From: Rhytidiadelphus loreus
Lineage: Eukaryota > Streptophyta > Bryopsida > Hypnales > Hylocomiaceae
DNA length: 64,000 nt
NCBI GenBank assembly: GCA_947034895.1
Contig: OX344763.1
Span: 47,057,025-47,121,024, forward strand
Direction of reading: 5' to 3'
Shown: one piece after another, positions 1 through 64,000 of the stretch
Numbering within the stretch: position 1 is the first letter of the stretch
Layout of the letters: every line of letters begins with the position of its first letter
Position numbers and translations under genes: made by a program
The notes under the pieces: generated by a model
Database searches by the model: none
Told to the model about the DNA's origin: nothing
What the model saw: only the letters and a program-made list of their open reading frames with translations

Positions 1-3000
1 CTACGACTGCAGTTCAACTGATGATTCATTGTGGGATGACTTGATTTTCATGCACCTCCATATGCAAATTGCAACGGTAGTAGGGGAAAGGCAATATCTT
101 ATTCATTCTATTGGTTGCTTGATTGGGCCAAAGGCCATCAGACAAAAGTCATCCACTAAAAGGATGAGTTGCTGATGACGCATATGAATACTATTGTTCA
201 ATAAGTTTGTGCATTCGTGCCTCCAAAGCAAAGTATGCATGAACAGAAAGGGTTTAGGGTATGGAAGGATGCCCTCACCCTCACTATATGCACATTTCTC
301 ACATTCACCGTGAGGAAGGGTGACACTGTAGAAGTCACCGCCCCTCTTACATGACAAATAGTTAGTCATCCTTCAGTTTTGGATTCTAAATTTCAATTGG
401 GAACATGGCGCGATCTTGTATTTGAAGCTTCAGCGAAGTTAGTCGACTATTGTTTTTCATTCTCTTCAGGTAAGGATTTTCTACAAAGGCATAGATTCGG
501 TGGTCTTGACATGCTACTTGGATTGCTGAAACTTCATAGAATATTAGTTGTGCCACAATTTGATCCTGCAAAACTGACGTGGACGAAATATTAGTTTTTG
601 CAATTGCTCGAAACTAGAGAATTGTTTCTATAAAGCTTGGAAGCTAATGCTCACAACAACACACAAACTACAATAACAAATCACCAATTCCAGTAACTAC
701 CCATCCTTCATTGGTTTGTCAAAATAGTCTTGCCAACCTTCACTCTGACCTCGAGTGTCCTTCGCTGTACGATTACGTTCAGCGACTTGCACAACCTTTT
801 CCATTTCTCTAATGGTTCCATCAACAATATCCCCCATTTTCATGCACTTGAAAACAGAAAGTAAACATTGTGCTCACTACAAAATGACTTCTCTAGTCCA
901 GTCAATCCTCATTCCTTGATTTGCAGTAGCAAATTCATGCAATAAGTTCAGCCGACATAACATGTACATAAATGCAAAAATTGTTGCACTCAAATTTTAG
1001 AATGGGGGGTGCTCGTCTCTATCCTATCGTTACTAAACCCCGTTCTGCCCAACAAACACTTATAGTTTGATTTGGGGTTTTAGGCCAACCCAGTCATCAG
1101 TGTCTAACAGCGTATTGTACTCCGTAAACACCAAAAATTGAAATAATGAAATATCAATAGGGTTGGTAAGCATGTCATTAATTAGGGATGTAAATTCAGG
1201 AGTTCATAATATAAAGAACACAACAACGAACCAGCAAAGCTCAGCGGTTATTTAATTTTAGAAGATTAAAAAATGCACTTTTTAGTTCATAATGAGCACT
1301 TGTAATTTCACTACAAGAGAAAGGGGTGTTTTAAGTGTGATTTTAAGGTAGAAAATGCATAATGAAAGGTCACATACTTTAAGTAATATTTTCTTAAAAT
1401 CATGTGTCTAGGACTTAACTTATTGTACTGTGCTTGAAGGTCACATGGCATCTTTTCAGTACAAATGTGCATGACTTATAAGCTTACATTTCTGTAAATT
1501 CAAAATGAAATTTTTTCCCCAATTTGGGAATTTTATTGGAGATTAAATTATAGACTTTTCACTTTTGACAACATGTTGACACATGTTGCAGTCTCCTAAT
1601 TTGTACATCTAGTAACTTATCAACTTACTATCTACTAACTTCCTAACTTACCATCTACTAACTTACTAACTTACACTTACCAATACAAAAATCAGAAAAC
1701 CAGAACCAATCCGTCAATCTCAATAAATTAAACGAAAGTAGTAAGTATAATAATAATAATAATAAAAACTCCAATCTTCAAAAGAGAAGACCGGCGTGAA
1801 TAAAGTGTCTGTTTGTAATGACAATGAGCTAATGTCCAATGGATCAAGAGCCATTGATAGTAAGTGTATCTTCAATCAGCACAGCAACGCCTCCTGATAG
1901 TTTAGCCAACCTTTGTTGCAAATCCTTCCTTGTCATAATCAGAAGTGGCATTGTTTACAACCTCTCAAATCTGTAGAGGATCAACATTTTTGTAGACAAT
2001 GCTGAACAAAAAGCACAAGTAGTGTGAAGGTGGAGGCAAGAATCCAACAACTTCAACAAATCACATAGGAGAATATTGTTTGAAAACGCCATAAAAGGTA
2101 TTAGAAAAACTAAAAGATTTGACAACCCATATATAGAAATATCTATATCAAGACCATAAACAAGATGTAATACCTATTCAATACAATCTTCAATTATGGT
2201 CTTACCGCCACCGTCATCCAAGATAATGGTGTCATCTTTTGATACTATGACCTGCGAGAGAAAAACATGGCATCAAAATTGTGACTTCTTGAGAAAAAGT
2301 CAACAAAGAATCCAAATTGAACAGATGTTACTTAGGATAAGACAAGTGCATCAACAAACAAGTATGCAAAACAACATAAGAATGCAATTTATTTAGAGAT
2401 TATCACCAACCTTTTTGCAAGAACCACAAATCTCAAGTGTAACCTTTTTAACTTTGAATCCATGGTCCTCACTCATGAGTTGTACTTGTTGTTCGAAATG
2501 TTGATAATATTGTTGATACTAGACACCAAAAATAAACATTCTTGGCCAAAAGAACCTCAAAAATGATGGCTAACAACAGGTCTCCATTTAACAGGAAGTC
2601 ATGATGAAGCGCTTGTTCTACTTGATCTCAAATCATGAGAAAAAACTAAAAGCAATGACCTACTTGACCACCAGTAAGTACAGCAAGATCTTGCATAAGA
2701 GCTTTCCTATTTTTGCCAAAACTAGGGGCTTTGATAGCAGAAATCTAGATCCACACAAAGAAGTACTTCCAATCCAAAAAACTTCACAAAACCGGAAGTA
2801 CAAGGAGGAAACATGCATACTTCAAAATTGAATTTAAAATGAATGAATGAGACTTGTTTCAAATGAAGGATATATGATTTACATCATGCATGTCAGGAAG
2901 TTGCAAGAATACATGATGCATTCATTTTAAAACAACTATAATTCAATCACGAGCAATGTTTCCACATACAAATGCATCATATCATCCCAAATCCCGACCG

Positions 3001-3168
3001 TTTGCAGGCGATCCTATAGAAAAAAACAAACAGACCATGTGATACTTACATCCCCGAGTCCTTTGGAAATTGCAATTCCTACCTATGAGTAGTTTCAAAA
3101 AGAAACTGGATTGTAAGATTGGTTTAAAGATCAATCAAAGAAAACTTTCCTTTGACTAGTTCTCTTTC
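1..3168. other. Gene-poor AT-rich spacer
   Basis: No open frame here has recognisable domains, and the short frames are not supported by splice sites or neighbours. The stretch holds a short AAT microsatellite near 1748-1765 and a CACTA-like terminus at 1309, listed separately. I see nothing else I can name. Confidence 0.6.
1309..1345 (+). mobile_element. CACTA-like transposon terminus
   Basis: The sequence CACTACAAGAGAAAGG matches the usual start of plant CACTA (EnSpm) inverted repeats, which typically read CACTACAAGAAA. It is followed by a T- and A-rich subterminal stretch. I did not find a convincing TAGTG partner end, so this may be a solitary or truncated terminus. A similar terminus is present at 62958. 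Confidence 0.45.
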
Positions 3169-4687
3169 TTAGACTCTCCTTTTGGCCTCAAAATCTACCC
3201 TTCTTTCAATAATAGTCTTTGTTGGAGTTTTCCGCGTTTTTGGAATGTGATGTTCGATTGTTCCATCCATGGGAACATGCAATAGTCTCTTCAATTGTCG
3301 AAACAATGAAGCTTTTTGGAAAAAAGCTAATCCCAGTAGATTTTTCTGCTTCAAAACCCTTGTACAATGAAGGAAACTGCTTGCCCTAAAACAAAAGACA
3401 TCCCCGTGCCTTGGTATAAAGGCCACCTCAAATTCCGGAAATGCAAACAAAGCTACCTCTTCATCATTTTCCACACGATCTGTGGTCAAAAGGGATCATT
3501 TCTTTATAAGAATTGATAAAAAAACAACCAATTGAAGTGTCCTAAAAACGAAGCTCAAAAAGCTGAGAAAACAACTAACCTTCTTCCAGCCATAAAATAA
3601 ATCCAAGGTCGTAATCATCTTGATCAAGATGAGGTCGGCAGTTGTAATCCCTTGTCACAGCAAATGATGTGAAGGGGGATTTGCCTATCGATACTCCACC
3701 ATCACCAAAACCTTCCACTTCCATAATTTTTCTCAAATGTTCAAAAACTCCAGGATAAGATAACTCAAGACAATCAGTCATAAAAGTAGCCAACTCGGAT
3801 GCAATTTTGTATACATCAGTACAATGGTGCTTGTACCTACAAAATCAATGTACAACAATGATGAGGACAAAGGAAAGGTAGAAAAAAAATCCAAAAAGAT
3901 GTAGAAAAAAATGTAAAATCCACATCAAAAAATGCGGTTCAAAAATACACCAAAACACTTACCATCTAGTGTCACCCATTGCAAAACACATGCCATAAGC
4001 ATTCATTTTCGAACCTTCCATACCTTCTGATCTATTGACAGGGTTACCTGTCACTTCCAAATAGGATGCAGCTCTCGTGAGGAGAGCTAAATCACCCTTG
4101 GAAAATATACCATTCTTTAGACTCCCAACAAAAGACTTTGATGGGGAATCTTCATGAATGGTAAATGGACACATTAACCTCCTATAACAATACAATTGCT
4201 GAGTCAATCCACCATTGGTGGATTTAAAATCCACTTTCCATGACTTGAGCTTAAATAGTTGGATAACTGAAGAAGCATCACCAAAGTCTTCTTCACCACC
4301 TCCTATAATAGTTTGTGTCATCTCCTCGTGTAATTGAATATGCTTGTGTAATGTCTTCGATTTCGCTTCCAATACCATCTCACAATCTGTGCAATAAAAT
4401 TTCTTCTCGCCAAGTATCCAATCCATACCATTTTTGTTGAATAGCGGTAATAAATTCAAAATTTCACAGTTGTTCAGATGGGAAGAAGATGTATAATGAC
4501 GTTGAAGGTTCTTCATGTCGATTGGAACTTCAACATTACAATAACCACAATAGTCTAATCCATTCTTGCTAATACCATCTTGTACCTTCAATTGCCATAT
4601 AAAATCACCCTCGAAAATTTCCATATCATAACGAACAATTGGTTTCTTTTTCTTGGTGCCATCTTCATTCCTTCCTTTCTTCCCCAT
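3169..4687 (-). CDS. Zinc-finger / 2OG-Fe(II) oxygenase (TET/JBP-like), three exons
   Basis: The model is complement(join(3169..3479,3580..3836,3963..4687)), 430 residues, starting at the Met of MGKKGRNEDG. Both introns (3837-3962 and 3480-3579) have GT-AG ends, the first with a GTAAGT donor, and both keep the frame. Residues 47-70 (C47, C50, H64, H70) and 99-120 (C99, C102, H116, H120) look like two C2H2-type fingers. The C-terminal half looks like a double-stranded beta-helix oxygenase: an HxD pair at H311/D313 in RPHLDQDD, a strand FPEFEV, a GDV turn, and a distal His at H365 in LHCT. Such enzymes use iron and 2-oxoglutarate to oxidise bases or side chains. The spacing of 54 residues between the iron ligands fits TET/JBP or AlkB-like enzymes; TET/JBP is my preferred guess. 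The usual Arg for 2-oxoglutarate is unclear (R368 or K373). No internal stop is present, unlike most genes in the window. Confidence 0.65.
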
Positions 4688-6944
4688 TCTAATAAAAAAA
4701 ACGACTCAATAAGCAAGCAAATATTTGAACATTACTTAATTCAAAAGTAAAATCATCAATTTTGAGAAAAACCTAGAGTAAAATTGAAATACAGAAATGT
4801 GAATTGGCCTTCCATCGAGTACTAGACCACAATACGCCATGGAAGGGGGCTTTCTCCGAGGCAGTTTATGAACCAAAGCTACTATGCCAACACTACTCGA
4901 TGTAGGTGGGATTTTGCTCAGGTCAAGGCCATTTCACATTTCAGTATTCTAATAAGAATGCTGACCAACTTGAAGACGTCATTTCAAATCTAAACGCCAA
5001 TCGAAACTGGAATTGAAACTTACCTTGTAGAAAACGAATCTCGAGGTTTAACATGAATGTCGAAGTGGTCGTGAAAGCTGCCGCCGCTGAAATTGAGGAG
5101 CTCCACGCCTCCAACCCTTCACAAAACTTGTCATCTTCGGAGCTTGGACTCGTCTTCGAACTGCAGATCAAAATGTCCAGGATCATATTAGACCCATTAT
5201 TGAACCACATGAATAGTATCACTACCACCACCCTGAGCGGTTGAATGGTTCAGTGGTTGCACTCCCTCCCCTTTCAAAGCACCTCACAAATCTCTCTCCC
5301 ACGAACATTTCGAACATAAGATCTGTCGACACCATCCTTCATACTACTCAGGGGCTCACACTAATGGCAACATTTCCACTCTTTGATACAAAGGAATCCC
5401 GTACCCGAGGCAAAAAGGTCAGGTTCACAAGCACGATCGTTGTCTTCGATGGAACACTCACACAAGGTAATATCCCAACATCGTCCCGGCCAGGCTCAAC
5501 GCAGCCCGGACACCGTTTGGGCATCAACACGGCACCGAATTCAAAACACGTGCCATAAAGAACACACTTACAACTACTTGTTGTGGAAACTGTAATGAAG
5601 TTTTGAGGGTTCACATTTGTGTCTTGGCGAACGAAATTAGAAAATACATTCCTTAAGTGCAACAGTTACTGCAGGTATGAAGCTGTAGTTTCATAAAATG
5701 GATAACTTCATTCTGCTCAAAATCCTGTAACCCGCACTCGTCCAGTTTCCCAGCTGGTGAATAGTACTGTACTGTAAAGCTACGTCGAAGACAAAAAGCT
5801 TCTCTGTTCTCTCCTGCACTGCAATGGTGGTGTACAATCTAAATCCCACAACACCAATTGAGGTGGAAGTCCCATCACTATTTGCTTGCATTACAAAAAC
5901 CAATTCACACTAACTGTTACTAAGAAGAACATCACAAAGAACAACGCTGGAATGGACCTCAAAATTCAACCTCTGGATAGAAACACATCAAATTTAGAAG
6001 AAACTACTTGTGCAAAAAATCAGCTACTACCTCCAATCCTGAAAACCCGAACAAATTAAATGAAGTCCAACAACAAAATTGCATACCTGATGCTTCCGGC
6101 GGGCACATGAAGCAAGACAAGGTGCCCAAGGACGGCAGAACTACACTGCAGCTTTCTAAGGAGCAGCTCTGTCTACGAGATCAATGAATTGCTGAGTCAA
6201 GAATCCAACATACAACCATTGATTAGCGTACAACCCCAGTCAACTGACTTGACTATTGAAAATTACCACAGCTTCAGAGAGGGTCATCAAAAACTTAGCT
6301 TAAAAGAAATTTACAGTTCTTCTTCGAAATGAATGGCAAGACTGATTAAATTTAGATCGTTTGAATGACGTATATAGAAATATGCATGAAAACCTATCAG
6401 AATTGGTCAAAACACATCCATGAACCGCAGCAGGGGTCACAATCAAATCCCCAACCTAGCTAGATCGCTCAAGCCAATTTCCACAATGTGTTTTCGACTT
6501 CTCTCATTCCCTACCAGTTTGACACAACTTTAACCTCCTCCCTGTGCTGCCCAATCTCCTAGCCCATGGTGCACACGTGCACACCCCTTTTCTGACATAT
6601 GGCAATACCTTGTATTGGGTGAATATGACAGGAATCAACATGTGGCACCGATTTGGCCATTCCCAGCACATCGTTCAAATGTGAAGCAAATAAAGGTGAT
6701 AGCAAAGTCGCTTTGACTATGCAACACAAACGTGAGTTCTCAATTGGTTCGGTACATCTTACCGGCCCTGAATCTAGGCTGCTGCCACTTGAACTCTGTT
6801 GCAGCTCACACCACATCTATAGGACACACTGTGAGCAATTACTTTTAGCTTTGCCGGGATTAAGTACTAATGCGGAAAGACATGAATAAGTGTTCTTCTC
6901 TTGCAGGCCCAAGCTTCTTTCAAGGTTTGAAGATTGGGAATCAC
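4688..6944. other. Spacer, no supported gene
   Basis: Several frames of 60-105 codons exist on both strands at 5050-5900 and 6560-7000, but none has recognisable motifs and they overlap one another. I could not link them by credible splice sites. They may be remnants of an old gene or transposon. Confidence 0.5.
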
Positions 6945-7326
6945 TTATAGCTATGCTGATTGCCACGGACTGTAGTATATCATGAGTTCCCAATTCCAAG
7001 ATGAATAAATTTCCTCAAGCGAAAATCCTAAACCCTAGTTCGCGAAACGGCTCATTTCTTTTTGCTCAGTCTGTGAAACTCCCATACCAGCTCCTAAGCC
7101 AAAAAAAACCGGGATGAATTAGAGGACCTGCTATTTGAATTGCACTGCACTAATTGCGCAGCAAGATATCATCAATCAACAAATTAATTACTCGCGCTCC
7201 ACAAGCTCCGAAGGAACAAGTGCTAGTCTACTCTCCTATAGTAAGAGCAGGAAAGGTCGATACAACGTTTCTCCTACAACAGTTGACATCTCACCTCCAT
7301 CTTACAATTTCCATCACACTTCCATG
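6945..7326 (+). repeat. Dispersed repeat AB, left half
   Basis: This stretch matches 27057-27434 over about 370 bases with small indels and substitutions, for example the shared TAGCTATGCTGATTGCCAC. It stops exactly where element 1 begins at 7327. Its continuation, the right half, resumes at 25183 after element 1. I do not recognise what the repeat encodes. Confidence 0.8.
7319..7326 (+). repeat. Left target-site duplication of element 1
   Basis: CTTCCATG here pairs with CTCCCATG at 25183-25190 (7 of 8 bases). The empty-site copy has CTCCCACG at 27427-27434. Eight bases is the standard duplication for hAT transposons. Confidence 0.75.
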
Positions 7327-7529
7327 CAGGGTTGATGAATTGGAGCGTCCAGTCCAAAATCACGTCCAAAAAGCGGACGTCCACACGTGACGGACGCGGG
7401 GGACGCTGGGTAAAACGGAGCCGTCCGTCCGATTTACCTCGGGGTAAATTCCGGCGTCGGAATTCCGACGCAGCCTTGGCCGTCCGAATTCCGACGCAGT
7501 CGCAGCTGTCCTCCTAAATTGCAACCCTG
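7327..7529. repeat. Left terminal region of element 1 with CCGTCCGA-type motifs
   Basis: GC-rich stretch starting with CAGGGTTG and packed with GTCC, CCGTCCG and GACGC motifs, in sharp contrast to the AT-rich surroundings. It closes with GCAACCCTG at 7521-7529, so it could be read alone as a 203-bp inverted-repeat element, but its own flanks (CTTCCATG and GTTGAAAC) do not match. Motifs of the same kind recur at the right end and in front of the element's genes. Confidence 0.65.
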
Positions 7530-7868
7530 GTTGAAACAGGATTAACAATCATATCATCATGATCCTCTAGCCTTTCAAAAGCATTTCAATTACCACAAGT
7601 ATGAAGCCAAATTTTTTAATTTTTTTCATCATCTTGCAATATATCATGCTTCATTGTAGAAAAGCAACATACAAATGACACAATCAATTGATATTTTGGA
7701 TTGAAATCATCTTTGGTTAAGTGCCCCCTTCAAAAATAATGGTATTACCACCATCAATAAGTTTAGGAGTATTACAATCAAAGTCTCTAACAATCAATTG
7801 TCAGTACGACAATCAGTGCTTTATATAATATGAGCACATGAACATTTAAGCCTATGTCCTTTCTATTT

Positions 7869-10800
7869 CTAAGGATTGTAATCAAAATCTCCTTTCACCT
7901 CTGCCCCACTACTCTCACACCCATTTCCCAATCTTGCATCTTCGTCGTCGGATGTGTCTTCCATATCATCTGATGAAGAGCCTAGACATGTCGTTCTTCC
8001 CTCTTGTACTTGCGTGGATGAAAGGCTTCTTCTTCGTTTGTCCTTTTTGAGTTCTTCTTTTACTCTTAATAAGGATTTCCCATTTTGTTCCTTAATGCCA
8101 ACAACACTTTTCATTTTCCTCTTTGAAACATGTGGACGTGCATCAAGAGGGTTTCCAATGGCTCTTGTTTTTTTCAACGGGGTATTGCAAAAGGTTGCAT
8201 GACTCTCTTCTTATTGGCTCTAGGTGATCCCCCGCCCTCTAATTTTATTGTAGAGGGCCCTCCACTGCCTCCATGAATGATTATCTTCGGTGAGATTGAA
8301 GATTGTGGTTTAGGCACTGACATTGTTGGGGGCCGTCGTGGTGGTGCATTACGAGAATGCCGAATGAACATTGAAGCCAATGTCTCATCCTTGTCATCGT
8401 CCGTGGACGATAAAATACCTTGACTAGGCCGCCTTTCTTTTGAAATATTTGCAATCTGTTTTCCAAGCCCTAAGCTCCCAACGCCATCCAAAATTTGACT
8501 AGGGGTTTTCAATTGTGCACGTGGAGGGATGCTAGATGGTGGTACTTCAAAATCTTGCATGAGTTCCTTCTTGGCTTCTCCATTGATGCACAAAATTGGA
8601 CTTCTAAACCCCACCACACATAGATAAACATTCTTCTCCGCTTCATTTGCCTTAGGGAATGGAATACTTGGGTGACCACTGTTCGCACTTGCCAATACAA
8701 TGGTTGACTCAACACTCGTGTTGCCAACGTTCATTTTGACATTCACCTCCCAAGGCTCACGTCCTCCCGTGCCGATGTGTTTGTCATTTTCTTCCGCTCG
8801 CAACACTCCTCTAAACGGAGACTCAAGTGGAAAAAGATCTTCATCCATTTTTTGCGTCCCATCATTGGGAATCGTTCTCTCATTGGCCTCTACATAAGCG
8901 TCTTCTTTTTCTGATAGAACTTTTTCGCTACTCATGAACCCACTTCCATCCACAAATCTAGCTATGGAAGGTACATCTTCATCATACCCATCATTATCCT
9001 CATCCAATGGAAAGTCATAGATGTCTCGATCATTGGATCGAAGATCTTCATTGGGCCGACTTGGACTATCGAACATTTCATCATCAAAATTGTGCCCGTC
9101 GTAATTCATGGCATCTTCGTCATCCAATAGAGGCCCAACTGACCTACCATCCTCCTCCTCGTCCGAGATAAACCCCTCTGAATCTTCCGAATCTACGTTG
9201 TCATCGTACCACTTCTTTTCATCCTTTTCCTTTGATGTTGCCAAGACCTTGGAATTGGTGTACACATACACCAAGTCTGCCGCCCTTTGCGTTGTCAACT
9301 TGTTCCGAGATTTGTTGTGAACAAAAGAATAACTACTCCAATTTCGTTCACATGAAGACGAGGATACCGGTTGTGCCAAAATTCGCTTGGCTATTGGAGC
9401 AATGAGCTTTCCACATGCACCTTCAAAATCCCACCAAGCATGCGCCGACAATTGTTGCTCATCCGGATTCAACATGTTGTGAAACGGAGGTTCCCTATGG
9501 CGGAAGGCTACAAATTCTTTTACCACCGAGGCGTACTCTCCTTGTTTGCAAACTTTCATTAGAACACGCTTGCATGCGTCCATTGCATCTTGGTCGTCGG
9601 CTAGATCCTTATCATGCAGAAGGTATGGATTCAAAAGAGCTCCTGCATAATGTAAATTTGTCTCCCCCATTCCACGGCGTTTGAAAAAGGATCGCTCCAA
9701 TGGTTCGGCGAGGTTTGTTGCCAAACAAAAAGGAGGCCCTTCTAGGCTAAGGATATGTTTCTCTAAATTCCTCATAATATGCAACACCTTATCCATGCAT
9801 GGCGTAGACCATATACGACGGGGGCCACCAATTCTCGCAAATTTGTCCACCGATCCCAATAATGCTCCTCTAAAATGAACCTCTTCACATCACGAGACTT
9901 CGTGCGAGATTTGGCTTTGCCATTGTCGTTGAGTGTATTCACATATGCCACCCACTGTGGATCCACCACACTTTGTTGCAATGCTCTTTTGACTTCCAAC
10001 AAACAATCAATCATGATAAACACAGAGGCAAACCTTGTTTCCACCGGCTTCAACAAACTGTACTTTGTCTCATACTTCCGAAATATAGCAAGTGGCATGT
10101 GTCTTTTCTTGAAGAAATTCACTACGATTTGGGCTCTCTTTACCGACTCTTCAATCCATTTCTCCTTTCCCCAATCTTTGAGCAACAAATTCAAGACATG
10201 CACCACGCATCCTTGAAAAAAAATGTGTGGATATTTAGTGGATACCAAATTCCATACTGCCGGATTCACTGGAGCATTGTCTGCGCTCACTTGCACCACA
10301 TTCGTAGGACCCACCTGCTCTATGAATTTTTCTAAAATTGTGGCCAAATATTGTGCTGTTTTTTCCACCCCACTAGTATCCACCGATCCAAGGAATTGCT
10401 CACCCGCTGAAGATACAAGCATGGCATTAATCAGTGGATGGTTTGTAACTGAGCTCCATCCATCAATGGACAATGTTGCTCCAAACTTCCTAATGCTATC
10501 TTCGGTCCTTCTATGCACCTTCCCCACGACATTTGCCTTGGCTTGATCAAGCAATTTATGCCGTAGATCATGATATGATGGCGGAGTGTAGGCCGTACCA
10601 TACTCGAAGGTTTTTTTCACCGCTTCTCTGAAAGCTACGTTTCGGGCCACTGAAAAGGGTATATTTGCCGCATAGAAGAAATTGGCCCACACTACATTCA
10701 AATTCTGTTTTTTTGTTTCTTGAAAGCCATCCAAAAGCCTACTTTGTGTTGGAGGCCTACTGCTTGAGGCCCTACGAATGTCACGTCCGCTACATGTTTG

Positions 10801-11172
10801 CATACTTGGGGTTACTTTGGAACCCTCTCCAACGACTTCTTCCGCTGTTGTACAAGAATCTTCTTGCGTAGAACGTGGCATGCCCCTCCCATTTGACATA
10901 TCGCTTTCAACCATAGGCAAGTTGTTGACATCCACATTTCCACGAACAGGTCTTTGTGGAAATGCCCCATTGCATCGAAGAAATAGACTTCGAGTTTCCG
11001 CTGACAATTTGGGACACAAACTCACTCCCCTATCACGAGAACCGGGAATCGATTCATATCCTAAGTGACTCAACATACGGCTCGTTTTCTTTGAAAACAC
11101 GTTGTTGCAAGCCTTGCATTGTATTTTACTCGCCGAAAGGACGATATACCAAGAGGCAAGATCCTTGCTCAT
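7869..11172 (-). pseudogene. hAT transposase of element 1, frameshifted
   Basis: The minus-strand reading starts at the Met of MSKDLASW. A BED-like finger (C19, C22, H36) is followed by a DUF659-type core with SIDGWSS (D237), SADNAP (D298) and the GCVVH pair (C322, H325). The C-terminal half holds the hAT dimerisation block with CERNWSSYSFVHNKSRN and LVYVYTN near 9350-9250. These features are diagnostic of hAT transposases, which cut and paste DNA in the nucleus and duplicate 8 bases of target. The frame breaks near 9800, after VVYGLRHA: the homologous continuation TPCMDKV is in another frame, probably a small deletion between ACGCCATGC-like repeats. A second shift near 8176, in an A-run, puts a basic and acidic tail (8177-7869) in a third frame. 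Upstream at 11413-11640 is a motif array with a TATA-like box. Confidence 0.85.
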
Positions 11173-11412
11173 GGTCACAAGTTCCAAACTTGAACTTCTT
11201 CAAATTCGCAAGTTTTGGAAAATGTAAACACAAGTGAACCAATGTTTAAAATTGGATTTACGGTCGTGCACAAAGCCTTGAAATTCAAGGCCCCCCTTCC
11301 ACCAAACGATGCATTACCAAGCAAGGGACACAAAATAAATTGCAGCTCCTAGCCCTTGGAAATCGTAGTGTTCAGTGGATTTGGAGTGCCTTCATACGCC
11401 TTGTTTCTTCTA

Positions 11413-11640
11413 CTTATACTTTGCAGCTGAATACAGGTGGCGCTGACCGTTATTCAGAAAGATGAATTTTAAAAACAGTATCAACGGACTCATTCTCCCC
11501 AGAATGGCCCGTCTGATTTGACCATCCCGTCCGAACATTCCGTCGGATCGGGCCAGGCCGTCCGATCGGGCCGTCCGATCGGGCCAGCTCGTCGGAACAG
11601 GCCAACCCGTCCGAATTGGCCGTCGGATCAGGACGTTCGA
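11413..11640 (-). promoter_or_regulatory. Motif array and TATA-like box upstream of the hAT gene of element 1
   Basis: Between about 11500 and 11640 the motif CCGTCCGATC or CCGTCGGATC with GGGCC repeats at roughly 10-20 base intervals. On the minus strand a TATAAGT follows at about 11420-11413, some 240 bases ahead of the transposase start. The same motif family fills both ends of element 1 and precedes genes A, B and K1. Confidence 0.5.
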
Positions 11641-11741
11641 TCTTTTTATCCGGATTCGGGACTTCTCGTAGTTCAGTTTCAAATAGAACTGTTTCACACT
11701 TTCAGCACAAGTGTCCAAGGCTTATCCAAACATTTGGACTT

Positions 11742-11788
11742 GCCTTCTTCCAATCGGGGAGGTCACGGGTTCAAATCCCGGCTCTGAT
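11742..11788 (+). ncRNA. tRNA-like 3-prime fragment (B box)
   Basis: CGGGTTCAAATCCCG forms a five-base T-stem and T-loop with the B-box pattern GGTTCAAATCC. I found no matching acceptor stem or anticodon arm in the 80 bases before it, so this is a tRNA-derived remnant or a SINE piece rather than a complete tRNA gene. Confidence 0.35.
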
Positions 11789-12262
11789 TAATACCTTCAA
11801 GCATGCGAGTGGTGCACAACACTAATTGTGCAAAGCAATACTAACAAGTTTGTAGGAATTGATTAGAGCCTTTTGTGCCCAAAAATTTTGGAGTTCATAT
11901 TTTTGCAATGAAATAATGTTACAATGGAAAAAATACTACATATTCTATGAACAAATCATTATATCATAGCGAAAGAAGAAAAAGCGACATTTGACCAACC
12001 GATTCAACAAACTAGCATGCATTGAAAGATCCATACATATCATGAACATTGGAATACAAATAAATAAATATATTTATATATTTATATATATTTATATATA
12101 TGTATATATAAAAAAGACATACATACGTAGATATTAAAGGCAAAACAAGACATGCCGTGATTACAATTATTTACTACTATTTTCACCTCGTGACATTAAA
12201 ACAAAAGTCTATCGAGTATAGAGTTCTATTTCTTCTATTGCAATAGACCTATTGGTCCATTT

Positions 12263-15200
12263 CTATTTAATTCTATCATTGTTGCCATCTCCCGAACCAC
12301 CAGACAGACCAGAGGACCCCTCTGGATTGCGTTGCGCCACTTGAGCGGCAATCCTTGGACTTTCGCGACGAGAAATTCCCCCAGGGCTTGTTGAGCTTAA
12401 GAACCGTTTTGATTTGGTTGCCCTGTCAACAACGACAAATTGTCGTATTGTTTCCGGAGAATAGTCATCGTCATCTTCAATCTTCCGCTTCTGTTTGCGC
12501 TTCGGAGTCAAATCCACATCCATCGCCTTTAAGGCTCTCAGAGCAGCATCCACTCGATTTACCAACACATTCACCATATGGTCATCACTAGGGTTGTTTA
12601 CCCTAAACCCTTTGGTGACTCCTTCCAATAGGAACGCCCTCCATTGACCTATGATGTCGGCCACCCTCCTATCAAATGCCCCGGCCACCTCCACGAACGA
12701 ATCCCCTTTGTTTGATTCTCCATCCGTTTCCACCTGAACACGAATTGATGCAACTTCTTCCAGCTTAGATAAGAACAGTGCCCTGCCTATGGGAACGTGA
12801 TTGTATGCCTTGTACTGTTCACTGAAGCCAAGAGGATGCTTCACCTCTATCCAATTGCCATCTGGCCCTTTCTGTACTTCTTTTTCGGGAAACCGGAAAA
12901 ATTTATGGTGTTGCATGCTCCAATGCCCTCCCATACTGCGACAAAACAATTCACGAGCCTCGCCATCATCAATGGCACGAGCCCGCAACTCCACTTCCAT
13001 ATTTTGGGTCATCCACATGAAGGAATCCACCGGTTGCATGGATGCATCATACAATTCATGCTTCTGTTCCTTTGGATCCCATATGAGGGATTTCCCCCAA
13101 TGCGAATAATTCTGAAATTTGTATGGCCCTTGGTCAAGTGAAAGAGTCCATCTATTGTATTCGTGGCCGGGGGGCATACCTTCCAAGATGCCAAACATCT
13201 CGTAGAACCTCGGACTCAAAGGAGAACGGCACTCGGCACAAGCGGATCGAAACAGAGATGCTTGCACAACACATTTGATATGAAAAACGTGGCGACAATG
13301 GCCCATGGTGAAGGCTCCTTCAGGCCCAAAAGGACCTTGGCAAATGCTACAATGACCCTTCAACATTTCATTGCCTGGATTAGAACCATGCACAACTATC
13401 TTCTTGTTCTTCTTGATGTATGCTGAAAGCGTTGTGTAAGGAGTCCATCCTTCTTCTACTTCAAAAGTCCAATTGATGTCGCGATTGTGGGCTAGCGATT
13501 CCTTCTTGGCGTGGTTCAACCGCTCGTACATGGCATCCATGTCTCCCCAACATGTCATTGGCATAGACCCCCAAGAATGTTGCTCGACCGCACTTTTGAA
13601 TTTCTTCAAAGCAGCCTCAACGACATTGCAATCTTCATCCGACTTCATTGCAAGGGTGCGAACCCCGATCATTGCCCGAGATGCTAAAGACGGTTTGTCT
13701 TGAAGTTGTTGTATCCATGTTAACTACCGAGACTCCGATCCGCTCGCCGGTAGACATTCATCCATGTTCTCCACTCGTTTCATCCGGTCCAACCTCGATT
13801 GAAGAAGGACATTTTCTTGGTTTACCTCATTCAATCTTCGATTCAACTCGCTCCAAGTTGAAACCTCATCCACCTTTCTGGTCTCAAGCTCCTCCACTGC
13901 TTTGGCCTTCTCAAATGGAAGAGAGAGTTGATCGCTTTCTTGAGTTTCTTGCGACCTCGGTAGTTGGATCTCCACTGTAGAGAGGCCCTTTTCTTCATTT
14001 CGTTCCTTCAAATATTTCTCGCTATACTTCTTCCTTGACGCCACCAATTGCCTTCCCAATGACTCACAATTTTCAACGACCCTTCCATACTTTTTACTCC
14101 ACTCGTCATTCTTCTGCTCCAGCTCCACGATTGTCTTCAAGTAGTTGTACTTCTCATCAAGAAGTGTTAGCGCTCCACTAGCAAACTTGTGAAAAGCCAA
14201 TCCACCCTTCAATAGTGGATGCGATAATGTGGATAAATTTCTGGCCAATTCCATAGCCAACGGGGCCATTTCCGCTACAACTTCAGCAGAACATGTTATT
14301 GCTTGAGCGGATGTCACAAAATCGTGAAGCCCAAGTTTGTTTTCGGTTGCCGTAGAGCACTCGGCCTCGTCCACGGGTTCACCTTCTCTCGATCCATCCA
14401 TTTGAGGTGGGTACTCAACTCCGCACCTAAGTATGATTTCAAGATGCTCCGGATTTGGGATTTGACCCACATATTGCAATCTTCTTGGAGTTAAAGTGCA
14501 CAAGAGCGGATACTTGCGCACAATCTCCTCGCCATCAATATTGGAGGTCGTTGCCACGTTTTGAAGTCGCTTTACGAACAGACCTGACGGTTGAACTTCA
14601 CGGATCGGGCTCAATATTGGACTAGGTGGCGTTGGCGAGTCCACGTTTGGAGGAACGTACTTCAAACTATCGAGAGCATTGCTGTCTATAAGCCGTTCAA
14701 TTGTAGCATTTGCTCTTGCAACTTTGTCTTCATCCATGTCTTCTCGCGACAAGGAAGAGGGGGCAACTTCTTTCACGAGGTTGTGCTTGTTTGGAGCAAT
14801 GCTTTGCTCACCCGTGATTGGTACATGAACCGAGGTGGGTAAACAAGTCTCCGGATCCTTGAAATTGACCTTCCGAAATACACCTCCCGAAGAGGCATTG
14901 GTGGCCTCTGCTCCTAGTTGTGTGGGGTCCAACTGTACTGCGTCGCCTACACCCTGTGAAACCTTCATTGTAGGCGTTCTAGTATTTTTGAATACTATTT
15001 TAGATTCAACCGTTTGTGCCCCGTGGTTGTATAAATCGGGAATATCCTTTTGATTTTTCGAAAGTTGAAGCGGCAATTGCGATGTCGTTGGAAACATGCT
15101 CCAATCCACCTTCCGACCCAATATGAGTTCTGCATACACCATAGATGCCGTGCTGTAATTTATGTATCCTTTACTCCTTGCCTTGTTGCCGAAGAGGGCC

Positions 15201-15517
15201 TTCCACACCTCGTCTGATCGATGTACAAAATGACTATCCTTGCAAGTCCACGGCTTACAATTGAAATATCTTGTGTGGGCTGCGTGGCAATCCCGAGGCC
15301 ACAACTTGTCAATGTGGTACATTTTGACAAATTGTTTGCACATTTTAGAGCTCCAATATTCGGCCTCCACTTTCTCCCAGTCAGGCTCCGCTTTGATGTT
15401 TGGATCATCTAAAATGTCATACTGCAACGCATGTCCGGCCCCCCTTGTTTTAATTTTCTTCGGTGGAGGTTGTGTTGAAGTCGTCCCAATAGCCCCTCCA
15501 TCACCTTCCGCGGCCAT
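12263..15517 (-). pseudogene. Gene A: VDW-block, coiled-coil, RING-H2 protein with one in-frame TAG
   Basis: A single minus-strand frame of 1,085 codons from MAAEGDGG, broken once by TAG at 13726-13724 (codon 598). Residues 60-140 form the block shared with genes B and D: CKQFVKMYHIDKLW, HFVHR, then MVYAELILGRKVDW. Residues about 440-597 are Glu/Lys-rich coiled coil. A RING-H2 finger lies at about 723-763 (C723, C726, C741, H743, H746, C749, C760, C763), followed by FYEMFG and MPPGHEYN, also seen in gene D. The C-terminus is basic with KRKQKRK. RING-H2 proteins are usually E3 ubiquitin ligases; that activity is inferred, and I know no named family with this architecture. The frame on both sides of the stop is intact and homologous to gene D, so I read the TAG as a recent nonsense change, probably from CAG. 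Confidence 0.75.
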
Positions 15518-15729
15518 GCTTGGTACTTTGAATTGAAGAGCAATTCAAAGTAAAAAATTCAGTCAATTGAAATATACGTGTAGGTAATTTAAATCTGCCA
15601 AAGTCACACCGTAATAAAATATGTTGGACCCCTTCTCTCCACCAAGTAAGAGCAACTAGCACTAGAGGCAACAGCAGCACATCTGACTTGGCAAGCTTGG
15701 AGAGAAGAAGTGAAAAGAAATGAAGGGCC

Positions 15730-16030
15730 CGTCTGATCATATAGCCGTCCGAAACCAACCCTAATACCGGTTCGGTTCCGGACCGCGATCCGTCCGACTT
15801 TGGGCCGTCGGATCGGACCTGGTCGTCCGATCGGGCGGACCGAACAGGCCGTTGCTGTCCAATCAGGCCGTCGGAAGAGGCCGTCGGATCGAACACGCCG
15901 GGGCTGTCGGATCAGGCCGTCGGAAGACCAAGTTTCGGAGTCGCCTGCGCCCGATCAGGCGGACCGAACAGGCTGTGGCTGTCGGATCAAGCTGTCGGAT
16001 CAGGCCGTCAGATGGATTTTAGGTCTTCAG
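15730..16030 (-). promoter_or_regulatory. Motif array upstream of gene A
   Basis: About 300 GC-rich bases hold many copies of GCCGTC[CG]GATC and GCCGTCGGAAG, on either strand. They lie 210-510 bases upstream of the gene A start on the minus strand. A weak TATATTT on the minus strand near 15577 is the only TATA-like candidate. Confidence 0.45.
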
Positions 16031-16227
16031 GTCTCCGATCAGGCCATCGTCTCCTCTGCACGGACCTGCTGAACTGTCATCCTCCAGCTGTGTACGCACT
16101 GTTCAAACAACGGATCCTTGAAATAGTTAAATCACTGTAAAAAATAATCAATGAAATGTAAAAAGCATCCAATGTGTGAAAGCTTATTGTTCATTTTCTT
16201 CCCTACATTGTGAGATTGTTTTTAATG

Positions 16228-16259
16228 CTAAACCCTAAACCCTAAACCCTAAACCCTAC
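16228..16259. repeat. Short interstitial plant telomere repeat
   Basis: Four consecutive CCCTAAA units, the plant-type telomere sequence. This is too short to be a chromosome end. It sits inside element 1 between the gene A array and gene B. A shorter stretch of two or three imperfect units is at 49306-49327. Confidence 0.85.
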
Positions 16260-18330
16260 AAATTATTAAATTTCCATATTAAATATTCACGTGTTCAACA
16301 AAAAATTGGTGCAGCATGCGGCATCACTTTTACGATTTCACCGAGTATTCCCACCATCCCAATATCCATTAGTAGCAATTTTGGCTCGCCCCCTATACAT
16401 GGTTACATGGATACATTATTACATTGCAATTTGAAGACATTTATTTTTTTGGATCCACAAAGTACATGACTTCTTCTATGATTTTAAGATATGATTTAAA
16501 AAGTCAATGTGGAAATGTTGGTTGAAAATTGAAATGTAATTTGAATGTAGAGACCATTGTGTAATTGATCCATTGAACTTGTAGTCTACATGTGATAATT
16601 TAAATGTACTATACATGTGAACCTTGTCGACTAATTAGTTATTCATTTCTATGTTTCCGGGTATGAATTATTACATGGCACCGTGGAAATTGCAGAAGTG
16701 AAAGGTTGTCCCACAAAATTGACAATTGAATATGATGATCACTCATGTACAAGAATTAATAGAAGGAGAACGTCACATATGATCATTTGAAAGTTTTTTA
16801 TTTACTTGTAAAATGTACTACTCATTCATGAATTCATGACATTGTAATATGGAAAAAATTTCACCATATACCCTATATTGATATTTTTTTTCATTTCATT
16901 AAGAAGGGGGAGAGAGGGGCCAACTTGAAGGCCTTCACCAATTTTTCTAAAGTTGAATTCATTAATCTATTAATTTAGGTTTCATTAATTATATGTATGA
17001 CGAAATGTTAAGCTTTCATACCTTGCAGTATTGCACAAAAATGTATTATATTATAGAATTATGGATAATCTCTTTATTCAAAGTTCTAGCCTATTAGAGC
17101 ATGTTCTTGAGTGTTGCCAAAATAAATCTATAAATCGGTAGAGTTCATTTCTGCATGCAATTGCTAGTGAGATTGATAACTATTAACTAGAAAAGAAGTT
17201 CTACATGTTTTTGTGGAACTGAAAGAGAGTGGGCACATTTGAGCACAAAATAAATATTTCTTCAAATAAATTATGGAAAGGTAGTTTTTCTACTTTTACA
17301 TGGTCAACAATTATGGAATCTCTCTTTCTTTACTCAAAAAATGCAGTTGTAAGTGCCCCATAAGGCCATAACCGTCTTGAGGGGTGCACTTAGTTCTACT
17401 ATATTACTATAACAAATCACGTGTGAACAAGTGGTTCTCTAATAAACTATAATTTCAACCTAAAATTTTGAACATTGTTTAATAATGACTATAGCTTTCT
17501 ATTGCCAAAATTTCCAACTCAAATAAAATATGAAATGATTTCTAGAAGAGGTTGAAACTTGAAAATGAACTAAAATGGCATGTTTTTCAATTGAAATAAT
17601 TATAGAGGACACATTTAGATGACCATTGAGTCAATATTCAATTCAAAATGAGCTTTCAATAATGAGTTATTTTTAGGAATTTTTGGTTCATTTTTTAGAC
17701 AATTTTCTTTTATATAATAGAGGGGTGTGAAAGCTATTTTTCAGTTCTACAGTGTATCTTTTTACTTCAAAAATTCGTAACTAATTATTATTAACAAATA
17801 AAAATATCAATAATTCAAAACATAAACTTTTAAAGTAGGAAAATCTATTCATATTTTTTTAATTTTGTTTTATTTAAAATTCAAAAAGTATATAGGGGGT
17901 CCAAAGTTTTGTTCGCACTTGGTTTCTAATGGACACTCTAAATGACCCCCCGAGATAAGCGTAGTTCATGAATTTCTACAATTATTTCAAGAAAGCGAAT
18001 TAGAGGATGTACATGATTTATCCAAAAAATTACGCATTTTGAAGCAATGGGATCCTAATTTTTCAAGGGCATAGCCAAACCCTCATGAATTTGGGAATTC
18101 AAAAATTCCCTACTTCTTTCTTCTTATTATTTTCCTTCTACATGTTATACAAGGGTTTAGTGTGTTACAAGCAACATTTTAGATCATACGGTTCAGTTCC
18201 AAAAATTTTTACGTGCTCACAGGGGGGGCCAAAAAAGGGTACACTGAATTGCCCCCTTCGTTGCCCCTGCTGCAGGGCAAAGCCTGCAATTTCGAAAGGG
18301 GCAAAACTTCCCTTGTTCTCCAAAATTCTC
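16260..18330. other. AT-rich interior of element 1, no gene seen
   Basis: Over two kilobases of AT-rich sequence between the divergent genes A and B with no supported frame. Near 18170-18200 there is one partial copy of the TACGGTTCAG-type module described at 23930. Confidence 0.6.
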
Positions 18331-18334
18331 CTCG

Positions 18335-18523
18335 CCGGACGGCCCCTCCGCCCTTCCGACGCCCCGTCCGACTTTCCGACGCCCCGTCCGAGCTGTTCGT
18401 CCGCACTTTCTCGGTGACCGTGCGATCCATCGTGCGACAATTTCGGGCCGCACGATGGGGGCGTCGGAAAACAAGCCGTCGGATTCGGACGGACCCTAAA
18501 GCGCCATCGAAAGCCATAAATAG
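18335..18523 (+). promoter_or_regulatory. Motif array and TATA-like box upstream of gene B
   Basis: GC-rich stretch with repeated GCCCCGTCCGA, TTCCGACG and GTCGGATTCGGACGG motifs, followed at about 18516-18523 by CATAAATA. The gene B start lies 300 bases further on. The order array, TATA-like box, leader, start codon is the same as for K1 and K2. Confidence 0.5.
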
Positions 18524-18823
18524 CGTTTCCGACGCCTCATTTTTCCACAGACGTTTCCCTCCCGAAGTGGGTTTTCCAGTGCCCGATGTGAATCTGTGGC
18601 TCTGCGCACCCCTTTCGGTTTGGTGTGTGAACGGTTGTGCTTGGATACTTGGTGGTTTTAAGTGATGTGGTTTGAATAATTTCTTGTATACGAGGAATTG
18701 TGAATTAGAAAACCGTTTCACTCCATTGCATTTGAATTTTGAAGTGAGAAGCACTTGGTGCACTTGGTGCAATATTTTGGGAAAATTCGGACATCAATTA
18801 TCTTCATTGTAATCAAGGTTATC

Positions 18824-19828
18824 ATGTCTCGCCCTAAACCATCAAGTAAGAGTAAGAAAGGGAAATCTCAAGATATGAATTGGGTTGACTGGGAAAACCC
18901 TAATTGCGTAGCTGAAGATGGATGGGAAGAAGAGCCAAAGAAAGTTTGGGACTGCACCACATGCAAGAAGTACGTCAAGATGACTCACCTCTCCAAAATG
19001 TGGTCACGAGAACGTGTTGAAGGCCAAGTTCGTCGATGGGAAGGACAAATGTCCACATGTACGAGCCGACACTTTCTTCACCGTTACGAAGAAGTAACGC
19101 GTTCAACGGGTTTACGTGACTCCAAACCTAATATAATGAATTATCCTAACATGGCTATGGTTTGGGCAGAGATTGTACTCCACAAAGATGTGGATTGGTG
19201 TACCATTTATGGGAAACATTTGGATAGTCTGAATCGGAATGATGCAATGATTTATACTAGCTGGACTACTGTAAGTGATTGCCAGCCAGAGTGGTCCAAT
19301 CGAGGGCAGTTTGGATTTCCTGCAGTTGTGGTGCCACATGGAGAAGATGAATGGTCGAGTGACGGTGATGAGGGTGAAGCTCCAGCACCAGTGACATTGG
19401 GAGAGGAGCACGAGCGTAAAAAAGATCGAGAAGACATTGAATACGAACAACAAATGCAAGAAGCGATGCGTAGAAGCGTAGAGGACCATGGTCGACAAGA
19501 TGGGTATGATGGATTCTACCAACGTGACCGTGGTGCATATGACCCACCACATGGGTCCTATAGTTCACACTATGGCCATGACCCCCAACATGGCTCTCAA
19601 AACGTTGGAGGCTCTTATTATGGCGGTTCAACTCAAAGAGGATCACTCCACGGTGATTCAATTCCTCCTCCAACTTTTGGAGGTCATTCCTCCGCAAATT
19701 ATGGACAAGGAGGTGGGCAAAGCGGATATGTTCCCGACTACTATGGTGGAGGACCATATCTCGGTGTTTATGGTGGTGGTCCTACAGGCCCAAGTCAGAG
19801 AGATGACACGGATTCAGATTCCGAATGA
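18824..19828 (+). CDS. Gene B: VDW-block protein with Gly/Tyr/Ser-rich tail
   Basis: A 334-residue protein from MSRPKPSSKS. Residues 47-130 align with gene A: CKKYVKMTHLSKMW, HFLHRYEEV, then MAMVWAEIVLHKDVDW (VDW at 123-125). Instead of a coiled coil and RING, the chain continues through an acidic and Arg/Glu-rich middle (about 195-245) into a low-complexity tail of Gly, Tyr, Ser, His and Pro (about 245-325) ending in DDTDSDSE. Such tails often promote condensate formation; that is inference. The frame is open further upstream to 18755, but 18824 places the start after the leader and in front of the basic N-terminus. I see no internal stop. It has a promoter array and lies just ahead of K1 on the same strand. 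Function unknown; the shared block may be a protein- or DNA-binding module. Confidence 0.7.
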   Translation: MSRPKPSSKSKKGKSQDMNWVDWENPNCVAEDGWEEEPKKVWDCTTCKKYVKMTHLSKMWSRERVEGQVRRWEGQMSTCTSRHFLHRYEEVTRSTGLRDSKPNIMNYPNMAMVWAEIVLHKDVDWCTIYGKHLDSLNRNDAMIYTSWTTVSDCQPEWSNRGQFGFPAVVVPHGEDEWSSDGDEGEAPAPVTLGEEHERKKDREDIEYEQQMQEAMRRSVEDHGRQDGYDGFYQRDRGAYDPPHGSYSSHYGHDPQHGSQNVGGSYYGGSTQRGSLHGDSIPPPTFGGHSSANYGQGGGQSGYVPDYYGGGPYLGVYGGGPTGPSQRDDTDSDSE

Positions 19829-21220
19829 AGCCGAATCAAACACTAATACACTATTGTATTGTTTGTCTTACAATATGGGCTCTAAATTTAGATTTAGTTG
19901 TTTTCCATACAATGATGCAATATAGAATGTAGCAAGCATAGTGTAATGGTGTCAATGAGTGGTCGTCCGTCGTCACGTACAATGCAAAACCGCTACAATT
20001 GCGATGTATTGAAATATATTATTAGAATGATAGATTTCTCATGTTCATGGTATTATTGAATGCCATTGCTATGCAATGGATCAAGCCATGGTGTTCTGGA
20101 AGCTAAGTATAGCAATGGCCCAGCTTTTACCATTATATTTTTGTTGGTGTCCGTGCGCAAATTTTTTTGCACCATAACCTATTAACTTCTAAATGGGTGA
20201 GACCGAGCAACCCAAAAAATCCACTAGAAATTTGAATCAAAAATGATTTTTTTTTTCTTGTATATTATATTGGATTTTTCTAAATGGGATGCTTTTATTC
20301 ATTCCAATTGGATTCATGATGCAAAAGTTATGGATTTTCTTGTTTTGTGGGCTATCATAGGATTATCTTGAAAGAAATTCTTTTCTTCCACTTGGAATGC
20401 TAATTCATGATTTTAAGTTACAAACTTTGAATGTTCATATCGTGGAAAGTATAATCTAAATGAAAAATTTCATTATATCATTAGCTTGAGTGAAGAATAT
20501 TGCATGCAAATTGTCCATTTGTTTCAAGCAAAAAAAAAAAGAATATTGGATGCATTGGTTTAAAAGAAATATTTTTATTAAAATAAATAAAAATCTCCAT
20601 ATAAACTCTTCGAAATTGTTGCAAAAATGTGAGTCCGAAAAGGGGCTTCTTAGGAAGTAAAGGATTAACCCTTTAGGGCCTAAGGAGCCCCAAGCAAACT
20701 CTTGAATTCTTTTGGAATCAAATTTTCATATCAAAATTTTATCATTTAATTTAAGTTATTATTTTTCACAAATAACCATTCATGTCTTCTATCAGATCTG
20801 AATTTTTAATATTTTTTGGGAAAAAAATGAAATTTATAAGATTTTCTAGAGTTTCTATCTTTGAAAAATCGTAGTAATTACAAAAGAGCTCACTTTACGA
20901 TGAAATTTTTATAGAAAATAGGAAAAATTATAATGAACATTATGGTGAAGTTTTCATGCTCCCTTTCGTTATATACAAATAAATTTGATAGAGAAACATG
21001 TCCCACAGTGTATTTTGAAACTTTTTAAATCCCAACTTCAAATTGCCATAGATAAGTCATTATTACTCCAAATTTGATGGCCAATGGCTCATTGGAAGCG
21101 AAATTCCCGTGCCCTCACATCTCATTTACACCTCACAGTCAAATGAGGTTAGGAAAGTGTTTTAATTTCCAAAATTCTGTTTAAAATGACCAAATTTGGC
21201 ATGCTCGCCCCCCCTACAGG
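19829..21220. other. AT-rich spacer between gene B and K1
   Basis: No coding frame is supported. It holds short A- and T-runs and, near 20665-20690, the motif CCTTTAGGGCCTAAGG, which resembles the end of the modules at 24112 and 61250. Confidence 0.55.
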
Positions 21221-21234
21221 GTTAAGGGGTGAAA

Positions 21235-21494
21235 ATACCATTTATCGGAGCCGTCCAATCTGTCGGCCTGCCGCGCCGTCTGATCTGTTGAACTGCCGTG
21301 CCGTCCGATCTGTCAAACTGCCGCGCCGTCCGATCTGTCGTCCTGCCGCGCTGTCTGATCTGTTGCACGGCAGCCCGTCCGCCTCGCGGGGGTCGTCGGA
21401 TCGATCGGCCGTCCGATCTGTCGGCCGCGTCGTGGGCGTCGGATTTCCGACGCGGACCGTGCATCGGAAAAGGGCGTTGGAAAGGTATAAGAGA
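21235..21494 (+). promoter_or_regulatory. Motif array and TATA box upstream of K1
   Basis: A run of GCCGTCTGATCTGT and GCCGTCCGATCTGTC units spaced about 20 bases apart at 21250-21430 is followed by TATAAGA near 21486-21492. The K1 start codon is 235 bases downstream. The repeat units happen to be open in frame with K1, which makes an artificially long N-terminus possible from 21186; I reject that start. Confidence 0.6.
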
Positions 21495-21725
21495 GTCGGA
21501 CGGGCCCGTCCGATCCTCACTTTTGTTTTCCCCCTTGCATATTGCAAGAGTGAAGCGGAGAGCTTGGTGGTTCATGCCCCCATTGGTTCCTCTTTTTGGG
21601 AAAGCAAGAGTGCGATTTTGGGGGCCCCTTATTGCCATTTTTTTCAGTTTTGGTTCGAGTTTCACTTGAACTTGAAATTATCATTTCATTTTGCGAATAT
21701 TCATTCGTACAAGAAGTTCATCACG

Positions 21726-23222
21726 ATGCCACGAACAAAGAAGGCTGCAAAGAGGAAACAAATGGAGCATGAAGGAGGTTCACACAATGAGGCAAGTAGG
21801 GACATTCCCTCTGATGCATGCAAGAGATTTTTGATCAAGTTGATCGTCAATTTCTATGAGTCGGAAACGACGATGTCACTACACAACAAATACGTTAGGT
21901 ACAACGAGGAGTGCTCGCAAAAATTCAAGGCGGACATGTGGCAACTGATGATGAATGCGCTTAGCGTTCCGGAATGGCACCACGAGACGGAGAAGAAAGG
22001 CTTTCCAAAATTCTTGGAGAATAGGGTCCATGATGCATTGTGGAATGCATCAATGGTGCTAGCAAGGTACGGCTCTCAATATCGGGAAAATGATGAGGAT
22101 TTTCGTGAAGTCATTCTGAAAGCTGACTTGTTTGTTGCACGATGCAAGCCGTTTGTAAAGAGCCGTAACAGACGAGGATCTTTGGGTTGGTGGAATAGCA
22201 CTGATGGAGTGGCTGAACTGGATCGGGGCAGACAACACCTCATAGCGCTTCCCGACACAGCACGAGTAATCGCTCAAGACCAAAAAACCATGAAGGGTGG
22301 ATATGCAACAATTCGTAGGGTTCGAATTGAAGGGTGTCTAGGGATAGCTACATTTTGGGAGTTTGCAGCAAAGCTATCCAATCAACACCGCACATAGCCT
22401 CATCTTGCGAGATTGGAACACCAGAACGAGTCAATGGCAGTGCGGATTCCACATCCTGGAGTTATACGGTTTGCTGCAGTTCATGGAACAACAAATGAAA
22501 GGTATTCGTATTGGTGGAATGGCGGAACACTACGGCACATGATGCACTTGGATAATGATTATCCAGACAACATTGCCATTCGGTTGCACTATTCGAGGCC
22601 AACAGAGGTAGAGTTGATTGAAACTTACCGTCTCGGACGATTTAAGAAGAAGCGCACGCAACTCGCATGGGCATTATTGCACATCATGAATGCAGTGCAC
22701 ATTTCTGGACATCTTCACAATGACATCTCTCCAGACAACATAATGTTTCACTTTCCTGAAGACGAGTCACGCGTGTACATTGGAGTCTGCGATTGGGGCA
22801 TGACTACCGTAGCTTCTGAACCAATGAAGTCTTTGTACACGTTTACATGTGCGAGGGACATGGAGGAGGCTTTGAGAAAGAGGTGGTGGGTGGACCCGAA
22901 GATTGCATATGTGCACAAAAGAGATGCAGATGGGTCAATCATTCCAAATCTATCACGTGTATCAGAAGAATATGTGGTTTGTAAACTCGCTCAACGCATC
23001 AACAAGGATTGCATGTCTGAAGAATACTACAAGTTGCATCGGGAATCAGCTGAACTGATGAAGTTGAGTCACCACGTTTTGGCCCTTATGTTTCACTCAT
23101 ACATGGAGCGGCCTTGCAGTGAAGGTTCGAATTACCGTGGCGGTTTGTCTCACATCATCAATTTCTTTTCCGGTCGGTGCAATTGGCTTGTGCCGGATGA
23201 GCACTTCCGCCATTCATATTAG
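21726..23222 (+). pseudogene. K1: kinase-like protein with one in-frame TAG
   Basis: A frame of 499 codons from MPRTKKAAKRKQ, broken once by TAG at 22395-22397 (codon 224). Before the stop is a helical N-terminal part with VNFYES and YNEE, shared with K2, then a glycine-rich loop (MKGGYATIRRV) and a possible ATP-site Lys in EFAAKLSN. After the stop come HPGVIRF, YWWNGGTL, the catalytic loop HNDISPDNIM (H331, D333, N338) and CDWG (D356). These are protein-kinase landmarks, with HND for HRD and DWG for DFG. No APE motif is visible, so the C-lobe is degenerate and substrate binding doubtful. It is the last gene before the right end of element 1. Whether it phosphorylates proteins, and which, cannot be told. 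The stop splits the N-lobe, so no full kinase is made unless the TAG is read through. Confidence 0.75.
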
Positions 23223-23929
23223 TAGTTCAACGTACTTTATAGTAGCATAGAACTATAGAGGTATGTAGTAAATATATAATGAGGATGTACGCGTGCACAC
23301 TATATAGTGCCTAATTATGCAATGTAGATGTATGACCATATATGTGGAATATGATAATTATACATTTTGAAAGTTCGGTGTATTTGAGTAAGTAATGCTT
23401 ATGATTTTTTGTCACATGAAACTATGAAAGATACATATGACTTGAATGAAAAGCGCACTACTTGTTGTTGTTGAATGCTGAGGTGGCAATTAGCAAGGGT
23501 GTGTGGAGATTGTTTTCATTTTAAGCTTTATAAACCCCATCGTCCAAGCAGCTTCAAACTTCAGAAGGTCATAGGAATCTCAGATTTTGAAATTTTCCCA
23601 AACAAAAATTTCTTGCTTGTCAAATATAAGTATGCCTTTGTATCCATCGTTCGGATTTTCAAAATCTCAAAGTATGTGGTGGGAAAACTGATTCAAAGAT
23701 GACTTAGTGCATTGTCAATATTTGGGACATTGTGGCATAATGGCATTGCAAAATTTTTTTGGAGGTGTTAGGTGTGTTGAATTTCTTTGAAAATTGGTAT
23801 GCATATGCCCAACTTCAATACCTACAAGAAATTTTTTTAATTTTATGGTGTGTAGTGCAAAAAAATTGAGCATGAGGCGGTCAAAGGCATCTGAAATTTT
23901 GGGGCATAGTGAAAAAAAAAAAAAAAGGA

Positions 23930-24130
23930 CTTTGAATGCAAATATCTCTTTATCCGTACGGTGAAAAATCCCAAAAAGTTTACCACACCCTCTCATACAA
24001 GTTCACTTCAAGATCTTACGGTTATATTTTCAAAGAAAACATTTTCACAACATCGTGAATGATCGCAGCTGGAATGGGAGTTTTCAGTGATTTTGGACCC
24101 AGAAAATGGCTCGGTCCTTTAGGGCTTAAG
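23930..24130. repeat. Conserved noncoding module, copy 1
   Basis: The order CTTTGAATGC, then ATCTCT, CGTACGGT, GATCTTACGGTT and finally GGTCCTTTAGGGCTTAA recurs at 54980-55200 and 61060-61265, in the same order. A partial copy lies at 18170-18200. Each full copy lies 3-prime of a cargo gene in a hAT element. It does not code for protein in any frame I can support. Confidence 0.5.
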
Positions 24131-24780
24131 AAAGAAATGGTTAGAATAAAAATGCGTTGAATTCTACAGTTGGGAATGATACAGAATTTTTAAGAATTTT
24201 AATTTTTTTCGAAGTCAAATTACTTTTATGAGTTCAAATGGGGATTCTTTCAGTACTCCCTAAAGTACAAGAATGGGTTAATTTTTGGGCCTAAATCCTT
24301 GTTAATTAAAAAAATGACATTTCTATAAAACCCTAACAAAATAGTACCATCGTGCATTTCGACGCTATTTAGTATTTAGACCTTGTACCTTTTTCTTTTT
24401 CTTTTTGTTAGAATAATTTCCATGACCGTCAATAGGGACCTTAAACAAAACTTATTGTATACTAAAGTTCAACAATGGGTTCTATTTCTTTTCATAGCTC
24501 ATTTGAACCCCTAAAGGACAAAGCGTCCCTTCCATTGACAAATGGATTTCAGGTTGATACCTATGGGCTGAATTTGTCTCCTGATTTTCTTAAATTTTTT
24601 TTTAAGATAGAAAAATGGAAAACCTTTGTGAAAATATAATTTTTTTCTCAATCGGTAACCCTCTACAAAAGTTATGCCCATGTAACTCAAAACTTGGGAG
24701 ATCAGGCAACACAAAGATTTTTCAAAATTAAAATTTTTTATTTCTAAATTTTTTTAACTCATACATTATACTTTTGTCAA
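24130..24780. other. AT-rich stretch before the right end of element 1
   Basis: No gene is seen. The segment around 24560-24690 (ATGGGCTGAATTT ... AATCGGT ... AAGTTAT) resembles 54475-54600 in element 2, another piece of shared noncoding sequence between the two hAT elements. Confidence 0.45.
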
Positions 24781-24784
24781 GGAA

Positions 24785-25182
24785 AAGGGCTGGATTAAGC
24801 CAGGCCGTCGGATCAGGCCGTTGGATCGGATGTGGCCATTCGATCAGACCGTCGGAAGACCATACCCGATTGGACCGTTCGATTAGGCCATCGGATCGAA
24901 CCTGGCCGTCAGATCAAACCTGGCCGTTGGATCGGATGTGGCCATTCGATCAGACCGTCGGAAGACCATACCCGATTGGACCGTTCGATTAGGCCATCGG
25001 ATCGAACCTGGCCGTCAGATCAAACCTGGCCGTCAGAAGAGGCCGTCCGATTAGGCCGTCCGATCGGTCAGGCCGTCGGAAGCCCCGGACAAGGTAACTT
25101 TTTATTTACCCTAGGTAAAAAACAGAAAAACTGGACGTCCGGGGGGGTCCGGACGCGGACGCTGGACGTCCTGGTAACCCTG
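24785..25182. repeat. Right terminal region of element 1 with GGCCGTCGGATC-type repeats
   Basis: A dense array of GGCCGTCGGATC, GGCCGTTGGATC and CCATTCGATCAGACC units, including a direct duplication (24821-24902 closely repeated at 24926-25007). It ends in GGACGTCCTGGTAACCCTG at 25182. The motifs match those at the left end and in the promoters of element 1. Confidence 0.65.
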
Positions 25183-25484
25183 CTCCCATGAGCTCCAATT
25201 CAAATGGCTCCAAACCAACTGCCAGAGCAGAGAAACAAGTCAGAATCCTTCTACAAATCCTGCACAAGCGGGCACTGCAGTACTACCCACATTCAGTCAT
25301 CCTAACACAACAGTACGAGAAATCTCCCTCCTTGAGCCCTCAATTCACCACAACAGCCATACGTGCACCCGCAACAGACTGCAGCATGCAGCACCCCTGC
25401 TCTGCAAAAGTTCGCGAGCTTGGGATCAAGGAGTCCCCAACCTCTCTCACCGTATCTATTCCTGCTGGACGCTTGCTCTAGACT
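25183..25484 (+). repeat. Dispersed repeat AB, right half
   Basis: Matches 27427-27728 closely over about 300 bases. It begins with CTCCCATG, the right target duplication of element 1. A frame on the plus strand stays open in both copies (ending SLTVSIPAGRLL and SLTVSIPVGRLQ), so the parent may once have been coding, but I do not recognise it. Confidence 0.8.
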
Positions 25485-27056
25485 CCCTCCTTTGCGGAAA
25501 CGGTAGTTCTTCTCCTCGCCAATGCTTAATACCCTTGACGCTGCTCGCCTTATCTGGGCCCCGAACATCAATCGAAACAAATTATTGTGCGGGTGTCGGT
25601 GCACTCTTAAAACGGATTACACAAGCCATGATGCAAACAAATGACATTTATGTCAATTCCAAGAAGTGGATATGAGGAAAGATATGAGTACCTACGAGTT
25701 TAGTAATCGAAGCTGCAAGTGAGGTCCATGAATACATTAGATATTCGGCGACTTTTGTAGGATCTACAATCTCTTAAACATCTCCTACTCCCTTCAGTGC
25801 ATCGTCTTTGAGAACATAGAGCACGATCTGATTCCTCTTTTTGACCTCCTGTCCAAAATTTCCAAACTCAGATCAGAACAACCTCGGAATAAGCAGGAGT
25901 AGCGTCCTTCTAGCGCTCAACAATTCAACCTGCACGCTCAACCTCTTCGCACTCTTACCAAATCACAACATCCAATTGTTCCTTGCAAGTTGTAGCAAAT
26001 TACAAGGTTGAGTACTGTTCAATTCACATCCATGATTCTCAAGATTTTCAAGTACTTAATAGTAACATTGTGAATAGCAACATTGTGATTAAACACGATT
26101 AGATGATCCTCTTCTTTCTTTCTATCTCCGAATTTACGAGAGCTCATGCACTCAACCATTGCGAAGAGTAAAACATAAGATTTCGAAGTGAAATGTCAAG
26201 AAATTGCTACTGCGGCACGCAGACGCAGAATAGCATTCTGTAACTAAACTAGACGCTCGCTTTCTGAAAAGCATTTCAACCAGTTTTCAGGCAGTGCTGA
26301 ACTGTTTTTTAAATTATTATAATTCAGAGTATTTACTACTTGGCCTGATTTATACGTCAGATTACGGTTTCATCGTAGAGGTGCAGGGTTTAAGTTGATA
26401 CCACAGTGAGGCGCTCCCATTCAATTGCGTTCAAGCAATTGTGCGAGCTAGAATCTGTTCAAAATTCGATGATTGCAGTATTGATTTCCTCCTGCAGCTA
26501 CAAGAGGATTTTATTTCGAAATCTCATTCAACGTACAACTGCATGGTTGTAAACTAAATTATCAAATTGTAGGTTCAATTGCCACGGAAACTCATATCGA
26601 TCATGAGCGGCCTGAGTGATCTACTTAAAATCCTAAATTTCTTCATAGTAACAAATTCGGGAGACCACAATGACTAGCCATAGCCCGGAATGATACTAGT
26701 AAACTCAAGTGGAAAGATGTGCCGTATACTTTGGGTAGGTTCATCTCTCGTCCTCTTCGATACTTAGTAATTTTCTCTTTATTTTTTTGTTCATCATGTC
26801 GTGGACTTAATGCTGCATTGAGGCTTGTGTCCTTTCTGCCCCCATTCTGAAGTTTGCTTCGTCAAGTAGGAAGAAGATTAAAATTGAATAGCAAGCTTGT
26901 GCACCCTAAACAGAGAAACTGATGATTGCCAAGAGCGAGAATTCTCACCTACGTCACAGATCACTCCTTCAAAAGCTCCCGTGCTGCAAGGTTGTCCATT
27001 TGCTTTCGGCAATTCAAGTTCGAAGATTGGGAATCACGCAGTGATTAGCATTGAAT
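25485..27056. other. Spacer between the two hAT elements
   Basis: No frame with recognisable motifs. I see no tandem repeats or termini here. Confidence 0.5.
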
Positions 27057-27728
27057 AATTTATAGCTATGCTGATTGCCACAAACCGCAATATATCATGG
27101 GTTCCCAATTCCAAGTCAAATAAATTTCCTCCACCGAAAATCCGGCACCCTAGTTCACAAAACGGCTCATTTCTTCTTGCTCAGTCTGTGAAACTCCCAT
27201 GTATGTTCTTGAGGCAAAAAAAACCGTGATGAATTCGAGGACTCGCTATTTGAATTGCATTGCACTAATTGCGCAGCAAGGCATCATCAAATAAATTCCT
27301 CGTGTTCCACAAGCTCCGAAGAAACAAGCGCTATTCTACTCTCATGTAGTAAGAGCAGTTAGAGTAGGGAGGGTCGATACAACGTTTCTCCTACAACATC
27401 TCACCTCTGTCCTACAATTTCCATCACTCCCACGAGCTCAAATGAAAATGTCTCCAAACCAACTGCTAGAGTAGAGAAACAAGTCAGAATCCCACTACAA
27501 ATCCTGCACAAGCGGGCATTGGAGTACTACTTCCCACATTCAGTCATCCTAACACAACAGTACGAGAAATCTCCCTCCTTGAGCCCTCAATTCACCACAA
27601 CAGCCATACGTGCACCCGCAACAGACTGCAACATGCAGCACCCCTGCTCTGCAAAAGTTCGCGAGCTTGGGATCAAGGAGTCCCCAACCTCTCTCACCGT
27701 GTCCATTCCTGTTGGACGCTTGCAATAG
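27057..27728 (+). repeat. Dispersed repeat AB, uninterrupted copy (empty site for element 1)
   Basis: The first 378 bases match 6945-7326 and the rest matches 25183-25484. At the junction, where element 1 sits in the other copy, this one simply reads CTCCCACGAGCTC. It therefore serves as a reference for the sequence before insertion. Confidence 0.8.
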
Positions 27729-27934
27729 ACACCCCGCCAGTCACAAAAAATAACTTGTAGGATTCATTTCTGAATGCAATTTTTCAAATTTTTCAATTTT
27801 TTTTTTGCATGGTTTAGTTTACTTATTAGAACAATCTCACCACTAGGATTAGTGCATTTTAATTCCATCTAAAATATATGAATATTTTGGATTTTCCTTC
27901 TATCTTGTACCTATTTTTATTTAACAATTTTTAT

Positions 27935-28100
27935 TTCTGTATTGAGAGATCTCCCAATGAGCATTCTCACTGTGCTTGTTATTCACCCTTTTTTATTTTT
28001 CTATTAGGAAATCTCCCGATGAACATTCTCCCTTTGCTTATTGTTAATCCTTTTGTATTTTTCTATTGGGAGATCTCCTGATGAGCATTCATAACATTCA
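27935..28100. repeat. Three tandem copies of a roughly 65-70 bp unit
   Basis: The segment GAGATCTCCCAATGAGCATTC recurs, with variation, at about 27947, 28008 and 28068, each preceded by a T-rich run. It lies outside the transposons. Confidence 0.7.
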
Positions 28101-28344
28101 GTAGCAGAGTAGTATCCTGCCTTCCCCCCACGGGCCCCCAACGAAATGGTATGGAATATTTCACACTATCAGTAACTAAGAGGCTAGATGTCAAAGTTAG
28201 AGAAACTAGGTTGCAAATGTACAACTCGGTCACAAAATAAATGCATGGGCTGACATGTGACAATTGCCCCGTTTGAATGATTGAATTCCCAAGAGAGTCA
28301 GAGGAAGTGAATTCCTCCATTGATGTCTTGCCAGGCCACTTGTG

Positions 28345-28352
28345 GCTGGCCG
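28345..28352 (+). repeat. Left target-site duplication of element 2
   Basis: GCTGGCCG here pairs with GCTAGCCG at 61352-61359 (7 of 8 bases), immediately outside the two CARGGTTGTCATAC ends. Confidence 0.7.
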
Positions 28353-28605
28353 CAAGGTTGTCATACCGGACGGGTTGGAGTGATCGGACGGACGTTGCAG
28401 ACGCTCCGGACACCTTTCATTTTTGAAATTTTCCAACACTGAAATTAGGGCGCGGACATTTCCGTTAGGGCGCAGACGTTTCCATTAGGGCGGGGACATT
28501 TCCGTCACGGCGAGGACGTCTTGGCCAGGGCGGGGACGTCTTGGACAATGCGGGGACGTCTTGGTCAGGGTGGGGACGTCTTGGACAGGGCGGGGACACA
28601 TCAGT
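28353..28605. repeat. Left terminal region of element 2 with GGGCGGGGACGT repeats
   Basis: After the inverted repeat come GGACGG motifs and then at least eight units of a roughly 20-base repeat, AGGGCGGGGACGTCTTGGAC with variants (28447-28605). The same core is found upstream of the hAT gene, D and K2. Confidence 0.7.
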
Positions 28606-28667
28606 TTAATCCGAATTTTTGTAGAATTTTTGTACTTCATTTACGAATTCTTGCTTTCATAGGGTGA

Positions 28668-29582
28668 AGAACATTCTCTGCTGCCATCTTTGATGCCCTA
28701 CCTAAGGCTAAAAAATTGTTATTTTAACATGGATTTTTTTTCATAAAATGACCTCTTTGCTATTAATATGTTGTACTAAATTAGAAGGCCAAAAGATTTA
28801 CATATAAAAAGATATTCACAATCTACCAACATGTGTACTTGTGTGGTTCAGAGAAACAATTTCAATGCTACCAACTCTCGGAAATTGAGAAATTAGAATT
28901 TGGCCATGAAATTTGTGGCATGAGATCATGACTCTGTTGATAACATTTGTGTCAAATTTCAAGTTCAAAGGATTTGTCCATAAAAAGATATTAAAAATCT
29001 ACCAACGGACAAATGTATTTGAGACTTGAGAGAAACAACTTCAGTGGTGCCCACTTTGATACCTTCCGAGGGACACAATTTTCTTTTTGATATCATGAAA
29101 TTTTTGTCATGAGATCACCTCTATGTTCATAATATGCGTGCAGAACTTCAAGTTCTAAAGATTTTTCTAGAAAAAGATATTTGAAATCTACCAACATGTG
29201 TGGGTGTGAAATAATTTCTAGGAACTACCTCTGTTGGTAGATTTCCAGCATCTTTTTATAGGCAAATCCTTTGAACTTCAAATTAAACCCACATGTTATC
29301 AACATAGACATGATCTCATGCCAAAAAATTCATGGCCAAATTTAGATTTCTCAATTTCTGGGAGTTGGTACTTGGTAGCATTGAAATTGTTTCTCTGAAC
29401 CACACAAGTACACATGTTGGTACATTGTGAATATCTTTTTATGTGTAAATCTTCTGGCCTTGAAATTTAGCACACATGTTATTAGCAAAGAGATCATTTT
29501 GTGAAAAGAAATTCATGTTTAAATAACAATTTTTCAGCCCTTCGGAAGGCATCAAAGATGATAGTAGTGAATGTTTTTTTCT
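28668..29582. repeat. Large fold-back (inverted) repeat
   Basis: The left arm, about 28668-29010, is closely mirrored by 29228-29582 on the opposite strand (for example ACATGTGTACTTGTGTGGTT at 28829 and its reverse complement at 29397). The loop between the arms contains a further partial copy of the unit. An RNA crossing this region could form a hairpin of more than 300 paired bases. It lies between the left end of element 2 and its transposase. Confidence 0.75.
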
Positions 29583-29950
29583 ACGTGAATGCAAGGATAG
29601 TAATAAATTAAGTACACCTTACTTACAACATTCAAACTATACAATATAACTACACTCATGAATGTCATCTTCATGCATGACAAATGTGAGAATTCTACAA
29701 ACACAATTGGAAACTTTTTTATTTTAGATAACCAAAAACATTTTTATATTTCAAGCGTTGTTCAGTACAATAAGAAGTTCACAACACAATGAATATACTG
29801 CTCTCAAGATACGCTTCCTCTTCTACTGGTTATCTAAGATTCTCCTTCTTCTTCTTGTAGATCTTCATTACTTCATGTTTCAATTGGTGCAACTGTCTTG
29901 AACTCATGATGAATGAAAGTCTACAGAACACAGATGCTGTCAGGTGCCCC

Positions 29951-32177
29951 TCAATTGTTGAAACGACATGATCTGCGAACTTCTTGTGTACCCGGATCTG
30001 GTAATGCAGCATCTCGAATGACCACTATATCATTTGTTGGTGCCTCATCACAATCAGGGTCGTCTTCATCATCACCAACTTCACTAGTTCTACGTTCATC
30101 TTCTCCATCGTCACCGTTTGTGGTCCATTGGTTTTCCACTTCCGAGTTCTCATTTCGAAGCTCCACAGCTGTTTGACCATGCCTACGACTGCGTTTAAAC
30201 CTCTTGTGCCGTTGAGCTCTAGGTTCCTCCGCGTCAGAATTTATAATGGGGCCTCCTTGTACTCGAGGAACGACATACGCTAGAGTAGACAAAGTTGGTC
30301 ATGGGACATACGTATTCAAAAATGGCTCTATCACCACGTTCGGGTCTCGGACCCCAATTCCTAGAAGAGGGCGTTTAGGGGGCCTCGATGACGACGCTTC
30401 GTTATTGTTTCGTCCACCTCTAATATCACGGCCTCCAATCGTTGCACGACCTCTTGCTCTTCCACAGACGAAACTCCTTCCACGTCCTTGTTGATATTCA
30501 CCCATAGTGTGGTGAATTGCGGGTTGAAGGGCGGTACGGTGTCTACCACCCGTTGTAACATTTGAAATGCTTTGAAGCGTCATTGCAACATTTCCCATTG
30601 AGCCTAGCACTTCTTCGGAAGGTCGACAAGGAGCACTCGAAGTTGCGGGAGATGAAGGGTTAGAAATAATAGTATGCATTGCAACTGGTGGTGGTATATG
30701 GGCTTCGTCTTCAAGCGGGTCAGTAAACGCAAAAACATCATTGTGATCTAAATGTTCAGGGTCAAAACGCGTTCTTCCCACTACATTAACCTCCACAACA
30801 TGTCTTGTGATTGGTCGTGCCATCCTTGTATTTCCAATGTTCTGGCCATGGCGTCCTCCAACAACTCTGTTGCTATTGCGGCCCCCCACTCCTCTGGGCC
30901 CCCTATTGCCATCATGATCGCAAACGGATCCTTCAGTATTCTGAGTTGCATTGTTCCTCAGATTCTCACTGCCATTTCCATTTCCCCCTTCGTTTTCCAA
31001 AGGGAGGTTGTCGTCATTGTTTGAGATAACATTATCATCATCGGCGTCCACTGCGGCCGGGTGATCACTCTTGGAAGACGATGACAAAGGTTGCACTTCA
31101 GAAACAACTACATTTTCATCACCAATGGGTGTAGGACTTCGGTGAGGATCGGCTCGTCAAGGGCCCCAGCGACCAGGGAGGACTTCCTCTTCCACTTCAT
31201 GACCATTTCCATAGTAATTTCTAGCTTCTGCAAGGTGATCGGCCCCCGCCCTCCACAACTCTGGATTTGGGCGATATTCTCGGGGTGCTTGGTTAGCTTC
31301 CACATCAGCCTCTTCCTCAGCTACCATCGTGTCAAATTCACGATTGCGTTCAGCCACTGGAACGGGGCCAAGGGCATCTGGATCAGAATCCTCTGAGAGG
31401 ATATTAGCATCATACCAACAAACAGGATCGGCCTCTGGTCTTTGTTGAAGTACACGGCTATTGGTATAAATATATACCAATGACTCAGCCTTCTCGGGGG
31501 CTAACCGATTCCGGACCTTGTTGTGGACGAAAGAATACATACTCCAATTCCTTTCACATGAACATGCTAAACACATCAATGATAAGATACGAACGGCAAT
31601 CTTAGATAGTGCTCGATCTCCAACCCTGTGCCACCATTGGTGAGGAAGCATCTGTGTCGCTCGGATGTCAGGTGTCTCTACTGCACTGTATGGCCCCGTG
31701 CCCTCCTCAAATTCTGTTAATTCCGCCAACACGTTGTTAAACTCCACATCCACTACATTTTCCATTTTGCGGATGACTCGATACAATGCATGGAGGGCAA
31801 CTCCATCAGCCCTAAGTGCCACGTTATCCAAGAGATACGGATTCAGAAGGGCCCCAACATAGTGAACATCCGTGAACACCATGTCCCACCTGGATGTGAA
31901 AGACTCCTCCATAGTGGTGGCTATGTCATCTCGTAGGTTGAAGGGTGGCCCTCTTAAAGAAAACACATGGGCTCTCAAATTGTACATTTACGAGCCACGC
32001 CCGACCCATAGCTGGTTCTCGGCCATCAAATATGCGCAATGCCTTCAACACGTCTTCAGTCATGTGCACGTAATTTGCACATCGTTGCCAGAAGCCCACG
32101 TCTTTGATAGTTGACACCACATTACGTGAATCTATAGCTGCTTGCTCCGCATTTTGTTTGTCTCGCAAACCATCAAA
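29951..32177 (-). pseudogene. hAT transposase of element 2, C-terminal half
   Basis: Minus-strand frame beginning at the codon split off by element 3 (FDGLRDKQN at 32177). It continues with GFWQRCANYVHM, FDGREPAMGRAW, and after a one-base shift near 31988 with MYNLRAHVFSLRGPPF, HYVGALLNPYLL, the dimerisation block CERNWSMYSFVHNKVRN and LVYIYTN. A long Asn/Gly/Arg/Pro-rich tail follows, interrupted by TGA at 31159-31157 and 30301-30299, each in an otherwise open frame. The block order matches the element 1 transposase. The matching N-terminal half lies 18 kb away at 50367-51620. Dead through insertion, frameshift and two stops. Confidence 0.85.
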
Positions 32178-32190
32178 GGGTGAAAGCATG

Positions 32191-33130
32191 CTACACCCCT
32201 GTACTAAGTACGTCACACTGTAATTTCAGGTCAACCACTGGTACTTCAAGTTGAAAAAACCGTATGCAAATTTTGATGAATTCCACAAATTTTAGCTTCT
32301 GGAGGAGGCCAAATATAATGTTCATAGAATACAAGACAGGATTGCATATGAAGAACCGTTCTTCAAGTTGGAAAAAGTACTTTTCTGGAAAATCAGAAGT
32401 ACGTCACGCAACAACAAAAATGCACAAAAGTACAAAAATCTATCCTAAAAAAAAGGTTCTTTGGGGTGGCACTTCAATGCCATTTTACATGATGGGCGCA
32501 TACAGCAAAATGTTGTTTAAGTTTGTTCAGAAAGTGTAAAGTATCTCATTAATTTGAAAGTAAAGTACAAATTTTTTGGAACAGGAAAACTACATAAAAA
32601 AGATGAAGATTCGCTGATAAGTGCAATGAATGTAGAAATCTTCGGGTGCCTCTAAGATGGCAAAGGTCCAAATCTGGTAAAAAAGAACCCCAAGCCACCT
32701 TAAAAAAAAGTGGTCACACATTCGATTAAGGTACAAATACGTACTAAATGTACCTTCAGTACTTTTCACGATCATTGAGTACTTTTCACGGTCAGATCGT
32801 GCAATCTTCACCGTCAATTTCAAATCACAAAACAGCGGCAACAGAAGTCGCCACCGCCACTCAAGTTTAGGGTTCCGAGAACTAGGCTGCCTTTAGGGTT
32901 CAAGAAGGTCAAAAAGGCACCGGTCTTAAGGATCCAGGTAATAAATCCAGGTAAATATTTGCACTTCCAAAAATGTTACTACTTAAGGTAGAGATTTACT
33001 TCAAAAGGGATTATCGGAGACATGTGCGTAAGTGCCTGTACCCATGGCGCACATTCTAGTTTATAATTCACGGCATACATGTACCCACTGCGTACATGTT
33101 TGTGCGAGTCGCGAGAATTATGTGATGTTT
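32191..33130. other. Left subterminal part of element 3
   Basis: No gene is seen. GTACTT or AAGTAC occurs many times (for example 32201, 32250, 32387, 32397, 32731, 32757, 32785), a motif that also recurs in the introns of the element's genes and near 42400-42500 and 45770-46300. Confidence 0.5.
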
Positions 33131-33440
33131 GGCTCTCTTTTTCCCTTGCTCGCGTCTCTTCTCTAGCCAGCTCTCGCACTCTCACAGCCGTGATTGTCAT
33201 CGTGGGATCTGGTTTGTTCGGTGACCGCAGTGATTTGTAGGTCTCTTTCTCCCTTGCTCGCGTCGTCTCTCCTCTCGCCAACTCTTGCACTTTCACCGCC
33301 GTCTTTGTAGTCGTTTCAGTTGGTTTCATCGACGAGCGCAGTGGTTTGCCGGGTTTTTTTTCCGTTGTTTGCCTCGTCTCTCCCCTCAGCAACCCTCGCT
33401 GTGTCGCAGCCTCGATTGTCGTCGGGCATTTTGCGCACTC
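33130..33440. repeat. Tandem repeat of a roughly 110-bp unit
   Basis: CCCTTGCTCGCGTC followed by CTCTCGCCAACTCTTGCACT-type sequence recurs about every 110 bases, with two clear copies and a third degenerate one. It is GC-richer than its surroundings. No product is implied. Confidence 0.65.
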
Positions 33441-33932
33441 TCACCGCGGGGTTCGCTTCTGGGGTTACGCTTGCATTTTAGGTTTTCGCCCGTGAAGAGG
33501 GTGAGTGGGAAGGGAGTGGCGGCAGCATCGAGGAGAGTGGTTGTGAAGGCAAGAGCGTTTGACTCGGCGTAGTTGAGGGCAGGGCGCGCAAGGATATCAA
33601 GACAGTGCTGAGGGAGAAGGAGTGCCACCCAATTCGCCAATCTTGCCAATACGTGGAAGTCCGCCTTTACAAAGTGACAGCTTTGAAACAAGCGTTACAT
33701 TGAAACATGGCTAAAATGAAAAATTATTTTGTTCAGAATTTTGCCTTTGTTTTGGCAACGTTTATATAATGTGATAGAATTAGGGTTAGGGAATGAAGTA
33801 GGTTGGAGGGCGATCTTGCCATCGTGATCAGACCACTTTTTTGGAGGGTTGAAAGTTTTTGCACATAATCTGAGTGGACAAGGCTGATGCTTTTCAGGTG
33901 GGTTGTTAAGTGCACAGGCTCATTCCGAATCT

Positions 33933-34340
33933 ATGTCACAGCACCCACCACGACATACTATAACTAGAAAGAGATGGAGTACAAGACGACTCGCAGTATT
34001 TCTAAACATTTCTCTAACTGTTTTTGCTCTTCTGTTGTACACTTGGGTCTCTCCTGTACCAGCTCTATTTGCTCCATTGCTCCATTCTTTTGAGTTCAAA
34101 ATTTATGAGAGAGTTTAAGCAGAATGCATCAAGACCCAGGATTACAAGGCACAGACGTAATATTCTGAAATTCAGCCACCCAGATGATTATGACGAGCCA
34201 TCAGACCATCCCTCATGGAATCTCCATGGAACAGAAGGCAGCTTCACGGCCAGCTTGTTCTTCATCATCATGGAGATCGGAATCAACCACAAACCATTCT
34301 ACTTGGATATTGATACAGGCAGCTCCTTGACTTAGGTCCA
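33933..34340 (+). pseudogene. Fragment of a plant A1 aspartyl protease
   Basis: An N-terminal part from MSQHPPRH has a basic segment and a hydrophobic anchor (LAVFLNISLTVFALLLYTWV, near residues 20-39). The frame shifts near 34100, then a second frame carries GSFTASLFFIIMEIGI and the active-site motif YLDIDTGSSLT. A TAG follows where plant A1 proteases have the Trp of LTWVQC. The rest of the protease is absent. In plants such proteases act in the secretory pathway or at the membrane. Here it appears to be a captured host-gene piece inside element 3. Confidence 0.65.
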
Positions 34341-34689
34341 AAGCCGCCTGAAACTTGATCTCACAAGCCCTAAACATATAACTTGCAACCCCAACTTAAA
34401 TTAAGTTGCAAAATGATTATTATTCAACATGTATACATAATGTGTTGAAAAGAATACGTGTAAGTATTGGTTGTGAATTGTGTACATTTTAGGCTACCAT
34501 TGGAAATGTGTAATTCACCAGCAGCACTGAATCTTGAAAACTTTTTTATGATCTTCAAATAATACATGCTGAGTGGCATTGAAATGCCTTTTGATATGCT
34601 AAAGCAATGGAGCAATGGAGTCATGTTTGTAAATTCAACTATAGCTGTTCAACTATGTTTGTAGATATCCTAAAGAATATTCAATTTTT

Positions 34690-37135
34690 TCTTTTCTGGG
34701 GTTCCCCAATAGGATCCCTTTTGCAAATATGAATTTTTTTTTGGATTCCTCAATAGGATCCCTTTTGCAAATATGCGGGGGGGTTTTGGGTTCCCCAATA
34801 GGATCTCTTTCGCAAATATGCATTTATTTTTTGAGTTCCCCAATAGGATCCCTTTCGCAAATATGCATTTTTCCTATTGGGTTCCCAAGAGGATCCCTTG
34901 TACAAATATGCATTTATCCTATTGGATTCCCCAATAGGATATATTTTGCAAATATACATTTCTTTTTTAGGTTCCCTAATAGGATCCCTTTTGCAAATAT
35001 GCATTTTTCCTATCAATTGGGTTCCCCAATAGGATCCCTTTTGCAAATATACATTTTTTTCTGGGTTCCCCAAGAGGATCCCTTTTGCAAATATGCATTC
35101 TTTTTTGGGTTCCCCAATAGGATCTCTTTTGCAAATATGCACTTTTTCTATCAATTCGGTTCCCCAATAGGATCCCTTTTGCAAATATGCATTTCTTTTT
35201 TGCGTTTCCCAATGAATATATTTTGCAAATATACATTTTTTTTTTGGGTTCCCTAATAGGACCCCTTTTGCAAATATGCATTTTTTTCTATCAATTCGGT
35301 TCCCCAATAGGATTCCTTTTGCAAATATGCATTTCTTTTTTGCGTTTCCCAATGAATATATTTTGCAAATATACATTTTTTTTTTGGGTTCCCTAATAGG
35401 ATCGCTTTTGCAAATACGCATTTTTTTTTGGGTTCCCGAATAGGATCTCATTTGCAAATATGCATTTTTTTTTTGGGTTCCCCAAAAGGATCCCTTTTGC
35501 AAATATGCATTTTTCCTATTGGGTTCCCCAATAGGATCCCTTTTGCAAATATGCATTTTTCCTATTGGGTTCCCCAATAGGATCCCTTTTGCAAATATAC
35601 ATTTTTTTTTGGGTTCCCTAATAGGATCCCTTTTGCAAATATGCATTTTTCCTATTGGGTTCCGCAATAGGATCCCTTTTTTTTTTGGGTTCCCCAATCG
35701 GATCCCTTTTGCAAATATGCATTTTTTTTTGGGTTCCCCAATAGGATCCCTTTTGCAAATATGCATTTTTCCTATTGGGTTCCCCAATAGGATCCCTTTT
35801 GCAAATATGCATTTTTTTTTGGGTTCCCCAATAGGATTCCTTTTGCAAATATGCATTTATTTTTTGCGTTTCCCAATAGGATATATTTTGCAAATATACA
35901 TTTTTTTTTTGGGTTCCCTAATAGGATCCCTTTTGCAAATATGCATTTTTTCTATTCAGTTCCCCAATAGAATCCCTTTTGCAAATATGCATTTTTTTTC
36001 TGGGTTCCCCAATAGGATCGCTTTTGCAAATATGCATTTTTCCTATTGGGTTCCCCAATAGGATTCCTTTTGCAAATATGCATTTATTTTTTGCGTTTCC
36101 CAATAGGATATATTTTGCAAATATGCATTTCTTTTTTGCGTTTCCCAATGAATATATTTTGCAAATATACATTTTTTTTTTGGGTTCCCTAATAGGATCC
36201 CTTTTGCAAATATGCATTTTTCCTATTGGGTTCCGCAATAGGATCCCTTTTTTTTTTGGGTTCCCCAATCGGATCCCTTTTGCAAATATGCATTTTTTTT
36301 TGGGTTCCCCAATAGGATCCCTTTTGCAAATATGCATTTTTCCTATTGGGTTCCCCAATAGGATCCCTTTTGCAAATATACATTTCTTTTTGGGTTCCCT
36401 AATAGGATCCCTTTTGCAAATATACATTTCTTTTTGGGTTCCCTAATAGGATCCCTTTTGCAAATATGCATTTTTCCTATTGGGTTCCGCAATAGGATCC
36501 CTTTTTTTTTTGGGTTCCCCAATCGGATCCCTTTTGCAAATATGCATTTTTTTTTGGGTTCCCCAATAGGATCCCTTTTGCAAATATGCATTTTTTTTTT
36601 GGGTTCCCCAATAGGATCCCTTTTGCAAATATGCATTTTTTTTTGGGTTCCCCAATAGGATCGCTTTTGCAAATATGCATTTTTCCTATTGGGTTCCCCA
36701 ATAGAATCCCTTTTGAAAATATGCATTTTTTTTTGGGTTTCCCACTAGGATCCCTTTTGCAAATATGCATTTTTCCTATTGGGTTCCCCAATAGGATTCC
36801 TTTAGCGAATATGCATTTTTTTTTCGGGTTCTTTAATAGGATCCCTTTTGAAAATATGCATTTTTTTTTTCGGGTTTTCCAAGAGGATCCCTTTTGAAAA
36901 TATGCATTTCTTTTTCGGGGTTCCCAATAGGATCCCTTTTGAAAATATGCATTTTTTTTTGGTTCCCCAATAGGATCCCTTTTGCAATTATGCATTTTTA
37001 TTTGGGTTCCCCAATCGGATCCCTTTTGCAAATATGAATTTTTTTTTGGGTTCCCCAATTGGATCCCTTTTGCAAATATGAATTTTTTTTTGGGGTTCCC
37101 TAATAGGATCTCTTTTGCAAATATGCATTTTTTTA
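34690..37135. repeat. 2.4-kb minisatellite of a roughly 50-bp unit
   Basis: About 45-50 copies of a unit built from TTCCCCAATAGGATCCC, TTTTGCAAATATGCA and a T-run of variable length. Variants (CCTATTGGGTTCCGC, TTTGCGTTTCCCAATGAATA) recur in the same order, so blocks of several units have themselves been duplicated, for example 35600-35990 and 36180-36540. The unit has few stops, so long frames appear on both strands, including one of 368 codons; these are repeat artefacts. Confidence 0.95.
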
Positions 37136-37583
37136 GTTCATAATTAAATGTATTCCTAATTTGCAACCCAAGAGGTGGCTGGAAACGAGTGGACAGAGTG
37201 TACTTACACCAAGGCAGACCCAACAGGCCAGAAAGTTTCGGAGGGATGCAAGTTGTTGATTTGTTGATTTAAGTTGGATTTGCCAAAGATATATACCGTT
37301 GAAATTCTTGCAAGATTTGGTTGCTATTGCTGTTGTTTAAAACAGTGAGCAAGTGGGTTTGTACTGACAATTCTTTAAGTGGCTGCTCTTCAAAATAGAA
37401 GTTTGGCTCGGCAGTTCATACATGCTTAGTGCTGTGCAGCCACGCGTCCCATAACTTTGGGTGGCGGCGGACTGTGAGGCATCGTCTCTCTCCGGTCTTC
37501 CCGTGAGAATGTTGATGCAACTTTGTACTCTCCGATGCGACTGAGATCCTCTGAAATCATCGTGTACTGGAATGTAGCGAAGC

Positions 37584-40500
37584 ATGAGCGACAGTCAAGA
37601 CAACCGTGCAATCCAGAGATTAATAACATCTTATTTTTCTGTAGCTGAGAAGGTACCTATCATTGTGACTTTGTCCTCTGATTTGCAAAATCAAGTTGTA
37701 CCACCAGTTGTGAATTTGTCGTCTGAATTGAATGTGAGATTGCTCAAGGACGGAATTGAAGTTACCCACATCTCCAGTACTCCCCAGTCACAAATCGGAA
37801 AGAAGCGAGGGTATTTTGGTACTGGATCAAGTACGTTAGAGACAACTCCAAAACGTTGGGAACGTTGTGAATCGAACACCGGTGGAAGGCCTCAAGCATC
37901 AATAACCGTGGATTCCCCTTTAGAATCGGACTGTGAGTCTGTGAACCCTAGAAGGCGACAACGTCTTTGCTAGGTGAGTTCAGAGTGTAGTGTTATTTTT
38001 TTCCTTCTGTTGGACTCTGGAAATCTTTCAACTCTTCAACTATGTACTTGGTTTATTGTTTTACACATTTTTGTTAACTCTCTTATTCCATTCTACGTGA
38101 CTTCCATCCCTACATGCGGAATTCAAGATGGGGGATCTTGCTCGGAGAAAGAGGAGGCCAAAAGGTATCAATCGCCCTGGACCAAAAGAACGTGCCATTG
38201 ATTCTCTACTTGTGGAGGAGGAGCGTGTGAAGCAAGCTGCGGCCACTAGAATCAGGCAAGCACGCCATAGATCTGAGATCCGACGGGCGGAACAGCTCAC
38301 CCAATCTTTGGCAAGTGCACCAGAAGATCAAGGGGACATTGCAATGACTGAAAGAACAACAAATCGAGTTTCGAAGAGGCTGGCTGCGTATGTAGTTGGA
38401 GAGTTGAAGACTTGCCCTGGTCCTAGTGCTAGAAGGGATGTCATGGAGAAGCTGTTGAATCACAACACTGTTTGGCCTTTTCTCCTTGGTTATTATCCCA
38501 GACCCGCTGAAGCCAAGGCAATTTTCCAGTTTGTAGAAAGCTTCAGGTTCGAGTTGCAAGCTGTGAAGAAAGGAAACTCACGAGACACTCTGGCTAGGAA
38601 AGGAGCTCTCTTGGACGCTGCAGTGAGCTTGGGGATGGAACGATCAACTACCTTGTCACAAGTTCTTCAAACAAATCCGAGCAACATCAGTGTAGCCTTG
38701 GAGAGAAGGGTGGATCTCACAGCACCCACATTTTTTCCTCTTGTTCGGAAGAAACGTCAAGGCTTCACTGAATACATCAAGGCAACGGTGCGTACATGGT
38801 GGCATGAGCATACTCGGGTCAGCCCCAACAAAAAGGACGTAACCAGACGACGCATTGGACGAAAGCAATACCTTGTCCACCCCACCCATTACCTCACCGA
38901 TATCCAAGTAAGGACAGTCTTCCTTCTTACGATTTTTTCTCTTCTATTTGCAAAATGATGTTGTCTGTGGATTTTGCGTGGTTACCTTGTATGTTCAATA
39001 TAGTGGGCATGATTTTTGAGTTAAAATGCATAGATCTGAATGATCTTTGGCAGAAAAAATCCCACTTAGACTTCTACAAGTAATCCCTGAGATAATGCTC
39101 AGATTCAGTTCTAAAGAATACTCAGTTTCAGATTCAGATTCAGCATAACGATCCATTTGAGCAAACTTCAGATTCAGTTTTCTTTTTGCTCAATGTATTG
39201 ATATGCTTAAGTATGATAGTGACTGTCGCTCCAACTTCTTGTTACAGTCTTCATAGCTTTACGGTTGTAGGCTCAGTACGATATGTATTTCAGTTTACAT
39301 AATATTTCCAGTACGATATGTGTTTCAGGCTCCTTTTTAGTGTTCCTTGTAGTACTACTTTGACTACTGCATGTACTGCATTATTTAGGATCATGTACTA
39401 CTAATAGTATTGATACCTGATGTGTACTTAAGTGTGGTTGTCACTACTTTCCACTTTGTACTTCTCAAAGTACACTAATATTTTTAATGTATCTCATTTT
39501 ATTCAGGTTTAGTAACAATGTTCAAATGTTCTACTGTGAGTCCTAGAAAAACATTGGGAGTGCTACTCCCTAGTACTGCGAGTGCTAAAAGTACATTGCA
39601 AGTGCTACTCCCTAGTACTGTGAATGCTAGAAGTACATTGGGAGTGCTACTCCCTAGTACTGTGAGTACTCTAGAGTTTTATTCGATAAATTGTTTGGGA
39701 GTACAAAGTATAGAGAAGTACATATATGCAATACTTTATGAAACCACTATGTACTTGTGGTACAAGTACACTGGGAGTGCTGGTTCAGGGTACTCCGGAG
39801 TACTATAGTACTTTCACGATACATTGTTTTGTAGCACAAAGTATTCAGAAGTACAAATATTCAGCAATGTATAAAACTTTTTTGTACTTTTCTGAACTTG
39901 GCCTTTTTTCCACAGAAGGCTTGATGTACAATTCGTATCATATGTCTGCATTGGTTTACCATTTTTGTGCGCTCATGTTCTCTAATTTTCTGGACTAATC
40001 TTCACCTTTTGGTTTATGTCATTGTATTTTGCAGACGTGCTTTTTCTTGCAGTTCAAGAGAAGTCATCCTGAATGTCGGATTAAACAAAGATGTTTTGAA
40101 TACTTGAAGCCCTGGTATGTGAAGACCTTGAAAGATCAGAACAGTTGCTGTTGCATCTACCATGTAGAAATGGACATGATGAAGGTGAGCTTGAGTAACA
40201 TGAGAGATTAGTTACAAGGCCTTCATGCATCTATTTCTTGTGCATGCACTTGCGAAGTCTGTGTGGGTGGAGACGAAGGATGTTGTGCTCATGCTAAGAT
40301 TTATAAGCGTATGACTTTACTGTGGATGGAGTGTGTGTGTCCCAAGCAAGAATTGGACAAGTGGCACAAGTTGGCCTGCCTCATGGGTACTTGTGATGAC
40401 TGTAGCGTGAAAAGATTGAAAATCTGCCCTGAAGAACTGTCTACATTGACTACTGCATTGGTGAAGTGGAAGTGTTTTGAGTTAACTGAAGTGGGAGTTT

Positions 40501-42139
40501 GTGAAGAGTCAGGGCGCCCAAAGAAACGTATTAAGGAAGTCTTCAAAGAAACTACCCCTGGAGATTTTGTGAGGTACTTAATGCCGAAGGTTCAGAATTT
40601 CGTGACTCACAACTTTGTGGCCAATTGGCAGGATGACCAGTGCAAAACGATGATGGAGTCGGCTCCGGCTGGAGTCCTCATTTCTCACATCGACTTTGCT
40701 GAAAACTATACATTTGCCATTCAAAACGAGGTCCAATCGATGCACTGGTTTTCAACCAGTATTTCAATTCTAGTGCACATTACAGTATTGAAAGGAGAAG
40801 CAACTGAGCCTGGTCAAGAGTGTGAGGTTTTTAAACAAACACACTACTACATCTCTGATGACAAGAAGCATGACTCACTTTTTGTTCAACATTGCATGAT
40901 GTTGCATTGGGAGTGGTTGAATGCTACAGGGATTAGGCCAAGTGAGCATTGGGTATTCAGCGACGGTTGTGCTGGACAATTCAAGGGAGCGACGGCTATG
41001 TATTTTGTAGCTCGATATCCAGGTCTCACTGGTGGTTGCACTATGCGGTGGAATTACTTTGGCTCTGGCCATGGCAAAGGTTGTAGTACTCCTCACTAAT
41101 CAAATATGTACTGTCAAATTCTAAGTGTTCTAGACATACATGCTCTTAAATACTTTGAGTACTAGATGTACATTATGTACTCTTTGTACATTCATATATT
41201 GTAATTTTTGTGTGCATGTTTATTAGTTTTCGAATTTTATATATACAAATACATATACTAACCCTCTCACTCTAATCTTCATTAGGTGAATGGGACGGTG
41301 CTGGGGCAGTCGTTAAGAGGGCCTTGAGGATGCACCAAATTCAACACCCGGAGCATGAACTTGCAAACGCTGAGCAATGCGTGGAGTTTCTACATTCACT
41401 CTTCTCAACTCGTGTTGTAAGTTCATACGAACAATCCACATGTGACAGTATAAGGAGGGAGTTTTGGCATGTGAAGGAGGAAGATGTGGATAGGAGCAAC
41501 GATTGGGGCTGTAAAACAATTCCGGGTTCAAGAAAATTCCACTCGATCTTTGGTTCTTCTTACTCTGATCCCACAACTCTGATGGTGAGAGATTTATCTT
41601 GTTTTTGTGGCCCATTTATTGACCACAATATGAGTGGTTGTGAGAACGAGTCTCATATGAGTTCTTGGCGTCTTGTACGTCTAAGGCCATATGACACTCA
41701 TTCTGTACGCCTTCAAATTGAAGCACATGATGATCCCGAAGAATGGGAGTATGGAGGGGTAGGTGAAGAGTTGGGAGATTTGTTGCAGGTTGGAGAAAAC
41801 TTTGCTGTTCCAGCACCAGATGAAAACGATGAAGGAGTTGAGTTTTACATTCTTCAGTGCCAGAAACCAAAATTTCGGGTGGAGGTTGCTTTTGTGTGTC
41901 CATGGGGCGGTGACTTCAAAATAGGAGACTATGCCATTGCTGGAACATACTACAAAAAGCATGGAAGGTCATCTGATACTTATGTGTTCCTTGACTCGGC
42001 TGCAGTGGCGCATGTAGATGCTCATCTTGTAAGAGCTTGCAAATTTCTCATGCGTCTTGCTGCACATAGTATAAAGGGTGGGAATGCAGTTTATAAACTG
42101 TCCCAAGAGACTAGAGAAGTTATTGAGCAGGCACTTTAG
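37584..42139 (+). pseudogene. DDE/RNase H-like transposase candidate of element 3, two in-frame TAGs
   Basis: Model join(37584..37973,38128..38907,40035..41079,41286..42139), 1,023 codons. The introns are GT-AG and keep the frame; the 41079/41286 junction rebuilds GHGKGEWDGAGAVVKRAL. A basic N-terminus (RRKRRPK) precedes a cysteine-rich stretch (CCCIYH, then CACTCEVC). The core has ISHIDFAENY (D610), FSDGCAGQFKG (D700) and GKGEWDGAG (E740), an arrangement I read as a DDE-type catalytic triad. Uncharacterised proteins with the phrases DFAENY and GHGKG occur widely in eukaryotes; I recall them as transposon-like but cannot assign a named superfamily. TAG at 37971 (codon 130) directly precedes a GTGAGT donor, as CAG would, and TAG at 40209 (codon 449) falls between the two Cys clusters. 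It is the only transposase-like gene in element 3, so it is the likely mobiliser. Confidence 0.65.
39530..39672. repeat. Three 42-bp tandem repeats in an intron of the DDE gene
   Basis: CTCCCTAGTACTG recurs at 42-base steps with GGGAGTGCTACTCCC, itself a short palindrome, in most units. The unit is rich in AGTAC, the motif common throughout element 3. It lies in the 38908-40034 intron. Confidence 0.8.
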
Positions 42140-42545
42140 GAATGGTGGGCTCAGGAGTAGCCTAGCTGCAACTGCAGTGCTCAGTTCCTTAGGTTGCTGC
42201 TCAACAAAAAAAGAGTGTTGTATTTGTTTTCAGTACATCTCAATTATGTTAACATGTATTTGATTTACATAAATATTATATGTGCTCATTTTACCATGGC
42301 CTGTCCCTAGGTCATGTATGAACTATGGGGTGTGAAGATGGGTACGGAAATGAATTGGAACTTCACAAATGCTAATGCAAATAAAAGGTATGAAAATTAA
42401 GATTTATACAAAGAGAAGTATGGAAAGTATACAATGTACAATTTTACAATTGATAAGTATTTCAAAGTACAAATGTTTGTATTCAAAAGGGCTAGAGTAC
42501 AAAAAATTAATAATACATCCTAATAAACCATTTCCAAATAATTAA

Positions 42546-45500
42546 CTAACAACGCCACCCAGGATCACGGCAGTCTTGGCTTTCACATAGGCACTAGAAA
42601 ACAGGGATTTGATTATTTTGTTGACTAAAGTCTATGCCGTAGTCCTGCATTTCAATGTACACAGAAAAATGTGTTAAAGGTATTCTGAGCACTCTTAGCA
42701 TTGCAAAGACAGAACCGTATGTGTCAAGGACAAAAAATTCAGGAATGCTTACCCATGTCAATTCTTCTAATCGTTCAATGGATCTGTTTGCAAAAAAAGC
42801 AACGTGATAATAGTACGGGTTGTTCTCGTTGATTCTCGCAGGCATGTCCAACAAGTTGGAACCCTCACACCTATGATTCAAGAAGCGAGACACGTTTGAG
42901 AAGACAGCACCATCTATACACAAAGCTTCATAATCCGTAGCAGTAACTTCATTTCTCCAATCAGCATCAAGCTGAAGTGAATATGATGTAGAAGTGGACA
43001 TGAGATCATTCCTTTCCATCATTTCAGCATTCGTAAGGATTTCACCTACGAATTCAAACAAAAAAGTGCCAACTTCAAGTGGCTGCAGTATACGCACCCC
43101 CCATCCTCTAGACCCAGTCCAAAAAACCTACACAACAATCCACACAAACACAATCAAGCATGAGACTTGGGCAAAACAATCCAAAACATACTGAGTTGAC
43201 AAACACTTACCTGAACCTGTACCACCATTCCTCGTTGAACCACCCGATTAAAACAGGAAAAGTGGCAGTTGCACTTTGAATTGCATTCAAATATGAAACT
43301 TCGGTTCCAGTGACCTTTGCACTGTGTGTCACTAGAACCTTGTTTTGAAACCACATTGTCTTGCAAGGCAAGGCAACCATTGCCTGGATTACAGAAGGCT
43401 TCCATACCACCCTACAAAGCGCAATGAATTAGAAACGTGAAACATTAAACCACATACAAGTACTACATTCCAATATCTAAGTAGCGAAATACCCCAGTTC
43501 TCACAGATAGAAGTATCCAAGTACAGAATGTTCAAAAACCTGAAATTACCCAAGTACAAATATCAAGGTATCAAAATACCATAATACCTCAATATAAAGA
43601 CCCAGAGCTTTACAGAATCATACAGTTTAGAAATTTACCTCTTCTATTAAGTCAGCTCTAAGGAGTCCCTGGGAAGTGTATGCAAACTTGCCTCCGTTTC
43701 GTCTGGCACAATTGCAACAGAAATCTGCAGTCATGCAGTCCCTCTCACAGTCATAACAACTGTTTTCCTCCTGAATATTTGATACATTACTAGCAAGAGA
43801 CGCCATCCCAGAAACAATACTATAGCAAATATAATTAAAAGGCAAAAGTGTGACATTGCCATGTTGGGGCATATTCACCGTCACCGGTATGGCCTCCAAT
43901 CCATTAGCAATATCAAAAGTATCACATAATCTCACCTGGCCACAAGAGAAAACGCCCAAATCAACACAACTTCTGTACATACATTAGCTATAAAAATAAT
44001 AACTTAAACATATGAGCCAAGAGTATGCTCTTGCTTGTCAAAACATTGATTGGTCATGTATAGACCCTAAACTTCACCTGAACACATAAATGCCAAAACA
44101 AATTGTATGTACCAGCTATAGTCTATTGCGAAGACCCTACACCTAAATCCTATGACAGAATTGCAAGCTAAACATTAGGGTAACTCTGGATTAACGTTTT
44201 GGTTTATTTTTTGGCTCTTCACCTTTGGTTCCTGAGTCTCATCCTCCTTTGCATTGCCTGGTTGCAAAGGTAGAGTGTTCTCACGTTCCTTTTTTGATTT
44301 TTTCATCTTCTTACCCTTATCCAATTCAACAGGTTTGGCTTGCCTTCCATCCTCTTTGTCCTTCATCGATTCTTTCTTGTCAGGGCGTACTTCTGGGCTA
44401 AGGGACTCAACCTTGGATCTCCTCCTCTTCTTGGGTTTGGGCGTCTTGAATTGTTGTTCATCGTCTTGGTTTGTCATGAGCCTTGTCTGGGGCCTCCTTG
44501 AATTCGATAGATTCATGCCAGATGGATCATCCAGTTTACCAACGACATCTGAACTTGTTAGATCTTGTTTAGACACTACCGTATCCTGCCTAGCAACTGG
44601 CATGTCGTCCTTGGGATGTGCATGAACTTCTACGCTTCCACTGGCCTCTTGCCCAGCCTCATATTCAGCAACTCCCTTGTCTTGGTCGGGACGTGTCTCA
44701 AATTCGACGCACCCACTAGCCTCTTGCCCTGCAACTGCTAAGTCTAGCTTGGGACCTATTCTAACTTGCACACATCCACTGGCCTCTAGACCAGTCAAGT
44801 CAATTTGAAACGGTTTTTCTTCAGTAACAGGTTGTGGTTGCAGTGTCCCATCAATGGCGTCCTCAATGTTACCGGTTGTAACTTCCTCTTCTACCTTTTC
44901 ATCTCCTTCCTCACCGTCAAGTGTGACTGATAGATTTGCAGCCACTTCGCCTTCGATTTCTACGCCACAGCCAACAATGCCCGGGTTTTCCTTCTCTACT
45001 GTGGAGTGTCTTAGAACCCTATTAGAGACGTCGTTTTCCTCTGTGGACTTCCCCTTCGTTCTCTTTGAAGAATGCGTTGAAATACTTGTGCCTGAGGAAG
45101 AGTGAAGTTTTAGGTTAGGTTCTGCACATGTCCAGACCACATGCACAGAATTAGAACACAAGATCAAAGGTAATAGATCAATTGCAATACATGTCGGAAA
45201 CATATGTCAAGAGAAAAATCTTATTTATCATTATTTATAATATACTAAAACATGGAGAGGCATACGTATGGTACCCTGGACTCAAGAAACTAATATTGAC
45301 GTGGGTATTACCTGAAGAGTTTGTGTCTTCACTGCTGGAAGAGAGGAGTGGCTCCGCTGTTCGCTTTTTTGAACTTCCGGAGCCTTGCAGGCATTCAAAT
45401 TTGGGAGCTTCTGTCTTTGGAGTAGGTAGTCTCTTACTTTCACTCCTCTGTACAGGATTACGGTTAGCAGTAAGACCAGATACCGTATGTGGAGGTTTTT

Positions 45501-48218
45501 TGATGGAAGGTTGCTTCTCAGGAACCGTATTGGAACACAGAACTTGGCTCTGGGCACCTACACTCTGATTCTCGTTTCCCATACCAAACTTGGGCTCGAC
45601 CACTGCTAAAGAAGACCCTGCAACCCACAAACCATGCACTGATTTTAGATCCTGAAAGATTACTCCATGTATCCACCTTTCCATATTGTCAAACACTATG
45701 AAGTAGTCAGTTATTCTGTTGCAACATCAGCATCATTCACCCATATTTGTTGAATACAAATTGAGAAGCTGATAGTACATTAGTACTTAGATTGACCAAC
45801 AGAGTACATGGTTTTTAAATTCAAAATACTCCGGAATTTGAAGCATGAAAAAGTACACTCTTGTACTCATTGAAGACACTCTTGTACTCATTGAAGACAC
45901 TCTTGTACTCAGTGAAGACACTCTTGTACTCAGTGAAGACACTCTTGTACTCAGTGGAAACTCTCTTGTACTCAGTGGAAACACTCTTGTACTCAATACA
46001 AACACTGTTGTACACTTGTACTCAGTGAAAACAACATTGTACTTAGTGAAAACACTCTTGTACTCGGTGAAAACAATATTGTACTCAGTGAAAACACTCT
46101 TGTATTCAATCTAGACACTGTCGTACTCAATCTTGATAGTCTTATACTCGGTGAAGACACTCTTGTACACCAGCAATATATGAAAGTATACTTTAGGTAC
46201 AAAGTTTTATAAGTAGTACGTACCAATCAATACTTAAGGTACATGAGTATCAATGGTATGGTACACGATTAGCCACTGTATTGACCAGAACAAAGGTTAG
46301 GGTCAAATAACTATGGACCTTAGGTACAATTGGTATAGAAGTGATGCAACCAAATGCAAACATAGTGAAAGCAAAGGGACTTACCAACAGTAAGGCAGTT
46401 TGCCTTTGCCTTCTCTTCTCGTGCAGCCAGCAGCCTCGTACCCTCCATTTGGCACCCTAAAAGTTGGGCTTTTTCTTGTATGAATTCATTGGGCACTCCC
46501 CATCCAAAACTTTTAAACCAATCCGGATGAGGGTAACTGCGGCAGTTAGACTTAACACATCTACCGGTACCCTTTCCAAAAACTACCAGAGCACACCAGG
46601 GATGATACAGATGGACACAGCTAGCCACTACAATGTCAAAATTAGGAAAGTCAAAACCACAAAGAGAACAAATTGTAACATGGACGTACTGTAATGCAGT
46701 ACCATTTGGTCTATTATCAGGATATATCAGTGGCCATGGCTGCAAGCCAGATGGACAACCTCCTCTCTTCAATCGGGACAACTCTTCAGTCATAGCTGCA
46801 AGTTGAGTTTGCTTCAAATCCAAGTTAGTCAAAACTTGCTGGTACTCAGATTCTGTCCTAGCAGACTCCTCTTGCAGTTTTTCCAAATTATCCCTATGCT
46901 CCAGAAGCATGTCAAGGATGACATCCTTCTTGGCATCATCTTTGATGGTCCTGTTGGATGGAAGTGACGCCTCAAATGCCTACAGCTAGGCTTCAAAAGA
47001 TTGCAGTACAAGTTCGACACCCCTAACTTTTTGTGATGATTCATCCCTCGTCACAGTAGTTGACCTTTCCTCCGTTCTCAAGGTCTCTAGCTCCATTAGC
47101 AAAATGGACACCACCTCCGATAGGTGTGCCATTCTCTCTGGTACAGCAAAGTCAAGGCCACCCTCATTCATTACATGTTGTTTTGAAGCACAGACCTCCG
47201 ACTCTAGCTGTAGATTAAAAAAAAGAACACACATAAGTATAAGCAATGTTTTATTATTTTCCTAATTTTGGCACACACTTACAAAAATTAACAATATTCT
47301 ACAAATTTGAATGCTGAATTGAAACAGTGGCATGAAATTTGAGGAGATTACAAAAGTTAAAAAACAGAATTCAAAGAATTCATGACATATAAGTGAATGA
47401 AAATAGATATATCAACCCATTCACATGATCTGAGAATGAAGCATTGAAATCAGTGAGGCATGTGAATTGCTAAAGATTTAGCCCAAATTGCACACACCAT
47501 ACTACGATTTAAGAAAACGGTATTCAATGGAGAATTCTATTGCAACACAATGTAACTACTATCCAGTCAATGCAAATAAACAAGTGGGCATGGAAATCAC
47601 CTTCCTAGAGACACTAAGACCACTCTTCTTGACCTTCACCTTCTTCCAAGTGTCTTTTGACACTTCCAATCCTTTCTCCTTGCAGACTAGAAGTTTTTTC
47701 CGCTGGTTTGCTATCCTGGTCCGTTGTGTGTTGTTGGTAACCTGCCCAAACGCTGCCCAGTCGACCTTTTTATTGTTGTGCTCTAAAGCAATGCCGTGTG
47801 CAAATTTGATTTTTATGAAAGCGGGGATTGAATCAGCGTCATACTGGTACATAATGGGGTGCAGTAACTTAATCCTATCCACTACAACCCTTTCCTTGCA
47901 ATCAGCCCAACGGTACCCAACTCTCCCAGCTTTGCCATGCCGTTTTCCAAAAAGCATGGATACCCACTCCTCGTTCTCGTCTTCTCTCCTGAGCCTATGG
48001 GGGTTGATTCCCTCAAATTCAAGCTTGTATTGCTCAATGAAATCTTCACGCATCAGTAATGGAGGCATTTCTTTTAATTTGCCCAGCTCCTCATCGACGT
48101 CTATTTGGTCGACATCGGCGGCGGCGGCTTCGTCTTTAACATCCGGCTTCAGGCTGCTCATTCGACTGTCTGCACTCTTCCCTTGAGTCGTCTTGTTGTT
48201 GCCATATTTTGGAGCCAT
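42546..48218 (-). pseudogene. Gene C: VDW-block / RING-like / SUVR-type SET fusion with three in-frame TAGs
   Basis: Model complement(join(42546..42644,42753..43127,43211..43411,43639..43935,44223..45091,45312..45617,46385..47207,47604..48218)) with exon 1 ending at 47601; 1,196 codons, all introns GT-AG and in phase. N-terminus: KFAHGIALEHNNKKVDW (VDW 152-154). Then coiled coil and a RING-like finger (C386, C389, C403, H405, H408, C411, C423, C428). A long disordered part has three EASG[CS]V repeats and KKRRRSK. C-terminus: pre-SET cysteines (873-1038), RFLNHRC (1119-1125), ELTW/DYGIDF and a post-SET CLCESQDCRD. The SET part resembles SUVR4-type H3K9 methyltransferases, which act on chromatin. 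TAG at 46988, 46982 and 42596 replace what look like Gln codons (SFEA-L-AFEAS; F-CLCE). The link 44223 to 43935 is the least certain junction; otherwise these are two adjacent genes. Confidence 0.7.
45845..46172. repeat. 21-bp tandem repeats in an intron of gene C
   Basis: About 14 units of ACTCTTGTACTCAGTGAAGAC with variants such as ATTGAAGAC and AGTGGAAAC. They lie between the exons ending at 46385 and starting at 45617. The unit contains GTACT, in keeping with the rest of element 3. Confidence 0.9.
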
Positions 48219-50366
48219 GTTCAATGCTTTTCTGGACTCACAAATCATGTAGTTGTGTAAGACTAGGCCAGGAGATACCACATCTTGAACGCCTAAACCC
48301 TAGAGCAGAAGTAAGTGGAACGTTTGTAAGCAGAGAACTCATCAATTTCAAGTCTAACTGTACAGGCTATGCTCAACCCAAAAAAAAACTTGTGGAAAAA
48401 AATAAAACACATACAGAAGAGCACGAAACATACCTAAAGGATCCACCTGCCCTGTTCAAGGCGGCAACTTTGTAAATAGATGGTGCCGTTGTCAGTGTTA
48501 CGCTCACCTTGTCATCAAGTCCCTGTACTAGAGAAAAAAGACTCACATTACCACCCTTAGCAATCATGGTCGTATTTCACTAGCGGCACAACTGACTGGA
48601 GACCTCAATCTCATGGGAAAATCTCCATTAGGTAGATACGGAATAGAAGCCACAGCTCATTGCAAAAATCCTCCGACCGTTAGCATCTACTTTGAGAGAG
48701 AGATGTATAGGGTTAGAATATACTAGATATTAAGTACAATCATATGTGGATGACAGCACAGGGAGGTACTACTAGCCAGGGCCTAAAACGACATGGAAAA
48801 TTTGACAATCTCACATTGAGGATAAGGGTTCAGCATGAATTAGAATAGGTCAGCCAACCATAGATACGTAGAACTGAATACCTCAATCTATGCCTTCAAA
48901 TTAGAAACTTTCACTTGAACAGTAAATGACGAGCAATCCTTTCTGAAGGGAGACACACAGCAAATAGTGTGCGCTCCACAAAAAGTCGCTCAGGTTTTAG
49001 ATTCACTAGCTACCAATCCCAATACTAATGACAGTACCCAGTGAGGGCACAAGGAAAATCATCCTATTCGATTTCTACAATAAAACCAGTACTAAGGTGA
49101 TTGTAACTATTGTGAGTTCAAGCTGAAAAAATCTGGGGCAGAGTTCACATCAATTTTTTTTAAGGTTTATACAACTTTGGGTGCAAGGGGTGTTCCAAAA
49201 AAAAAAGTTTTCTGAAATAGAGACGGAGACTATGGACATACAGATACGAAACTGGAAAGGCAATTATCTATAGTAAGCCAATTGGCGACCCTTTCCATCA
49301 CAAACGCCTAAACCCCTAAACCCTAAAAAAAAACAAAAACTCTGGCTCCTCTTCGAAATCCTATTGTCGACAACCATGCTATTAAACTCAGACATTGAGA
49401 AACCGAAACTCAGAAAAAGAAGCAAACACAACAGAGAACCTAGATAACTATGTACAAGTCCCATGTAACGCCCAGATCTAAGAAAATTAAGTTAGAACCA
49501 CACAAAAAAGCAAAGTGATCCAAGCAAATCAAGAGATGGTTGCAAAATGACAAACACTTCAGCAAATTGATCATGCATACGGAGTCGACTAGCTGTTTCT
49601 CCATCGACGAAAACTTGCTACGACTGACGTACCTATTCTCCAGCGTTTGGCAGCATTGGTGGCTCCCCCGCACCCGAATGTGACGACGGCAATGGCGTAC
49701 AAGTCTCACAAAAAAGCAAACCACTTTCCAATTCTCCAAGCCCAGAGCACTACCCCACCCCGCCTCCCTACACACGGTGTCTGATACTTTCCTGTCTACT
49801 AAACCTAATACGAAACCCTTAGCAATGTTCATGAATCTGCAAACAACACGAGCCCGCAAAAAACACGAGCCCGCAAAAAACACTCTCCATGCAACTGAAC
49901 TCTTGAACGGCAGAGCGAGAAGTGCGAGACGACTTCATAACCGGGTACCACCAGTTCCATCGAAAAAGGTTAACCGGCTACCTCCCGTTCCTCAATCTGC
50001 ACTGGCCAATGGCCGAAGCAGAACCGGCACGTCCAGGTAACCCAGCTGCGACAAATAAATAAGCACCGTAAAACTCTCAAATCCCAGATCTATGCGGATT
50101 CTGTGGATCGTGAATTAGGCCGTTGATTCAAAAAAAGCAAGATGGATCAATCTCCACCGTAGGATAAACTCTATACACAGCCATCGATGTATTTAAAGGC
50201 GCCAACAGTAAGTCCAAGCCACTCCAAGCCGTCCATTTTCGATGACAGAAAGAACGGCTAAGATTGAACCAAAAATAAAACCCATCCTAAATCCTTGGTA
50301 CAGTAGGTACAAAAACGGTACAAAGGGTTGTCTAAAAGTATAGGGGGTGTAGTGTGCTTCTACCCC
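48219..50366. other. Right part of element 3, no supported gene
   Basis: Upstream region of gene C and right subterminal region of element 3. Frames at 49264-50040 are short, overlapping and without motifs. Near the right end TACAGTAGGTAC and GGTACAAA precede GTATAGGGGGTGTAGTG, part of the inverted repeat. Confidence 0.5.
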
Positions 50367-51620
50367 AAAGTAATTTTGAACACGCGCATGGTCTTTTAAC
50401 CGCAGCAGTACTCCGCGAAGTTTCTCCAATCGGTACAACATGAGAAAATTACAAGCAAAGCGGGTTTCGTTGGGCACTACTAATTGAAGGGTCGAACTCA
50501 ACTCCCGGAATACCGACATGGTCGCGTGATGGTTCCGAATGTACTGGCACAATCTTCTTGCCCTCTGAATTAAATCTTTGAATTCTGGTACTTTGGCCCA
50601 ATCTTCCAACATGAGATCCAAAGCATGTGCCATGCACCCCTGCTTGAAAATGTGTGGATACGTGCGAACGATATCATCCAATGCTCCAAGCATATTCGCT
50701 GCATTATCCGTACAAACCTGTGTCACGTACTTTGAACCCACTTTCTCAATGAATACCTTCATCTGGTCCGCTATGTAGTGTATGGACTTCTTTTGCCCGG
50801 TGGTGTCAATGGCCCCCCAAAATACATCACCGGTAGGGCATGACATCATTACATTCATTAGAGGCCTCCGATTCACGTCATCCCAGCCATCAGTGCATAT
50901 TGTCACCCCATAATGTTTCACTGCAAAATCAACTTTGGTTTCAATTTGCTTCTCGATCTGCAACCTCTTCGGTTCAGTCAATTTCGTCCTGAATTGATGG
51001 TAAGAAAGTGGACTGTATTCAAACCTTGCCACTGAGGTTGCCCTTACAACTTCAATAAAGGTTGGATTTCTTGCCACATTAAATGGCACGTTCGCCTTGT
51101 AAAAAAACGATGCCCACTTGTCATCCAACTCCTTCCTCTTTGCAACATTAAAAGCATCCTTCATACGTTGCTCAAGTAATGACCCAGATCTTGTGGAATT
51201 TGATGCAGTGAGACTTTGAGACCTCTGTATTGCATCATTCCCTTCAGGAAGAGTAACCCCTTTAGCTTGGGCGTCACCTGAACCCCCTCCCGTCACTTCG
51301 TTTTGAAAGGATTGGCTTGAACTTGCAACTAGAGTTGCTCTTGATGGACCAGTGGGAATTGATTCTCCTTCATACATGTCCTCGGGGCTCAATCGTTGAG
51401 GAACAAAGTTTGCACAATTTGCAAATCGGTGGCGCACGGCTCACAGTGCATTACGACAAATTGACCTCTCGGACTTCGCGCCATATCCAAAGTGAGCAAA
51501 AGCGCGCTCGCGTTTATAGGTGAATGTTGCATTGCAAAATACACAACTCACTTTCCCCCCGTTCTCAGAGAAATTATACCACGGTTCCCATTCTTTTGTT
51601 TGCTTTCGTTGACTTCCCAT
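50367..51620 (-). pseudogene. hAT transposase of element 2, N-terminal half
   Basis: From the Met of MGSQRKQTKEW on the minus strand. A BED-like finger with CVFCNATF and AHFGYG comes first, then TGA at 51443-51441 (codon 60) in an otherwise open frame. A DUF659-type core follows: ITICTDGWDDVN is approximated by GVTICTDGW, then QVCTDNAANM and QGCMAHALDLML. It ends at 50367 with HARVQNYF, where element 3 begins. The other half starts at 32177 with FDGLRDKQN, so together they make one complete hAT transposase gene. The start could also be one of two upstream Mets (51644 or 51722). A promoter-like array with TATAAA lies at 51871-52030. Confidence 0.85.
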
Positions 51621-51870
51621 TGCGTTCACGACGAATGCAAACATTTTCTTGGAGGAGGTAGAACTGTAGAAGAGGCTATTACACCAAATGAAAAGGACAA
51701 AATAGTAGTTAGCGCCAATCAACTGCTTGAACTGACTTTTACATCACCTCAGTAGCTAACTAAGGCCATTTGTCACCCAAGTAGACTCCCAAGGAGCTCA
51801 AAGTGAATTGAAGTCCAAGATGATGAGGCCAAGATGACAAATGTAAAGAAGTCAATCCGACAAGCTTGAC

Positions 51871-52030
51871 TTTATAGCTTGGGAGTGTAGGGGCGCGGAC
51901 CTCTTCTGTAGGGGTGGGGACATCAAAGAAGGGCAATTTTAGTACTCGGGGCGCTGACGTCACACAATTCTGAAGCGTCCACGCCCCGGCGCGACGCGGT
52001 CCCGGACGGCAGGGCGCGGAGGTCCTACGA
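51871..52030 (-). promoter_or_regulatory. Motif array and TATA box upstream of the element 2 hAT gene
   Basis: GC-rich stretch with GGGGCGCGGACC, GGGGTGGGGACATC, GCGTCCACGCCCC and GCGACGCGGTCCC. On the minus strand TATAAA follows at 51876-51871, 250 bases ahead of the presumed start. The motifs belong to the same group as those at the left end of element 2. Confidence 0.55.
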
Positions 52031-52065
52031 TAGACTTTGGTATGAATTTAGTTGTAGGATTCTTC

Positions 52066-53430
52066 CTTCCCATAGAGAGAGGATAACCAATTAATGTAGG
52101 CAGCCCTTAATTTGAGCACGGGGAATATCTTCAAGTCAATGGCTGTATTAAAAAGTCCAACTACTTTTTGAGTTCAATGACAACGTATTAAAGCATGTCA
52201 CTCCCTTCTTGAAGCCAAACTTCAAATTCTTGCCTTCATCAAGCACTTGAGAAGTAGGACCCATGTAAAGTTGGAACCCAAAAAAAAAATAGAAAATGAA
52301 ATTGAACTTCCAAACAAGAAAGACTAAATTTGTGTAACTAAAATCCCAAAGGATTTTGAGTCCTAATGAAAGTCAAGGTACATAATTGTTTAAATTTAAG
52401 TTCAAAGTTTATATTTCATTCTTATTAAGAAAAGGTATTTGTGATTTTGGATTTGAAGTTTACAAATCAAACTATTACCAACGTATACTTCTCAAGCTTT
52501 TGGTTTAAGTCTTCATTTTTTAAATACAAAGCTACAAGGTTTCGGATTTAAATCAAATACAAATCATAATGCTTTAGAATATGCTTGAAGGGTTTTTTTC
52601 CGTGAAAAAAGGGTACAAGGATTTAGGTCTTAAAGACTTTAACCAAAATTTCTTGTAATGGGTAAAATAGGAGGGGTGGGTATTGAAATGAAATACTAGT
52701 TAAGTGATTTTTTAATTCAAGGGCACCGGTTCATTTCATTATTTTGGGTATGGGGATAGCAAAGCGGTTTGGGTCTTTGGGAATGAAATGAAGCAAAATT
52801 GTTTATGATTTCAAATATTCAATCATTAGACTCCACCCTCTAATTTGTGTAATGGGATCCTAGAGCTCTAAACTCTAAAGCAAGTCTAGGACTTAGGAGG
52901 GGTGGGTATTGAAATGAAATACTAGTTAAGTGATTTTTTAATTCAAGGGCAACGGTTCATTTCATTATTTTGGGTATGGGGATAGCAAACCCTTGGAGGG
53001 AGTTCAAAATTGGCTTGGAGGGAGTTCAAATTTGGTTTGGAGGGAGTTCAAAATTGGCTTGGAGGGAGTTCAAAATTGGCTTAGAGGGAGTTGAAGGAGG
53101 GAGTTGAAGACTGGGTTCAAAATTGGAATTGTAAGTAGACGTCCGCGCCTTGTTGGGACATCCGCACCCTGGCGTCCCCGCCCTGACTTCACGTCCACAC
53201 CTTGACGTCCACACGTCCGCGCCCTGACCCTCGGATGCAAGAACTCTCTCCACCAACGACGGGGGGAATGGAATTGACCTTGAGATTTGAAATTAGCATG
53301 GGATTCTTCCTTCCCATGGAGAGAGGGAAAGTGGGAAACCAATTAATGTAGTCAGCCATTAATTTGAGCTCAGGGAATTTCTTGAAGTCAATGGCTGTAT
53401 TAAGAGGTCCAACTACTTTTTGAGTTGAAA
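52066..53430. repeat. Duplicated promoter-flank segments
   Basis: 52066-52190 closely matches 53305-53430 (AACCAATTAATGTAG, CAAGTCAATGGCTGTATTAA, CCAACTACTTTTTGAGTT). Each copy lies beside a GTCCGCGCC-type motif cluster (51895-52025 and 53135-53245), so array plus flank seem duplicated together. In addition 52670-52765 is repeated at 52892-52989, and 52994-53100 holds about five copies of GGAGGGAGTTCAAAATTGGCTT. Confidence 0.75.
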
Positions 53431-55872
53431 GAGAATTCATGGAAAGATGTGTCTCCTTTCATGTATCGCCTTTGGTCTTCTTCGCTTCTCCAAGGACTTG
53501 AGAAATAGTCCCCACACCCCAAAAATGGGATTTCTAGAGAATTAAAACTAACTTGCACACTTTCAAGAAAACAAATATAATAAGATGCTAGAAGTTTTAG
53601 GATTTGTAACAGTAAACAAGGTACTCGTTTTTTAAAATTCAAGTTGAAGACTTAAAGGATGAATGTTATAGTTCTCCAAAATAGAAGCTAAAAGGGTTTG
53701 GAAATCCCCAAAGAAAGGGTTTTAGAAATGTTTTGACGAAATTTAAGAGAATTTGAGCAAGTATGGAATGTATTTGAATTTTTTTATAGAAGCATATATA
53801 AAAAAATCCTACTATATTTAGGATAGTAGGATGTGTGTAATTAATTATAACAAATATTGACTGTTCAAATTTTAGCTTATAAGAATTTCGGATGATGAAT
53901 GGTGGAGGCAAAAAATGGTGGTTATTCTATGAATTCATTCTTCATGGCAAATTGGCTAAATTTGTACATGCTTCAAAATTTTTAGAACAATACAACTTTC
54001 CCAAAACAATTCCACCCTACATTCTTAATTTAAACTTTACACTTTACAGGCTTACAACACAAATTATGGATTATTCTAATATATATTTTGTAATTCATAT
54101 AATTTTATTTCCACCTTTACCTTTAAGAAATCAGAATAATTTTACTTTTATTCCTAAATTATTGTAAAAACAAAAAATAAGAAGAAAAATTATCGGAGGA
54201 ACTAGCAAAATGTATATAAATTTTGTATATCAATTACATAAAAGGATTCATTTGGTTTCAACTTCAAGTTCAGGACGTCAGGATGGAATTCGACTTCAAG
54301 TTGTTTCACTTAATTGATACTTTGATGTGGATTTCTTTTGTGTGAAAAATAAAATAAGCAATTGGATTTTTTTTTGGTTCACCTCCATTACTACTTGCAC
54401 CTCCCCCCAAAATTTCAAATTAACCCCTAAAGTCCCATTGTCCCCTGAGGGGACACTTTAGAATTCGGCTAGGTTTCTATGGGCTGAAATTTTATCCTAA
54501 TTTTGCAAAACTTTTTTTGAAGATAGAAAATGTAATAAGCTTTGTGGGAATATAATTTTTATTTCAATCGGTGCCTGGAAGCCAAAGTTATACCACAAGA
54601 TGCGTAGAATTGAATTCGGTGGGCAGCAAAAGAAATTGAATCTTTAGAATGCAATTTTCAGATTTTTGGTTTTCTAAAAGGTTATGTTTGCTTCCTAGAA
54701 CAATCTCACCATTGGGATTATTGTATTTCAATCCCATCTAAGAGCTATTAATTGTTTAGTTTTTCTTTCAATTTTGAACGTGCTTCTACAGTTCTACACT
54801 TCTACTTGACAATTTCTTGAAGTATGAAAATGAAGTTGTTATTTTTTGAATTTTTTTTCATAGACTCCCAACTCAATTCTTCAACACAATAAAATTTTAA
54901 TTCAAATTCCATAGTACACATTTTTTCTACAAATAGCAATAAAAGTCATCTAAAATTGCAGTTTAGTGTTGAAGAAAACTTGTTTTTTAAACTTTGAATG
55001 CTCATATAGTCATATCTCTCAATCTGTACGGTCAAACTTCATGAAATTTTAACCACATAATTTCAAGAAAGTAAATTTCAAGATCCTACGGTTCAGTTTC
55101 AAAAATAGAATTTTGTTGGAATCTTGGACAACGTAGTAGAAATGGCAGTTTTTATTGTTTTTAGATAGAAAAAATGGCATTAGGGGGGTGATTGAATTGT
55201 TTTCCTCTTTTTCCTCATATATGATTATATGCTGATTTTTTGCAATAGAAAGTTAGAAATGATAACAATTAGAAACATTCGTGAACAAAATTGCAATTTC
55301 TGTAAATGATATAGAATTCAAAGTTTTAAGCAGTAAAAATACCTAATTGTTATTCAAGCTAAAATAAGAAATTTTACCATTTTTGGATGGATCAACTCAT
55401 TCAAAGGTTAATGTATCCCTTCATACATTAACATTAATATATTTGTAACAAAATATACATTAATGTTAAATTGTTAATATCTTTTTATATACATACAATA
55501 ATATTAATACATATATATTTACATGAATATATACCTTCATACACTCAAAATCTGAAATGCACTTATTCTTAGGCCATAAGTACATTATTATATCCACGTA
55601 TCACACATGCCATATCATGCAAAGGAATTCAACAATTGAATATATGTATTTCATATGCATCATGTAGTACAAAAATTGAAAAGTATACAATACTTTTTCC
55701 ACGATAAAATATGCATATCCACAAGTCTTTGTCTAATACTATTTGTAGTACCGAACTACCAAAGTAGCAATTCTATAAGCCTCGGTAATGATAAGTGCCA
55801 AAGTCTATAATTGTATATGCAAAACATGCTTTGCTAATTAGTAATTACTAGTTTAGCACACTAAAAATGCAC
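53431..55872. other. AT-rich interior of element 2, no gene seen
   Basis: No supported coding frame. The stretches 54475-54600 and 54980-55200 repeat noncoding segments also found in element 1 (near 24560-24690 and 23930-24130). Confidence 0.5.
54980..55200. repeat. Conserved noncoding module, copy 2
   Basis: CTTTGAATGCTCATAT, ATCTCTCAATCTGTACGGT and AGATCCTACGGTTCAG occur in the same order as at 23930 and 61060. This copy lies 3-prime of gene D. Confidence 0.5.
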
Positions 55873-58242
55873 TCAGTCGATGTTCATTGGACTGTTTGCA
55901 GTGCCACTAAGTCCAGCCTCGTCGTTGTGTGCGCCGCGTTGCATTGGAAAATCTTCGTTGGAGCCTAGTTGAAGTCTACGAACCATAGTCCGAGTTCTCC
56001 TCGCTGGTCCGTCTTCTTCTAGAATGGCCCTCATGATTTGTGATTGCTTGAGACTCTCCAGAGCTCGGCGTGTATCCGAGCTATGTTGTTCAAGCAAAAA
56101 ATCCAGCCCTTCGTTTCTGAAAGTTTCCCTCCACTCAGATTCCGATAATTGAGCAAGCTCCGCGGGGTCGGGCATGTCAGGGTCCTCCCCAATACGAACC
56201 CCATTGTCATCGGTGACTCGAACTCCATCAACGCCCCATAACCATCGCCGAAGGTGAGGTCCAAATTGAAACTTGAGTCCAACCTCGTCCCAATGTCCAT
56301 TGAAGCATTGAAAGAAAAAATTCCGTCGTCTTTGGCTATGGTTGTCTTTCATTGGAATCAAATGGTGGCAGACTTGGACAATTTGATCGGGGTCAGTCTC
56401 CCAACCACATTCAGCAGCGACTTGTGTCTTGTTCAATGATGTCATTTGTAATTTCCAACTCCACACCAAGTCTGTTCCCCACATGCTACGGTGATTTGGG
56501 GCATTCATGGCATTGTATTCCCAATGTGGTGGCATGTATAGGACCAAGCCAAACAACTCGTACAAGCGCTCGTGGAAGGGAGCCTTGCACATTGCGCACC
56601 GACAACGAACAATCATGAAACTGATGAGGCAAAATGGGTGGTATACATGGTTGCACGTGCCGAACTGCATTCCACCTTCAGGGCCAAATGGATTCATACA
56701 AATGAGACATGTGGTCCCGTCGTGCACAAAACTTGAAGGATTTGGCCACTCCAACAACGGGTTGCCTTTGTAGTCGACCTATGACCCAAGTTGGTTTTTG
56801 AAATCCCAATTGTGTTTGGACCAATCAATGATTGTTTTTCCACCATCAAGCTCAATGATTGCCATGTTGGGACTGAAAAGATCATCCACAAGGGCCCATG
56901 AAGTCAAGCCAAACACCCTTTCTTGATTGTGCTCACTGTAGTAGTGGTCTAATTTCTTGAACTGCACTACTAGTTGTCGTGTCTTGTCAACGGTGAACAC
57001 GCATGCCCACTTCCACTAGTAGTACTGCTCCACCAAGGCATGCAAACGACTTTGTAATGTTTGATTTTCGCCTCGCAAGTTGTTGAGCTCAAGGTTGTTG
57101 TCCACAACCATGCCCCGAACTTCAGTCTGCATTGGTACGTTGCCGGTGGCAATTACTTCGGGAAAGGCCAATGAATCTTCTTGTGTAGACATGGCAGCAT
57201 CACCTGGAGCATCTTGAACTGGAATTTGAGAATCCCGAGGAGGTCCTTGTGCATGTCCTCGTGGATCCTGACCTTTGTTCATCATTTGTACTGCTTGTAG
57301 AGCTTGCCGAAGCTCCTCTATGTCACGTGCTTGTTGAGCAATTACTCTGTCTTTGAGCGTGATTTCTTCTCGTAACTTGCCCACATCTTCATATAGAGAA
57401 TGTAGTTCATCACCTCGGTCTTGTAACTGCACCCTCAAGCTTTGTATGGTGTCTGCAGCAGCCATGACATGATCAACAACTCCAAGAGTTGGTTCATCAG
57501 GTGGTTGGAATTGCGCCTGAGCAACTCCAAGTACTGGTTCAACGGGGCCCTAGACCTCTACACAAATATTTGGTTCTGGAAGTTGTTCACGAGGTGCACG
57601 TTGCGCCCTTCTCCTTTGTGCACGTTGTTGTCCTCTGGGGGTTAAATCCACCACAACGTGAGATCCATCAGAGTCATCGTCAGTAGTAGAATCCGCCGTC
57701 TCATATGTGTCAGGCGGCTCAATACATGTGATGACCTTGCCCAGCCTTCCTTCGGGATATCTCATAAACCCCCTTGGAATCATTCCATTTGTTGGTGTTG
57801 GTATCTTGATACCATCTGCTGTCGTTGGAGTGCCCTTCAAAGTGGACCAATCCACCCGCTTGTTCAATCTCACCTCCGCATATACACCTCATGCAATGAA
57901 AAGGTGAATTTCATTCCTTTTTACAGTGGGTTTTTCGTATAACACTTGGTATACTTCGATGCATCGTTGTTTAAAGGCCTCATCGATGTAGTGTTTCAAA
58001 TTCGCTTTATGAAATCGGCGATGGTAGTTGTGTCGCTCTTTAGGGAAGGCCTTGTCAATGTGGCACCATTCTATGTAAGTGATGCAAGTTTCGAAACTCC
58101 ACGGTTCAGGCACGTCATTCCAGCCCTTAAATGCTAGTTTTTTGGGGTTTCAAAGTACATGTAACCTCTTCCGATGTTTGTTACCCGGCCTTAGTCGAGT
58201 CCTATCTCGTTCAACTTTGTTGGTTTTTGGTGGTGTCGCCAT
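55873..58242 (-). pseudogene. Gene D: VDW-block, coiled-coil, RING-H2 protein with five in-frame stops
   Basis: A single minus-strand frame of 790 codons from MATPPKTNKVER to the TGA after SPMNID. It is interrupted by TGA at 58152 (codon 31) and 57891 (118), and TAG at 57552 (231), 57018 (409) and 56781 (488), with no frameshift. The N-terminal block matches A and B: TCITYIEWCHIDKAF and, across the second stop, GVYAEVRLNKRVDW. A coiled coil covers about 260-320. The RING-H2 finger at about 512-555 (CLICMNPFGPEGG, CNHVYHPFC, CAMC) is followed by LYELFG and MPPHWEYN, as in gene A. An E3 ligase role is likely for the intact ancestor but unproven. It is divergently arranged with K2 around a shared motif array. 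The stops look like point changes in an otherwise preserved gene. Confidence 0.75.
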
Positions 58243-58351
58243 CGTGAATTTTTTCGGCAATAACCTGTATACTGTAAAGGGCCCAACACAACGCCAACGA
58301 CCAGCTCAATGAAGAGGTGGAGGATTTGGAATACGCAGGGCGGGGATGGAC

Positions 58352-58560
58352 TTTTATAGTCCTCAAATTTGCCTGTCAGGGCGGGGACGTCTGGGGCCAG
58401 GGCGGGGATGTGTTCGAGCCAAGGCGGGGACGGCTCGGGCAGGGCGGGGACGGGTTCGAGCCAAGGTGGGGACGGCTCGAGCGGGGCGGGGACAGGTCGC
58501 GGCGGGGCGGGGACGGGTGGCGGCCAGGGCGCAAACGTGGGAGGGGCGGGGACTATAAAT
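58352..58560. promoter_or_regulatory. Bidirectional promoter between gene D and K2
   Basis: A block of about twelve AGGGCGGGGACGG-type units (58375-58553) is bounded by TATAAAA on the minus strand (58358-58352), 110 bases ahead of gene D, and TATAAAT on the plus strand (58554-58560), 173 bases ahead of K2. Both TATA boxes directly abut the array. I read this as one array serving two divergent genes. Confidence 0.65.
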
Positions 58561-58732
58561 CCCAAAAGATCCCTCATTTCTTCTTTGCCAAGTCCACGCC
58601 CTACGCCTCACACCTTCGTTTGTGCAAGCGACCCTTGGAAGTGAGTTTGGTGGGTGATTGGGCTTGGCCCACATATAGCACCTGTTTTTTTTTATTTTCT
58701 CCGAAACTTTGGTGGTTCCGAAATATTGTACA

Positions 58733-60313
58733 ATGGTAGGACAAGGGAGTGGGTCATTGGGTCACCGCTCGATGTTTGAAGACTTGGATGCAATTTTTGA
58801 GGTGGTGCCTCCAGCCACAAATGTGTCAGGGGCTTTAGGGTCATCCAATCCCTCATCATCCAACAGGTCGAAGCGTAAAAACCAACCCAATCCTGACATG
58901 CCCCCTCACAAATATGTGCTTGAGGCTAGAGCAATAGTGGTCAATTTTTACACGCGACGAAGTGTGGGAATGATGTGTAGAGAATACGTGAATTTCAACG
59001 AAGAAGGGTACCACAAGTTGAATGCTGAAGTGCGGCGAGAGTTGGAGACCAAATTTAAAGCATCCGAGCGATTCAACAACTATCAAGATTACTGGTTGCA
59101 CTCTGAGTGGTTGGATAAACAAGTGTCGCAGCTGACCACCAATATTGTGGTGAATTGGTGTTATCACACAAAGAAGAAAGATAATGGTAGTGATTGGGAC
59201 ACGCATGACAAGGAATTTGCTTCAAGATTGTACCAAATTCAGAAGTTCTCCCAACAATTTTCTTCCTCGCGTAGAAAGAAACAAGCACCATGGAAAGCGA
59301 CGCTTGAAGACCAAATACGAGCTCATTGTGTGAGCAGAACATTCAAGTGGTTGGAAAGTTGCGTGAAAGTGAATCCCATGCCGAATCAAACTATGACTGG
59401 ATCATATGGGACTGTGAGGAAGGTGGTGCTCACGAGACTACAAAGCATTCCCAGTTGGATTTGCTTCGCCGGGAAGACTTTGAAGACCTCGAATGAGAAG
59501 GAGAAGCGCCAAGCTATTGTAAGCGAGGCGGGGGGGTGTCCAGTGATACATCCTGGTATCGTAAGACTTGCGTACATCCATCCAAAAACAATGGAAGGCT
59601 ATACGCTATGGTGGAATGGAGGGTCTTTGATTTCTTTCTTGGCCAAGTACAACTCAAAAGTGAGTGAATCGTTGGATGTGGATGACATCACGAGACAACA
59701 TGATGCAGGGTTGACGTAGGAAGAACTTGGTTGGGTTGCAACTTATTGCCGAAACCGCATGAATTTGGCTTTATCATTGCTTGTCATAGTGGGAAAATGC
59801 CATGAAGCAAAATATTTACACAATGACATTACTCCATCCAACGTTTTGCTCCATTTTGATGAATGGAAAGAAAACACAGTGTACATTGGGATTTGCGATT
59901 GGGGGCTTTCTGGTCGAGTTGTAGAAAAGGAGCCATCAAGGTATGGTTATCGAACCATGGAGGAGCTCCAACGGGAGAAAAAACAACGAAAACATGCAGC
60001 CCCTGAGTTGTTCTACATGTATGGAGAGAAGGGGTCAGAGACCTCACTTGAAGTCATGCAGAAAAAACACTTCTACTCCATGGCTGCTGATGCATATGCA
60101 ACTGGATGGATAGCATATCAAATTTGAAAAGAAGAGTGGGATCCAAAGTATTTTACGACCAAAAACCCAGAGCAATATTAGCATTTGAGGATTCAACTAC
60201 TGAGCCTCCAGAAAATAGATGTAGGCAAGAGGGCATCTGTGTCTGATGTTCTAGACACTTTGAGGAAGGTACCTCACTGTTGGACTATGCCCGACTGTTG
60301 TTATCATACATAA
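58733..60313 (+). pseudogene. K2: kinase-like protein with three in-frame stops
   Basis: A frame of 527 codons from MVGQGSGSLG, broken by TAG at 59717 (codon 329), TGA at 60125 (465) and TAG at 60179 (483). It shares VNFY, YVNFNEE, HPGIVRL and LWWNGGSL with K1. Kinase landmarks in order: glycine loop GSYGTVRKV, Lys in FAGKTLK, a possible helix-C Glu in SEAG, HNDITPSNVL (H363, D365, N370), CDWG (D389), APE in HAAPELF, DAYATGW, and KRASVSDVL with the late Arg. It therefore keeps a more complete C-lobe than K1. HND and DWG replace the usual HRD and DFG, as in K1, which suggests a shared, unusual kinase-like family rather than random decay. It is the last gene before the right end of element 2. 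Substrate unknown. Confidence 0.75.
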
Positions 60314-61059
60314 TATATTGTTTTTACTTTTTGAGCTCTAGTATGTAATAGTTTTATAGGCAAACCACACATTTTTGGTTAGAAGAGCATCAAGCATGTG
60401 TATTTCATGGTTGCTACACATTTCATACATAAAGATACGGACATATGGTGAAAATCTTGTAATATGCAATTTGGTCTTTCTTCCATCAAGACAGTTGTAT
60501 GACTTCTGTGAATTTGTGAATGTGTAGTAAACAAAGTAGCAAACAACTAATTAGATTTGAAATTGATTTTTTAGAGTTTGATATACAGAAAAAGGCAAAA
60601 AGCTTAGAATCATTTGGTTTTGATCAATGAGTCAAAAATTATGAGGATTATGAGGATTTTCTATTTGTGGGCAGTTTTGGATTTCCTGCTCTAAAATAAA
60701 CTTTGACATCCTTTATCTTATCCAATTTTCAATATTTTTGGACAAAAATAAAATTATAGGATGTACATACATTATTACAAAATTTCGACCATTGGAATTG
60801 TAAATTTTCAATTCCATATTTAAATTGTAAATAATTTAGTATTTTTAATCATTCTCTAGTACTACCTACTTACTATTTTTTTCCTATATGTTGTACGATT
60901 CCAAATGATCTGAAATTTTTCAAGCATGTGGCCAACTTGTCTAGGAAAACAAATCCAAAGAAGCACCACCATTTAGGTCATTTTTTCATAGAAATGTGAG
61001 CTTGTGAAGTGCAGCTGCCCTGCTTTTCGCAGGGTCAAAAAAATGATTTTAGTTAATTT
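60314..61059. other. AT-rich stretch after K2, no gene seen
   Basis: No supported frame or repeat in this part of element 2. Confidence 0.5.
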
Positions 61060-61265
61060 GAAATTTTGAATGCTTATATCTTGCAATCCACCCGGTGGAA
61101 ATGTCTGAAATTTTTACCACAAGTTTTTGATACTATATAATACAACATCTTACGGTTAGATATGTCAAAAAAAGTTTTTTATCAAAATTTTGGTAGTTGT
61201 ACTAGAAATGGCAGTTTTAGAGAGTTTTTGGTGAAAACATAGTGACGGTCCTTTAAGGGTTAAAA
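61060..61265. repeat. Conserved noncoding module, copy 3
   Basis: TTTGAATGCTTATATCTTGC, then CATCTTACGGTTAG, a GTAGTACTAGAAATGGCAG-like segment (TTGTACTAGAAATGGCAG) and GGTCCTTTAAGGGTTAA follow the order seen at 23930 and 54980. It lies 3-prime of K2. Confidence 0.5.
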
Positions 61266-61269
61266 AAAG

Positions 61270-61351
61270 TCAACTTAGTGTTGACCACATCGGACGGGCG
61301 AGACCTCTATTGGACGGGCAAACCGGACATCCGTCCAGTATGACAACCCTG
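61270..61351. repeat. Right terminal region of element 2
   Basis: CGGACGGGC, TTGGACGGGC and CCGGACATCCGTCC motifs lead into CAGTATGACAACCCTG, the complement of the left end. The GCTAGCCG that follows is the right target duplication. Confidence 0.75.
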
Positions 61352-62957
61352 GCTAGCCGGTTTGTACCTTGTTTTTTGCAATGAAATCCCGTTTCATTTG
61401 TTTCAAAAAACAAAAACAAAAACAAAAAAACTCCTCCATTGATGATGGGAATTAATTTTGAGCTGCATGGTTGAAGTAGGGGGATAATAAAAAAACAGAA
61501 GCTGTAAGTACATGTAGTCTGTTACAGCAGAAGCGCCATTTGACCAATGTACGTCAGTGCATCCAGATGGAGAAGAAAGAAGAAAAGAAGAAGGGGCACA
61601 ATCAATTCATTTGGCCTCCAATGCAATTCCGTTTCATTTGTGCCAATAGTGAAAGGTCATGCTGACCTTTTCAATTGCTTCAATCTCACCATTACGATTA
61701 CTGGATTTCAATTCCATTTTCTAGGTGTTAAATGTTTAAAATTCCCTTCTCTCTTATATGTGTTTGAACATAAAAAGAAAATTTGAAAATGAAATTAAGA
61801 TATTTTTATATTAATTTTTCTTCCTATACTATGTACTCAATTCTTCAACACATTTGATTTAATTCAAAATTTGTGGTGCAAAAAAACTTAGGTACTGATG
61901 GTAAAAAAGATTTAGGAATTTGAAATGGGGGAAGTGAAAAAGATTTAGGTACTAAAGGTCAACATGACTTCTCACTATTTGACCCTCTCAATGTTTTCTT
62001 ATATTTTTGAAATCATGAAACTTTATTTTCAAATTTAAAACATATTTACAAACACTTAAGAGAGCAAAGGCAAAAATGTTTGGCAAAGGCAAAGGAATAA
62101 TGAATAGTGATTGTAGTCAAAGGACAAAAACTCTCATCAATGAACCATTGTCTATATAGAGCAATAGACTAGAAAAATGGTCTACAAGATGATGTATGTG
62201 AACAATTAGCCTAGTTGTTGGTCTTCCTATGGTCATTTAAGCATTGTTTTCATTAGTGCTTTTAAAAATACACTCATCCAGGCCTTCAGTACTAAAAAAT
62301 TACTATTTATAGTGGAAAGTATAAGCATATGGTTTTTTCATGTGAAACTTACCATATTTGAGTAAAATTTATAATATTGAAAAAATAAACTCTAATATTA
62401 TCTATAACATTGTTTTTAAAGAAGTGTAGTACTAGAATGTACATTATTTAGGTTATTCAAAATTCAAAATTATACATGAAGCATTTCAAATTTCTATTAC
62501 ATATCTATAATATGAAAGTGTACATTTTTATCATATACTTAGATATAAAATTAAACAACTTCATTAGAAGTTTTAAGAAATTATAAGACAATTTAAAGAA
62601 TCTAAGAATATATTGGCAAGGTAGAATTGTCCTTCTAAAATTTTAAATACCAATTCCCTACTTTTATATACTAAAAAGAATTTTAGCAATTATAATCCCT
62701 CAAAGCATACAATTAAGTGTCTCCTATCTTATTGTGTACATACATGCCATCTTTATATTGAAATCAAAATTTTGAACTTGTAATTCTATTTTTATTTCCG
62801 TGGTAGAAATCTGATAAGATAAGGATGATTTTCCTAGATTTAATTTTGAAAATAAAAAAGTGGGTGTAAATAAAGACACAATAAAGTATAGGGTGCCATT
62901 TGGTACATACACCTTACCTTTGTGTCTCATATATTTAACCTTTAAAGGACTTTTAAT
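61352..62957. other. AT-rich spacer after element 2
   Basis: No supported gene. A run of CAAAAA units near 61408-61430 and long A/T stretches are the only structure I see. Confidence 0.5.
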
Positions 62958-64000
62958 CACTACAAGAAAACAAGGGTAAAAACAACTTGACCACAATGAC
63001 GGTAGCAGTCATTTGCAGTCATTAGTCATTTTTCACTCATTTTGGAGTCATTTTGCAGTCATTTGATTGTTGCAATCATTATTGAAAAGCACAGGTCTCA
63101 AAGGAGCGAACATTCTTTAAATATTTATGTCTTCCCTGTGGCTTACGCCCTCCATGGAACAGTTACACTTTTCTGAAAGTGGTGATATGAATTAGAGGAG
63201 TTTTGAGTTCCCAGAAAGTGGGTAGTACAATACCAAGGTCTTTGAACCCTGCTAGACTTCTGAAGCGCTGAACTGAACAGACTACAACGACTATGTTGAA
63301 TCCAAAATACAACTAAAGAATGACTAAACTACATTGTCTACGGTTATTTTCTAGTCATTTTCTAGTGATGCCAAAGTGATATTCACCTGGGTTCACTTCC
63401 AGCAGTGAGCTTCGTTTGTGCATTCCACAACAAGGTTAGGGCAATCCGATCCATGTCCATTACGCATGACTAGATGAAGATTCTCTACACAACAAGAAAA
63501 TACTGACCTACGCAAAATATTTGATAAAAGATTAGGCGTACTGTTCTTGTGCCAACAAATTGTCTTCTATTGACAATTCGATGGCCCCCACTAGATTAGC
63601 CGCCTCATTTGGAGTTGGCCAGCGCTAGGGAGCAATGAGCCCAGTACTGTCGATTGTGGTGGCAATGAAAGCATTCGTGGTCTCCATGACTTCGCGCTTT
63701 GCTCTAGCTTCTTTTTGTAATACGACTTTCCATCCTGGTCTGTCGACAACATCAGAGAAAAAAACTTGTGTGGCTTGACTTGGGAATATGAATGGCTCGG
63801 CCAGGCGAGGCATTCTATGTCGGAAATTCACCAGAAGGAACCCAGCTTCATCCCTTGCGTACGTAGATTGTCTTGGGCCTTCACCTAATCACATCGTATG
63901 AGAATGATCTGCTTATGGAGAGCTCCATAATCCAACTGCAACACGTCCTTCAAGATTCCAACATAGTTCACTAACGAGTCATTAGCAATTCCACCGGGCA
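62958..64000. mobile_element. CACTA (EnSpm) transposon, one terminus, continues past the window
   Basis: CACTACAAGAAAACAAGGG at 62958 is a classic plant CACTA end. Next to it GCAGTCATT and AGTCATTT recur several times (63005-63085), as subterminal repeats of these elements do. A coding exon typical of CACTA elements lies at 63625-63884 on the minus strand. The other end is outside the window. Confidence 0.7.
63625..63884 (-). CDS. CACTA element protein, C-terminal exon (DUF4216-like)
   Basis: The minus-strand frame reads DEAGFLLVNFRHR, EPFIFPSQATQVFFSD, then GWKVVLQKE, the pattern of the DUF4216 domain found in the transposase-type ORF of plant CACTA elements (recognised from memory). An AG acceptor at 63886-63885 opens the exon and a stop closes it at 63625. 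The rest of the gene is upstream, beyond or near the window edge. I cannot tell whether the gene is intact. Confidence 0.6.

Follow-up and report, generated by a model that had tools for sequence, protein, structure and literature searches.

Accessory VDW, RING-H2 and kinase-like genes that appear to work for a lineage of large hAT transposons in the moss Rhytidiadelphus loreus

The stretch of DNA analysed here, called the window, comprises 64,000 nucleotides of the Rhytidiadelphus loreus assembly GCA_947034895.1 (contig OX344763.1, positions 47,057,025 to 47,121,024, forward strand) and holds two DUF659-type hAT elements with CAGGG-type ends, E1 and E2. E1 spans 17,856 bp (7327-25182), with ends reading CAGGGTT...AACCCTG, and is flanked by a target duplication (CTTCCATG, 7319-7326; CTCCCATG, 25183-25190). 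A paralogous empty site, recovered as blastn pieces, lies within the window (27062-27734, plus strand) and carries a single CTCCCACG; the abutted E1 flanks align with it, exceeding it at the junction by ten bases that correspond to the 8-bp copy plus CA. Target duplications of 8 bp with 7 of 8 bases identical were found in E1, in E2 and in a C5-family element, and no matching duplication at the flanks of the C4 copy. The elements examined have short terminal inverted repeats (TIRs) of the CAGGG type, with CAAGG at the left end of E2 and the right end of the C5 element. The hAT transposase gene of E1 (8174-11172, minus strand) matches Pfam DUF659 (E=1.2e-34) and, C-terminally, Dimer_Tnp_hAT (E=6.6e-09), both also present in the homologue P0071, and gives a BED-like match of 18.2 bits, below the cut-off of 20.6. 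It bears a frameshift near 9802, where the tblastn alignment with hAT homologues breaks. In the consulted part of PMC6027215, hAT is given as not found in Physcomitrella.

Three further genes lie between the ends of E1. Gene A (12266-15517, minus strand) encodes a VDW domain, long helices (seen in the model of the homologue P0058), a RING-H2 domain and, near the C-terminus, the basic cluster KRKQKRK; it is a single gene interrupted by a TAG (13724-13726), its complete homologues measuring about 1,100 residues. Gene B (18824-19828, plus strand), missed by an earlier, sequence-only reading of this DNA, encodes a stand-alone VDW protein of 334 residues and has no premature stop. Gene K1 (21726-23222, plus strand, 498 codons) encodes a protein-kinase-like product with a basic N-terminus and is likewise a single gene interrupted by a TAG (22395-22397), complete homologues having about 495 residues.

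E2 (28353-61351; 32,999 bp, counting the element nested in it) is flanked by the target duplication GCTGGCCG/GCTAGCCG, its left TIR reading CAAGG and its right one CAGGG. As delimited by open reading frames and tblastn, its transposase gene (30299-51599, minus strand) is split by the nested element into an N-terminal part (50406-51599) and a C-terminal part (30299-32168), and aligns with that of E1 in two parts at 32% and 44% identity. The nested element (32191-50352), with CTACACCCC inverted ends, is outside the module, and six of its open reading frames gave no Pfam match at E<=0.1. E2 carries a homologue of A, gene D (55873-58242, minus strand, five premature stops), and a homologue of K1, gene K2 (58733-60306, plus strand, three in-frame stops); gene B was searched for in E2 and not found. 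Near 53.1 kb E2 has an orphan motif array with no gene noticed adjoining. The order and strands noted by the sequence-only reading, with hAT and A/D on the minus strand and K on the plus strand towards the right end, are kept in both elements of the window.

That reading had taken A and D to be homologous along their length, which is too broad: alignments were obtained for the VDW block (31% of 144 columns, 64.7 bits) and for the RING block (29% of 227 columns, 88.6 bits), whereas the middle portion with the coiled coil gave no BLAST alignment. Of the shared motifs then listed, FGPEG and MPPxxEYN are indeed present in the RING block, while K2 reads FNEE instead of YNEE and D has CITYIEW in place of CKxFVKM. 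The homology of K1 and K2 was confirmed (25.5% over 447 columns, 121 bits), and A shares 36 of 103 residues with B. Unadjusted scores were 89.4 bits for A/D, 84.0 for A/B, 45.1 for D/B and 127.0 for K1/K2, against a best value of 25.8 bits among 100 shuffles of each of these four pairs. The RING-H2 domain of A is of the C3H2C3 kind, with its eight Cys/His zinc ligands invariant in 15/15 aligned sequences. All 13 homologues of A match zf-RING_2 at E<=0.01 and nine of them bear it as a precomputed domain, the Pfam scores of A (24.0) and P0058 (26.9) both lying below the cut-off of 27.3. The basic C-terminal cluster is present in A and in 10/13 homologues; in D it was sought and is absent. Structural comparison returned chiefly the RING and a helical region and barely covered the VDW part.

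Six residues of K (G191, K216, E235, D333, N338 and D356) are invariant in 29/29 sequences and correspond to the catalytic residues of protein kinases (Gly loop, Lys, Glu, Asp, Asn and Asp); the loops read HND and DWG instead of HRD and DFG. The model of the homologue P0006 has a kinase fold (pLDDT 82), with FGFR2 and ULK1 as top Foldseek matches (E about 1e-7, TM by target about 0.6, rmsd 9-10 Å over about 340 columns). The Pkinase Pfam score of the second K1 open reading frame and of P0006 is 24.8, below the cut-off of 31.7, and Pkinase is a precomputed domain in 17 of 50 homologues; the protein is therefore termed kinase-like. A basic N-terminus was found in 25/27 full-length K sequences. 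The possibility that the in-frame TAGs reflect an alternative genetic code was rejected, since the position of the K1 TAG is occupied by Gln in P0006, P0010 and P0011 and by Arg in other homologues, and since other copies are open there and the variants are overwhelmingly C>T/G>A. Searches of K and A against viral contigs, and of K against genome contigs, revealed no viral or bacterial relatives, and viral kinases resemble K by fold only. In Ceratodon purpureus, one kinase-family entry represents a cluster of 126 sequences.

Arrays of short motifs mark both ends of E1 (7327-7520 and 24780-25182), and arrays like them lie 5' of each of its genes: hAT (11500-11660), A (15720-16030), B (18330-18540) and K1 (21230-21520). 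Of the internal matches to words common to both E1 ends, 86/96 lie no more than 600 bp upstream of one of the four genes, which random windows equalled in 2/20,000 trials. Since two E1 segments picked at random have on average 7 words in common (maximum 143) and the two ends have 21, the number of end-shared words is unremarkable in itself, their positions being what is remarkable. In a second family, considered for three internal genes, 154/241 internal word matches are upstream (random, 30/20,000), and the left-end words cluster also just outside the element. E2 has a left-end array of the GGCGGGGACGTC type (28480-28610), a weaker array 5' of its transposase gene (51880-52030) and one in the divergent promoter common to D and K2 (58320-58560), which adjoins a TATAAAT and resembles the left end of E2 and not the right; blastn aligned 28504-28597 of the left end with 58375-58473 of this promoter at 79%. 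Upstream regions take 162/354 matches of the E2 left-end words (random, 0/20,000; there is overlap between two of the three windows). Words common to both E2 ends showed no clustering at the E2 promoters, E1 arrays being matched, and right-end words cluster at the right end of E2 only. Judged by word content, the promoter arrays of E2 are thus linked to its left end alone and those of E1 and the second family to both ends. CCGTCCG occurs in the arrays of all three families, meaning that these are only partly family-specific. Among 30 copies of K, the window's included, 29 have an array upstream and one lacks it.

The module extends well beyond the two loci of the window, with at least 87 K1 match rows in the 407-Mb genome, at least 71 of them full-length with an identity of 89% or higher, and 40 of these 71 free of in-frame stops; the counts are lower bounds, 86 of 1,152 candidates having been scored. 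In 12 further copies, each ranking among the 30 best K1 rows and each with K free of in-frame stops, B was found in 12/12 and A in 9/12, A being absent from the stretch examined in the other three. The second family (K 68%) likewise carries all four genes, B standing at another position and in inverted orientation, and A was present in 3/3 extra copies of this family. E1, E2, C4 and C5, the four elements whose sequence was read completely or almost completely, share the same small gene set, with no variable cargo noticed. The co-occurrence sample consists of the 12 and the 3 copies together with C4 and C5 and was reached throughout via K1 matches. Neither outcome named beforehand as refuting the proposal, namely intact homologues occurring mainly as ordinary host genes or a module confined to the two loci, was seen, and solitary copies of A, B or hAT may exist besides. 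In other genomes, a hAT homologue and an A homologue each lie on a contig of length 17,649, and another hAT homologue and a K homologue each on a contig of length 27,639, the members of each pair presumably sharing the same contig.

Between the two families, dN/dS was 0.18 for K, 0.30 for the N-terminal part of A, 0.35 for its RING part (196 codons), 0.34 for B and 0.24 for the N-terminal part of hAT, with dS exceeding 1 for K, hAT-N and A-N (2.0); raw pN/pS was 0.32-0.59, whereas K mutated at random gave 0.96. With ratios well below 1, the substitution pattern indicates that A, B and K are under purifying selection between the families. Within the E1 family no overall selection signal was found in K: over 28 copies N/S was 160/75, or 2.13, against 2.09 expected, which looks neutral, and 215/242 variants were C>T or G>A; the variants common to intact copies lean the opposite way (25/18). 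Divergence is deep in the transposase, in A/D and in K1/K2 alike, as one old lineage predicts, and E1 and E2 are therefore better read as diverged families of such a lineage than as the independent elements initially proposed, the conservation of the accessory genes itself being upheld.

A, B and K lie inside the hAT ends, have multiplied with the element and have, by sequence likeness, an end-like array upstream of each. Their retention in related families and the resemblance of their repeat motifs to transposon ends suggest that they serve the element instead of being stray cargo, and the earlier proposal that accessory genes help the element is supported by at least 87 K1 rows, by the presence of B in 12/12 and A in 9/12 copies and by the low dN/dS. 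The reading preferred here, with a probability of roughly 0.5, is that the genes are intrinsic to the element and controlled together as a motif-marked regulon, perhaps against silencing in the manner of the VANDAL protein VANC. The elements would form an ancient clade of large hATs with transposase, A and K as the normal set, and with B as well in at least two families. An element protein, most likely a VDW-bearing one (A or B), would read the arrays and so unite ends and promoters in one regulon. Through RING and kinase, A and K, both of which have basic stretches resembling nuclear-localisation signals, might then modify or remove nuclear proteins at the arrays, and the element would thereby stay expressed and mobile despite silencing by DNA methylation, as with VANDAL/VANC. 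The putative role of A and K in ubiquitin and phosphorylation signalling is read from the identity of their domains.

The arrays may also be explained as binding sites through which the hAT transposase autoregulates the four genes, with A and K tuning the amount or activity of the transposase (turnover driven by the RING, phosphorylation) or the host cell cycle instead of acting on silencing. In Ac, the transposase-binding repeats are subterminal, as the present arrays are, and a position 5' of all genes suits autoregulation; subterminal repeats are described for Kat1 too in the part of PMC4763223 consulted. This explanation, possible if somewhat doubtful, accounts neither for the retention of a second VDW protein (B) nor for why internal arrays cause no internal cutting. 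It is unlikely that the main action of the VDW-RING and kinase proteins is to disable defence factors of the host nucleus-wide (for example, the methylation machinery), the arrays being only ordinary promoters. The RING-H2 residue pattern, the kinase fold, the nuclear-localisation-like stretches and the methylation-type mutational decay would all fit, as would an E2 promoter array matching one end only; the arrays of E1 and the second family, however, resemble both ends, a likeness not required of ordinary promoters.

That the module benefits the host plant, in the manner of Starship cargo, is very unlikely: signalling-type domains and the many stop-free copies of K could be so understood, but the same small set recurs in E1, E2, C4 and C5 with no variable cargo noticed, and copies decay neutrally once inserted. 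It is hardly credible, and was already disfavoured, that A, B and K are passengers captured from the host and of use to neither side. Plant transposons do capture pieces of host genes, as the consulted portion of PMC13317346 indicates, but retention across families, dN/dS similar to that of the transposase, promoter arrays resembling the ends and long open frames in other genomes argue against it.

Plant hAT elements are usually regarded as single-gene transposons, Ac having one gene in about 4.6 kb. The present elements share with Ac/Ds and other plant hATs the transposase, short inverted ends and 8-bp target duplications, and differ from Ac in size (16-18 kb), in having four genes and in the internal copies of their end arrays. 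A search of titles and abstract openings found no paper describing such a four-gene hAT element. ToxhAT (14 kb, fungal), with its effector gene ToxA, is also a large hAT-named element with a non-transposase gene, according to the part of PMC12506042 seen. Also comparable are the Arabidopsis VANDALs, multi-gene MULE transposons (VANA/VANB/VANC) whose short, family-variable motifs are densely arrayed at the termini, between genes and in introns and are recognised by a protein of the element, VANC, as far as the consulted text of PMC5735166 goes. The arrays of E1 and E2 are similarly terminal and intergenic and differ between families (with partly shared words, and in E2 for the left end only), whereas the transposase is hAT and not MULE (VANA), the accessories are VDW-RING, VDW and kinase-like proteins, and the array-binding protein and its function are putative. 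Having a hAT transposase, E1 and E2 are not VANDALs and at most VANDAL-like in working. In KIU-carrying VANDALs, the part of PMC13317346 consulted places a Ulp1 domain in VANC; E1 and E2 likewise have a ubiquitin-like-pathway domain, which here is RING-H2.

In summary, accessory genes under selection about as strong as that on the transposase, each with an end-like array, are carried by these moss hAT elements. Since the Ceratodon purpureus kinase-family entry stands for so large a cluster, moss genome annotations may list A-, B- and K-type proteins as host genes. More tentatively, this hAT lineage may have evolved its own sequence-specific anti-silencing regulon, in which VDW reads the arrays and brings a putative RING ligase and the kinase to evict or mark silencing factors. 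If true, a VANC-like system would have been invented a second time, independently, here employing ubiquitin and phosphorylation. It is now testable whether transposons of plants carry genes for a ubiquitin and phosphorylation machinery of their own with which to control expression or escape silencing, and a second superfamily becomes available for studying the array/protein co-evolution known from VANDALs.

Comparison of the copies confirmed an element-intrinsic gene set carried by a hAT transposon, under selection and with a motif-marked layout, and the anatomy of the element can be regarded as near certain. The two large elements of the window, E1 (7327-25182) and E2 (28353-61351), each possess inverted CAGGG-type ends and an 8-bp target duplication in which 7/8 bases agree. 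A paralogous empty site of E1 was found at 27062-27734, where both flanks align to one stretch with a single target copy, the abutted flanks having 10 additional bases at the junction (the 8-bp copy plus CA). The E1 transposase bears DUF659 and the hAT dimerisation region, and that of E2 is split by a nested element of about 18 kb (32191-50352), a different transposon with CTACACCCC inverted ends, six ORFs of which had no Pfam match. A long AT-rich tandem array, with a unit near GGTTCCCCAATAGGATCCCTTTTGCAAATATGCA, occupies 34676-37134 within it. Outside E1 and E2, a minus-strand ORF of 242 aa (3959-4687) gave only a sub-threshold Pfam match, to AKAP95.

The sequence-only reading had described the VDW/RING-H2 genes A (E1) and D (E2) as homologous along their length, which holds for two blocks (88.6 and 64.7 bits) but not for the central part, where BLAST returned no alignment between them. 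The homology claimed for the kinase-like genes K1 and K2 was upheld at 121 bits, the top score in 100 shuffles of each of four gene pairs being 25.8 bits. E1 also encodes the stand-alone VDW gene B (18824-19828, 334 aa, stop-free), absent from the earlier gene list; at its N-terminus, B has a block sharing 36/103 residues with the N-terminal block of A.

A search of the moss's own genome with K1 (407,041,205 bases, 489 contigs) returned at least 87 match rows, these and the following counts being lower bounds because 86 of 1,152 candidates were scored. At least 71 rows, the window's copy included, were full-length at ≥89% identity (40/71 without in-frame stop), and a second K family at 68% identity supplied at least 6 (6/6 stop-free). 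One further copy was read per family. The E1-family copy C4 has hAT, A, B and K in the same order as E1, with gaps resembling insertions in hAT and A and no matching target duplication. The second-family copy C5 is a 15,814-bp element (target duplication 7/8) with frameshifted hAT and A and the layout hAT(-), A(-), K(+), B(-), B having therefore been relocated to the right end and inverted. Just outside the C5 element, at about positions 801-1560 and 2601-3235 of the flipped C5 copy (L031/L032/L035), lies more CAGGG-ended sequence with end-array words.

For twelve more E1-family copies, each ranking among the top 30 K1 rows and each with a stop-free K, the sequence 1.8-7.5 kb upstream of K was read. 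The first stretch contained B in 11/12, A in 8/12 and neither in one, which presented a copia polyprotein there and both genes farther on; the final tally for the stretches read was B in 12/12 and A in 9/12. In one of the three copies missing A, 7.5 kb more also lacked it. In one E1-family copy, B and K are separated by a copia-type polyprotein open over 1,402 codons (G000:C4:58842754-58848454, L037). Extra second-family copies had A in 3/3. The proposed co-occurrence of the module with hAT elements is supported by the copies read, and the module genes are not stray host genes. In other genomes, one hAT and one A homologue each lie on a contig of exactly 17,649, and one hAT and one shortened, 362-aa K homologue each on a contig of 27,639; judging from length and source, each pair probably shares one contig. 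A comparison of 50 K, 13 A and 26 hAT rows showed no further such coincidences.

Variation within the E1 family was assessed in 28 K copies (20 stop-free, 8 with stops; two of 30 loci dropped for length). C>T or G>A accounted for 215/242 variants, and the ratio of amino-acid-changing to silent variants (160/75 = 2.13) matched the 2.09 expected from the variant spectrum, which means that, once inserted, these copies degrade through deamination. Stops were fewer than expected (7 versus about 15), although the copies had been picked from the best-scoring rows, and a hint of older constraint comes from variants that several intact copies have in common (25/18). In the comparison of the E1 family with the C5 family, dN/dS was 0.18 for K, 0.24 for the hAT N-part and 0.30 for the A N-part, values only approximate because dS exceeds 1, as well as 0.34 for B and 0.35 for the RING part of A (196 codons); raw pN/pS was 0.32-0.59, versus 0.96 under random mutation of K. 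The suggested dN/dS check reveals selection between families and, overall, none among E1-family K copies.

The element ends (in E2 the left end) share clusters of short GC-rich words with the regions upstream of the genes. Among seven-mers common to both E1 ends, 86 of the 96 occurrences inside E1 fall within 600 bp upstream of four start codons, a clustering equalled by random windows in 2/20,000 trials. In the second family, 154/241 matches lie at three internal genes (random: 30/20,000), the B promoter having been left out because it coincides with the right end. E2 left-end words occur at promoters in 162/354 cases (random 0/20,000; D and K2 windows overlap), right-end words cluster at the right end only, and words common to both ends show no clustering at E2 promoters, matching the E1 arrays instead. 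The commonest words are of CGTCSGA types in E1, CGTCCGC types in the second family and GCGGGGA types in E2, CCGTCCG being found in the arrays of all three. An array precedes K in 29/30 copies, and TATA-like sequences were seen by eye after those at 58.5 and 21.5 kb. Scanning the whole window with E1 words, the threshold was reached beyond E1 only at 53.1 kb, weakly. An additional E2-type array at 53110-53240, with no neighbouring gene noticed, may have arisen by duplication of the hAT2 promoter, since 52057-52263 recurs at 53301-53514.

The nearest precedent for an array-reading element protein is VANC, which binds to dense arrays of motifs within non-coding parts of the VANDAL family it comes from and causes methylation loss there (PMC5735166); a Ulp1-bearing relative also exists (PMC13317346). 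The moss element has a hAT transposase and therefore does not count as a VANDAL. The leading candidate for its putative array reader would be the VDW domain, being the part common to A and B; the chief rival explanation assigns this role to the transposase itself. Basic stretches, present in 25/27 full-length K proteins, in A and in 10/13 A homologues (P0059, P0065 and P0067 end before that alignment point) and lacking in D, suggest that K and A may be nuclear. With the gene set, linkage, selection and arrays demonstrated, we give about even odds to the mechanism in which an element-encoded factor would read the arrays, making ends and promoters one regulon, and proteins located there would be the targets of RING and kinase. 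These odds are unmoved by the one-end match of E2 and the partly shared words, because the argument rests on E1 and the second family.
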